A stretch of 64,000 bases of DNA from Meandrina meandrites (taxonomy: Eukaryota > Cnidaria > Anthozoa > Scleractinia > Meandrinidae). The first letter of the stretch is position 1. Each line of letters starts with the position of its first letter. This document shows, in pieces, positions 1 through 64,000 of the stretch. The stretch covers positions 20,882,437-20,946,436 of the forward strand of contig OY855905.1 in assembly GCA_963693305.1 (NCBI GenBank), given 5' to 3'. The position numbers and the translations under genes are program-made. The notes under the pieces are model-generated. The model searched no databases. It was given only the letters and a program-made list of their open reading frames with translations, and had not been told where the DNA came from.

Positions 1-3000
1 ACCTTGACCATCTTCTCCACTTCGGTGTTTTGCTTTTTTCGTGTTCAGAGGCAGATGATTCAAGACTCCTTAAATCACGGGCGTTCATGTCCGTCATTGT
101 TCCAACACTTAACTTTTCTTCCCGCTCTACTTTGGCTTCTGATTGTTCTTCCTTGTCGAGCAAACATTCCTCATGTGCTACTTCAACATCCTCCAGGTAT
201 TGCAGATCCGATACAGTCAAATCCGTCATAATTTCTGCGTTTTGTTTCTCTACAGTTCTGGCATCTAACTCCGCTTGTTTATCAACAAGGCTTTCCTCAT
301 GCGCAGCTTCAACATCTTCCAAGTAGTTTAGATCTGACACTGTCAAGTCCGTCATAATTTCTACATTTTGCTTCTCTACACTTCTCGCATCTAACTCTTC
401 CTGTTTGTCGGCAAGGCATTCTTCATGGGCAGATTCAACATCTTCCAAGTATTGTAGGTCTGACACAGTCAAGTCAGTCATCATTTCAGCATTTTGCTTC
501 TCAACACGTAACGCTTCTAATTGTTCTTGTTTGTCTTCCAAGTTCTGAATATCTGAAGCAGTGAAGTCCGTCATCATTTCAGCATTTTGCTTCTCAGCAG
601 TAGTAGCCCCCATTTCGAGCTCTTGTTTATCAATAAGGTATTTCTCGTGAGCTGCCTCCACATCTTCCAAGTACTGAAGATCTGAAACGGTTAAATCCGT
701 CATAACTTCTACACTTTCCCTGTCCACTCCAAACTCCCTCGCTTCTGATTCGTCTTCCTTGTCAACAAGGCACTCCTCATGAGCTGCCTCAACGTCTTCC
801 AGATATTTTAGGTCTGAAACAGTTAAATCTGTCATAATTCCCATTTCTACTCCGCTAGCTCTGGATTCTAGTTCTTCTTCAAAGTGCTGAAGATCTGAGA
901 CCGTTAAATTTGTCATCACTTCAGCATTTTGCTTCTCAACACTAGTTGTGCTGTTCTCGAACTCTTCTTGTTTGTCAGCAAGGCATTCCTCGTGAGCAGC
1001 CTCGACATCTTCCAAGTATTGAAGATCTGACACAGTTAAATCCGTCATAACCTCAACGCTTTCCTTTTCCTCTTCAAACTCTTTCGCTACCAGCTCCTCT
1101 TGTTTGTCAGCGAGGCATTCTTCGTGAGCCGCCTCAACATCTTCCAAGTATTGCAGGTCTGACACAGTTAAATCCGTCATCATTTCTGCATTTTGTTTCT
1201 CCACATTTTGTCCTTCGAACTCTTCTTGTTTATCAACAAGGCACTCTTCATGAGCCGCTTCAACATCTTCTAAGTATTTTAGATCAGAAACGGCCATATC
1301 TGTCATTACCTCTACGGTAAGCTTTTCCACATCATTCCTTCTACTTTCAAGTTCATCTTCCTTGTCTTGCAGACATTCTTCATGCGCGGCGTCAACCTCC
1401 TCCAAATATTGTAAATCCATCATCGTGAATTCTGTCATGATTTCAGCATCTTGTTTTTCCTCACTCTCCATTCCGGCTCTCGTTTTCTCTTCTTCCCTGT
1501 CAAGTAAACACTCCTCGTGGGCTGCCTCCACGTCCTCCCAGTATTTCAGATCTTCAACTGTCAACTCTGTGGCAACACATCTGTCTTCTCTGTCAAGGGC
1601 ATCAAATCCTTGGACTGGGCAACTTTGATGAAGCTCTCCAAATTCTTCTAGGTGCTCGAGATCAGGAATGGTTAAATCTGTTGTGCAACCTTTGTCAGCT
1701 GTCTCTGTCTCTTCTTTGATAATAGATTTACGATGAGCACTTTCCACTTCTTGTAAATGGTCTAGATCGAGAATTGTCAGTTCCGTTTCTGTGCATTCGT
1801 CGTATTTTTCCACATCTTCATCAGTCTTCTGCCTGTAAAGCTCTTCTACTTCCTCCAGATATTGCATGTCATCTAAAGTAACATCTGTCATGCTCTCTTG
1901 CTCCCATTTTTCCACTATAGGTGTTGCTTCTATCTGACGGGCTGCATTCTCTATGTAGAAATCCTCCAGCTCTGAAAGCTCGATCGAAGTCAGTTCGGTC
2001 ATGCATTCTCTGGACTCTTTCTCAGCATGACTTAGAAGAGAATTTGAATCGGAATCCACTTCATGCAGATGGTCCTTGTACAAGCTTTCCAAGTCTGCGA
2101 GATCCTGCATCGCTATGTCTGTAATGCTTTCCTTGTCGTCTTTCTCCACTTCAAATTGAGCGAGTTTGTGTTTCATCTCCTCCAAGTTCTCCCTGTAATC
2201 TCTGTAGGTGTTCTTGAGTTCCTCAACTTCTTCCCACACACCTTCAGTCATGTCACACTCATCTTTCATCTCCGTCGTTCCTGGATAGGTTTCCAGCACG
2301 ATTTGTGGTAAAGCCTCGTTGTCTAAGATCTCTGGTACATCTGTCATTGTTTCAACTTCCTTCATCTCAACATTGAACCTAACATTAACGAGATCCTGCA
2401 GAGACATTTCAGTAGAACTGCTCTTTTCGTCCTTCTCAACTAAGGAGAGGGCAATCTTCTTTTCCAGGTCTTCAATAACGCGTTCGTAGCCCGCGCACTT
2501 GTCATGTAAGTTGATGATGTCATTCCAAGTCAACTCTGTGAAAGACATTTCAGTACAAATGCTCTTTTCGTATTTCTCAACTGCGAAGACGGCAAGCTTC
2601 TTTTCCAGTTGCTCCATATCACGTTCATAACTAAAGCACCTGTCTTCCAAGTTAACGATGTCATCCCATTTCAACTCGGTCATCTCACACTGATCGTTTG
2701 TACAAGTAACATCTTCAGGGAATGTGTCCAGCACAATTTCAGGCAAAGTCTCCACAAGATCAATTGAAGAAAGCACGACCTCTTCATTCTCTGCATCTAA
2801 TTCCGATTCAGCTTCACGAGTGCTCTCAATACATTCTAGGTATTTACTTTCCATTTCAGCAAGTTCTGACAAAACAAGGTCGGTCATAATTCCTATTTCG
2901 TTCTTATCACCTTCCATTTCCCTTGTCTTCTCATTAATCTCATTGCTTAAAGACAAATATATGTCATTGTTCGCCTTTTCAACAAGTTCTTCCCAAATTA

Positions 3001-3568
3001 CGTCTGTCATTGTTTCTCTGTCGTCCCTGGATTTTATTGGCGGCGTTTCTTCAAGATACCTTTGATAGCTACTTTCTAATTCCTCGAGCTCATCTCTGTC
3101 GAGGTCTGTCATTGTTTCACTATCTACTTTTTCTACCTCACCTTTACCTTTTCCATCCGTGTAATCGGTCGGTGACAAATCTTCAAGAAGGTTTCTGTAT
3201 GATTCCTCCAACTCGGCCAGATCTTGCCAAACAAGATCAGTCATGCATTCTTTATCGTTCTTTTCCAAGTCAAACTGGCCGCCATTTGCCCCAAGTCCCT
3301 CTGGAAAGCCATTCAGATATTTCCTATACATGCTTTCCATACTAACCAAGTCCTCCCAGACCAAATCTGTCATACACCACGTGTCCTCGGTTGGAACTCG
3401 TAACTCTGCATGCTTGAGGTGATCAATTCCTTCTAGTCGCTGGTCTCTGAAGCTTTCTATATCATCAAGCTCGCTCCATTGAAGATCCGTGAGCGTCTCT
3501 CGGTCACACGTGATGACTGATAAGCTCCTTGACTCGTCAAATTCAGACTTTAAGGATTCGCTGTTGTA
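1..3568 (-). CDS. JAKMIP-like exon 18: long acidic MTDL repeat domain, incomplete at the left edge
   Basis: One open frame of 1189 codons with no stop, opening after a TTTATGTTCAG acceptor and leaving the window at base 1. It is built of about 25 units that each begin with Met-Thr-Asp-Leu or a close variant. The right half (about 3500-1570) has diverged units 35-65 residues long, some with Trp at position 6 (MTDLVWEDL, MTDLVWQDL). The left half (1570-97) has twelve similar units; most are 42-45 residues, beginning MTDLTVSDLQYLEDVE, then an AAHEECL block, a DKQEE block and often VEKQNAE, and two are shortened. Composition is very acidic and likely helical. No signal peptide or membrane segment is present. 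I do not recognise the domain. The repeats could be a polyvalent binding array or a spacer; this is inference. Confidence 0.8.
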
Positions 3569-6500
3569 CTGAACATAAAGAGGAACGGTGTTACACATGA
3601 CAAATAAAAACGACTTTATTTCGATCTGAATAAAACATTAACAAAAATGAATTTTATAACCACTGCCTCGCAAAAGGAATAAAACACTTCTCCTTCACAG
3701 CTGTTACTTGGGTTTTTAGTCAACGCTTCAACAACTTATTAGGAGAAGCAATGAGTGATGACCACAACTATAGCTGCGAAGGAAGCTTGCGTTTTAACTA
3801 GTGACCTACTGGTAACGAAGCTTGTATTAACCTCCTATAACAAATCTTTAGCCCTTTTGTCAATGTATAACTACTTCCTATCAGTTCATATCTAGTTTAG
3901 TACTAGTCGTTAAAGGAGCTCTGTCACGGGGATTTCGCAGAGTTTTGGTCTTAACTGTTCTAAAATTAGTGGTATGCAACTTAACCCATGAAAAATTATT
4001 ACCTTTGAACATCTAAAGGAAGATATAACCTTAATATGTGGATAGAAATCTAACTACGGCTATAAATATCGATTATTTTTGTAGACGTGCGGAAACAACT
4101 TGAACAGTTTAGCTAAACTTTTCAAGCTGAAATCCATTTCCATCGTAGCCATCTGCACCTAAAGACGCTTGTTAAGAGTTTCGGTGCTCTAATATAGCAA
4201 TTGTTAATAAAAATGGACTATTATTTTTTGGTTTCCTTCGACACAAATATAAATTTTGGCTGTTCAAAAACTGTTAAAATCCGTGACAAAGCCACTTTTA
4301 TAGTCAGCTCATTCAGTCTCATAACTTTGTAGTTATATTGTTTGGAGAAATTAGATGCTGATCTATGTTTGGCTGCACGGATGAAGCAACTATTGTTAAT
4401 AGAACAAAAGAATGTTTTATCAACTTACACCCAAGTCTAGGTCGCGGACTTTGCCTCTCAACGCGGACTCTGTTATTTCCATGTGGTTGATTTTCTATAT
4501 GGCAAGAGAAAAAACAAGTCAAATACTAAAATACTAAAAATACAACACAAAAATGTATGACAAAGCGTCAAAGTACATCATAATACATAATACTACAGTT
4601 GAATCCCGATAACTCGAACCTACCGCTAACTCGAACCCTTTTCGATTCCCCCATAACTCCAATCCCCAAGAACTCAAACCTTTGTCAATTCTCCTTGAAG
4701 GTTCGAGTCATCAAGATTTAACTGAAGTTAGCAAAAAAAAAATTAAACTACAAAAATATTTTTCCCTACTTCAGCCATTGATTCTAGCATCACTCTGGCT
4801 TGTTTAAGAGCACCTTGTTGTACTGGGGACAAGACGTTTTCCTGAAAAATAAAGACAAATATAATTAATTATGTCACTGCCTACAGTTGCAGCTTTCAAA
4901 TCGACTATTCATAATTAAGAATTTCACACTGACTGCTGTCCCTTCTGTTAATAGTTATAAATAGTTTGATACCACTGCTGTTATTTATTACGTAATTGTA
5001 CAGATTGTAATTTTATATACTTATTTTGTTATGCCATTTTCATCTTAGTTTATTCATTTATTTACTTTCTCGAAGATACTAGCTAGCAATCTTGCTACTT
5101 TAAATTCGAGGTGAAATTAAGGTTATTGTACTGTACTGTATTGTAGGTACGAATAAAAAAGTACTATACAAAAGGATAATTCATCAATAAAGCATTCTTT
5201 TGACGTTGTGACTTGTAATAACAGTTCCTCGACATTCTATCAGTGTATTTGAAGGTTGTACAGCCTGCGGCATGCACAGGACTAACATAAAGCTCAACAA
5301 CATGAAGGTGCATGCACGGAGACGTCGCATCTTCATCTTGGCATTCTTTGAGTTCGTAACATGTACTTATATCCCTGTTATAAGCCTTTGCTTTATACTG
5401 GCATTTTAAAAACTTCCTATGAAATAAAAAATACCAGTTCTTTTTAAACTTTGTGCTATGCATTACCCACCTTCTCTGTTTCTAGTTCTTCCAGACAAGC
5501 TTTGATTTCCTCCAATGAAAGAATGGCAGAATCGTTGTTCTGAATAATTATAATAAAAAGAGAAAGTCAGTAAAGATTATACTGGTGTACTTGTGTAAGT
5601 AATATGACTACGTTAACTTTATAGCTCTTCTGCATGTAGGTACAACATGAGCATGTGAAGCTGGCAGCAAATCATTTGTTTTCCAGTCTTTCACCCCTAT
5701 CATGTTTATATTGGGAAACAAGAAGAGCCAGCTACATGTGAACCAGCAATATCAAAAGGGACCGCGGAGCAGGGGGGGGGGGGTGGTCTGGGGGGCTTAG
5801 CCCCCCCCCCCCAATATTTCTAAGAGAAGAGTCTCTAAAGCCCCCCACTTCAAGTCACTAGTCAGCCCCCCCCCCCCCCCCCCCCCCCCAATAAGAAAAA
5901 TGCTCCACGGTCAATGATCAAAGCGACTGACCATCATCATTGGTGATGGAGAGGCTTCAAAGCCATTGCTTCTCGATCTTCTGGAATCCCAGTCTTCCGA
6001 TCCAGCAGTCTAAAACAGTGCATCAAAAAATAATAATTTATTAGCGACATTGTAAATATAACTCACACTACAACAACTTTATTACCAAATTACTTAAATA
6101 CAATGCTTCAAAAAATTATAATTTAAACAGAGTATCGGTAACAACACTCAGAAAAGCTAAAAAGCTTATCGAATTAATGAGCGAAGTTAAATTAAATTTA
6201 TACTGAGAAGGTGGTCAAGGCAATAAAGCAAAGAATACATGTATATCATACTTGAAAGTGCCAAAAAAAACTTAAATTTAAAGGTGTCCAGTACCAAGGG
6301 CTTCTCTCAGCTACAAATTAAATTTGCTTCTAATTTAGTTGTAACCAAATTCAATTTAACTTACTGATAACTGTGACATTTCTTCCAGCTCAAACTCCAG
6401 CAGATCTCTTTGATCCTGAAGCTCCCGCATGTCCTAAATAACCACATACAAAAAAACAAACAATTTTTTTTTACTACAGCACATCAAATAATATCTCAGA

Positions 6501-9500
6501 AAGCTCAGTTTGTGATCATTACCTCAGTATACTTGGCTAGTTCTCCTTGTGCATCATCTCGAGCTTTCTCTGCTGACATCAACTGTGAAGGACAGCAAGA
6601 AAATTATCATTGATGAACAATTTCAGTAATTTCAGTTGATGGGCCATAAGAGCTAACTCATATTAATGGAGTGGTCAAATTCACAGGGTTTAGTTCAAAT
6701 TTCTTACTTTTCTTGTAATTGTGTCATCACAAAAGCCCATTGCAGAGAAGAAGCATATAAGAGAGTCCAATTTGCTTAACATAGATGACCACTTATTAGA
6801 AGAACCAAATTGGCCAGCAATCTTGTTAACCACAGTTGCGATTTTGTCAGACATGGGCATATTTTGGTCAGCCATTGTCTGATGACTGACTGTTATTAAT
6901 TCTTGTTAATACTAATCCCTTTAAAATGAAGACATAACAACCATAATAATTTAAATTCTCGTTCCTCCAACAATAGCCTGCAAAAGCAGATGGATTTTCG
7001 GCTCTTGAATCATGCCACAACCACAGCCAAAAAAACTGGATGCTCTCACAGCGTGCGCCATTAACTCCTTTATAAAGTTTAGTGAGCACACACACACACA
7101 AAAAACTTTTCGAGTCAAAGGAGAACTTGTACATGAAATTGACATTGTTTTGGTAAACCACCAGTAGGTGTACTTGCATTCAACATCGTAGTAACTAAAT
7201 TTAAGCTATACAATCATATAGACATATATTGCACCTTTTGGTATAACGCCTTGTTATCTGCTTGAAGTTGAGTCAATTCTTCTGACCCAGTACCCTGCAA
7301 ATGTATCGTGTGTGATATAAATCTACAGTATAACCAACAACTTTCTTATTCTCTCTTTATTCTACCATCCATAATTTTTGGAACCTGACGATCTACCAGG
7401 AAACAAAATTCAGCAGAGACCAGGGCCCAAGGTTCATCAAACCCATTAGTGTACTTTCAACAGCTAAGTGAACACAGTCACAGACACTGAGTAAAGCTCA
7501 TAATTTCTAATTTTAATTTTGCTGAGATACAAAGCTCAATTAGTGAATACCATGAAAGATGAATTTATGTCAGAATAGCCTGGAAGTGGTTTAATTGTTT
7601 AAGATGCCATGTGCGAGGGGGCGAGCTAAAAAGGAACAGGAAATGGTCTTGTATGTATGCAGTGTTCTGGGATATTTGAACCTATTACACTGACACTATT
7701 TTGGACATCATTCTGTGACCACAATATTATTATTGGTTATGCATGCTGCCATCCAAAAATAACTCTTAAAGAGGAAAAAGGCATTGAAGCTGAAGTACCT
7801 GTCCACTGTCATTCATCATTCTTTCTAGCTCATGAATTCTTGCTTGACTTTCAAGTAAATCTGATTGAAGCTGCTGTTTCTCCTGTAGAAAAAAATTGAA
7901 TCCTTCCTTACTTACAGACAAACAGCAGTTAAAAGAACCTCTGCATATTGTGCAACTTTTCACCTTAATCTTGATCATGAATAAAAAAAAAACAACAGAA
8001 TTATCAGAGCGACAATATATTGATTATACAGCCTGTATTGGTAATGTTTCCACTGATTTGATTTGGTTAAGGCGGATAGCTATAGGATACTGACAGGTAA
8101 CTAATAATACCATCAGAAACTCAATATTGATATTAGTACTGTTAAACAAATAATGCAAGAAGTATTTGGTTATTGAGCTTCAATCATGACAAATATATAA
8201 CTACCATTTCATCTCTCTCGGCATCCACTGCACTGCCAACATGAGCTTGGAGAAGTGCATAGGCTCGTTCTAAAGCTAACAACTCTTTGGCAAGCTTCTT
8301 TATTCTTTTGCTGTCAACATCATCACTAGAAGACTTCAGATAACAAAGATAACAATACTATTGTCAGTAGGCATTTAACATTTATGATGAATAATTTACA
8401 GCTTATTATTGAAGAAAATACTTACACCAACAACCTCAAATGTATAGACTGAGATAAGGAAACTATCAATGAAACAAGTTTGACACTTGCAGTAAACTTA
8501 CAAAGAGAATCATCCAAACACAACATGCCACAATAGGCTTTTTATCAGTGTTGTATCTCTTTTGTGATCAGTCTCATGATATAAAAATTTAATCAGCTCT
8601 CCTTCAATCATTGATTCCCTTACAGTGTTTACAATAAACCTATCAGTCAGTTCCTACAATTTACAAACATCATTAACATTAATCCCTTCTGGATGATATT
8701 CTAAATCACCTGCCTGCTAAGCATATTGATATGTAAGGAGAATTAGATTTTATCAGTTACTATTATAGTAATTGTTTCACAATGCAGGTTGAGAAAAGTG
8801 TTGCTACATTTGACATACACTGTGCAATTAAATACTATGAACACAGACGACAATAAAATTAATAACTTATAAATTATAATTATTAGAAATTACTATTTAT
8901 TGTCACATCAAGGCAGAAAAGTGGCTACTAACAAACTTAGTATTGCAGAAAGCCATTAACTTTGCCAAGCTGGCCTGTACAATGATTCTCACTGACTAAT
9001 GACAGCATGCTAAAACTACCCTTTAGTAACAATGTACTAGAACGAACAACTTGCTGAGAAAACTAGTATAATATGTTATTGTACGCAGTCATGTGGCTCA
9101 AATGACAACATCAACAACATGAATACAGCTTGATCACTGACCAGTGCATGCTTCTATTTAAAGAAGCCAGGACAACATAAATCTACTGTAAAACAACCTT
9201 AATTAACTTTTTAAAGATGACTGTAGTAAAATTCATATTCATTTGAACAAACCAATGTCGATCTTGCAAACTGTTGAAAATTCTATCACGCATGGTTACA
9301 AGACTCATTTAAGCTCAAATATCTGTGAGCAATTATTAGCTAGCTTTTAGGCAGATTTAGTGACAATGGAATGATCTGTTTGCTTGAGCAACAGCTGGAT
9401 TCTATACCTACATGTAAGCACTAAAAGGAATTAACTTCTCAAATCTACTAAACACAATACAAATGAAAACATAGATTACCTCAACCTCATCACAACGCTT

Positions 9501-12500
9501 GAAGTCAACCAAGCAGTTTTATGCAAATAAGCCAAGTTTCTGTTGTTATGTATGTTACAGTTATTGCTCACGAGGAATGCAAATGTTTACATTTTTTATT
9601 TTTTCAATAACATAATTATTAAGAGATGCCACCATTTAAGTCAAATCATAACTAATTAACACCTGCACAATATAATTGCTGACCTAACATTGGATATAAC
9701 TTAATGGCATGAAATTAGACTCAACAAACCAAAACGGCCTCTAGATGCAAATTTCATTTGACTTAATAACTTCGAAACATTTTAGACGTTCAACAAAACA
9801 GGGCAAATGCCATTGTTTCCAAAAGAAAGAAACAGTTTTAATTGACACAATATTGACAGTTATTAACTCAACATTAATGCAAAATTGTGTAATTAAGTCT
9901 ACCCAGCTTTGTGTTGTGCTGTTTTTTTTCATCATGTACAGATTCTTAATTACCTATTGGTAACTAATAATTATTTTCTTGTGTTTGAATGTTTGTTTCT
10001 TTGAAGATACGTTGTATTATCCTACAAATCCTTAGTTGTACATTTAGTTAAAAAAGGCTGGTTATTTTTACTTTCCATATCTTCATGTATTCCGACCTAC
10101 AGGTGATTATTTTAATTTATGTTAATTTCTGCAACACATTCTTGTTTAATTTCTTTATTGTAACCAAAATAAAAATCTGGCCAATAGATCTTGAAGACCA
10201 CAATAGACATGATTGAAAATACTTAGTGTTATGAATAACTAGCTTGTTTTCTCACATTTTCTTCACAAGATCTCACTGGAATGCACTGTGCAGTACTAAA
10301 TTGTCAGCTGGCTTGGTGAACCACATAAAATTGTACATTTGCGTGGTTTCAGAGAGTTATCAAAAATTTCAGTGGAGACGGGGTCTCAGAGGTCAAAACT
10401 TTTAATAGCGGGATAGAAGGTTGGGAGAGGGGTAGACTACTTTGTAGTCAGTCTTTTCTCTAAGGGTCGGAGGAGCGGTTTTTATATCGGGAACTGGACG
10501 AACCACCAGGTGGTATGGACAGAAGGGGCTTGGGGCGAGACGAGAAAAAAACGACTACGGACTCTTTTGTAATTTTTGAGGATATGCCCGTCAGCCCAGC
10601 AACGGAGAAGCTGATTGGCCAATTTAAATTGTGCGCGTGGAATGGCACCAAGAATCTCGCGATTAACTGCCATTTTAATTGCACGCGCGCTGCTTTAGCT
10701 CGTTATAAACTTTGCTTCAATCCATCAAAAACATTATTGCTCCATGACAAGATTAATAACAAGACATTAAAAGAGGCGCTTGGTTGTATGGGATGAATTT
10801 TGAAGCTCATTTAAAGGAACTTTGTGAAACAAAACACTGCGTTGACGTGTTGACACAAACAAATAAGATCCGTGATGCCATTGCGCGCGCGCAACTTTAA
10901 ATTGTGCACATTGGCCAATCAGCTTCTCTGTTGCTGGGCTGACGGATATCCTCAAAAAATACATAAGAGTCCGCAGTCTATTTTTCCTCGCGCGCTCTTG
11001 TCTCGCCTCAACCGCGCGTCTTACATCCTAGTTTACAGTATTCCCTTTCTGAATTTCGAAAGAAAAACAGACTGCAAGCAGTCTAGGAGAGGGGGGATTT
11101 TGGATATTTTTGGAGCAACAAATTAGGGTATACACAAGTTTACCATTTCTGAAGCTTCACTAAAGTCAGAATGAACTGACAAGACATCATCATCAGTCAC
11201 AGGAAGTAAATCTGCTGACAGTGAAGTGATGCTGGCCTGAAAATATATAAGGTTGCCATTAAGCTAAGTTCTGAGGCATTCTCATTAACAATATGCGACA
11301 TCTTTTAACGTGGCTTACTGGCTGCCGTTTACTCTTTTTCTTTCTCCCTCTCAAAAGCTCAATCCTTCTGTCTTTTTCCTGAATGAAATAAACAAATAAT
11401 TTCAATCAATTTGCAGCTTTTTTACTGTGGCCCTTTGAGAATATAAATGAGATCTAATTATAAGGAAATAAACTGGATTCTAGGATACAGAGAGGTCTCT
11501 TGAGGTCACTTTACTAACCATCAAGCTTTGTTTCAGATCTGCAATAGTTCTTGTTTGTTCTCTCATCTGGGCTCTCAAGTTACCAAGCTCATCCTGCTAT
11601 AAAGATTGAAAATATGTGTTCCTTGAGATTGATCTATTTTTAATATATTTATTTTTTTGTGATCATAAATGCTCTTTATATATAAAATTGTCCCATGTAA
11701 GTTCCTGTCCCATGTAATTTTAAAAGTGGGTGTGTCCCCCCTGTCTTCCTGTCCGATGTGAAACTTGGCAGTCTCTAAGCTGAAACAGAGCTTATAAATT
11801 AATAAACTAAAATATTTAACAGGCTTATAGGTCAGCCTCCCATCCTGGGCATCAGATGGGAATTGCACAAACTAAAAGGGTCTCCAACAAGAGCAGTTTT
11901 CATTAGAGTGTCGTAAAATCAAAACCAAAGTATTATAATTACTCTTGCCAATCACAAAGGATGCTAACAATCCAATGAATCATCCAATCAAAACTCAAAG
12001 CAAATACATTTAGCTGGTGTGACGTTTGGGCAGACATGTATAAATTATTGGTTGTGGGTTTACTTCTGATTGGATGAGAGGTGGTGGAATTTTTTTAACC
12101 AATCACTTAGTGTAGAAATGCAAAACCAAAGCAAATGCGAAACTTTCATCAACAAAGTTTTATTTCTGCTACCTATTGCCCAAATTATTAGTTATATCAC
12201 TAATTGATATCTTACTTCTTTGTTTGCCTTCCCTCTTGGTCTCACAGAGTTCTCCTTTCTTCCTGTTAAGGTCTTTTTCTGTGTAAGTGATTAAATTACA
12301 AATTAAAAAGGTTTTATTGCCAATAGCAACCAGTCAAGTTTTTTCACAGAAAATAGTTTGATTAATTTCATTAAAAGTCTGAATGTGCATGTACAGTGAA
12401 CTGCTTCTTGCATTATCTTGGATAATGGCTTATTTGAAGCTATGTACCGGTAACTATACTGTAAAGCAATTATTCAGAAAAAAGATCTTAAGGTGGCTGG

Positions 12501-15500
12501 TATCGGTTTCCAGCATTTTCAAGCATTTTTCAGCTCTTACACTTTTGACGGGTCTGTACTAGAAATCTTTATCAGTTGATGCTACAATAATGGTATCACA
12601 TAAATGCCCAATGATTGGTGAATATGTTCTGGTCATTTTCTTGACGTCACTGGTTACCATAGTAACAGGATAACCTGTTAAAAACACCCTTAATTTTAGC
12701 TTTAAGTGCTTATAACTCAAAAACGAGCTTGGTGACCCCCATTTTTTATTGTTGAGTTATAATTAGCATGTAAAGATACAACTTTTTGTAAAGTTAAAAA
12801 AATTTCTACGAAGCGGTTTCAGAGCCACCTTAAATTTTTAAAAATTTAAGGTGGCTCTGAAACTGCTTCGTAGAAATTTTTTTAACTTTGCAGAAAGTTG
12901 TATCTTAACATGCTAATCAATGTTCAATAATAAAAATTGGGGGTCATCGAGCTCGTTTTTGAGTTATAAGCACTTAAAGCTAAAATTAAGGGTGTTTTTA
13001 ACAGGTTATAGTGTTGCTATGGAAACCAGTGAGGTCAAGAAAGTAACCAAAACATACTCGGCAATCATTGGGCATTTATTTGATACCATTATTGTAGCAT
13101 CAACTGATAAAAATTTATTGTACTATCCAGTCAAAGTGTAAGAGCTGGAAAGTGCTGGAAACCATTACCAGCCGCCTTAAATTCAATTATAAATGGTATT
13201 TAGAAGCTGGTCTTTATTTGAGCATTGTTATTGGGCATGCTGTGCATGACTGTTAAGTTGTATGTTGCTGGAAACTTATTTTTTATTTTTTTTTTAATAT
13301 TTTATTTAATTGCATTGTTGGAAACTTATAATATTGCAAGTATTTGTTAAGGCAATGCCAAACATACCAGTAATCATCTTGGCAAAGAAAATAAATATGA
13401 ATATTATTATTCAATCGATTAATGAAAGGCAACATTTGCCCACAGGATGCAGAATTAAAGTGCTGAATCAAGTAATAACATATAAAAGAAATTTCTATTT
13501 GTGCCTGCAGATATGGGAGTTAAATGATGCAAGATAATCTGTAGATTTAATTTTATTAAATATCTTACCAAAGAGTTAACTTCATCCAGCAACATTTTAT
13601 TCCGGCTTTCAAGCCTCTTGTTGGTTTGCGACAAATCAGCATTCTTTCTCTCAAGCTTCCTGTTTTTATCTCTGCTGTCCTTTTCAAGTTTTTCTAATTC
13701 AGCCAGCTATTGGATGATAACAAGTCAGATTAAATATCACAAAAAATGCATTTAGCCATGTAGACTACATGATTGTACATGATATGGGTTCAAATATTAT
13801 TTACAGTCTCATAAGCCATCCCATTAACTCACTTTTCAGAACCAAACTATATATTAGACTTAGGCCATCTCATGGAACCCAGAAGGGAAAAAAGTGAGGA
13901 AGACCTGGAGGAGGTCAGCTGATTGAGAACTGTGGCAGATACATGTACGGTTACAGTGGAATGAAATGCAACTCCAAGCCTAGGATCCAAACAAATGTGA
14001 GGAGAACTGTAGTCAGTAGATGCCCTACATGTATGCTACACTGAGGAGCAAAGGAGATCAGAGAATACCATCTCAGAAACTACCCATCAGCTATTGAATT
14101 TTCTTTTTCAGAACTAGACTGTCTATAGTATATGTTGCAGTTAATTTTTTTCTTCAGTTAATTTTTATTCTTCCTTTTTTTAAAACTCATTATCATACAT
14201 TACCATACCCAAAAACAAAGGAAGAATAAAAATTAACTGAAGAAAAAAATTAACTGCAACATATATTTACACAAACTACAGTCACCTTATAAAATATAAC
14301 TTAAACCAATAGATATTTCAAGGATACTGTAAGATTTTTTCATGTTTTATTTTTCTTGCAAGTAAGTGAGGGTAAAAAGGCAGTTTAAAATGTGGAATTA
14401 AAGTTTACAGTGACTCAAACAAATTCAAAAATTAAAATTCTTTAAATTTGGTCTTGAATTTTATGACCAATTCATACCTTAGTTGCCATAATAACAAAAC
14501 CATATTAAATACACACAACTAGAGCAAATATCACTTCCATTCATGCAAGAGCAATATCATGAAAGTTGATAGTAACTACATAAATTGTACTCGTAAGTCA
14601 TCTTGTTAGAACTGACTTTTTTCATTTTTCCTGTTTTATTTTAATAATTATTATTGGTAGTTTCTTTTCAGTATCATGTCATGCAGGATATTTTTTGGTT
14701 TTCTTTGTTTAATTCTTTTTTACTAACTAAAGTTACAATATACGTTTCTAAAATATAATATTAAATTATACACTTAACGATAAATTCTTTGGCCCTTATA
14801 TACACACTATATAACTGAATTTCTAGAAGTGGATTTTACACATGTACAGGATCTCTCAAATGCTAAAATGGGTAAAGTTTATGATTTCAAAATGTATGTA
14901 GTGATGTCATTGATAGCAGGTTCTTCACACATGACCACACATTTTAGACTGGTATTTTCAAACATACCAATTCTGCATTTCTTGTTGCCAGTTGTTGATT
15001 CTTTTCATCCAGCTTCCGAACCAAGGAACTCAGCTCCACATTCTTCCTCTGAAGCATCCTTAATTCTTGACTGCCGCCCTTTGAATCCTGTAAAAAGCAG
15101 TAAAAAATGTGCCTATCAGTTTAGAATAATATATAAAAAATGTTATGTAGCACAAATATTTCTCATTTGAAAGGTACAAGTCACAATACTGAAAAGAAGA
15201 CAAGTTTTAAACTTCAATGGGATGTAACAAGTGATATAAGCTGTGCACATATCGTTACCATACCATTTTAAATTTAAGATTTTCACAGGTCAGCAACAAA
15301 CACCATGTCTGACATTGCTAGCTGCTAGTGTTTTATTTTAAGTCATTACAGCCCTTGGCAAAAGCTTTTGTTTGCATACATTAAAATAAATTTTGTTCAT
15401 AGCATGTGGTTTTCCTATTGTTAAACAAACAATTCTCTTGATGTTTTATTAATTAGTTTATCAGACATTCTAGCTTGACTGCAAGTGTTAATATCAGTTT

Positions 15501-18500
15501 ATTTATAGCTTCAAAATCGTCAGGCAATATTTAGAAGTAGATCATTGAGCAAGGACTGTAATTATTATTAGTCCCTGCTCAATGTCCTACTTGTTGGACA
15601 CATTTCTCATGATTCCAAGCTGATGAAAATTGTCAAATTAATAATAATTAATAATATTGACAGAGCTCTGGAACCAGTCACCTTTAAAAGCCATTGATTG
15701 AAAACCTGCTTCTCTTAACATTTTCATTACAAGCTGACATTAGAAAGCTCATGAGAATGGAGAAGCTGGTTACCAAAAACCCTTGAGAAAGATGCTGGAA
15801 CACCATACAAACTAATACAAACTAACAATATAATATGTTTCCCTTTTTTGGGGAGGGAGGCAGAGGAGATCATTTTCCTCTCCCCTCCCCCCTACAAAAA
15901 ATAAACACTTTGTTTATGTCTAAAAAACAGCATTTATGTCTAAAAAGCAATTCATTAGCAAACCTGCTCCTTTTCCATTTGCGGAAGAATTTTAAGCACT
16001 CTCAAGAAGTGAGAACAGTGCTTGACTACAACTAATAATAAATTATTATTCATCTCTGTGTACTTCTCTCCTGTTCTTAGCAATTCTTTGTTTACGGTTA
16101 AGTGTTTCCTGCATTAACCAAGGCTGTGCTCTAAGAAAAATTACAAGGAGCCCAAAGGTTCCAAACTATGAGATCCAGGGTGCCCAGCATAAAGCTTATA
16201 TGAAAGAAATAAGATTATCTGGTCGCCCAAAGGCAAAAATTAATCGCCTGAGGCACCCGGGCACCCTTAGAGCACAGCCCTGTTAACTCAACAATTATTT
16301 AATCTATTTAACTATTCCCTAATTAAATAAACAACTAAATTAATTACAAACTAGCTTATTGTGAAAATTTGCAACAAACTACATACGTTGAAATTAATGA
16401 ATACTTACTTACTTATGGCCAGGACTCTAGGTGGGTATAGGGCCGGGAAATTGACAAATACACACTGAATAACTAAATAAAGTACTTACAGGAGTTGCTG
16501 GTGGAGGTGCCTGGCCTGGATCGCTCTTCCCAGATGACATCATTCTATCCCAAGCATCAAATGTTGTGGATTTCTTTAGCATGTCATGTAAGCTGTCTTT
16601 TTCCAGTCGCAATCTCATTGAATGTCCAGCCTCTAAACCAAGTTTCTTTTCTAGCTGCTCAATAATGTTAAGCAACTGACGAATTTCAGCCATCTGCAAA
16701 ATTATACAAAAATTGTATTATTCGCAATAAACTGGAAACAACTTATTGCTACTGTCATACTTTTTGTTGGACACAAAAATTAATTGTGAAATCCAAGAGT
16801 ATAGACCCTGAAATGCTTTTAATGTTTTTAATGCACATCTCAATTTTTGGCCAAATCGCAAAAAATAAGTCCTGTGAAATATGCCGTTCCATGTTAGCAA
16901 AATTAAGTTCCTGCAAACATAAGACAGTGACAATAAGGTAGAAAGAATTAACTCTGATACTTAAATTGGAATTAAAATATTTTTAGCCTGATTTCAAACT
17001 CTACATGATTGTATACAGTTTGCAGTTTTCAGGTTGACTATTAATGAATCATGGTGTCATTTTGCCTGCACTACCCAGCTGCAAAAACAATGACAGCTCT
17101 TTTTGAGTGAATTGCAGTACATTCGTGTCTTTTTGTTTAGTTTAATTTACATGCACTTGGCATTTCATTGACAATAAAGAAAAATCCCTGATCTTTAGGA
17201 AGGAATTTATCTATCTTTTTATCTCTATATTTTGATTGTGCGATTGGCCCTCTGCTAATTTGAGGTGGTTGTGGGAGTTTTTTAATAGTCCAATTACATT
17301 TTTATTGAATATTAAACAGACTCGAGAAAATAATATTGATGAATATGTAGATTAAAAAAGAGATTAAATCAAAAATATGCAATTACTGTCAAGCACAAAT
17401 CCTCAAATAAACCTCAACCTTCACCACGGATCGGAAAGCCCAAGCCAAACGTAAACAAACGATATCAGTGACGCTTCAATTTTAATGTTTTGAATGTCAG
17501 TCACATTATATTATTGTAAATTGCAGCGGGTATGTTCAGGCCGAAATTGTACACAAACCTATTCAGCCACTTAAGTAGCTTTGCAAAGGAGGTCTGACGT
17601 ATACTATTCTTTGAAGATGTTACAGGAAAGGGGTTGAATACTGTATCACCAACAATGACAAACAAAACAATAAGCTTATATTCAATAAGCTTATGTAAAG
17701 TGACAAAATTCATTGCATCCAGCACACTGATCACTTATAAGCGCGCAATTAGTACGTCACGTAGCGATTCTAACAATCTAAATTAATAAGGTGTTATCCG
17801 AATAAAGATCTTAAAATGGAACGTTACCTTATTTAATCAACATGCCATTAGAGGGAGCAATACGACAAAGATACAATTTGTACTATGAAATAATATCACC
17901 TGTTGTCTGCTTTCTTGCCACGAATTGCGTTTAAATTTCTCTAGTTCTGCTTCGTGCTCGTGATGTATTCGACGAATATCGTCGATTTTTCTTTTATCAG
18001 CACCTTGAACAAGCTTTAATGTTTCTTCTAGCTCCCGCTTCTGTTGATGTAGATCCGCAATCTCTTGTTCTAATCTCCCGCGCTCCTTTTCAAATTCCCG
18101 TTTGGTGTCTTCGCGAGCTTCTCCCCGAAGCTCGTTTCGAACCTTCCATTTCAGCTCGTCTTTTTCCTTTGCCCAAGCTTGTTCAGCGCTTCTAAAAATT
18201 TCATCCTTTTGCCTTATGATCTGCATAACTTCCTTTTCTTTTTCCTTGTTCAACTGTTCTCTCAAGGACGTAAGTTCATTCACCTTTTCCTTGTGTAGCT
18301 TTGATCTTAACTCGGCTTGCATCACAGCAGCCTTCTTCTGTTCTTCGTCCTTAACTTGCCTTATCTCTAACGCCTTGTCTCTCTTCAGATTCTTGGAGTG
18401 CGTTCTCTCCTGTTCCAATTCCTTGTTAAGGTGAACAATTCTTCTTCGCATATCCTCCATGCTTGACTTAAAAGATAAATTTGAAGCAGCGACATTCGAA

Positions 18501-18607
18501 TCACTTGCACTTGCTGTGGTTTGTAGCGGTTGTGAACTCGCTCGCCTCAGATCAACCGCTTTCTCACCTTCGGGCCCAAGATTCTTCCACGATTGACTTC
18601 TACTCAT
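1..18607 (-). CDS. JAKMIP-like coiled-coil protein gene, 18 exons, C-terminus runs off the left edge
   Basis: Homolog of the Janus kinase and microtubule-interacting protein family, cytoplasmic coiled-coil proteins that in vertebrates bind microtubules and JAK kinases. Exons in order, high to low coordinate: 18607-17900, 16693-16490, 15087-14968, 13706-13569, 12278-12216, 11596-11519, 11378-11319, 11236-11144, 8333-8205, 7882-7799, 7294-7235, 6582-6523, 6433-6365, 6009-5932, 5539-5471, 4841-4770, 4494-4429, 3568-1. Each has AG before and GT after and each length is a multiple of three, so all 17 introns are phase 0 and the frame stays open for 717 codons plus 1189 more in the last exon. The start is the ATG at 18607 (MSRSQSW); a TTG six bases upstream is not needed. 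Strongest family matches are exon 2 (EIRQLLNIIEQLEKKLG), exon 9 (ERAYALLQ, DAER) and exon 13 (LLEFELEE). Exon 5 (21 codons, basic) is the least certain. Family assignment is confident; the role in this organism is inferred. Confidence 0.85.
3910..4122. repeat. dispersed GGAGCTCTGTCACGGGG repeat, copy 1
   Basis: TTAAAGGAGCTCTGTCACGG starts a block of about 213 bases ending near GTTTAGCTAAACTTTT that is repeated at 62361-62572 with about 90 percent identity by eye. It lies in the JAKMIP-like gene's intron 17. The TTAA at its left end hints at a TTAA-inserting transposon, but the other end is not defined. Confidence 0.75.
4429..6009 (-). CDS. JAKMIP-like exons 14-17: linker to the repeat tail
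   Basis: Exons 6009-5932, 5539-5471, 4841-4770 and 4494-4429 (26, 23, 24 and 22 codons), all phase 0 with normal splice sites. Exon 14 is Ser/Arg-rich and ends in three Met codons. Exon 15 (SLEEIKACLEELETEK), exon 16 (QQGALKQARVMLESMAE) and exon 17 are short amphipathic segments. They have no clear counterpart in the vertebrate proteins I recall. Frame continuity across all four, from the conserved coil into the repeat exon, is the main reason to treat the tail as part of this gene. The intron beside exon 14 holds long G and C homopolymer runs (5774-5893) that are difficult to assemble. Confidence 0.7.
4596..4724. mobile_element. short Tigger/pogo-like element
   Basis: CAGTTGAATCCCGATAACTC followed by GAACC at the left, and GGTTCGAGTCATCAAGA then TTTAACTG at the right, are inverted ends of a 129-base element. 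A further internal copy of AACTCGAACC is present. The left flank is TA. It lies in intron 16 of the JAKMIP-like gene. Confidence 0.65.
5774..5893. repeat. G and C homopolymer runs
   Basis: Runs of G (5774-5783) and several runs of C, up to about 27 bases (5866-5889), border a short CCCCCCACTTC segment. Such runs are unstable and often misassembled. They are intronic and do not touch an exon. Confidence 0.85.
6365..8333 (-). CDS. JAKMIP-like exons 9-13: conserved C-terminal coiled-coil block
   Basis: Five small phase-0 exons of 43, 28, 20, 20 and 23 codons. Exon 9 (8333-8205) holds LALERAYALLQ followed by VGSAVDAER; exon 10 (7882-7799) holds QLQSDLLESQARIHELE; exon 13 (6433-6365) holds LQDQRDLLEFELEEM. 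These line up in order with the final coiled coil of vertebrate JAKMIP1/2/3, which as I recall end soon after the LLEF motif. Everything encoded downstream (exons 14-18) therefore appears to be an extension relative to the vertebrate proteins. The comparison is from memory, not an alignment. Confidence 0.82.
8334..11143 (-). other. JAKMIP-like intron 8 (2.8 kb)
   Basis: AT-rich intron. Apart from the fold-back element at about 10432-11095 I see no coding segment, RNA gene or tandem repeat. Confidence 0.5.
10432..11095. mobile_element. fold-back element with GCTGATTGGCC arms
   Basis: The left arm (about 10540-10625: ACTACGGACTCTTTTGT, GTCAGCCCAGCAACGGAGAA, GCTGATTGGCC) is mirrored by the right arm at about 10912-10985 (GGCCAATCAGCTTCTCTG, GTTGCTGGGCTGACGG, AAGAGTCCGCAGTC). 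Outer blocks AGTCAGTC and AGACTGCAAGCAGTCT continue the symmetry less perfectly. The open frames over it are not genes. Confidence 0.65.
12492..13176. mobile_element. 685-bp palindromic fold-back element flanked by TTAA
   Basis: TTAA at 12488-12491 and 13177-13180 brackets an almost complete palindrome centred near 12840 (CCACCTTAAATTTTT / AAAAATTTAAGGTGG). The ends GGTGGCTGGTA and TTACCAGCCGCC are inverted repeats and the arms of about 340 bases match closely. No loop of any size remains. Non-autonomous; in JAKMIP-like intron 4. Confidence 0.8.
14127..14267. repeat. snap-back hairpin with conserved loop, copy 1
   Basis: TATATGTTGCAGTTAATTTT, continuing to ATTCTTCC, is perfectly mirrored by GGAAGAATAAAAATTAAC, continuing to TGCAACATATAT. 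The loop contains CATTATCATACATTACCAT and ACCCAAAAACAAAG, the inverse of the loop at 32140-32170. Arms consist of two tandem sub-repeats each. In JAKMIP-like intron 3. Confidence 0.75.
15088..17899 (-). other. JAKMIP-like introns 1 and 2 (around exon 2)
   Basis: Apart from exon 2 (16490-16693) this stretch is AT-rich intron. It holds a small hairpin at about 15543-15590 (ATTGAGCAAGGACTGTAAT and its near mirror) and a short G-rich/C-rich pair at 15842-15893. No gene or transposon ends were found. Confidence 0.45.
17900..18607 (-). CDS. JAKMIP-like exon 1: N-terminal coiled coil
   Basis: This is 236 codons, the largest conserved exon. About 55 polar residues rich in Ser and Ala come first, then an almost unbroken coiled coil of Glu, Lys, Arg and Leu from about residue 55 to the exon end, with blocks such as KLHKEKVNELTSLREQL, EAREDTKREFEKERGRL and VQGADKRKIDDIRRIHHEHE that match the vertebrate JAKMIP N-terminal region, which carries the microtubule-binding activity. 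The donor is CAG|GTGATA at 17900/17899. The sequence continues in frame past the donor to a stop in the intron, so an unspliced form would end soon after. Confidence 0.88.
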
Positions 18608-19728
18608 TTTCAATTTGCAGCTATTTTGTCTCTTGGAATCCTTTCATCTGCGGTGGTGTAGTATTCGTTAAAGTTTACTCATCCATACTTCAAATTAACA
18701 CGCATTCTTGAGGACTGAGTTCACGTCTTCGTGCTTCGGGTCGTTTCATGACAACGGGTAAACATGTCGGTCGTTGTCGCTTACTGGAAAATTTGTGCGC
18801 TAAATTCCATCAGGCCACATCATTCTTTGTCCACTGTTAGTGTCGCTTTTGGTGTAAATCTTTTCAGTTTGAAAGAAAAGGAATATTTCATAGGTAATTG
18901 TGGCTTGATAATTTCTTCACACTACCTTTACACGCATAGCAAGTATTTTGTCACGCTCGGGAAAATCGGACCAGTATTGTTATTTCAGGAGGGTAGGGTA
19001 AGGTAATCATTGTTTGACCTATCAAAATATTTTTTTAAATAGTTTTTAAGGTTTAATCTTTAACTGTCATAACATAACATTCTTTAAATATAGTTTCCAA
19101 TTAATAATAATAAAATAAGCGCTTGTCTTGGGTCAAAAAAGTAATCCACCCCTCCCCTCCCCTGATAAAGCTGCCACCTTGACTCGAGCTCGGTCCAGCA
19201 TCACAGAAAGATAACTGAAAAAAGCTAAAAATGGCAGGCGAAACAATTATTATTGCTTTTAACATACAAAAAGTGAATTCGAAAACAGTGCTAGTCCTGG
19301 AATAGTACCGGAATACTACTAAACTATGCTTTCAACAAAATGACCCATTTTTATTCATCTGCAGAATTTTGAATCCTGAATCAATGATTAAAATTAGTCA
19401 TTCAGTAAGAGAGCGAATTAACTTTACCTGTAGTTCTAGATCCTTCAAAATAATGCTAAAAGAGTTTTAGAGAACTGAATATTTTCAGCTTTTGAATTTA
19501 TTTATTTCGCGTTTCCGGTGTCCGCAATCCAAAGAATTCCACTTCCGTTGCTAGCTTTTACCACGTGTTAAACGCTTGACGTTCTGATTGGTTGACTGAT
19601 GAATGTAAACAAGGGTCCAAAGAATTGATCAAAATAAAGGTCGATTTTTTTTCCTCTTGGAAAGCTGCGGCGGTATCTTTCGTGTTTATAATTGCTTTCA
19701 AGCGTTAATCGTGTAAATCAATATACGA
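18608..19728. promoter_or_regulatory. divergent intergenic region between the JAKMIP-like gene and BNIP3
   Basis: About 1.1 kb separate two start codons pointing away from each other, so both promoters should lie here. No coding exon was convincing. On the BNIP3 side there is a CACGTG palindrome (19562-19567), an inverted CCAAT box (ATTGG, 19587-19591) and no obvious TATA box at a fixed distance. The middle (about 19010-19500) is AT-rich and unremarkable. Transcription starts cannot be placed from sequence alone. Confidence 0.5.
19562..19567 (+). promoter_or_regulatory. CACGTG E-box / possible hypoxia response element upstream of BNIP3
   Basis: CACGTG contains the ACGTG core bound by HIF-type bHLH-PAS factors and also fits the general E-box of other bHLH proteins. 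It lies about 165 bases before the BNIP3 ATG, in the position expected for a proximal promoter. Vertebrate BNIP3 is a well-known HIF-1 target. The six-base motif could occur by chance and the link is inference. Confidence 0.4.
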
Positions 19729-22700
19729 ATGGCGAACACTGTAAATGGTGGCAGCCATAGCTCGATCGAGTCTTTGAATGGTGAGTCTCGAAGGCTTACC
19801 AAGCCCGTTCTCGAATGCAATTTACCACTGCGTCAAAATAATTTTCGCAACATATGGCGGGTGCTTGTCATTTAACTCTTTTTACACTCTTTCAGGCTCG
19901 TGGGTAAAGCTTGACGGCTCATTTAGAAATGGCAACGGAGCACAGCATTCTCCAGTCATTTCAGAAGATGACGCAATGGAAGATTTACTTGCCGAAGCTG
20001 TCGAGGAACAATCGAAACAGGGCTCGAGGTACGTAGTTTCATTAACGACAGCGCTGGGGTTGTGAACTGGGCTGTGGTCCGATTAGCCTTCATTACGTTT
20101 TGACGGAAAGGTTAATTCTAAGCCTATTTGTTTAAGACTGGCTAGGTTGACTTGATATTTTTGTTAAAACACATTTAGTGGCGAGAAAAGCCCGTCTGGT
20201 TCACCAAGAGAACAATGCCCGTCTGGTCTTCTCCGAACGGTATGTACTTGTGCTTGTTGCAAATTAAAATTTTCGTGTTGTTTACCGGACTGGCTCAGGA
20301 ACATAATTTTGTTTGTGGCTCAAGATCGATTCCTCAAAGCTCTTTGTCTTCTAAAAGATCGATTTATTTTGTTCAAGATACCTTAAGTAGTCAGTATTTT
20401 AAAGGGATTAAAGTTAGCCATGACTCGCAATATCGTAAATTAGTTAAATGTTTTTGTTGCGTGCCCTATCGTCGGAAGTCGTTTTTCGTGCTCATGCAAT
20501 AGTCCAAACATACTTGAAACTTGGTTATTAACGTTGAAACTTACTTCGCAGTTGAGCAGTGTCGTATTGATTTAAATAATCGGCTCATGTATAAATAAAT
20601 AAGACGAGCATTAAGTTTGGAATGGGGAATTCAACTTCTGTTTGGTAATGCATACATAGTAGATTTTTTCGCGCCTTTTCAATTCATGCCCATGCTAAGA
20701 TGCTGTCTTCTAAACAACAGTGAAGATAAGAACTTGTTTACAAAGGTGCCTTGCTGAATTATGATCTTGCGACAGGCGTCAGCTTAATATAAAATACGTT
20801 TTTAATTAAAAATACTTGCAATTTCCATATTTCACAAAATGTGTTTTCCTCATTCATTAATAGAAGGAATTCAATATCAAATTCTCATTGAAACGGTACT
20901 GCCAAAAAATTACAACGCAATATCAGTGGCTGTCAAGATTTTTGAGCATGAATATAATTGTCATGACCATAGATCTTCAAATTTATTCATATTGCTGTGA
21001 TGTGAAAATAATTTCTCCCTGTTGGTTGGTCTTACATGTATAAATTCACACACTTGTAAATTATGGTATTCTTAGGGAGAACCTACCTTTTGATCAACGG
21101 TTCCTTTATTTTTAGGCTGTTTGCCTGATGAGAATTTCGTGCTTAAGTACATTTGACTGTTTCTTAGTCAATTTAAACATCAAGGGCAAATAAGTTTGTA
21201 TTATTATCTTGTTCCTATAACAGTAATTGATACTGTTTTCCTTGAAGGGTGATCCAATTCTTCCTCAAGAGCAGAACACAGACTGGATTTGGGAGTGGTC
21301 AAGCAGGATCGAAGTACAACCACAGAAGTAGGTGTCTATCCTGAAATTGTATTTCAGCTTCCTGATCCCAGTTTTTAAAAGGGTGGATAAATATTGTTTC
21401 TCAGTGTAGACGTTTTGCACGCATCCATGGAGCAGCCATACATGTTGCATGGTACTGGAACAATGAAAATGTTTTGTATCAGAATGAATATTTTCTTCCA
21501 AAGGAAAAAAAAATTGTATTGTTCCTGCCATGCAACATCCCGTACAAAATTTTAACTGAGATCTGGCCAATCTCGGCGAGACTCTCGGCGAGATTCCCGG
21601 CGAGTTTTTGGCCGCCGAGATCTCGGAAAAATATTGGCGAGATCTCGGCGAGATCTTAGTCATCTCGGCGAGATCTTGGTAATCTCACCGAGATCTCGGC
21701 TGTCTCGCCGAGTTCTCATCAATCTCGCCGAGATCTCGGTAATCTCGGCAAGATCTCGGAAAAATCTTGGCGAGATCTCGGCGAGATCTTAGTCACCTCG
21801 GCGAGATCTTGGTAATCTCGCCGAGATCTCGGCTATCTCACCGAGATCTCGGCAATCTCGCCGAGATCTTGGCAAAAATTTTGTACGGGATATCATGGCC
21901 GCGATGCAAAACCTCTATAGCCCACAAAAACATTAAGTTAACCTAACTGCATTGATTCCACTGAACAGTAATTAATCTGGTAGAGCCCGAGGGAGTGAAA
22001 AGGGGTACACAAATCTGCTAATCAGTGCTATTTTTGCCAAAACATCCATCAATCTGCTGCTATTAATTTTTATTGTTTTTCTTCATTATTTTGTTCTGCT
22101 GCTGCTTCTGTTGGGTTTAGGGTTAGGGTTTGCTTCATGAAACAAAAAATGGAAATTTATTCACAAAGCCATCAAATTGATGAATATGCTTCTCTTGACT
22201 CCTCCAGCTGCTATAGCATGTGGAGCAGACGTAATAGTTATTTTAATATTATTGATATAAATAGGGAGTGGAAAATGCAACATCCCACTAAGAAAACAAA
22301 GCCACGTGGTTCAGCACTGAGCATCAGAGGAACTAAAGTTATGAGAAGGTATGCATGTAATAAAACAAAAATTGCATCCTATGGATAAAATAATATTTAA
22401 CAGACTAACAGATCCTTCTATTTCAGCAGTCCTCCACCTTCTTGAATGGTGTGACTACTTGAAAGGGAATGGCAGTAGACACTTTCTTCACCACTCTTTG
22501 CCCAGTATTACCATTTATAGGTCTGCAGTTGATGCAATGCCCTGTACATTGTTACCATAGGGGTGGACCATTATTTTTTGGGGGTGGGGGGAGAATTGGG
22601 CAATTTCCAAAAAACATTTCCTGCACAGGAAAAACAGCTGAAGAAATCATGCAAGGGGAGCCATGGGGAAAAATTAAGTAATGGCTTTATCATTGTGATT

Positions 22701-23742
22701 TTTGATAAGCTCACAGCCCAAGAAAAAAATCTTGTACAACTTGAGGTTGAAAAAAATATATATATTGCCCAGAAATTTGCCCAACCACCTCCCCCTCCCC
22801 TCAAATACATAATGGTCCGTACCTTACTTTGTAATGTTACTTTTGTGATGAAATACCCATTGTTTTTATAAATTTCTTACAGCAGTGCTGAACTGATGAA
22901 TATCAATTTCTACGTGGTTGTACCTGCTGTCGTATTATCTCATCTGATTGCATTTGGAATTGGGTTAGTAACGCAGATCAAAAATTAAAATAATGTGGCG
23001 ACATGAACACTATAACAGTACAAGTTCAGTCATATTTTTTTGACGTACTACTAGTCTGAACGATTTTAGAGTTGAAGGGGGTGGGTTTGATTTTAGTGCA
23101 AAACTGTACAATTATAAATTAAAAGTAGTGTCCTGCTATCTTGAACTTACTTAATTATTTGATCTCCCTGCTATCTAAACAAAAAAGTAATTTTCCTTAG
23201 AATTATACTGTCTGTACCTTTTTTTAAGAAAAACATGCCATTACCCTGTTATATTGAGCCCCCTGCTATCTTGAACAAGTTTCATTTCCCTCGGGAGTTC
23301 GAGATAGCAGGGCAGGGCCGTAGGCAGGATTTTACTTGGGTGGGTGTGAGCACCAGAAGCATGAGCATCTAAGGGGGATCAAAGGGTATGTTTCCCCAGG
23401 AAATTTTGAAAAATCAAGTTGTTGAAGTCTACTTTTCCAACATTCTGAGAGTCGTTTTAACCCTCCCTCTCAGATAAAGTGGACGTTTGCGGCGGGTGAG
23501 GGGGTGGGGACGCACCCATGCTGCCTACAACCCTGCAGGGCCCTACAGTGATCTACAGTACTGTTATTGTTAGAGGTTGACTGATCTACTTCTGTTAGTA
23601 CTTGTTTGTCTCATTTCTCTCCAGTCGATGTAATGAATAATCAAAACTGGAGTACATTGTAGAAATGTTATATAATAGGTTTAATTTATTATTTTGTAGA
23701 GTTTATGTGGGTCGACGCATGGTTCAAGTTGATGTGTTATGA
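19729..23742 (+). CDS. BNIP3: BNIP3/NIX mitophagy receptor, complete, 7 exons, 177 aa
   Basis: Tail-anchored outer-mitochondrial-membrane protein that recruits LC3/GABARAP to mitochondria. Exons: 19729-19780, 19896-20028, 20179-20239, 21248-21327, 22265-22348, 22883-22963, 23700-23742; lengths sum to 534 bases including TGA and phases join exactly. Seen: an LC3-interacting motif WVKL at residues 20-23 preceded by Ser (GSWVKL, as in vertebrate BNIP3), an acidic EDDAMEDLL segment, the family hallmark DWIWEWSSR, and a C-terminal membrane segment with SHLIAFGIGVYVGRR that keeps the His and the small-residue zipper used for dimerisation. The BH3-like stretch found before DWIWDW in vertebrates is shortened here. 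Length is slightly below the human 194 aa. Introns carry several short transposons. Candidate poly(A) signals AATAAA lie at 24837 and 25732. Confidence 0.93.
20240..21247 (+). other. BNIP3 intron 3
   Basis: One kilobase of AT-rich intron between GTATGT and an AG acceptor. I see no repeat structure, coding potential or RNA gene in it. Confidence 0.6.
21440..21900. repeat. inverted-repeat element filled with a GATCTCGGCGA tandem array
   Basis: ATCCCGTACAAAATTTT at about 21537 is mirrored by AAAATTTTGTACGGGAT at about 21875-21891. Between them lies a tandem array of roughly 20-26 base units built on the near-palindrome ATCTCGGCGAGATCTYGG. Just upstream a second inverted pair, ATGTTGCATGGTACTGG and its mirror ending CCATGCAACAT (about 21441-21535), forms its own hairpin. 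This looks like a short inverted-repeat DNA transposon with an expanded internal satellite, in BNIP3 intron 4. Confidence 0.65.
22557..22823. mobile_element. short inverted-repeat transposon in BNIP3 intron 5
   Basis: GGGGTGGACCATTATTTT at the left is mirrored by AATACATAATGGTCCGTACC at the right, about 265 bases apart, with G-rich and C-rich inner flanks. No transposase frame is present; the small open frames here are translations of the repeat. Confidence 0.6.
23132..23312. mobile_element. inverted-repeat element with CCTGCTATCTTGAAC ends
   Basis: CCTGCTATCTTGAAC near 23132 and GTTCGAGATAGCAGGG near 23297 are inverted copies, with a further internal CCTGCTATC copy. This resembles pogo/Tigger-type terminal repeats. 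It lies directly before another element in BNIP3 intron 6. Confidence 0.5.
23316..23537. mobile_element. short hAT-like element, CAGGGCCGTAGGCAGG ends
   Basis: The left end CAGGGCCGTAGGCAGGATTTT and the right end ATGCTGCCTACAACCCTG are imperfect inverted repeats about 220 bases apart. The CAGGGCCG start is typical of hAT-type non-autonomous elements. There is no coding capacity. Confidence 0.55.
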
Positions 23743-26126
23743 TCACATGGCCTGGAAAAATGAAGAAATCTTGACCTGTCACTGGTAATCAAGTTCCTTG
23801 GTGCAAAGTGCAAAACAAAATAATAGTGGATTGTCAATAACACACTGGGGGATGACAAGCTTAGCAATACTGCACAACAAGATTATGATGATTTTAAAAT
23901 GACCATCATAAAAAATTAATGTAACAGGTTCTTTCTGAACTTTTACTTCCAGATTCATTAGCTTTAAATGGCATTATCTTTTCCTTTAAATACAGGGTCT
24001 TCTGTGAGTAGAAACCCTTAGCAGATTGTAAGCCCCATATTCAAGTATGAGGTCTCCACTCGTTATACATATACATGTAGGTTTCCATTTATGGGTATTT
24101 TCTTGGGAAAAGTTGTCTGTTTACTGTAGGTGTTTAGTTAGAAGATGTGATTAGCAGTGCATGAGTGTGTCTGTCTGTCTGTCTGTCTGTCTGTCAGTAG
24201 ACAACTGTCAACTTGATGGAGTTGGACATCAGTATAGCTGCCCACTTCAGGGACCCTTCAGTTAAGGTTTCTGCTTGCAATAGGTTTGACTTGCTCATTA
24301 TTATTAACTAAATAGTCATTAATTTATTTGTTAATAATAAATTTATTTAATAATAAAAGTTTTAAACCTACCCTTACTTGTAGAGTTAAAATATTATACA
24401 GGTTAAATAATTTTTTAATTAGAAAATAAATGATTCATTTTAAGTTATTTCAGAAACTTGGCTGACAGCTAATTTTTAATTTTTTGGAAACACATTTCAT
24501 TTCAGCAGCAAAATGCAGTTAGTTACAAATTTTGTCATTTCAATGTTAAAAAATTAAGTAAACTACAGCTTGCATTGTTACTCAAAACTGCCAAATGTTC
24601 ATGTAAACATGATCACAAGTTATATGAAAGTTGTTGTGTTTGACTGTTCCAGTCTCAAATTGTGACAGAATGGGCAAAATATATAGATGTGTCCTTTTTC
24701 ATAATTTTGTTTAATTTCCTCTTTTTAAAAATTTATTTCAGTGACCTATTCTATCATAATTTGAACAGAAACAGGATATTGTGGTGTTCAATGTTTGCAG
24801 CACAGAAATATTAAACATTATGCCAATCTTCAAGGAAATAAATGGCTGCTTTGAAAATTGGATGGACTGTTTTATAGGTGGTACCTTGCTGGGTGCCAGA
24901 GGTTCTATTTTTCATTCATAAGGAGCAGTGAACCCACAAAAGCATAGTACCATTGCAGTTCACCACTTACAGATCACCATAAGAGGCTTCGCTTCACACA
25001 TATCACAGAAAAAAATCGCCTGGCACCCATGGTATTTTAGTGGGAAAATATGGAAAACTTTGACAAGCGACACCAAATTTCTATTCGGTGTCTACTGTTG
25101 TACACATTTGCATATCTTTGTGCAGTGTATTAATGTACGATTGTTTAGAAGTCATTTCCTGAGCAGTTTATTGATATTAAACCACACTAGATCTAGCTGG
25201 TAATAAAATAGTCTTCAACAGTGCAGATTAAATGTATTGTAACATGATCTCAATATGTAAGGATGAGTTCCATCTCTGTTTTAAAAGAGAGATTATTGAT
25301 ATCCGAGCTTGTGCTGTATAGTGTTTTCAAGATCATTGCATTTAATTTTTATACCTTGAAATACAGTTATTGAAAATGTTTTGATCATAGAAAAGCTAAC
25401 AGTGTTTAATTATTATCCAAATTTTACTGTCTATACCAATATAGCTTGCATGACAAGCACTCCCTCGCCCTAATTTTTGGGTGTCCAAAATGTGGATAAA
25501 GTTTTCATTCATATGAGAATGGTTTACTTTGGTGTGTGTGTGTGTTTTTTATATGGGATGCTTGCCACACAGGCTAATGGCCATATAATTTTACATGATA
25601 CAATCTGAAGTTATTTACAAGGGGATACATTTTAAATACTACTACATTATATTAACATATACCAGTATTACATTTTGTTACACAATGTAAATAAGCACTT
25701 AACAATTTAATGCTGATCAATAATAATATATAATAAAGACTGAAGTATTTGTGGGTGAACATTGTAACTTGTTATTATAAGTCTCAACGAAACAATGTAG
25801 CTTTAATCAGGAAACGTGCCTTTTGTTTTTTTGCTGTTTTTCATGATTGACATTACACTGCCATATATATACCCCTTTACAAACTTGACAAAAATTCGTC
25901 AAGTTAAAACAAAGGGACCCGGAACCCTGGCAGTGGTTTAATTTGGATTATGTTATCTTAATTTAGCCAAGATTTTATTTTTCTGTTTACTCCTTAGTTT
26001 TTGTTTTGACTGAGAAGATATCAATATCAAACACTCAAGAGTGTTTTATCACATTTCCACACATGTTAACCTTTGTCGAAAATACTCTGCTGTGCATCAT
26101 ATTTTGAACTGTCTTCTCATTGTTTG
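23743..26126. other. BNIP3 downstream / 3' UTR region, no gene seen
   Basis: AT-rich sequence after the BNIP3 stop. It contains a short (GTCT)n microsatellite at about 24172-24194 and AATAAA motifs at 24837-24842 and 25732-25737 that could end the BNIP3 transcript. No open frame here has splice support or recognisable content. Confidence 0.5.
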
Positions 26127-26139
26127 GAATTCAGTTTTA

Positions 26140-26598
26140 TTTGAGACATTTCAGGAATAACCCCTTCATCAGTCCGATGTTTCTGCCATTGGATTAGACT
26201 GGCCTCTTGGCTGAAACATCTGACTGATCAGGGGCGGATCCAGGAATTTCTGAAAGGGGGGTTGTACACTATTGTAGTAACCTTTAACGCCAATGGTGTG
26301 GAAGGCCAGTTACGGCCCCGTGCCTCTGGCACGAGCTCTTAAGGGGTCCAGAGCCATGCCCCTCCCCCCAAAAAATAATGTTTCCGATTTTTCCCTCTAA
26401 AACACCTTCCCGAGACTTCAAAAGAGTTGTGAAGGCATGATATAAAATCTGGTATTTATCTTATTTATATTAATCTTATTTTCAGGAAGAATGAAACAAA
26501 ATAACAAAAAAAAAATGCTGCTCAAGGGGGAGGAGGGGGGCAACCCCCTCAACCCCTCACCTGGATCTGCCTCTGCTGATGAAGGGGTTATTCCCAAA
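26140..26598. mobile_element. hAT-like element inserted into an older palindromic repeat
   Basis: The outer repeat has GGAATAACCCCTTCATCAG at its left end (about 26152-26170) and the inverse CTGATGAAGGGGTTATTCC at its right end (about 26576-26595). Inside it, CAGGGGCGGATCCAGG (from about 26230) and CCTGGATCTGCCTCTG (to about 26574) are the ends of a second, roughly 345-base element. The short sequence CTGAT is present at both junctions. The inner ends resemble the CAGTGGCGGATCC family found at 36969 and 52560. Confidence 0.6.
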
Positions 26599-26777
26599 TC
26601 AAAGGTCTCAAATTAACCAAATTAAGCACGTTTATAAACAGTTTTTACACACAAGGTTAACATGTACGCTAACATATTAAAATATCTATGTCTAGTTGTT
26701 TTTCAGTACCTTTAATTTCACTACCAGAACATCTCCTAGAGCTACATGTTATTCAGCAGTTTAACTATGTCAGTCAC

Positions 26778-26906
26778 TCAGTTGAGTATGTTAGTGGTCA
26801 TTGTTGCACCAACCTGCCAACCTGTAAACTCATGCGACTTCAACATTAATTCATCATCAACAGTTTTACCAACAACATTCTTGTTATAGTTAACTGTATA
26901 ACCTGG
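26778..26906 (-). CDS. possible orphan terminal exon, 42 codons, unidentified
   Basis: After a TTCTTCTTTAG acceptor, the minus strand has 42 codons open to a TGA, with protein-like mixed composition (GKTVDDELMLKSHEFTGWQV). The other two frames close quickly. I could not find partner exons upstream on the same strand before SFXN2, and the sequence matches nothing I recognise. It may be a chance open frame, an exon remnant or an alternative end of a longer transcript. Confidence 0.22.
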   Translation of the reverse strand, partial: PGYTVNYNKNVVGKTVDDELMLKSHEFTGWQVGATMTTNILN

Positions 26907-27370
26907 CTAAAGAAGAAAATACCAGACAATTTGACACACAAAATTGTAATTTTATTACTTCCATACCCCATCCCTAATATGCAGTGATTGTGGCTATAGG
27001 CCTGGTCATACATGTACAAAAGTGTAAGCTAGCCTACGAAGAGAAGAAATGCCATGCAGCTTGTAAATGAGTCCTCAAGCCTCATATCCAACCACCTGGA
27101 AAAATCTTAGTTACCGATAAATACAAAGAACTATGTTTACAATAGAATAAGTTAACTTTGTTATTTTTAATGTACACAAAAAATAACTTAATCAATACCC
27201 GCACAAAAGTGAGTTGAGATATCTCGACAGTTTAATACAAAAAGCCCAAAAATTATGCAGCAACACTTTACAATAATTAACTACTGATATCTAATAGTTT
27301 TATATTCAATGGTACCGGTGTGCCTACCTGACAGAAAGCTGTTGTCAGTACCACCTAGTTGAAATGTTAA

Positions 27371-28156
27371 AGTGTATATGACACGAAAAATATTTTCTGC
27401 TTATTTGAAAGGCCTTTCAAAATACAGAAGAATGGCATTTTTCTTTTCGAAATATCTTTTTTCGTTTTTGAGATATTGTCATTTTTGTATTATGCAAATC
27501 AGATAAGTGATGACGTCACAAGATTTGCAACTAAAAATGGTAAAATACTGAATAAACAATATCTCTAAAACCATTGAAGCAGTGGTCTTGGAACTTGGCG
27601 CCACAAATGTGCATCACAAAAGAAACAAAATGACATCCTTTGGGCTGTTGCCATGACAACAGTTTTGCCGCTGATGCTGTCTCAATAAAAACTGAAATTC
27701 CCAGTTTTTGTCTTAACCAAGAACCATCTAGCACAGTCAATCCAATAATGGGAATTACGACAATATGGGAACTATGTCTGTTCCAAGCAGGACCCTTTGT
27801 CTCAATTAAGAGGCTACAAATGGGGATATTTGGTTTTTTGACAGAGAGAGACTGGAGCTGAAAGGGTTGCCATGGCAACAATACTAAGGGTGTCATTTTG
27901 TTGCTTTTGTGGTGCACATTGGTGTTGCCAAGTTTCAAGGACACTGCTTCAATATTTCCAGAGATATTTTTTATTCAGTATTTTACCATTTTTCAGTTGC
28001 AAATCTTGTGACGTCATCACTGATCTAATTTGCATAATACAAAAATGACAATATCTCTGAAACGAAAAGAGATATTGCGAAAAGAAAAACGCCATTCTTC
28101 TGTATTTCGAAAGGCCTTTCAAATAAGCAGAAAATATTTTTCGTGTCATATACACT
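27371..28156. mobile_element. 786-bp fold-back element flanked by TTAA
   Basis: The element starts AGTGTATATGACACG after TTAA (27367-27370) and ends CGTGTCATATACACT before TTAA (28157-28160). Arms of about 290 bases are near-perfect inverted copies. TTAA duplication is the signature of piggyBac-type and related transposases. No transposase frame exists, so it is non-autonomous. Arm identity is high, which suggests a young copy. Confidence 0.8.
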
Positions 28157-28290
28157 TTAATAATAATTTATTATCGAAAATTATCAAATTAAATGATATT
28201 TATGCAGACTAAGTGATGAGATTTTGCAATGAGATACATTGTACTATTAATATGTAAAAGTAACTTCATTGGAAAACAAAACAGTATTAA

Positions 28291-30512
28291 CCCATTGACG
28301 CCTGAAGGTTTTTAGCGCGCACCCACCCCTAAATACCTGGCTCTTTTACGGCATTTAATGCAAGCGTGCGAGTAGAAAAAATAAACCATATGCGCAGTAA
28401 ATCCAGACAAATGATTAGTTCCTGAAGTAAACTTTTATTCCAACTAGACATGTTGAAAGACTAATTTATGACTTAAAGAGTTTATTAGCCTTCATAAATT
28501 GATCCCAAACCAAACTTAAAGACAGCGATTAAGTTTTCTTCACCTCCGCGCGTCATTTTTGGAGCTCGGAAAAACACACAGAATTTGTACAAAGTCTTAC
28601 AAATATCGTAAAATACTCTGGTAAAAGATAGGTTTTCATTCTGTACAGCTGCTACTGCCATTAATTCAAAAGTACTAAGGAAATTTCTTGGTTCAGAAAA
28701 GCGGTAATTCGAGAAGATAGAAAATATTTACAAATCACGGCGGCGTGAAACAGCGTAAAATCGCTTACAATACTACAGAATTCCTAGCACAAAATTAACA
28801 CTAGCAACGCCTTCAACGCTTTCCTTTACTTTTAATGTTAATAAACATACTCCTTTGTATTTTCTGAAGCACTGTAGTAAGTTTCTAAATCTATAAACAC
28901 GACTCAAAACAAAGCGGCTAAATAAACAACTGAAGCAAGTCTTGGTTAAAAATGCGTATCGGATAACAACACGTGCGTGTCAAATCTGTTCGGCTTCAAA
29001 AGCCTGAAATTCCGGACTAAAGATGGAAAAATGAAAGAAACTTGAAAGAAACTTTGTTTCAAATTAATTTTCAGGTAAGAAGAAGCCAAGAAATGTATTC
29101 AAAAGCGTCAAAATATCGAAAATTTAAAAGCCGTGCAATCCTGCATACAAGAGTTAATTATTCAGTTGTTCACGCTAACGCGAAAGTTTAAATTTTAGCG
29201 GACGGCTTCGGCAGTCAATTATTCACTCAATGGCTTTACCGATCCTTCTAAAAATTCCATCCAAACTTGAAGCAATAATGTACATTACCATTTTGTTCTC
29301 AGAAGTCTTGAGAAGCCTCATTAAGTCTGTGTTCAAGTCCGTGATTTGTATTCAAAACGCATTTGAAGTGCCATGACACGGACGTATACAAAACATGGAC
29401 CCAGGTCCATGGACCACACCTGTGGACCCAGTCCATGGACCACCTTGTGGACTGTGGACCTGGTCCATGGACCACCTCATAGACCAGGTCCATGGACCAC
29501 TCTTATGGACCTAGTCCATGGACCCGCCCTGGGCCTGATTTTCGTCAAACATGTTCATGCACTATATATTAGTATGGTGGATTTGTTTGATCAGTGTTTT
29601 TTATAAACAGCATAATTATGTATTTCAAAGCTAAACTTTGTTTGCAACAAATTTAACAACAATGATAGGTTAGCCTGTTCAGTTGTACTTCGGCAATTAT
29701 TTGAAAAATAAATTTATTGAGCAAAATCCATGAGGAGAACACTGAAACTTCACCCGCCCCTGCTGGCCCATTATAAGTGGCAAAAGCCTCAATTAGATAG
29801 CAGGAAGTGGATACCGAGTGTCATAAGTTTGAGTTTTATACCCTGTGTTCAGTCTAACCTTTACGCTGACAAGTACAAATATGCTTTTGAAAATAAGGGT
29901 GGTCCATCAGGTGGTCCATGGACCAGGTCCATAGGGGTGGTCCATGAACCTGGTCCATCAGGTGGTCCATGGACCAGGTCCACAGGGGTGGTCCATGGAC
30001 CTGGGTCCACGTTTTGTATACGTCTCCATGACACCATCTCTTCACGGCCGTGGAAGGAAAGATGAACTCTTCATCAGCAAGGTTTTAGCACTCTATTCTC
30101 GATGATTTTTCAGTTTAGAGCCACTTAAAAATTGATCGGTGTTTCTACTTTTCATTTTTAGCCTCAAAGAGGGAATTTTCCGCGTTCAGAATGAAAAACA
30201 AGGCTTTGAAAGTTTGTAAACAAGAGCCGCGATGCGCCATGACTTTCTTGTACATTTTGAACGCACGGATTAGTACGAAAAACCTTCTTTCTAGGACCCC
30301 AAGAGTTCCCTAAAAATATGCGCAGAAAACAGATTCTGATTGGTTTATTTGCCTTTATTATCTATAGAACAATAGGAGAGCCCAAAAAACCTCAGGGAGG
30401 GAGAGAGAGGACATTTGTGGACACGTGCTTTTTAAGGCCGGCTACGGCCGGCACAGGTATTTTGGGGGTGGTTTTCGCGCGGCCGGCTACGGCCGGCACA
30501 GGCGCCAATGGG
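28291..30512. mobile_element. 2.2-kb piggyBac-like non-autonomous element with a nested insertion
   Basis: TTAA (28287-28290) is followed by CCCATTGACGCCTG, and the right end CAGGCGCCAATGGG is followed by TTAA (30513-30516). CCC at the termini next to a TTAA duplication is the piggyBac pattern. Subterminal blocks (GCGCGCACCCACCCC and its mirror) extend the inverted repeat. The right end carries two extra copies of a palindromic GCCGGCTACGGCCGGC block (about 30436-30503). No long open frame is present. A second element is nested at 29380-30025. Confidence 0.75.
29380..30025. mobile_element. 646-bp nested element with GGTCCATGGACC arrays and a 9-bp target duplication
   Basis: CCATGACAC occurs exactly at 29371-29379 and again at 30026-30034. 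Between them the ends GGACGTATACAAAAC and GTTTTGTATACGTCT are inverted repeats. Inward from each end lies an array of the palindrome GGTCCATGGACC with variable spacers. A 9-bp duplication fits Mutator-like elements, though hAT with 8 bp cannot be excluded. No coding capacity. Confidence 0.75.
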
Positions 30513-30516
30513 TTAA

Positions 30517-31058
30517 ATAAGCTCTCCTGCTGAAGAAGATTCACTGCACATACAGATTTAGAATTTAGTAACAAATGTCACACTAGAATTGCATTCAATT
30601 AGTTATAATTACGTATTAACAAAATCTTCCTATCTAATGTCATGCAGAACAACAACTAGACAGGCCATTGGTGTGTGATACGATTAAAAATTTACAATTT
30701 TAAAGGATACCCCACCCTTTTGTATGCTGTGCTCTATATAAGGAAAATCCCTATTCTATTAAAAGTTTTAAATAAAGAGAAGAATGTTCAAAGGAAAAGT
30801 GCAAAATTAGAAATAATATGACAATTAATTTCCTGCCTTTGAAAATATTAATATTGCAAAACAATTTTATTTATTGACTTTTGATACAATTCTTCCCTTG
30901 TGGAAGCGTAATTTTTGAATTTGCAAGGCTCCCATCTGATATGAAATGAAGCAATTCACAAATGAATTGACACTATAAGTGTATGAATGATATTGACTAC
31001 TTTATGCAAATATTCATTTAAAAACTTTTAAATTCAATTCTAGACATATTCTGAGTCA
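30517..31058. other. SFXN2 3' UTR / downstream region
   Basis: AT-rich, no coding signal. Minus-strand AATAAA-like motifs (seen as TTTATT on the plus strand near 30866-30875) are candidate poly(A) signals for SFXN2 about 190 bases past its stop. Confidence 0.35.
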
Positions 31059-34000
31059 TCAAAGTCCCTTGTTGAAGTACACTGTTTTAATGGATAGTCC
31101 TGCTTGCTTTCTGATGGCTTCTTGTGCCTCTGGTTCAAGCTTGTCTACTGACATAGAGCTTTCACAAGAAAAAAACAAAAAAAGAAACTTTTGTCAGTAA
31201 AGGATAAAAATTAACATCGCAAGTGTACTTTTTTAGGAGCAATATATAGGTCATCTATTATTTTGGACAAACACGAAGAGCCCCATAACCTTAGAAATAG
31301 GAGAATCGTGCAGGCACAGAAATAGTAGAACCATACATTTGACTTTTCATTGTAATCATGGCTAGCGCCATGGCTCGTGTGCTCTATATGTATGTTATGC
31401 AACATGGTGGCCATATTCCAGAAAGAGGTTAAAATTAAGGTCATTGCCAGCTTACATCTTTGATATAATTATATTGGATATCCATGTTACAGTCATAAAC
31501 AGCTGTCAAAACAAGGTATCCCCTGGCCAGTACCACATGACCATATCACGGCTCAGTTGTACAGCTCATCAAGGTCACATTTTTTTAAGTTGACCACTGA
31601 CCAGGTAATGGTTCTCCATTGGATCATGGGCTCGAGTCCTATTTTTTTCTGCCCAGGGTAATGACAGGATTTTGTCAGTGGATTTTCTTAATTATGGAAT
31701 CTTTCCTGAGTAGTTGCATACACCAGGCCTTCAGTGAGAGTATTTTCACAAATTATTACGGACCAGCAAAACAAGGTATCAACTTTTAGGCTTGGCTAAA
31801 TCTTGGGTATTTAATTATTATTTAGCATATTCACATGTAGGCTACAGTTTTGTACTCTAATTTTGTAGTCAGAGCTGTAAAAAAAATATAACTTGGCAAA
31901 TGCCAGGAAATGGGCTATTTACTTATTAATAAATAAAATTTTGATTACCATCTTTGAGGAAAGATTGAACAAGCAGTGGGAACCATGAAGCACAAACTGA
32001 AATTATAAGAAAAATCACATTTACAAATAAACAACAAATTAAACATACTGGGTGAAAAAATATACAGCTTTTATTATTAATATATACATAATAATTTTGT
32101 TGTGGTTCAATTTTATCCTTGGTTCAAATTTTATTTTCCTTTGTTTTTGGGCATGGTAATGTATGATAATGAGTTTAAAACAAAGCAAAATAAAATTTGA
32201 ACCAAGGATAAAATTGAACCACAACATGTAAAACTTGTATTATAAGTTACCATGAGTATATCTTTTCAAGTTATTTACCTCATGCCACACAGCAACATCT
32301 GAAGAGGGCCATGCATGGGTTTAATACGCTGTTAAAACAAGGCAAATACTTGAGCCATAAGCCGAGGTTAACATAAGTAATAGATGTTAATTAATCAGAA
32401 CATTTTTAACCGCGCGGCCATGGGCCGAGCGCGGTTCTTGCTCTGCACGGGATTTTTTTTTTTGTTTTTTTTTTTGTCGGTGACCAGACCCGAACCTCCA
32501 CTCGGCCAAATCGTGATCGCGACTTTTAATCACGCAATGTGTGATGTTTATTCGCCAAAAGCTGTTGAAAATGTTGCGGATATTGTTTTCTTTATTGTGT
32601 CTAAAGTATATTTTCTTTCGGTTTTATCGAAGCGTTCGATTCAAAGCGAATGTTGAATACACTGAAAAAGGTATTATGTCAGCCATGGAATGCGCTGATG
32701 TTGCAGGTTTCACTTTCGTTTCGTGACAAATAACATTGTGTTTCATTTGCATGTTTATGTCGGCAGAAGCGACGGTCATTAATTTAATTTGTTTCCTCTT
32801 CTGCGAGTATTTCTTGTGGGTTTAGGCAATCGAAGTGAATTCTTTGGCTATTTCATCGAAGTGAGTTCAAAGATTTGAAAGGAAACGAAATATTTGCTTA
32901 AGTAAACAATTGAGCGTGCCCGAACGTGCAGGGGTTACGTCATTAGAAGGGAAAAACCCCCAAACTAAAGATAGCCGGGGATAACGTAAACCTCGGATTG
33001 TGTGACTCGCGTGACTACTTTGCTAGTCCTTTACTCGTAATGCAAACAGATTAAATTTAACTGTGACTTTTGAGAAAGAAAGCTGTTAATTAGCCAAAAA
33101 TATAAGCGCGGTTTTAAGTTGCTATAGCAACTTCTTGTTATTTTTTTTTTTTTTTGTATTTTTTTTGTCGGTGACCAGACGCAAACCTCCACTCGGCCAA
33201 ATCTTGATCGGGACTGAATCACGCAACCTGTGATGTTTATTCGCCAAAAGCTGTTCAAACATGAATGTACGGAAAATGTTGCGGATATTGTTTTCTTTAT
33301 TGTGTATAAAGTATATTTTCTTTTGGTTTTATCGAAGCGTTCGATTCAAAGCGAATGTTGAATACACTGAAAAAGGTATTACATCAGCCATGGAATGCGC
33401 TGATGTTGCAGGTTTCACTTTCGTTACGTGACAAATAACATTGTGTTTCATTTGCATGTTTATGTCGGCAGAAACGACGGTCATTAATTTAATTTGTTTC
33501 CTCTTCTGCGAGTATTTCTTGTGGGTTTAGGCAATCGAAGTGAATTCTTTGGCTATTTCCTTGAAGTGAGTTCAAATATTTGAAAGGAAATGAAATATTT
33601 GCTTAAGTAAACAATTGAGCGTGCCCGAACGTGCAGGGGTTACGTCATTAGAAGGGAAAAAACCCCAAGCTAAAGATAGCCGGGCACAACGTAAACCTCG
33701 GATTGTGTGACTAACATGACTACTTTGCTTGTCCTTTACTCATAATGCAAACAGATTAAATTTAACCGTGACTTTTGAGAAAGAAAGCTGTTAATGAGCC
33801 AAAAATATAAGCGCGGTTTTAAGTTGCTATAGCAACTTCTTGTTTAGAGTATAAATCAGTCAGGGTATTAATTTAGCACTACTACTGTGCTAGTTGAGGA
33901 CACTGTAAATAAGCAAACAAAATTAATATTAAAAATAGAACAGAGCGTTGACCAGTAGCCTGTGAACATAAGTGACAGCTGGAAATACACTGGCAGAACA

Positions 34001-37000
34001 TCTGTGTTTGCAGGCTGGTTAACCAGTTGGTTACTTTCAAGAAGTGACCGGGAACTTCAATCTATGACCTGCAATGAGCACGCATGGAAGAAAACTCCAG
34101 GTTCAATTTATCTTTTAATCATAATTTATTCACAGTGCTCTTGTGTGCAGATTTAATCCTGACTGACTTCTGACTGGATAATGACTGCACAAAAAAGTGA
34201 ATTAATTAAAATTGTAGTCAAATTACTATGGGCTCCTTGCTTAATCAGTTCAATTCTCCAACCAAAAGTGAAGTATTCAGAGCAGAGAGAATTTACTTCT
34301 TTTTTAATTTCAAACTTTCTCTCTTAGAGAGTTCAATATTATTTAAAGTTAATCGCGAGTCCTGGGTAAAGACATTTACAGGTTACATGTTAAACTATTT
34401 GCTGTCTAATTTGGATCTTAAGTTAAATAAAAATTCACAAACCTGCATAAAGCGGTATTTCTCTATATGTTCCATTATGATAGGTACAATAACTGAAAAT
34501 AGTCAGAAAACATTTCTATTTACAGGTCAACTGTAACAAGAGTATCTACTGATTCAGATTTCCTATTTTCTTCAAGTCTGCCCCAAGGTCAGAAACCATA
34601 TGTGTTCCTGTCTGCCAAGGTACAATCACTATATTGTGTTCCTGGGCAAAACACCGTCTTTTTTAATTATCAAATCTTACGTTACATCACTTGTACACGA
34701 CACTGTACTCAAAGACTGATTGATTGATTGACTGACTGACTGACTGACTGACTGACTGACTGACTGACTGACTGACTGACTGACTGACTGACTGACTGAC
34801 TGACTGACTGACTGACTGACACATATACATATCATTGCGGATATGAACAGTACAATGCAGGTTTGACATTCAATTAAATATTAACTAACACAAAGCAGAA
34901 AAAGACAAGTCAGTCTAGAGTTAAGAATTCTTAAAAAAGAAAACATTTAATATGTGAAAGTTTCATTTGAAACTCACTCATTCCTGGTGCAGCCATTGTG
35001 ATTCTGGAGATGACGACTTGTGTTATTCCTTTAGCTGCTACCTTTGTTGACTTCCCTACAGGGTTGTTGTTCTCGTCAAACACAACAATTCCATCAATTA
35101 GTTCCCTGAAGGAATTACCAAAAATGGTCAGTAAGTCAGATGCACAATATCATGTTTTAGAAACGCTTATTAATTAAAGGCTAAAACTAAAAGAATAATT
35201 GTCCTCACTAATGTACATGTACATACATGTATATACACTTTTGTACATCAGTGTATTGAATCCTTGGATGGTCTTCTATTTGAAGTATATATTATACATT
35301 GCACATTCTTGAGAACTTTATGTTCTTTCCTTAATTGCTATTTACCTTTGCCTTGTAAGAGGAATGTTGACACAGTTAGCTGCAGCAACTGCAATGAAGG
35401 GCACCCAGCGAGCAAGAAGAGGAGGTGCTGACTAAACAATAAACAAGATCATGTATTTTGGATACTGGGTAATTAATGAAAACTAAACACAGCAGAAACA
35501 GTACCACTGAACAATGTACCATCGTATGCAAGTACGTGTGGTTAGAAAATTGTCGTACTGTAATAATAACCAATAAGAAATAAATTACATCATAAATTCA
35601 ACAAAACTTACCTGTACATGTAGCTATAGGCTCAAATAGATGATAGCCAATCCTCCATTTTTTGTAATTTAAATGGAACAGTTTTGATGCCTGATACCTT
35701 TCTTCCCAAGCATATAAGTTAAGTCTCTTTCAATTTTTCTATTGTAGAAATATTAGAAAATTCCTTCCTCTTTCCATTTTTTTTTTTTAATTTTTTTGAA
35801 AGGGATTATTCTGATAGCATGGTATCTGCATGTCTGAGTGTTGGAGTAGAGCACTTATTATAAATTTGGGACTAAAATGCTACAGTTTATAAGATATATT
35901 ACTGATAATAGTTACCTTCACAAGAGTGTTAAGCCCTACTGACACAGCCACGGCACTCGATGTTGCTGATACGTATGCTATACCAATCTGTCTAATAGAT
36001 GGGATAATTGTAAGACAAAACTAAAGCAAATGATTGCTATGCAATGTGATACATTTACTATAGTAGTATATCAAAAAGACTACCAGTTTTTTAACCTGGT
36101 GTGTCAAGAAAGTTTTCAATTGACAATACAGAATGTGAAATTAAGTTCAGTGAATTTTGTTAAAAGTTATGCTCATAACTTTGTACCAGTTCCATTTGGT
36201 CTATAATCAAGGACAAAGTACAGGACTGCAGTTACATTGGTTTGTGTATAACAAGATACATTTTAATTTATTTGTCTTTATTTCAGATTTTGACAATGAA
36301 TACAAGACAAACTAAGGAAAATTCATTAACAAAATAAACTGGTTTGAAACTTTCCTAAAATAATTAAAAATTGAAATCCAAACATTTAGTATACACAGTA
36401 TAACAGAAATATGTTCCCTAATCAACTACAGAGATCAGTGGGAGAATACATCTACAAATTAAGTTTGAGCATAAAATGAAGCTAAAGAAGTGATGTTGCC
36501 CTCAATTAGGAAATTTTAATTTTTTCTGACATGTTACAAGAATGGGTATGGTGATCGTGCTACTGATCATTGTATATATACTGACATAAAATTAATACAA
36601 AAGGAAATCGGTTAACCTATACACTGTACAAGTAAACCAACTCCTTCATACTTACTTTCCAGTTATTGTAGATTTAGCATTCCTGTTGGTGTAGTTTACT
36701 AAAGCATTGAATGACTGATTGATCCACTGCCAAAATACCACAGCTGGAACAGTCCTATCAAAGATTATTATATTACCGGTAATTTAAATTAATATTCTTG
36801 TGGATTCAATGTTGTTTCTTGGTTTTATTGTTCTGACAACAGAAGGTTTCACATTATCAAAAAGCATTCTAACAAACATGTACATGTACAAGAAATGTAT
36901 GTGTGACCTAATGTACATTGTATTATGAGGAAACTAAAAGTAGATGACATGGCTTTCTATATACTCTGGAGTGGTGGATCCAAGGGATGGGTTCTGGGGG

Positions 37001-40000
37001 CCTGGGCTGCCCACCTTATTTTTTCGGAAATAGCGCATTTTCTTTGAAGTGTCAGAATTATCTTCATAGAATTCAACATTCATAGTCAAGCCTTTAAAAG
37101 TGGGCCCCCTCCTTAGCTGAAGGTCTGGATCCGCCACTGCTCTGGGTAGTGTACATGATGTATTGGGCAACTGGCTTACAAAATACAGTCAAACCTCTTT
37201 AGAGCGGGACTTATGACAGTACAATTTTGCCTACGATATGACACACGCCAGTACTACAACATCACGTCTTGTAAATCAGCGTACCACATCCTAACAACAG
37301 ATGTGCGCACATGTAAATGGTCTTAAGTCATGTCGTAGGTCTGTTGTAAGCATGTCACATGTGAGAAAGTCGTACTGTGTAAATTGGCCCTTAAACGGAC
37401 ACCAAAGGAACAGGAAAGAGTGACGGTAGTACGGATGAACCTGTCTACGCTCTAGGTACACACTTCTCGTACGACGACAATTTGTCAGACCAGAGAAACT
37501 TCTTCGACAAGCTGTCAAAATTACAGAAAACTTTAAACTTTTGGTCTCAAAGGGATATCTCTGTTTATGGAAGAATAAACACTGTTAAAACTCTAGCCCT
37601 TTCAAAAGTCATATTCATCTGCAGCTCCATGGAAACGCCACCTCGATTCGCTGAAGAAGTGAATAGAATGATTTTTGACTTTGTATGGAACCACAAACCT
37701 GCGAAAATCAAGAAGTCAACTCTGATAAAATCTAAGAAAGATGGTGGCTTAGAAATGAAAGATTTCGTCATATTTGACAAAGCTCTGAAACTAAACTGGG
37801 TAACCCGCCTATGTTCAGACCACGACGCTCCAGGGAAATATATTCCAACCTCTTTCCTCGCCAAAATCAGTGGCACTTTCTTATTTCAATGTAACTATGA
37901 CTGTAAGCCTAAGCGAATACCTCCCAAGATTTTACAAAAACATCATAGCCCATTGGCAGAAAATTGCTTCGACCGATCCTCAAAATAAATCTGAGGTACT
38001 AGAGCAAGTAATCTGGAACAACAGGTTTCTAATTGTTAATAAAAAATTGGTATATTTTCCACATTGGCACCAGGCTGGAGTCACTCACATATCAGATTTA
38101 CTTGACACAGAAAAAATCACTTTCTATCTTTTAATGCTCTTTGCAAAAAAATTCAAGACAAAGTTTAATTTTCTACAGTATTACAGTATCATTTCTGCTT
38201 TTCCTCGCTCGTGGAAAAAGCTTTTAAACTCTAACAACCAACTACTCATCACACCCCTTGATTCAATAAGTGATTCGTTGAGTTGCAAAACTCTCTATGA
38301 AAAACTGTTATCCCTGGAAAAGTTACCTCCCCCCACCGCAGAAAGGAAACTTACTGAATATGGAGTAGAAAAGAAAAACCTGTGCAAGGTTTATCTTTTA
38401 CCCTTTAATGTTACAAAAGAAACCAAAATGATGATGTTCCAATACAAGATCATTCATCGCAACCTACCTACGAATAGCTTATTACACAAGATGAAGACAG
38501 TTGACTCCCCAACTTGTCCTTTTTGCCCTTCCGAGCTCCATACCATCTGGCATCTTTTTATAGAATGTACTCAAGCAAAATCTTTCTGGGTAGATTTTCA
38601 AGACTGGTACAATGTTCATAGTAGAAAAAGTGTCCATCTTTCGAACTTAGATGTCTTATATGGTATTTTGGGCTCTCCTCGTAAGTGCTTAGCCCTAAAC
38701 CATCTTATTATCTTAGGCAAATACTTTTTATACGTTAACACCGGCCTAAAAAATAAAGTTCAGTTTAACGAGTACATATCTCTCGTTCGCGACAAATTAG
38801 CATTAGAAAAACATATTGCTATCAAATCCGGTAAATACGATAACTATATTAAGAAATGGAATTTTATACAAAACATTTAGTTTAATTTTGGCTTTTGTTT
38901 CTTGCTATATCTTTTATTCTCTTTCGTTTTTCTTTTTCCTGGTAACGTTTATGAACTATGTTTTTTTTTTGTTATTTCTTTTTGCATTGTTAGCCCAATA
39001 AGTAGTGATGTTATGTTAACAGTATTAGCTTCGTAAAGTAGAGTATTGTAAGGTAGCTCCTTGTGTAATGTTTAGTGATTTATATTTTGTAATATTATTA
39101 TAGTAATGTTGTAAGTAAGTAGTAAGTATTTGCAAATTAAAAAAAAAAAAAAAAGAGTGACTGTAGTATGGAGGTGCCCATATTACAGAGGTAGTTTATA
39201 CTGTCCGTAATAGGGAGGTGTCCGCAATATAGAGGTGTCTAAAAAAGAGAGGTTGGGCTGAATTTTCCTCCTCTGATTAATGTAAGCTGCAAATTTAACA
39301 TTTAAATTAAATACAAAATTATGAAAATAATGAATTTTATTTTACGGACCTGTACCATTGCAACATAGCACCTGTTATTGCCATGCCGCCAGGCACCTGG
39401 AAAGACATACGACCCATGAAATTCATTCTTTCACCGGTGTCCGGGTGAAATGCAGAGTCCACTAAATGTTTGGCATACCAGAGCTCTTCCACAGACACTT
39501 TGGTTGTTTTACCTTGCCTAACAAAATTTTTAAAACACCATGAATATCAGAACATAAATGAATTTTTAGAACTCAGGGTTCTTCGGTTTTCCTCCTTCCA
39601 CAAAAACCAAGTGAACACTTCTAAATTCTGTTTCGATTGGGAATATTTAAAGGCCACAGATTTGTCAGTCACAAGACTCTTATGTGCAGATCGAACTAAA
39701 CAAAGTCAATTATTATTTATTATCATTTATTATTTTATTGATAATTATCCAAGGATAGCATAATTTATCCCACCATTTGAACAACTGGGTCCTTTGCCCA
39801 TGGGACAAAACTTGCCCAACATGGAAATCTACTTGTCACAGAAGAATGGATGGGACTTTTTTTCGAGCCCTGATAAAATAATCTACAATAATCTATTTAA
39901 AACATAGTACAACATGGGAATGTTGACACAATCATTATTTTTGAAGTATGAATAATGGACCTGTCTACATTATACAATACATGTGTAAAAAGAGTATTTG

Positions 40001-40239
40001 CTTGTCTCTGTCTTTACTTTGTACCAACACAAAAGGCATTGCATAACTGTATAGGATTAACCAACTTACGCATAATCCTCTACAACTTCTTTTGCCTCAT
40101 CAAGTTGTGCATTAGTGTAAAGAGCTTTCCTCCAATCTGTTATGGCAAGAAAATGTTTGAATCGCCCCCAGAAAGTGGACTGATCCCATCTTGGAGCATC
40201 TAAGTTGACTTGTCCTGGCAACGCTAATTCTGCAGCCAT
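31059..40239 (-). CDS. SFXN2: sideroflexin-2, complete, 10 exons, 324 aa
   Basis: Multi-pass inner-mitochondrial-membrane carrier of the sideroflexin family. Family members transport serine or affect iron and one-carbon metabolism; SFXN2 is linked to mitochondrial iron homeostasis. Exons, high to low: 40239-40070, 39517-39350, 36754-36656, 35991-35916, 35431-35346, 35105-34978, 34492-34443, 32328-32279, 31996-31949, 31158-31059; they total 975 bases including TGA with all phases consistent. Family signatures: [12 protein letters not shown] near the N-terminus, [65 protein letters not shown] and the C-terminal VYFNKGL. The [10 protein letters not shown] stretch and the [10 protein letters not shown] segment are closer to SFXN2 than to SFXN1/3. 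No truncation or frameshift. A LINE fragment sits in intron 2. Confidence 0.95.
32098..32226. repeat. snap-back hairpin with conserved loop, copy 2
   Basis: The left arm TGTTGTGGTTCAATTTTATC continues to TTTTCC and is mirrored almost perfectly by the right arm ending GAACCACAACA. The loop reads GTTTTTGGGCATGGTAATG then TATGATAATGAGTTT. The same loop, inverted and with one base changed, is at 14190-14216, although the arm sequences differ. Located in SFXN2 intron 8. Confidence 0.75.
32476..33845. repeat. tandem duplication of a ~690-bp repeat in SFXN2 intron 7
   Basis: GTCGGTGACCAGAC begins at 32476 and again at 33167, and the two copies stay nearly identical to their ends at TTGCTATAGCAACTTCTTGTT (about 33143 and 33844). 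Each is preceded by a T-rich run. Differences are scattered substitutions and small indels, so the duplication is fairly recent. The first copy is preceded by GCGCGGCCATGGGCCGAGCG. No coding potential is evident. Confidence 0.8.
34712..34820. repeat. (CTGA)n tetranucleotide microsatellite
   Basis: About 27 uninterrupted tetranucleotide units (TGAT then TGAC) in SFXN2 intron 6. The Ser-Val-Ser-Gln open frame across it is a translation of the repeat, not a gene. Confidence 0.95.
36969..37139. mobile_element. CAGTGGCGGATCC-family short element, copy 1
   Basis: The left end GAGTGGTGGATCC and the right end GGATCCGCCACTG are inverted repeats, and CTCTGG is present at both flanks. The interior (CTTCATAGAATTCAACATTC, then GGGCCCCCTCC) matches the element at 52560-52718 in opposite orientation. 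It is non-autonomous and its ends suggest the hAT superfamily. Confidence 0.75.
37186..39260. mobile_element. Tigger-like short element split by a LINE insertion
   Basis: CAGTCAAACCTCTTTAG at the left and AGAGAGGTTGGGCTG at the right are inverted ends, and internal CGGACACC / GGTGTCCGC blocks are also mirrored. The element is interrupted at about 37436 by the LINE described separately. In SFXN2 intron 2. Confidence 0.55.
37436..39151 (+). pseudogene. 5'-truncated L1/Tx1-like LINE, C-terminal part of ORF2, frameshifted
   Basis: Two overlapping open frames (37482-37988 and 37870-38880) encode the end of a non-LTR retrotransposon polyprotein: the RT thumb-to-C-terminal region ([49 protein letters not shown]) and then a zf-RVT-like motif [18 protein letters not shown]. 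The frame changes near 37890-37905 by a single small indel. A poly(A) tract follows at 39138-39154. The target duplication is nearly perfect, AAAGAGTGAC.GTAGTA.GGA at 37415-37435 and 39152-39172. Everything upstream of the RT C-terminus is missing, so the copy is dead on arrival. It lies antisense to SFXN2. Confidence 0.85.
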
Positions 40240-40854
40240 ATCTTTATCTCCTTGTCTATTTAATATGTTTTTTCTTTGAAAAAAGACTCTGGAATTAAAA
40301 AATATATATGTGAATCAGAGGTGGTATAGATGACCAGTCCTACAGCTTAACTTACCAGAGCAAAAAGAAACAAGCAGGAGCCACAACTCATGAAAACTGG
40401 GGTTGAAAGGGGGCGGGGGAGGGGTGGGGCAAGTGGAAAAGTGCCTGACTGAAAATGTTTTTTTAGCTGTTAAAACTCCCCTGGGCTCCTACCCTAAATA
40501 GTTATTGTATAAGTTGTCGAATGTTTTAATTTTCGTAGTCAAACCTTTTTAATAGTAGCTTCTAATGGGTTTTACATTTCTTATTTCTTACCAGTTGATC
40601 ACGTGTGTAAATAGTTACGGGCAGTTTACAACGGCAAATGCATTTCTGACGGCAATGAACGACGTGATATCAATGAATTCGAACCAAATAAACAAACACA
40701 GAAATGCAACCAAATGAACAGTTCATAGCGCGCTATATTATCGCGATCGTCACATGTACCTTTGTACTTCAGGACTAGGATTAAAATCGTAGTTTTTCCA
40801 TAAACAAACGATATAAATGTTTCGTAGCCTATTTAAGATTTAAAATCTACATAC

Positions 40855-41050
40855 CACAAAGATCCCTAAACCACCACCAGCAAGAGTTCGTGCGAAGGAA
40901 GAGTAAAACCAGTCATTCTTGTATTTGTGGCGGTCAATGAACCGCCTGCACCGTGGGCTCCCAGCGGTATCACGAAAATGGTTATTGAATGTATGTAAGA
41001 ACCACTGAAATGTTTTTTTGTGGAGCAGCTGCTGACCAGTAGTTGTTTTG
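40855..41050 (-). promoter_or_regulatory. probable SFXN2 5' UTR exon and shared SFXN2/PAN2 promoter
   Basis: The SFXN2 start exon is preceded by an acceptor (TTCCAG at about 40289-40294), implying an upstream non-coding exon. A good donor, TTTGTG|GTATGTAG, lies at 40855/40854, just behind the divergent PAN2 start at 41055. The two genes therefore appear to be transcribed head to head from less than about 200 bases. The exon's outer limit is not visible. Confidence 0.4.
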
Positions 41051-41054
41051 AAAG

Positions 41055-44000
41055 ATGGATCTCAATCATGGCGGCGCTGTGGTAAGAGAGGAATATCAAG
41101 AAATTCGCAGTGTTTTCAGCAGTGGAAGAGACCATTCTGGCATTTCAACTGTTCTGTTTGATCCTCTTGAAGAGCTGGTTTGGACAGGAAATCAATCGGT
41201 GGGTAATACATGAAGAGATAGTATCCATAAAACTAGTTGTACCTATCGGTAAGTGCCAACGAGTGAACAGAATTAGTAAGCAAGTGTTCACTGAATTTTG
41301 TAATATTTATTTGGGATACTTCTAGCATAACAGGTGTTCAAATTAACTTCTTTTAGTTAAGGTTTCCAATTCTGTTGTAATTGAACACATTGTTTATTTT
41401 TTAACTAATTGAGCGAACAAAACGTTGAACACTTTGATTTTGCATTTTTGAGGTTTCTTGTCTCCCAAAGACAATGTTCCAGACACGTTCACCCTTTGAT
41501 TTGCTTTAATTGTTGAGACCTGTCTAATAGTAGCATCTGTACTTAGTATTGGTTGGTGAATTGTTTCAGGTTTTACTTGTTCTTCATACAGAAATGAAAT
41601 GCCAGAATTTGCACACGGATATATGCTGTTGACTGTTGGTTAAAGAGCCAGTCACTTTCATTCTCTTTGACGATAACATCTTTTAAAAGAACTGGTGTTT
41701 CAGAATCCTGGTAGAGTTGTATATGGAGATATGTAGAGGTGTTGAATCCTACGACTTCTAACTTTGCTTGAAGCAGTTGGAAGTTGTACCACTGATGCTT
41801 TGCTTGTTTTTTTTTGGCTGTTTTGATTGGACTGAGGTTGTGAATATAGCCATGCTTTTTTCTAGGAAACAAGAGCAAAAGAAAATTAAAAAGAAACGTA
41901 ACATTGGGCTATAAAAAGGAAATGGGGTTTAAAGATGCTTTCCACCCAGCAGAAACGGGAGTGTTCGTACCTTTTGTCTCCTTGGGTGATTTTCTTTCCA
42001 TAGCAGCTGCTTTAGTTTCCTTTATAGGGTGTTTTGCATCTGGAAGTTCTCACATGTTTTCAATTACACAAGTTCTGAAACAGATATGACAGAAAATGTG
42101 TTACACATGAGGAATGGAATAGCATAAGATATGATACCATGATAAAGGAAGCAGCCTACGGTACTTGAATACTTTCCTAGATAGTCCAAGCAAAGGTTCG
42201 TAAAATCATTACAGAATCGCGCCCATTGAAAAGCGTCGCACGGGAAAATGCAAATAAGCTAGAAATGACACACAGAGCATGCGTAACTAAAGAACGGCCT
42301 GTCAATTTTTCTGTCAATCAAGTAATCCCCTGTGTAGGTTGACTTCACAAGCATTGTTCTTGCTCAGACTGCTATTTATCAAAGAATAATAGACGGTAAT
42401 TTGTTGATGGTTTCGCATAAACACTGCACGCTCTGTTGATATAAATGTGACCGTGCACAGAAAAATGTAGAAAACATTAAAAAACATTAGCATTCTTTTA
42501 ACAGGTAATGTAGCCGTTTGATATCCATTAGAAACGGCATGTGTAGCTGTTTGGAAAAGAATAACGCAAGAGGAAGCGGCTCTTGGCAGTGTCCAAACAA
42601 AAATTCACGTCTCAATGCACGGGTCAAATTTCAACAGAAATTTGCATAAAGTTGTTTACATTTTGACAGCCGACTACATGTGAATATTGTAAACGCACAC
42701 TCCAAGTTTACTACAACTCAAGAAAAGTAACTATGTTCTAGCGAGAATTTCGATTGTTATTTGTGCAAACCGAAAGTACTATCGAAAGAAGCCGGCCGAA
42801 TATTTCGTGTCGCTTGCCGCGTTGGCACATGCTGTGAAAAAGTTGCCGCTTTAATTTGGCCCTTGCTATTTGCCTACCGCTAATTGCTTACACTGATGAA
42901 AACTTTAACATAAAAGGTAGCTCAGCTCATTCATAAACAACATAAATAATTAGCCACTATAGTCAGCATTTTGTAACAGAACTCGAGTCACACCAAGCGG
43001 TGTTTATTTTGGGTTTGTGCAAAAAGATTCTTATCGTATCTCACCGACAGTTTCCAATGTTTTGCACACATCACTTCGCTTTTTAAACACTTCAGATGAA
43101 ACCATTACATTTGCATTGTCTTTTAAAGGACTCGAGGGAAAAACTCTTAACTCCCTTTTGGGAATTCATCACTTTAGGATCACAAGAAACCGAAAACAGC
43201 GGCAGTCTTTACAACCTCGTTTCCAGGGCGTTGTGCTCGCAAAGCATCATGGGCACCCCACATTTCTCGGGCGACGCTTTTCAATGGGCGCAATTCTGTA
43301 ATGGTCTTCGAGTATTAATTAACTAAGTCAGTGTGGACAGCACAGCTTTAAGAATTTGATGTCTACTGTGACTGTACACTTTTGAAAAAAATAAAATGGA
43401 TTTCCATGTCTTATGTGTCCTTGTTTATTTGTAATAATAGAAGGATTATAGCTTCCATTTGAAGCACGAGAAATCCTTCGAAACAAATATTTTCCAGTGT
43501 ACCATAGTTGGTGGAGTGTACTTAGGAATGTGAACGCCATACCGAAAACTACAAAAGTACTGTTTTGATGCTACTATGTTACTAAACATCGCACTGTTCG
43601 CTCTGGCATGGCCATGAAATATCAACGATAACAGCAAAAATACAACGCAATACATTATGGCCATAATGTGAAACGGTTTCTTCTAGGCAAATTAGTTAAT
43701 AGAGACGAAAGTGTTGAGCAAAGCACAGTGTAAAACAATCTTACATGTAATATGACGAAGATTATCAATGTCGTTTGTTTAATTTGAACGTGTTTTTAAA
43801 GGATTATTTGAAATGAATTCGGTGATTCGCGGTAGGTTTTTAAGTGATTTATGGTATTTGTTTGTTTGAAGTTTCTTTTAGTTTTAAGAACTTTGTTCAG
43901 AGCTCGTCAGAAGCTAAGTGAACTCGTTGGCTCGATTTGGCTTCTTTGGCTCTATCAACACATTAAATTTACCAGCAAAGGGCGCTTTTGCTCGAATAAA

Positions 44001-47000
44001 CACTTGAATGAGGTTTTCCAAAAGCAATTCAACCGCAACAAATCCAAGTTGTATCACCTCAAAAAGCAGAATGTCAGAAAAACTACTTTTTTAATACCGA
44101 AATAATTCGACGAATGGATGGCGAACGAATCCTGAGCGTTCATCCTGAATCAAATAAACGACACTCGAATTCATTCCAGAAATAACTCGGTTCTTGTTCA
44201 GCTTAACAATTGTATGATACAACCACAACAAATCCAAGATGTATACGCCTCAAGGACTAGAATTGTAGGCCAATTACTTACCGAAATAATTCGTCGAACT
44301 GATGGCGAACAATTCCTGAGCGTTATCCTAAATCAAATAAGTCATAAACAACACTCGAATTCATTTCAGAAAACAACACGGATCTTGCTCAGCTTTAACA
44401 ATTGTACGATAAAACCACAACAAATCCAAGATGTAAACGCCTCAAAAAGCAGAATTGTAGGCAAATTACTTAAGTACTTACCAAAATAATACTAGGATGA
44501 GGTTCCACATTCAGGAGAGGTGAACAAATATCTTCGAAATAATTCGACGAACGGATGGCGAACAAATCCTGAGTTTTACCCTGAATCAAATAAACAACAC
44601 TCGAATTCATTCCAGAAAACAACCCAGGTCTTCAGGTTGTACGATACAATCACAACAAATCCAAGATGTAGGTAAATTACTTACCGAAATAATTAGGCGA
44701 ACTGATGGCAAACAACCTGAGCGTTACCTGAAATAAACAACACTCACGAATTCCAGAAAACAGGGTTCTGATTGGTTCGTGCGCATTTTTCGACAACTTC
44801 CGGCTACATCCTAATATGGTCAAAAAAATATCACTGACGGAACCGGATTACGCGAAAATCGACTTGAAAGATCTGAGATTTTTTCTGCATAGCCCTCGAA
44901 CTACGCACGGCTCTATATCCTGCCGCCGAGACAGGCTCGCGTTTTCGCTCGCCTGTCTCGTTGGCAATTATCAGAAACAGATGTGCTAGATGAGAGAGAA
45001 TAAACTCATTTTTCTTAATATATGCTAGCTTATTCCTCGACAGAATGACAGCCTGTAGGTGTTGAATAAATACTAGCTGAAAAGAAAAATTAACCAGTGC
45101 ATAGTATTTAATTTTTATTTTTTATACCATTTTATAGTTGTGTTAGAGACGCTTCTGTTCATTAATTTTATCTGATTTTATACTATACTCAGTCAACAAT
45201 ATATAGTGTGCTACCAAACTATTGCTAGATGTACATTGTAACCCTGTGATCATTCTAGAGATGGTATTTTAAACAAAGTCGATCAGCTTGGCTTTGAATA
45301 GACTTCAGTGACAACCAGCTCAATAAGAAGGTACAAATTACACTGTACATCTCACTTAACATTATACAGCTCCAAAATCACTTTTCAGTAGTAAGGCTAA
45401 TGCTACGATTTGTCGGCCTGATTTGTTGCCAATGATATAACAGGAAGTGAATATACAGTGCAGGCAGTGCATATGTATTTTAAGGGTCAAAACTTTTTCT
45501 TTTAAAAAGTTTTGAAAAACAAAATGATTGCTGACAAAAATTAGCCCACCAAATCAAAATTATTAGCCTTTATACAGTAATTGCTTTTTGGGCAAAGTCA
45601 AGTTCCCTTTATAAATCCATTTTCCCTTTATTTAAATTTAATGCTCTTTGTTTTTACTTGAAGGGCTACTTGGCTTCTTATTTTGGACCAGAACTTCAAA
45701 AGTACACATCATTCAAAGTTCACCATGAGGAAATCCGTCATGTGACAGCCAATGATCTTGGGATACTTTCTCTCTCAAGTAATGAACTCTGTTTCTCAGC
45801 TCGTGCAGGACTTCGATTGTTTAATCTCAGGTCAGTTACTATTAAGAGCAGAGAACTACCATTGAGAAGGGCTAAATTTTGCCTGCTTCATGCACTGTTG
45901 GCTTCATTCAGTGGTTTCACAAATACCAGGTGGCCACTAAAGTTGAAGCTTTTATTGAACTGGCAATAAAGAAAATTTTCACTTGCAGCCAATCAGGTCA
46001 AATTTTCTTTAATTTCTACATTTAAACTCATCACCAATAGATGCATAAGCTCGGGGAAGGTACCTTAGATATGGCATTGTCCTGCATAATTCTATCAAGT
46101 GCATTCACTCATGGCAATCCTGAGAGCGGCAACTGCCAGCCACTGTAAGTTGCACTCATGGAATCAGTGGAAAATACTTGCCAATCCAGATACTTACCAA
46201 ATCCTAGTACTTTCTGTGTAAAAAGGGTGGGAGGAGTGGTCGAACAGCTGAAGAGCACAGATAAACTCGAATGCAAAGCCAGATAACTGCACATCTTCAC
46301 ACAGCTGGAACAACAAGCATGTGATGCCCCCAATAAGAATCCCAATACACACGACTGCCACCAAGCACCACTGACCGTCACTGGCTTAAAAAAGTCTGCT
46401 AAATTTCAAAGTCACACTCTGGTCAACGTGTCCCACACTCCTGGGAGATTATCCAGCTTTCCATGGGTATAACACAACTACACTAGACTTAGGGATCATA
46501 ATTATTGCCACTCTGTCCTGTCAACTTTTGGGTCATTTAGTCCCCGGCCATTTTGTTGCTCTGCTTTCCTCCGTATTTTTGCCCTTTTCTACAATGTAAT
46601 AATGTGTGCAGTCATATTTTGTGCGTTCACTTGACCTAATATCAATTGTAAGATGACACAGTGGCCAATGCAAGCCAGTGGAATAATAAAATGTGATACA
46701 ATGTATGAGTTCTATTATCACTGTTTATATTAATTTTGAGATAATGACTGTGTGATCACTCTGCAGTCAATTTACTATTCCCGTTTGAGGTCATTAATAA
46801 TCTCTGTCAATGTTTTCAAATCTTTTACAGTGGCTCTGAGCTGTCAGACTTGCAGTGTATGCTACAAAGAGATGAGACACATCTATGGGTGGCTGGACAC
46901 CAGGGCTTGATGTTAGAAGTTGACTTGAAGAAAGGAGTCATCAGTAATAAGGTAACTGCAATGATGGTCAGCAAAAAATAAGCATTTTGCAAACAGAAAT

Positions 47001-50000
47001 GCTGGAAAGATTTTAAAGATGACGTTTTTATGTGCTACTGATGTACATCAGGTGGTGACTAAATGCTTAAAAATTAAAGAGCTTCTACAGCAGCTGTTGT
47101 TTTGAAAGTGTAGGCCTACCTTCGCAACACTGTACGTTTGTGAAAGTCCCTCCTTATCATTAGCTAACTAAATTAAATTGGGTACCCTCGGTAAGCTTTG
47201 TGTCTTCTTGGTGTTGTGAAGATTTCCAACAGCTGAAGTATTTATTTAAGAAAAAACACAGTACTATATTGTACATTAAGCTTATTGATTTTAAAGTTCA
47301 TTGTATATATTGCATTGATAGGTTATAATATATTATGTTGCTTAAATTTATTATTTTGTTTTGCATTAGACTGAAGTGGATCCTGGTACTGTTGTAATGA
47401 AGCAGTCTTCTCGGTATCTTTGCTGTGGTGATACAGCTGGCAAGGTACAACAAGATCCTGGGTATGCATGTGTACAATGTAATCCAGACAAAACAGTCTG
47501 GTTATATGCAACAGATGTACACATTTTGCCTATTACTGAGTACGGACGGACGCAGATTTCTGGGGAGCGATCTCCCTCCTCAACCCCACCACCTCACAGT
47601 TTCATGTAATACAGTCATTGTATAATCCCTGCAGATGCTGGAGATTTTTCAATGCTAGAGGCTTACCATGCAGTGTTGCTTTATGCCTAGTTTCCAATTT
47701 AAAAGTAATGAACTAATCCTGGATAGGATGCCATGAATCCTTGATATGTTGGTATCAATCTAGAGCTGTATAAATAATTAAGTACACCAGAGACTCAGAT
47801 GTGCAAACTAAGGAACATTATTAAGGTGCTTGAAAATTTTGTGTTACCTGTTAAATGATGAAATGTATCTTTTAAATATGTCTGAGATAACAGCCCGGGG
47901 GGGCACTCCCATATATGGGCTATATAGGTATGTGCCGCGGGATAGGGTATGGTTTTTGGGTTCTCAGTCCTTAAATAGGGTATCATTTTTGCTCCTTTTG
48001 GCATTGTGTTCCCGGTGTTATCCTTAGATAGGGTACCTAAATTCTATCAGCTAAAATAAATGCCCAACTAAATGTAACAAAAAAAATGGTCTGTTTAAAC
48101 TATAAACTATCAACTAGTAGCAAAGCGATTTGTACAGATTTGTGTTTTGCCACGTGCGGTTAGCCGTTATTTGGATTGTCACCCAACGCTTCTCCTCTCC
48201 TTGAATAGGGTGTCATTTTTTGGGTTTGAGCCTTAAAAAGGGTATCAATTTTCGTTTTCTTTATCCTTAAATAGGGTCAGGGTTTAAGAACCTTCGTGGC
48301 ACACCCCTATCCAAAATTTATGGGAGTACTCCCCCCCCCCCTGGGGATAACAGTCAGAGAACAATGTGTAATCTCATTCATTTGACAGGTGCGACTGAGA
48401 GATCCTTCTTCTCTTAAGAGCGAGCATGTGCTAGAGGCCCACACAGGCACTCTGTCAGATTTTGATGTATCAGGAAATCTTCTGGTCACTTGTGGGTTTT
48501 GCTCAAGGTACAAGATCTTTAGTCAAAATTGATTGTTTGCTCATTATAAAGATTCAGTGCTTATTGAGAGAAAAAAAATTATTTTAAATACATAATGCTT
48601 TTTTTAAAAAACCAAACATCCATTCAGCTTGCATCAAGCTTTACGCTGAAACTTGGTCAAAGGCTCCCTGTCAAAGTGTTGTAAACTTATTTTTGAGAGC
48701 ACTTCACAAGTGCTGTCAGAATTTCAGAACTGCACTGTTTAATATGCACATTAGCCAATTTCTAGCCGGCCAAAAGGTCTGAAACTCACCTACATGTATG
48801 CCTGTGGGCAACACAATCAGGAATGGCCTGTTAACAAAGCCTGAATTTATTAATAACACTTTTGAACTGTTTCTTGTAGGATGGGGCATTTGGCAATAGA
48901 CAGATTCCTTATGGTGTATGATCTTAGAACTCTAAGAGCCCTTCCGCTCCAGGTAAAATTGTACAGTGTATATTGATTTCATTCTTGTGTCCCAGGGGGG
49001 TGGGGAGAGAATCCTTTGAGGAGTGTTTTCGAAATTTTCTGGTGAGCAGCCCTGTCAACTTTATAGGGGAGTCCCCTCCTGGGCTTGTGTATTGCATTAG
49101 CAGCAATGCACCAAATGCCGATTTGTTTTATATGTGTATCTTGTATAATTATTTGAAATGATCTGCAAGTTTCAACTACAACACTGTCAGTGCTGTTTGG
49201 TTGCCTAAATGTGTTTGCTTGACTGTTTAGGTTGCTGTTGATCCACTGATGTTAAAGTTTGTTCCAGCATTTACATCAAGAGTAGCAGTTGTTTCCCAGG
49301 TCAGGGTACACTTAGTGTACATGTACTTGTAGAGAGTGTTTTTAATTGATTAAATATAATAGACATGAAAAAAATTACAGTAACTTAATTCTGATTGACT
49401 AAAACAGGAGTGCAGTTTTTGTGTAACATGGTGAATGCAAAAATGTGTAACACCAGTGCAAATTACAAACTGATTATTCGTTTGATTTATTTTAACATGG
49501 GAATAGTTCCAAAATTATGCTGTAACTTACTATGTTTTATTTTCTGTCTTTGAATATATTTCACTTCTTAATATCTATTATTAAATCATCGAGAAATTGC
49601 GCGCGCTGTGATTGGCCAGTTTGAGTTCATTATAGCTCCATAAAGCACTCTGCTTACGTCGCGCGCGTGCTTTATGGAGTTATAATGCACGCTGCTTACG
49701 TCACAAGTTTTAGCGCGCACATTTTCTTTAACATTTTATAAAAGAAATAAAGAACTTGTCCTCGTGCATTGTTGAGTTATATAAGCACTTGGGAATTTTT
49801 AAGAACACTCGAGAAGTGCGAGAAGCACTCGGCTACGCCTCGTGCTTCTCTATGCACTTCTCTCGTGTTCTTAAAAATTCCCGCGTGCTTATATAACTCA
49901 ACAATGCACTCAGGCGCGTTTTTTATTTCCTTAATATTTATATATATGTTTTCTTAGAATGGTCAGTTCCAGCTCCATGAACCAGGTGGTCTGGTCACGC

Positions 50001-51222
50001 AGTCGTCAATGATGGTATACCATGTCAACACTCATGGAACCTTATGTACAACATTTGACATTTCTGCAACATGTCAGGCTATGGTATTTGGTGATGCAGG
50101 AGGTAATTTGTACAGTGAGACTTTTAAAGCCAATAAAAAGTGGCATAAAATTTGCATCAGTTTGTATTCAAATTGTAGGACACCCCAAAAATCTGTGTAA
50201 TGATTGGAACCATATAATTCTCTATTTCCAGGAAATACACATCTATGGGGAGATACCCAGGAAAAAGAAGTAGCTTATAATGTATATTCAAGACCAACAG
50301 AGTTCGCACATCCAGTAAGTGGCTGCATTAATAGAGAGGTTAAGCATGACGTTTACGGCAAACGGCAAAAATCGAACTTTTGGTGTCTGATTTTAGCCGT
50401 TTGTACAATTTAGGGAAATTGTTTACATTTACGGTGATTAAGGGATTTTTTTCCTATTTTTCGACTGGCTTTATTTAAGTGCTAAAGAAAAAGTGAGCAA
50501 AATCAGAATTATTTTTGCCGTTTGCCGTTTGCCGTAAACGTCATGCTTAACCCCTCTAATATTTTCAAGTATCAACGTGAAGTAGTTTCTCAAAATGAAT
50601 GTTAAATTTGGCAAAATTTGCACAAATTCATTTCTTCTAAGAACAGAGAAATGAGCATTAGAAAGAAACCATCTGGTGTATTCTGCTGCCTAAAGAAAAG
50701 TCTTAAGCACGGTGGTAGCACAACGTTTGAAACCATTCAGTTTGGCAGGCCTTGCCGTGCCGCATGACATTAGAGCGACTTGGTTTCAAATGCTGTACTC
50801 TTGTTCCGGTTTGTTTTGTTGTTTCTGATAAAATTTGGAATTTAGCGTTACTGCATTAAATTCGACGTTTCAAAACATTGCCGTGCTATCGACATGCCAC
50901 TGCCAGGCCAAATTCATTTGCGTTCGGCACGGCAGTAGCACGACGTTTGGAACAGACCTATTAAGTGTAAGAATGTAAGAATGTCTAAAGTATGTTTATT
51001 AACAAACATCAATTAAATCATCAGAAGAAACGGACCAAGTACCAATCATCGTTCTATGGACCCTTGTCCGCACACCACAAAACTGATGTTTTCCATATAT
51101 TGAACTTAACTATTGGACCAGCTCACGCTGTGTTTTTTTTTCTGGCAGATCCCTCATCTTCCGCCTTTGGCTATTGATGATTACTCAGTCCCTTTATCTT
51201 CATTTCCTCTTCCAATGTCCAA
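41055..51222 (+). CDS. PAN2: PAN2 exons 1-10: N-terminal WD40 domain
   Basis: PAN2 is the catalytic subunit of the cytoplasmic PAN2-PAN3 poly(A) nuclease, which makes the first trimming of mRNA tails. Exons: 41055-41198, 45664-45830, 46831-46951, 47370-47444, 48389-48507, 48880-48952, 49231-49299, 49958-50102, 50232-50314, 51149-51222. The start ATG is the first in frame, and a GTG|GTAAGAG donor-like site inside exon 1 is not used, because the frame runs on to family sequence (VLFDPLEELVWTGNQS). The encoded beta-propeller blades match PAN2 order: GYLASYFGPELQKYTSFKVH, LQCMLQRDETHLWVAGHQG, LCCGDTAGKV, GTLSDFDVSGNLLVTCG, MVYDLRTLRALPLQV, FVPAFTSRVAVVSQ, CTTFDISATCQAMVFGDAGG, SRPTEFAHP. This domain contacts PAN3 and RNP. 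Intron 1 is 4.5 kb. Confidence 0.92.
41573..41878 (-). pseudogene. possible exon remnant of an uncharacterised transposon-associated protein
   Basis: After a TTTCCTAG acceptor the minus strand is open for about 97 codons with protein-like content (GYIHNLSPIKTAKKKQAKH, YNFQLLQ, VVGFNTSTYLHIQLYQDSET). This is reminiscent of repetitive uncharacterised proteins common in cnidarian genomes, but I cannot name a family. The neighbouring upstream segment (about 41970-42030) reads KHPIKETKAAAMERK up to a donor at about 41970, with a stop just upstream, so the gene looks broken. Confidence 0.35.
44096..44760. repeat. tandem array of a ~150-250-bp unit
   Basis: CGAAATAATTCG recurs at about 44096, 44283, 44535 and (as CGAAATAATTAGG) 44686, each followed by GATGGCGAAC, an ACACTCGAATTCAT block and ACAACAAATCCAAGATGTA. 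About four degenerate copies with internal deletions are present. On the minus strand most units carry a donor-like CGGTAAGTAATTTG. Confidence 0.8.
47894..48345. mobile_element. 452-bp CCCGGGGGGG-ended element with 8-bp target duplication
   Basis: GATAACAG occurs exactly at 47886-47893 and 48346-48353. The element starts CCCGGGGGGGCACTCCCATA and ends with a long C run then CTGGG, with mirrored GGGAGTACTC and TGCCGCGG/CGTGGCACA blocks. Several AAATAGGGT copies are internal. The 8-bp duplication suggests hAT. It lies in PAN2 intron 4. Confidence 0.8.
49590..49915. repeat. nested inverted repeats in PAN2 intron 7
   Basis: A long hairpin (about 49754-49905) pairs TGCATTGTTGAGTTATATAA with its mirror TTATATAACTCAACAATGCA through arms containing GGGAATTTTTAAGAACAC and AGAAGCAC, around a loop TCGGCTACGCCTC. 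A second palindrome (ATAGCTCCATAAAGCA / TGCTTTATGGAGTTAT) precedes it at about 49632-49684. Confidence 0.7.
50330..50569. mobile_element. 240-bp element with long terminal inverted repeats
   Basis: TAGAGAGGTTAAGCATGACG then TTTACGGCAAACGGC at the left is mirrored by GCCGTTTGCCGTAAACGTCA then TGCTTAACCCCTCTA at the right. Arms are about 36 bases with one mismatch near the end. No coding capacity. In PAN2 intron 9. Confidence 0.75.
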
Positions 51223-51731
51223 GTAAGTCGCCACATTAAATACATGTATTTTGTAAAGAACAAATAGAAAAAAAGCTTAGTTTTAAGTTTCTATTTGTTG
51301 CTAGTTCTGACGACCTAGTTTGTACATATAACGTATAAAATATGTATAAGGATGTCTCAGTTTTGTTTACTGAATGGAGGGAATTTGTACTTACCAGTTT
51401 AAATTAGTTTTTTTAGTTCTTCGAAATCATAACAAAATCGTTAGACAATTTGCTTTGGATAGATTAAAACATCAGGCAATATATTACGGCGTGTGCCTAA
51501 CTTATAGTGAAATAAAATATGCACATGATTGAACACAGCCTGTAAGTTATGTATTACCCAATGTTTGTTCAAAAAACTCACTTGTAGATACTTGTAAACG
51601 TCCTCGCCCATTGCAAATCCAGTTATTGGCGTAGTTTGTTCTCATATTTTACAACGTAATTCTAAACGTAAGACTGATTTGTGTATTGAAACTAACTGCG
51701 TTCTATTTATTTTTGTTTCATCTTTTCATAG

Positions 51732-54700
51732 TGGGGCTCTTCTTTCTGACTGGCCAGAAGAAAATATGGTGGCTGGAGACAGGTATGAGAACACTATGGA
51801 CTCTGAATTGATTATCTTTTACTTTGATGAAATAAAATGCGTTGAATATTAACCACTTTTCATTCTCTCACAGACCTACTCCAGCAATTGAACCTGAAAT
51901 TCTTCGCACTGTGGTTGTGAGGCATTTTATCGGCTATGCACCAAACCCTGGCAACAGAAAACGAAATCAGGTACTGTAAGTTACTTGTGTAACATATTAT
52001 TAAAAACTAGCAATGGTATATTGCAATTCCTGAGTTTTGATTGGTTAACAGGCAATGGTATATGAGCTCATATACCACAAATATCGTAGCCGATACGTGT
52101 CAACGAAAACAGCTGGGGAGCTCAATTATTGCAATTCTTTTGGGCGTTTTTAATAAAACAATTATTCCACTCGCGCTTGTTGAATATGAGATCGTTATAG
52201 CCAATGAAGCGCTACGCGCCTCGTTGGCTATCTACCATCTCATAGCCAACGCGCGAACTACTTGTGTAAGTTGCTGGGCTTGTTCATATGCATATGTTCT
52301 CCCTTGAGTGCACCGTTTACTAAACCTTTCTGTCTCGGGAGTGAAATAGTGGAAGTGCGTGTTTTTCTTGGGTACAAGGGTATAAACTTAACTTGCTAGT
52401 GCAGTTTTTATGCAAATCAATTAACCAGTCCATGTGCGTTTCATGATGCCTGTTATTTACTTAGTTTGCAATTTGTTTTTACTGTACTGACAAAATTTAT
52501 TACCTCACACCTGCAGATTTACTCTATGAGGACAACAGTTCTTTTATGCAGGCGAAGGCCAGTGGCGGATCCAGACCTTCAGCTAAGGAGGGGACCCGCT
52601 TGACTATGAATGTTGAATTCTGCGAAGATAATTCCAGCGCTTCAAAGAAAATGCGCTATTCCGAAAAAATAAGGTGGGGGCCCGGGCCCCCCGGGCCCCT
52701 CCCCTGGATCCGCCACTGAAGACGTACCAATCTATGAATACATTGATTATTGTAGCCGCCTTTGCTTGTCTTAATGCGTATTTTTTTAAACTTTTAAATT
52801 TGTTTAGGTAGCATACCCTCTGAAAGATACAGCAATCATCTCTCCAGAGGAGGAAAATACTGTTCCGGATTCGCCCATGAACAGAGGTACTGTCAGCTGT
52901 TCCACGTTATATCCACCAACCACCTTCCCTCGCCTGGAATCATACAGTATTCTGAAAAGAATGAAGCGGGACATCTCGCTCCGCCATCTTTGTAATAGCC
53001 TGGCTGGCTGGCGGGAATAGCGGGCACGAGTGAATTTTTTCCTCGTATATGTTCGCCCGCGCGAGGACTCGCCCGATCCCGCGCGGCTTCGCCGCCAAAA
53101 CAAAAGCGCAGGACCATTAAAAAAGCACTCGCTCGCGAAATCCCGCCAGCTACGCAGGCCATCTTAGGCTTGATTACCAGCCGCTGTCCGGGGAGGAACA
53201 AAGACCGGACTAGAGATAGCGGCGGAAATCGAGCCTAAGGCTATCTTTGTGTCATTTGCATAGCGTTTTCCTCAATTTGCTAGTAGGAAATAGGGGCTTC
53301 TTGGTAAGGTGGATTCGTTATTTAGGCTGTCAATAAAGGAAATTGGACTAGAAGAAATTGCTTCAAGTATTCAGCGACAGAGCAATTCTGTATGTGTGAT
53401 TTCAGACGATGATCCTGGCAGCATCATACCAAAGCACTACAGAAGAGTGGAAATCAAATATTCCAAACTTGGTAAGTTACGTCGACGCAGTACTTAAAGA
53501 ATCAAAGACATGATGATGACAAGTGCTTTAGTTGCTGAAGCAGAAAATACAACATTTGACGCTAGGTGACGTTTTCTACATTTTTCTAACTTACATCGTT
53601 TCAAGACAAAAAAGATGCCAGAAAATAGCGGGCTGTGAACAGTCTAGCGAAAAACGAAAGGCAATGGGCATTTTAGTTCAATAGTGCTAAACGTAACGTG
53701 TATAGTTCTTCTGTTTCCTTGTTTTGAAGTTAAGTTTCTTGCTTGATGTATGATGTATTCTTTATGTTGTCATTTCAGGTGTTGAAGACTTTGATTTCAA
53801 ACACTACAACAGGACATCGTTTGCTGGATTGGAAACACACATTCCTAATGCGTACTGCAATGCCATGCTACAGGTAGGCATCAAGACAAAAAGACATTCT
53901 TAACAAGATCTCAATATGTGACACTTCTTTCTTTTTAAAAGTGTTATGGCCCTGTTTAATGAAATAATAGTACGTGATAGGCATTTTTTGCATTGCCCAA
54001 ATACAAAATCAGAACGGACTTTCAGTGTAAAACGCCGACATAACAACGTTCGGTGTGCTCAAGCTTTGTCCTGATTGGAACAAAAATCGGAACTGTTCGG
54101 GTACTTCACGAAGATTGGTCGGTAACAGCACTTGTGATCTTTGACAGTGTATGCCGTCTGACGCTTTATTACATTTTATTTTTTTCCTAGCTGTTTTATT
54201 TTATTGAGCCTCTGAGAGTTGGCATGCAAAACCACTTGTGCCATCGGGAATTCTGCCTAGCTTGCGAGCTTGGCTTCTTGTTTCACATGTTGGACATGTC
54301 ATCTGGGCAAACCTGTCAGGTAAGAACAATCCTAAGTCCGCTATTCAAAACAAATGCTTAGATGAAGCTGGGAAGTTCGAAACAAAAGCCTGGCACTCTC
54401 TGGGCTTGTCACGCAATCTTTCCTCGGACGATCGCGTGACGAGCCCAAAGAAGCTAAGAAAGAAAACTTTTAAAATATACATAACAAGGGAGTTTTTTTG
54501 TCAACGTGTGTAATTAGCGTTTGCTTGCGAACGATCCAATCCAAGAGAAAGAATCAATGTAAAAGGCTTCTTTGCTCATGGGATCTTAGTTTCATAATCA
54601 GTTTTATGTTTGAAACAATAATCATTTAATAGTAACTTGATTGGAACATTAATTCAATGTCGTCTTGTTGACGAGTTTATTGATTCTCGTCACCTATCTA

Positions 54701-57700
54701 CTTGTCAGTGTATTGATTTTGTAAGGAGAAATTATATCTTAGTCGTTCTTCTAACTTAGTTAGTTAATAGTTCTCTCTTGATGTGAATATTATGGAACAT
54801 TTGCAGGTGAAACTTTAGCGGTAATTTCTTGCACTTGATATGCACCTTCTCCCTCAATCTTCCCCCAAAGTCTGAATAGAGTTAATGCACTGGTACTGCT
54901 CCACATCGAGCGGCCCGGTTCGACTGAGCCGGCCTTGGCCGGGGTCACTGCGTTGTGTTCTTGGGTAAGACACTTTACTCTCATAGCGCCTCTCTCCACC
55001 AAGGAGTATAAATGGGTACTGGCGAATTTAACGCTGGGGGTAACCCTACCATGAACTAGTAGCATGCCATCCAAGTTGCTTAATGCTGTTGAAGCCGGGA
55101 TAAGTTCCTGCCTGATGGGCCACCAGGCTTGTATGCAGACTTTACCCAACTTGTTCCACGTGGTAAACATTGATAAAGACAGGATATTATCGTCTCATCG
55201 TCTCTTGTTTATTTCTCACAGGCCAACAACTTTCTTCGAGCTTTTCGCACAATTCCCGAGGCAGCAGCGCTTGGTTTAGTTTTAAATGATGTTGACGAGT
55301 CATTTGGAAATGCTAACTTTCCCCGCTTGATACAGAGCTGGTTTAGATTTGTTCTTCAGCAAATGCACCAGGTAAACTGCTGTTTGTTTTACTTATAGTT
55401 CTTCTTTCCTCACCTTGGAAGCCGATTTATAGCAAGATATCGACTGTTCACGCAAACGGTGGGTCTTTCCTTGGACATGTTGTGTACAGCTAGATTATCA
55501 TTTAAATTTTTGTTGATCTTTAACACTTTTCTACCGACAGGACACCCTTGAACCACCAACTGCCGTGGAAGGAGTAAAGGATGACAAACAAAATCCGTGA
55601 GTACAAGAACGTTATGCCATAGTACATTCAACCCAACTAGGCAGCCAATCAAAGCACGCGTTTTATACCATTTTATGATCCACTGTGCTGATACTAAGGT
55701 TTTCATCTGTCCTTTTAATGTAATGTAGGTTGAGCAAAGCGCAACAGTCTTCCATCATTCATCGCTTGTTTGGTTCAAATGTTCAGATGCTAAGTCGCTG
55801 TCGCTGTGGTAACGAGTCCAAAAGAGATTCCACCACATTGCTCTTCAATTTAGAATACCCTGAACTGTCCGATGGTAAGATTACCTTATTCGTTTTCTCT
55901 TTTGTATACATGTAGTTATTGGGAGAGACTACTTGTTTCTTTCAGAATCTCATTTCTTGAGCTCGTTGTTTTGTTTTATTTTTCCTTTTTTTCATTCACG
56001 TACGTTAGTTCAACACGGTTGACGGCAAGTCTTGCTGTTCAATTTTCGGTCATTTTCTTGTGAATCGCGTATTACGTGTTTACTTTCTTCAATGAGAAAA
56101 TTTAACGTTTGCACTTACAGTTTTCTAATGGCTCTCTCGTGAACTCTCTGGAAAAGAAACGCGACGCACAGTCATGAAGAAGGTAACTCCCTTCTGAGCC
56201 GAGGTGGAATTTTACGATCGAATTGTTATTAAAGGCAATCAATGGACAACCCTTTCTCGTAACAAAGAAGATTGATCCGTGATCGACAAAATTGCTAAGC
56301 TTTTTACTTAAGTTAGCGAAGGAATGCCTTGTAACTGATTTCTTTTTCCTCGTGTATAGAGAAACAACAGGGTTCTGTGAGCTTCGAGTCCGTGTTGTTG
56401 TCAAGTATGTGCCGAGAACAAAGCATGCAAGCTTGGTGTGACCAGTGCTCGAGATACCAGCCTACGGTAGGCGTTTTGCTTTTTCAGATCTGACCAGTTC
56501 GCAGCTCGTCTTTGGCCGCTCCTCGCTTTGCTTTCTTCTGGCATTATAACAGAACGATATTCTGTCCAATTTAGACATAAATATAATTGGATGAAGAAAC
56601 TTCTGAATACTTCTAAACAAGGCAAGGCCGAGTCCAGTTTGGTTAACCAACAACCATTTAGTCTTGTTACGTATTAACTGTTAACCGTTGGCTCCTTGAC
56701 TGGTTGAAAATGTTTGAAACCAAGCCAAGTGAAGGATGTTACAAATGAATTCAACATTTCGAGGAGTGGCGGCGAGTGCATTTTACCCACCGGAAGATAG
56801 GTTATCTTTTCAAAGTGTATTTTTGGGAAAAGCGATGGGTAAGAATGAAAGGGTGAAAGAGAACGGCCAATTAATTTCTTTAAAGGCTTCATTTCTTTCA
56901 CTAGCGACAGAGCGCGACGGAGTCGGAAGAATGAAAACATTTCCATTTTCTACATTTCCATTTTCTTCCGGTTCCACTATCCAGTGAAAACTAGGTTGTC
57001 GGAGTTGCAGGTATAGAAGCGGAAGAACAGACCAGTTACAATGCTATAGTTCTAGTTCGCACTTCGAGTGCTTCCTTTCTGCTTGCGACTCCGACAATTT
57101 AGTTTTTACTAGTTTTTTTATCGAGATCATAGCGACAGAGTTCACCGCGGTCAAACGCTTGAGGCTGTTTTTGTTTCGGAGGAAATCGTTCACGGTGATG
57201 TGAAAACATCAGCAAGGATATGTAAAATAGCTGCCGAGTGAAAATATACTTTCTGTTCTCCCTAACAAAACAGGTTTCTTCACTTTTTAAATGCTCCTCA
57301 ACCCGTCCAAAATTGCTTTGGCAATGGCGCCGACAGTCCGCATTTCCCCGTTTTCAAACACTTAGAATTTTATTAGTAAAGTTCCAAAAAATTTAGTAAA
57401 TCAGCATAATGTCGTTTAAGTATTGAACTTTGAACAGTGGAAAGGAAAGCTTATTTTTGAATTACTTTTCTTGCTTTTTGTTGTTGTTGTTGTTGTTTTT
57501 TTTACGTTTGACCACGGTTAAGCGACAGAGTCATAAGCTGAATCGGGACTCTGCTTATGACTCCATCGGTTTGATTTTCACTAGATCGTAACACTCTGCG
57601 CTTCTGATTACGACTCCGTCGCTAGTGAAAACAAGCCTTTAAGTAACTAAAATGTTCGTGGTATTTTATTTAAGCGAGGTAACATTTCGTTTTCTGCTGT

Positions 57701-60700
57701 AGGTTCAGAGTCGTAAAATTAAGAAGTTACCAGATATCTTAGCATTCAACTGTGGCATGGAACACGCCAAGGAAGTCGACTTTTGGAGAATGCAACAACA
57801 GGTTAGTATGTCTGTAATGCAATATTTATAGCAGGGAGACGAAAAGTCGTGTGCATTCAAGTGAATGAACCAGTTTGAAAACCTTTAGTGAAAGGAACTT
57901 CACCTGCAATATCAATAAATAAAACTTTATTCAAGTGTCAAATTTCGTAGCTTGTGGAAAAATACCCCTTCTACTAATTGTGGGCACCTAAAAAATTACT
58001 TACAAATAACTCATTGATAAGAAAAATTAACACAATACTTTTTAAATGATCTACCTCAAGACTTAAACGAATCCAGTTTGAGTTGAACACAGTTTTAATT
58101 CGTAAAAATCTGTAACAGAAAACCTGACTTAACAGGGGTTCATTCAAGTCAGTGAACAACCTTCATAAGCAACGTTTTTAAAGAAAACAACTTTTAAACC
58201 CGCATATTTAACCGTAAAGTTAATAACGTGTTTATTAGCTTTGTCCTGTATAGCGTGTTACAAAAAAAACGCACTAAAGTGAATGGCTGTTTTTTTAGTT
58301 ACTAGATCCGCCAAAACCTGAAGAGAAACCCACAGTCGCTCCATCAGCCGGCCGAGCTTGTAGATATGGGGATGCTTGTACCAGACCAGACTGCAAGTTT
58401 AGACACGACAGAGACGTGACGTCAGAGGATGGGTATGTTTAAGTTAATACTCAGACGTGGATGTTCGCGCGTTCAGTTCTTTCCTAACCTGCGATCACGC
58501 GTTCTCAGTTTTTTTTGTCTGATTTTTACGCGTAACTAGCGAGCGCAGATAAACGAGATGGCGGTTTTTTCCTTAATGGCCGAACTCGCGAGGGAGATAT
58601 ATCCACGTTTTCTCATAAGCAAGCACCTTGACCTAGATTTTTTATTTGTATTTTTCGAAACAGTATTTGGTAGGGAACATTCAGGAAAATTCTCAAAAAA
58701 AAAATCGTTCGACAACTTTTATTTTTGAGGAATCGCCTTAAATCAAATAACGAGATGAAGCCATAACAAGAAAGTTCACGTTACGATAAGCAAGATCGCC
58801 AAGTTTGTGATGATAGTTGGATAGCGCTTTCGGTATCACTGGTATGGTTGGGAGTGATAAGTTGTTGGTGTTGCCGACAAAATGAACCAGTTCTCTTCAG
58901 AGGACAAGTGAAGAAGTTTTCAATTTCAGCAGTCTCTTAAGATTCATTTTACTTTTCTTCCAATTATTTACGCTTGGATTGTTCTTCATCAGGCGAACGG
59001 ACGCTCCCCAGGACGAAGACCTTACTGGTTGGATTCCATTGTCAATAAAGATATCTTTTGATTCAGGTGGAATGCACGTAACTAAGCTTGATGAGGTACT
59101 TTTACATTGTCAGCTATTTGTACAATAATGGTTTATGCTACTTTACTTGTGTAATGTTCGTCTTTTGAAAGGTTCGTTGGTTAGATTTTCTTCAAGTTTA
59201 AAGTTACTTGAAGAATGCGAAGAAACTCGTGTGTAAGGCAAACTAACTATAACAGGTGAATCTTAGGGTTAAAGAGAAAAAAACGTAGCATCTGCAGTGT
59301 GTTCAACAAGTCATGCAGTGGAAAAAAAAACCTGAAAAAAATTCAGCCTTCAACAGCTTTCAAACCCGTGACCTTTGCGGCCGGTTCTGTCGCAAAGATC
59401 ATGGTTCGAATCCCGTTGTTCAGTCTTGAAACAAAATCATTCGAGCGAGAAAAGTATAAAGCAAAAAAAATCGTCGTCTTTTACGACTCATTTTGTGCTT
59501 ATAGTTGTGAACTCTCAGTCTGAAACTAATACTTAGGTTGAGATCGAAATTTCGAGTTTTCATTACATTCGTAGAAGTCATTTGGATTTGGATCAAATTT
59601 TAAGTGTGGACACAGCTCAGAACTCATCTCAGTTTTTTCTTTGTTCTATTTTAGGGTCAGAAAGTAAAGAGCGCAGAGAACGAGCTCGTGTACGACTTGT
59701 TAGCCACTGTGGGTCATGTACAGGACTTCAAATCTGGTGGAAACTTGGTAACTCACATTCATGTTGGAACAACCTACCACAGCCGAAAAGAGGTGCGAAA
59801 TTTATTTTTATAATCTATTTGGTAATATTAATTTCTTGCGCAGTGAAGAGTATGCCGTGTTTTAATATTGGGCTGATAATTTTTCCGTGTGATTAATATG
59901 CGATACCGAAAGCGCTGTCCAGCTATCACAACAAACTTGGCGATCTTGCTTATCTTAACGTGAACTTTCTTGTTCTGGGCTTCACCCCTTTGTTTAATTT
60001 AAGGTGATTCCTCAGAAATAAAACTTTTTGAACGAATTTTTTGGGAACTTTCCTGAATGTTTCGAAAAATACAAATAAAAATTACAGGTCAGTGTGCTCG
60101 TTTATGAGAAAACGTTGATATATCTCCCTCGCCATTTTGTTTATGGACACTTTGCAGAAATGGCGTCGGCATTTGAATAACAATACTTATACATGCTAAG
60201 CCTCACATTCACGTAAAAAATCTTTTGTCTAGAAACATCCACACGAGGCTTAGGTTGTACAAAGTATTGTTATTCAAATTTGGGCGACATTTATGCAAAG
60301 TGTCTATGCGCGCTCGCTAGTTACGTGAAAAATTCTGCGCAGTAAGCATGCGCAATGCAATACTAAGGAATCACGTTAAATTTTAATCACAGACCCAAAC
60401 GAAAGTTCTTAAAATGTTCTTTTTTACTTCTGACCTAAACCCGCCTCCAATAGGTTCTATACGCTAACGATCGTTAACGTGACTGTACTTCGTTGCGATA
60501 GTGGTGATATAATTGCTTTGTTTTCGCGCACGCTTCGTTAGTGGTAAGAAGTGAAAGGCAGGCTGTAACCGCCGATAGAAATGTTCTCTTTCCTCTTTTT
60601 CAGGGCGTCACATGCAGTCAGTGGTACCTGTTCAACGATTTCGCCATCACTCCTATATCATCGGTAAGCAGTAACTTATTGCTTTCGCATCTAACAGTGA

Positions 60701-61526
60701 TGAACAGCTCGCTTCCTTGCATGAATAGAATTTCAAAGACACAGATCGTACAATTGGTGAAACGTACGGGAAACTTTGCATGTGCCAATCGTAAGTTTTG
60801 GTAACATCATCATATTCCTGATTGGCTTAGAATGGTTTTCACCTGATTGTCTAAAGTAACAGGCGTTTGCTTTGGTTTTGCATTACTACGCTCAGTGATT
60901 TCGCGCCACTTTCCCAACCAATCAGAAGTAAAACCTAAACCAAACACGACTTCCTCGCGCACGTTTTCCCGCGCTTTGTGCCCGCTACATGTATTTGCTT
61001 CGAGTTTTGATTGGTTCACTGGATTGCCTGCGTCCTTTGTGATTGGCTAGAGTGATTACTTTGGATTTGGTTTTACGACACTCACTTGAAAACTGCTCTG
61101 AGTACGTTGTGGTTGTTTTGTAGATCAATTGCAGAGAAAATACAAGGCTAAAACCAAAGAAAGTACAATCATTTTTTAAATCTAGTCATATAAGCTTATT
61201 CTTGATCCACTGATGAAGGGCCAAGCCCGAAACTCTTTGGTTTTTTAAAACTATTTTGGCACTAATATTTAACATTTTTCTCAAGCTATTTATACTCCTA
61301 TTTTTGCCTGTTTCGGCCTTATCTTAAATTTCTTGAAGATGTATTAGCGTGTGTCAGTCTAGAACGCCTTACCGAAGTGCTCTCGAATGTCCAATAATTT
61401 TAAGAAAATAAAGTTACTCTTTGATTTCTCTTTAGAACGATGCAGTTCATTTTTCGCTGGATTGGAAACTCCCATGCGCTGTTGTGTTCACACGGAGAGA
61501 TATAAATGGTCGTCACGAAACCTCGA
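51732..61526 (+). CDS. PAN2: PAN2 exons 11-26: linker and UCH-like pseudo-protease domain
   Basis: Exons: 51732-51782, 51874-51970, 52808-52891, 53309-53471, 53779-53873, 54191-54319, 55222-55371, 55541-55596, 55729-55874, 56360-56466, 57703-57801, 58299-58432, 58993-59095, 59655-59792, 60604-60663, 61436-61526. The linker holds IGYAPNP and VEIKYSKLG. The UCH-like domain begins EDFDFKHYN and has [20 protein letters not shown], where the catalytic Cys position of true USPs is Ala (about residue 513), as in all PAN2. CRCGNES and [10 protein letters not shown] supply the structural zinc Cys pairs. FWRMQQQ and [11 protein letters not shown] are further family marks. The junction of exons 13 and 14 is uncertain: donor at 52886 or 52891 and acceptor before 53294 or 53309; the frame favours 52891. 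Exon 20 uses the TAG before 56360. Confidence 0.9.
52560..52718. mobile_element. CAGTGGCGGATCC-family short element, copy 2
   Basis: CAGTGGCGGATCCAG and CTGGATCCGCCACTG are perfect inverted ends 159 bases apart. The inside matches the inverted copy at 36969-37139 (GAATGTTGAATTC, TTCAAAGAAAATGCGCTAT). In PAN2 intron 12. Confidence 0.8.
52995..53165. repeat. GC-rich inverted repeat in PAN2 intron 13
   Basis: AGCCTGGCTGGCTGGCGGGA and TCCCGCCAGCTACGCAGGC are inverted copies bracketing a GC-rich core (CCCGCGCGAGG, CGCGCGGCTTCGCCGCC). It resembles a short DNA transposon end pair. It precedes the uncertain acceptor of exon 14. Confidence 0.5.
54880..55070. mobile_element. SINE-like element
   Basis: The block ACTGCGTTGTGTTCTTGGG, AAGACACTTTACTC, GCCTCTCTCCACC and GTATAAATGGGTACTGGCGA has the look of the conserved central region of tRNA-derived animal SINEs, and GGTTCGACT upstream resembles a Pol III B box. 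I could not define the ends or a target duplication. Confidence 0.5.
56884..57638. mobile_element. 755-bp element with GGCTT..CACTAGCGAC ends flanked by TTAA
   Basis: TTAA at 56880-56883 and 57639-57642 flanks AGGCTTCATTTCTTTCACTA at the left and the mirrored TAGTGAAAACAAGCCT at the right. Internally, several GCGACAGAG / CTCCGTCGC and GTCGGAG blocks are repeated in both orientations. No transposase. Located in PAN2 intron 20. Confidence 0.7.
58299..58432 (+). CDS. PAN2: PAN2 exon 22: CCCH zinc finger inserted in the UCH-like domain
   Basis: This exon encodes a Pro-rich lead-in, then [16 protein letters not shown], that is C-x5-C-x4-C-x3-H, at about residues 770-785. The spacing is that of the Nab2/ZC3H14 class of poly(A)-binding fingers rather than the C-x8-C-x5-C-x3-H Tis11 type. 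It falls between FWRMQQQ (exon 21) and the segment [10 protein letters not shown] (exon 23). In human PAN2, as I recall it, the same place is a short Lys-rich stretch without such a finger. Splice sites are normal (TTTTTTTAG acceptor, GTATGT donor) and phases fit both neighbours, so the exon should be in the normal transcript. A role in poly(A) recognition is inference. Confidence 0.85.
58530..58850. repeat. dispersed repeat in PAN2 intron 22, inverted partner of 59918-60370
   Basis: The stretch from GCGAGGGAGATATATCC to AAGCAAGATCGCCAAGTTTG, TTGGATAGCGCTTTCGGTAT matches, in reverse orientation, the sequence at 59918-60140. The order of blocks is preserved (AAAATACAAATAAA, GGAATCACC, GAACTTTC). 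Confidence 0.75.
59325..59440. mobile_element. two tRNA-SINE fragments head to head
   Basis: TTTGCGGCCGG lies between CCTGAAAAAAATTCAGCCTT...TTTCAAACCCGTGACC on one side and GATCATGGTTCGAATCCCGT on the other. Each half carries a Pol III B-box-like GGTTCGAA or its complement. The arrangement is an imperfect palindrome of two SINE parts. In PAN2 intron 23. Confidence 0.45.
59918..60370. repeat. dispersed repeat in PAN2 intron 24, with a nested inverted element
   Basis: This is the reverse-orientation partner of 58530-58850. The copy is interrupted at about 60171-60285 by a smaller inverted repeat (TTTGAATAACAATACTT / AGTATTGTTATTCAAA), after which GCTCGCTAGTTACG resumes the match to GTAACTAGCGAGCGC in the first copy. 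Confidence 0.65.
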
Positions 61527-61628
61527 GTGAGTAGTTACAATTGCCCCAGTTCGTACCATCGGTTTTTATGTAATGATAGCAAACAAAACTAATTCTACTG
61601 AAATCACTTTGCTTTGTTCTTGCAACAG

Positions 61629-61987
61629 TCAATCAGAGAATCGATGACAGCGTACTGTACCAAGATGTCTCCCTGGTTAGAAGAGGAAGTGTGTCCCGGG
61701 AGTTCACCCCCCTGGGAACTGATGAGTTGCCGAACGAGGGAGATCTTGTGGGGTTGGACGCCGAATTTGTTACACTGAATCAGGTGCGAAGATGTCTCCA
61801 CGGTTCTCGGGCACTGCTTTCTGTGAGTTATTTACCCCGGCTAAGGGTCTGCCTGTGGCCCGGTGTTTTTTTTTTTCAGCTGTGTTTCATGTTAGAGACA
61901 TAGTGTCCTAATGAGAAGCATACTGGACTACGATTAAAAAACTCTTATCTTTTATTTCAATCGTGTTCTTCTATTCCACCGAATTCA

Positions 61988-62057
<70 letters not shown>

Positions 62058-64000
62058 TTTATAACGCGCAAATTTCATAAAATGTTCAAATGCGCATAAC
62101 AAGATTAAAAACGGAAAGAAGTCTAAAAAGCTAAAATTACAATTAAAAGTGAACTTACAATAATATAAAAGCAACTTTGATAAAAATGCGTGACGAAAAA
62201 GGCGTTTTAGCTTAGCTTTAAAAATACTAACAGTGCTGGCGCTTCTTATATTAAGTGGTAGCAAATTCCATAGTTTTGGTGCAGCATGCAGAGGTAAAAG
62301 AACGGTCACCAACGTTAGCTTTTGATTTAAAACGCGGATAACTAAGTATAAATTTATCGCTTAAAGGAGCTCTGTCACGGGGATTTCGCGGATTTTTTGT
62401 CTAAACTGTTCTGAAATTAGTGGTGTGCAACTTAACCCATGAAAATCATTACCTTTGAACATCCAATGGAAGTTATATCCTTAATATTGTGGATAGAAAT
62501 CTAACTACGGCTATAAATATCGATTTTTTGTAGACGTGCGGAAACAACTTGAAAAGTTTAGCTAAACTTTTTTTTAAATGTAATTTAAAGTTGTCCATTC
62601 ACACTTCTTTTTGGCTCGACCGCGAAGATTGCATTACGAGTCACGGACAGTTTGTGACGTGTCATGCATGACGAGTCAACATCTGCGCAAACGACAAAAT
62701 TGGAAGTTCTTTGTTTTTGTGTTTTAGGAGGAAGCTGAGATAAGGAGCGATGGTACGCGGTCTACAATAAAGCCGAGTCAAATGAGTGTGGCTCGTGTTA
62801 CTGTTGTCCGGGGGTAAGATAGAATTTAAACCAAAGAATACCACAGTTTACATTGCAATGAAATTATGGGTTACTTACAGACGTTGCAAGCGTGCACTTC
62901 TGGGTGCTTCAGCTAAAACTTTCCAATCTTTTAGATTTCCATTTATGCCATTGCTGTCTAATTTCGTCTAGTGTTTTTTTTTCCTCTTTCTTGTTTTCTT
63001 CTTTACGCTTCTCACGACACCTATCGCTTTTAAAATGTCAAAACTCTAGCAGGAAAGTTTTGACACAGTTCTTCAATGTGAAGGATATTTCTTCTAGCAA
63101 GCAACCACCCCCTGTAAGATAATCATTTCTCTTCCTTGAATGTTCGCCTCCTTAGACTTCTAAGACGTGCAACGAAAGAAACCATTTGTTTTCTTTGGAG
63201 TATGAGAACATTCTATTCTGACATTTAGCTTAAGTGGCGTTTATACAAATTCCTCTGTAAACAACGAACAGTCAAAGCCCGTTACTCATTCAAATATTTT
63301 TTCCTTTCTAGAGAAGGCCCATTAGCTGGCGTGCCTTTTATAGATGACTACATTTCAACGACAGAACAGGTTAGTGTGTGACTTGTCTTGGAGCTCATCA
63401 GACGTTGTTTTATGATGCTGTGCCTACTCACTTTGGCGTTAAAATAACGAAATGATTGTGGATATCTTTCAAAACTTATGTCCTTCAAACCGAAAACTTG
63501 GCTTAGGTATGATAGTGTAAAATTAGATATTCAGACGGTGGCAAACAGCTACTGCATTACACAGAAAGCTTGTTCAAAGGCACGGTTTTGCTGCAAAGCT
63601 GAAAAACTAAAACGCATCTATTAAAACATTGATATTAAAAAAATATAAGTATTTATTTTCTGCCCACAATTACGCTAACAGCAGGACGACATTCTAGACC
63701 GTGTGAATTGTACTTTTAGAAATAAACTGCTATTAAGAAACATTTTCAGTTTGTAATACAGCCGAATTATATTACAAATAACATGTTTCTCAAAAACAGT
63801 TGAGTTCAAGTGGTGTAACACGATCCGTGCTGCTAGCCAAATGTCGGTCCACTTATTCCAGTTTAGAACTCCCTATGGAAGTTTTCATGCTGTAATTTCC
63901 ACTTTTTAGGTTGTGGATTATCTAACAAAGTTCTCCGGTATAAAACCAGGTGACCTGGACGCCACAATGTCCTCCAAGCATCTCACAACACTAAAGACAA
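61629..64000 (+). CDS. PAN2: PAN2 exons 27-30: DEDD exonuclease domain, truncated by the window edge
   Basis: Exons: 61629-61783, 62728-62813, 63312-63369 and 63910 to the window end. Exon 27 carries [18 protein letters not shown], whose Asp and Glu (about residues 968 and 970) are the first metal ligands of the RNase D/DEDD fold. [27 protein letters not shown] and [18 protein letters not shown] follow in family order. The later Asp ligands lie beyond base 64000. Comparison with the roughly 1200-residue human protein implies about 150 residues are missing. Nothing indicates a pseudogene. Confidence 0.92.
61985..62056. repeat. (AAT)n microsatellite
   Basis: About 23 uninterrupted AAT units in PAN2 intron 27. 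The minus-strand poly-Tyr open frame over it is an artefact. It is followed by sequence (to about 62330) that resembles a LINE or other repeat remnant but was not identified. Confidence 0.95.
62361..62572. repeat. dispersed GGAGCTCTGTCACGGGG repeat, copy 2
   Basis: Same orientation as the copy at 3910-4122, with small indels (for example GCGGATTTTTTG against GCAGAGTTTTGG). Located in PAN2 intron 27, between the microsatellite at 61985 and exon 28. Confidence 0.75.

What the first reader, a model, noticed from the sequence alone, without database searches (positions are those of the whole stretch)
58299..58432. A poly(A)-binding-type CCCH zinc finger on its own exon inside PAN2
The sequence directly shows C-x5-C-x4-C-x3-H ([16 protein letters not shown]) encoded by one exon with good splice sites and matching phases, between conserved segments of the UCH-like domain. 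Fingers of this spacing in Nab2 and ZC3H14 bind poly(A). PAN2 trims poly(A) and, in the vertebrate form I recall, has no such finger; the CCCH finger of the complex is in PAN3. A built-in poly(A) reader in the catalytic subunit would be a notable difference in how the deadenylase finds its substrate.
Basis: partly seen in the sequence, partly recalled or inferred. Interest (0 to 1): 0.8.

Follow-up and report, generated by a model that had tools for sequence, protein, structure and literature searches.

The report
Zinc finger hidden in invertebrate PAN2
An enzyme that trims messenger-RNA tails carries, in the invertebrates examined, a small zinc-finger module of the type known to hold such tails, while the vertebrate copies examined lack it; what the module does in this enzyme is untested.

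Summary
Exon 58299-58432 encodes [16 protein letters not shown] inside an intact PAN2 gene of a coral-like cnidarian (30 exons, 41055 to the window end, no stop). Its closest solved relatives are yeast Nab2 poly(A)-binding fingers. It is not peculiar to this animal: of 234 listed PAN2 proteins, 137 carry the finger at the same place, in cnidarians, echinoderms, hemichordates, amphioxus (two copies), molluscs, an annelid, a brachiopod, nemerteans and arthropods. The 97 without it are 91 named vertebrate proteins, 3 unnamed fish-like ones, two fungi and one EukProt protein. All 138 fingers keep the basic and the two aromatic residues that grip two adenines in Nab2. The trait needs two changes on a 45-row tree: read as one gain and one loss before the sampled vertebrates. 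Skipping the exon would truncate the protein before its nuclease. Likeliest role: a tethered, weak extra poly(A) contact beside the exonuclease. Domain, site, spread and residue pattern are shown; zinc and RNA binding are inferred. The papers searched do not report it. Sponges, ctenophores, tunicates, lampreys and nematodes were not sampled.

The parts
41055..64000 (+). PAN2 gene, 30 exons modelled, 1020 residues, cut off by the window end
   Evidence: GT-AG introns, no stop, coral homologues
58299..58432 (+). exon 22, carries the finger; 134 nt, phase 0 in, two bases into a codon out
58359..58406 (+). C-x5-C-x4-C-x3-H finger [16 protein letters not shown] (Nab2-type zf-CCCH_2)
57703..57801 (+). 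exon 21, UCH segment before the finger (LPDIL ... DFW)
58993..59095 (+). exon 23, UCH segment after the finger (WIPLSIK)
41055..50314 (+). exons 1-9, PAN2 N-terminal WD40 domain
   Evidence: PAN2_N 249.1 bits; exon 1
61629..64000 (+). exons 27-30, start of the exonuclease domain (GLDAEF), cut off by the window end
   Evidence: RNase_T 26.9 bits, cut-off 24

Best explanation
This is an animal form of PAN2 in which one Nab2-type CCCH finger is inserted in a loop of the pseudo-deubiquitinase (UCH) domain, between the LPDxL...DFW segment and the W[VI]P strand, on flexible linkers. The finger most likely folds round one zinc and holds one or two tail adenines with Arg and Tyr/Phe after Cys1 and Phe/Tyr two after Cys3. 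It would act as a weak, mobile extra grip on poly(A) next to the exonuclease, adding to PAN3's finger, the PAM2-PABP link and the nuclease's own reading of stacked poly(A), and so raise affinity or processivity. Shown: gene structure, domain type, site, spread, residue pattern. Inferred: zinc binding, adenine binding, effect on deadenylation. It arose before cnidarians and bilaterians parted and was lost before the sampled vertebrates diverged.
For: Finger at one site in 137 of 234 listed PAN2 proteins. Nab2 is the best solved match of a 26-finger profile (5l2l, E 2.5e-13 for its three fingers together, 1.8e-6 for the best one). R at Cys1+1, Y/F at Cys1+2 and F/Y at Cys3+2 in 138 of 138 fingers, the residues that stack on adenines in Nab2 (PMC3874189 passages); in yeast Nab2, changing them lowers affinity for A8 (PMC3384006 passages). 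Flanking linkers drift and model at low pLDDT. Two changes on the tree, 0 of 500 shuffles as low.
Against: No binding data. One finger alone binds weakly: Nab2 relies on tandem fingers, and the PAN3 finger has Kd about 60-100 uM; removing it had a modest effect in yeast. Model confidence at the finger is only middling (blocks 73 and 63). The Pfam score in the full protein is under the cut-off. The conserved residues could serve the fold or a protein partner. Muscleblind fingers, which bind other RNA, also match (E 5e-4).
Confidence: 0.65

Rival explanations
1. The finger is a protein-docking module (for PAN3, PABP, GW182 or another partner) and its conserved surface does not touch RNA.
For: Nothing here measures RNA binding; it lies in a pseudo-deubiquitinase domain, a fold known for protein contacts (general knowledge; fold match).
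Against: The residues fixed in 138 of 138 fingers are those that contact adenine in Nab2, and the best solved relatives bind poly(A).
Confidence: 0.2
2. The finger reads another RNA feature, such as an A-containing motif in 3'UTRs, and directs PAN2 to chosen messages rather than gripping tails in general.
For: Nab2 is thought also to bind A-placed motifs outside tails (PMC3874189 abstract and passages); Muscleblind fingers match more weakly.
Against: One finger contacts too few bases for a specific address; the Nab2-like pattern is the same in all phyla listed.
Confidence: 0.11
3. The exon is a gene-model artefact, a cassette exon or a relic without function.
For: Middling model confidence at the finger and a sub-threshold Pfam score in the full protein.
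Against: Skipping shifts the frame and truncates before the nuclease. 28 finger-bearing homologues have their longest contig under 10 kb, for example P0006 with 1132 aa on 3886 bases, so they are probably spliced transcripts (inference from contig size). Residues fixed across the phyla listed are not those of a relic.
Confidence: 0.04

Closest known systems
Nab2/ZC3H14-type CCCH fingers (Pfam PF14608; PDB 5l2l, 2lhn, 4lj0)
   Same: C-x5-C-x4-C-x3-H spacing, basic residue after Cys1, aromatics two after Cys1 and Cys3
   Different: One finger (two in amphioxus) in a nuclease subunit, not the tandem array of three to seven in a Nab2 protein (PMC6371209 passages)
PAN2 of fungi and vertebrates (PDB 4czw, 4q8h, 6r5k, 9qtu)
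   Different: No finger: in 9qtu an unrelated stretch fills the place, in 4czw the loop is very short
PAN3 N-terminal CCCH finger
   Same: A poly(A)-binding CCCH finger in the same complex (PMC4158885 passages)
   Different: Ligands Cys14, Cys23, Cys30, His34, thus C-x8-C-x6-C-x3-H, and in the other subunit

Membership tests
PAN2 | N-terminal PAN2 WD40 domain | tested here: met
   PAN2_N 249.1 bits, cut-off 26.6
PAN2 | UCH pseudo-deubiquitinase domain | tested here: met
PAN2 | complete DEDD exonuclease with all four acidic residues | tested here: inconclusive
   RNase_T 26.9 bits over part of the domain; the rest lies beyond the window end
Nab2-type CCCH finger (PF14608) | score above the Pfam cut-off of 25.8 bits | tested here: inconclusive
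   26.6 bits as a 25-aa piece, 24.8 as the exon, 19.7 in the protein; 25 of 26 PAN2 fingers match at E 0.01 or better
Nab2-type CCCH finger (PF14608) | basic residue at Cys1+1, aromatics at Cys1+2 and Cys3+2 (two-adenosine pattern) | tested here: met
   138 of 138 fingers, pattern from PMC3874189
Nab2-type CCCH finger (PF14608) | binds zinc and poly(A) | not testable with these tools
   needs protein
Nab2/ZC3H14 protein family | tandem array of CCCH fingers | tested here: not met
   one motif in the window; one per listed homologue except amphioxus with two
PAN3 finger | C-x8-C-x6-C-x3-H ligand spacing | tested here: not met
   spacing is 5-4-3; PAN3 ligands

The most novel reading that the evidence does not exclude
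Invertebrate PAN2 has its own poly(A) reader, so its catalytic subunit can find and hold tails partly without PAN3, unlike the fungal Pan2 that was reported not to bind RNA alone.
Probability: 0.35. Interest if true: 0.82.

Novelty: new variant of a known kind. Interest (0 to 1): 0.66.

Why it matters
PAN2-PAN3 carries out an early step of mRNA tail shortening. The solved Pan2 proteins that I aligned (S. cerevisiae, Neurospora and the vertebrate-type entry 9qtu) lack this finger, so how such an enzyme grips a tail with the finger in place has not been seen in those structures. A Drosophila species (D. bipectinata, P0216) has it; D. melanogaster itself was not in the lists. If the finger binds tails, fly and vertebrate PAN2 differ in substrate recognition, and the vertebrate loss is a natural experiment on what a further poly(A) contact does. 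It can be tested by point mutation in the fly.

Tried and rejected
Exon artefact or cassette exon: rejected by splice sites, frame and homologues. PAN3-type finger: spacing differs. My first model had 29 exons, lacked exon 1 and began one exon at 53352 at a weak acceptor; homologues place that start at 53406.

The short-region search scored 130 candidates, listed 7 and added nothing new. AF2 of the lone exon was poor (pLDDT 59.8, pTM 0.17) and was not used. The Foldseek and VIA-align lists are filled by the UCH-Exo body and say nothing about the finger. Rfam found nothing and ARAGORN no tRNA.

Tree: quick method, 45 rows chosen by me (the window and 44 of 234 homologues), finger columns left out. 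It puts arthropods outside cnidarians, unlike the species tree, so I use only the vertebrate and outgroup forks. Only the best 120 hits are listed per search (of 1560, of 282). Not in the lists: sponges, ctenophores, placozoans, tunicates, cyclostomes, nematodes, flatworms. Outgroups are two fungi and P0207, labelled Nk52 (I recall this as an ichthyosporean; the look-up of my guessed name failed). Counts are of proteins, isoforms of one species included. The filter was strict C-x5-C-x4-C-x3-H, so a variant spacing would count as absent. That 9qtu is human is my recollection; the output names no organism.

Literature: ten searches, of which 37 was on Nab2 and 28 and 79 held nothing. No listed title or abstract opening reports a zinc finger in PAN2. 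Passages were read in PMC4158885, PMC10590902, PMC6547884, PMC7116106, PMC3874189, PMC3384006 and PMC6371209; no paper was read whole. UniProt, InterPro and subscription papers were not seen.

Full report
What is there. The exon at 58299-58432 encodes 44 residues with one C-x5-C-x4-C-x3-H motif between good splice sites. It is exon 22 of a PAN2 gene that I could model from its start codon at 41055 to the window end: 30 exons, 1020 residues, no stop, GT-AG at each of the 29 introns. Pfam finds the PAN2 WD40 domain, the UCH_1 domain and part of the exonuclease. A close named homologue is Orbicella faveolata, 89% identical over 78% of the query region, so the window is from a stony coral or near kin (inference).

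More than chance. The motif occurs once in the six-frame translation of the window. Two homologue searches listed 234 distinct PAN2 proteins: 120 of 1560 hits and 120 of 282, six shared. A MAFFT alignment places the finger at the same site in 137 of 234, and no listed protein has the motif elsewhere only. Named bearers are cnidarians (Orbicella, Exaiptasia, Paramuricea, Rhopilema), echinoderms, hemichordates, amphioxus, nemerteans, a brachiopod, molluscs, an annelid, a tick, crustaceans and many insects, among them Drosophila bipectinata. The 97 without it are 91 named vertebrate proteins (isoforms included), 3 unnamed sequences that look like fish (P0045, P0068, P0081), the fungi Racocetra and Paraphysoderma, and P0207, a EukProt protein labelled Nk52. 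A ray, ray-finned fishes, Xenopus, birds and mammals are among the vertebrates.

History. On a 45-row tree built without the finger columns, the trait needs two changes; 0 of 500 shuffles did as well (mean 10.1), and the vertebrate branch has SH-aLRT 100. As the three outgroup proteins lack the finger, the simplest reading is one gain before cnidarians and bilaterians parted and one loss on the line to the sampled vertebrates. Tunicates, cyclostomes and the earliest animal branches were not in the lists, so neither event is finely dated.

What kind of finger. A profile of 26 PAN2 fingers finds Nab2 first among solved structures (5l2l E 2.5e-13 summed over three fingers, best single finger 1.8e-6; 2lhn; 4lj0 at 1.4e-4); Muscleblind follows at 5e-4. 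Of the 26, 25 match Pfam's Nab2-type model at E 0.01 or better. In the Chaetomium Nab2-poly(A) crystal structure, the basic residue after Cys1 and aromatics two after Cys1 and two after Cys3 stack on the bases, and fingers with both aromatics bind two adenosines (PMC3874189, passages). PAN2 keeps Arg, Tyr/Phe and Phe/Tyr at these places in 138 of 138 fingers, with Gly at Cys1+3 and Arg/Lys at Cys2+2; several other inner positions vary and the linkers drift. Selection on adenine contact would leave this pattern, but it does not prove it.

Expression. The exon is 134 nt; leaving it out gives 22 wrong residues and a stop before the exonuclease. Twenty-eight finger-bearing homologues have their longest contig under 10 kb, for example P0006 (1132 aa on 3886 bases, 82% identical), so they are most likely spliced transcripts that include the finger (inference from contig size). 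No transcript of this animal was seen.

How it would work. In a study of fungal proteins isolated Pan2 was reported unable to bind RNA, while Pan3 supplies a poly(A) finger (apparent Kd about 60-100 uM), a PAM2 motif and a basic surface (PMC4158885, passages). [quoted passage not shown] The solved Pan2 chains aligned lack the animal finger. I propose that in invertebrates the catalytic subunit has one more weak poly(A) grip that acts by avidity beside the active site. A protein-docking role or another RNA target remain possible.

Novelty. Ten searches of an open-access library listed no paper that announces a finger in PAN2. In the homologue tables the precomputed Pfam line names PF14608 for only P0012 and P0193 among the 234, so ordinary annotation mostly misses it. 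I rate it a new variant of a known kind.

Noticed in passing
window 2-3637 (-): Open frame of 1212 residues that runs off the window, with acidic repeats of about 42 residues (MTDLTVSDLQYLEDVEAAHEECL...) and matching 126-bp tandem repeats.
   Followed up: no
window 37395-38880 (+): Two overlapping frames that look like the C-terminal part of a LINE reverse-transcriptase protein (from recall, no family search).
   Followed up: no
P0012 (Branchiostoma), residues 880-920: Amphioxus PAN2 has two tandem fingers, the only case of two among 137 bearers.
   Followed up: partly
P0206 (Tigriopus californicus), 1969 aa: A copepod PAN2 record that also carries kinase-type Pfam domains (PF07714, PF00069, PF18397): perhaps a fusion with a PAN3-like protein, or a fused gene model.
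   Followed up: no
fish PAN2 P0066, P0076, P0080, P0099, P0106, P0109, P0118, P0120: The stretch at the finger's place differs strongly from other fish PAN2, as if the exon there were swapped, skipped or mispredicted.
   Followed up: no
window 61988-62055: Perfect AAT microsatellite (22.7 copies) in the intron between PAN2 exons 27 and 28.
   Followed up: no
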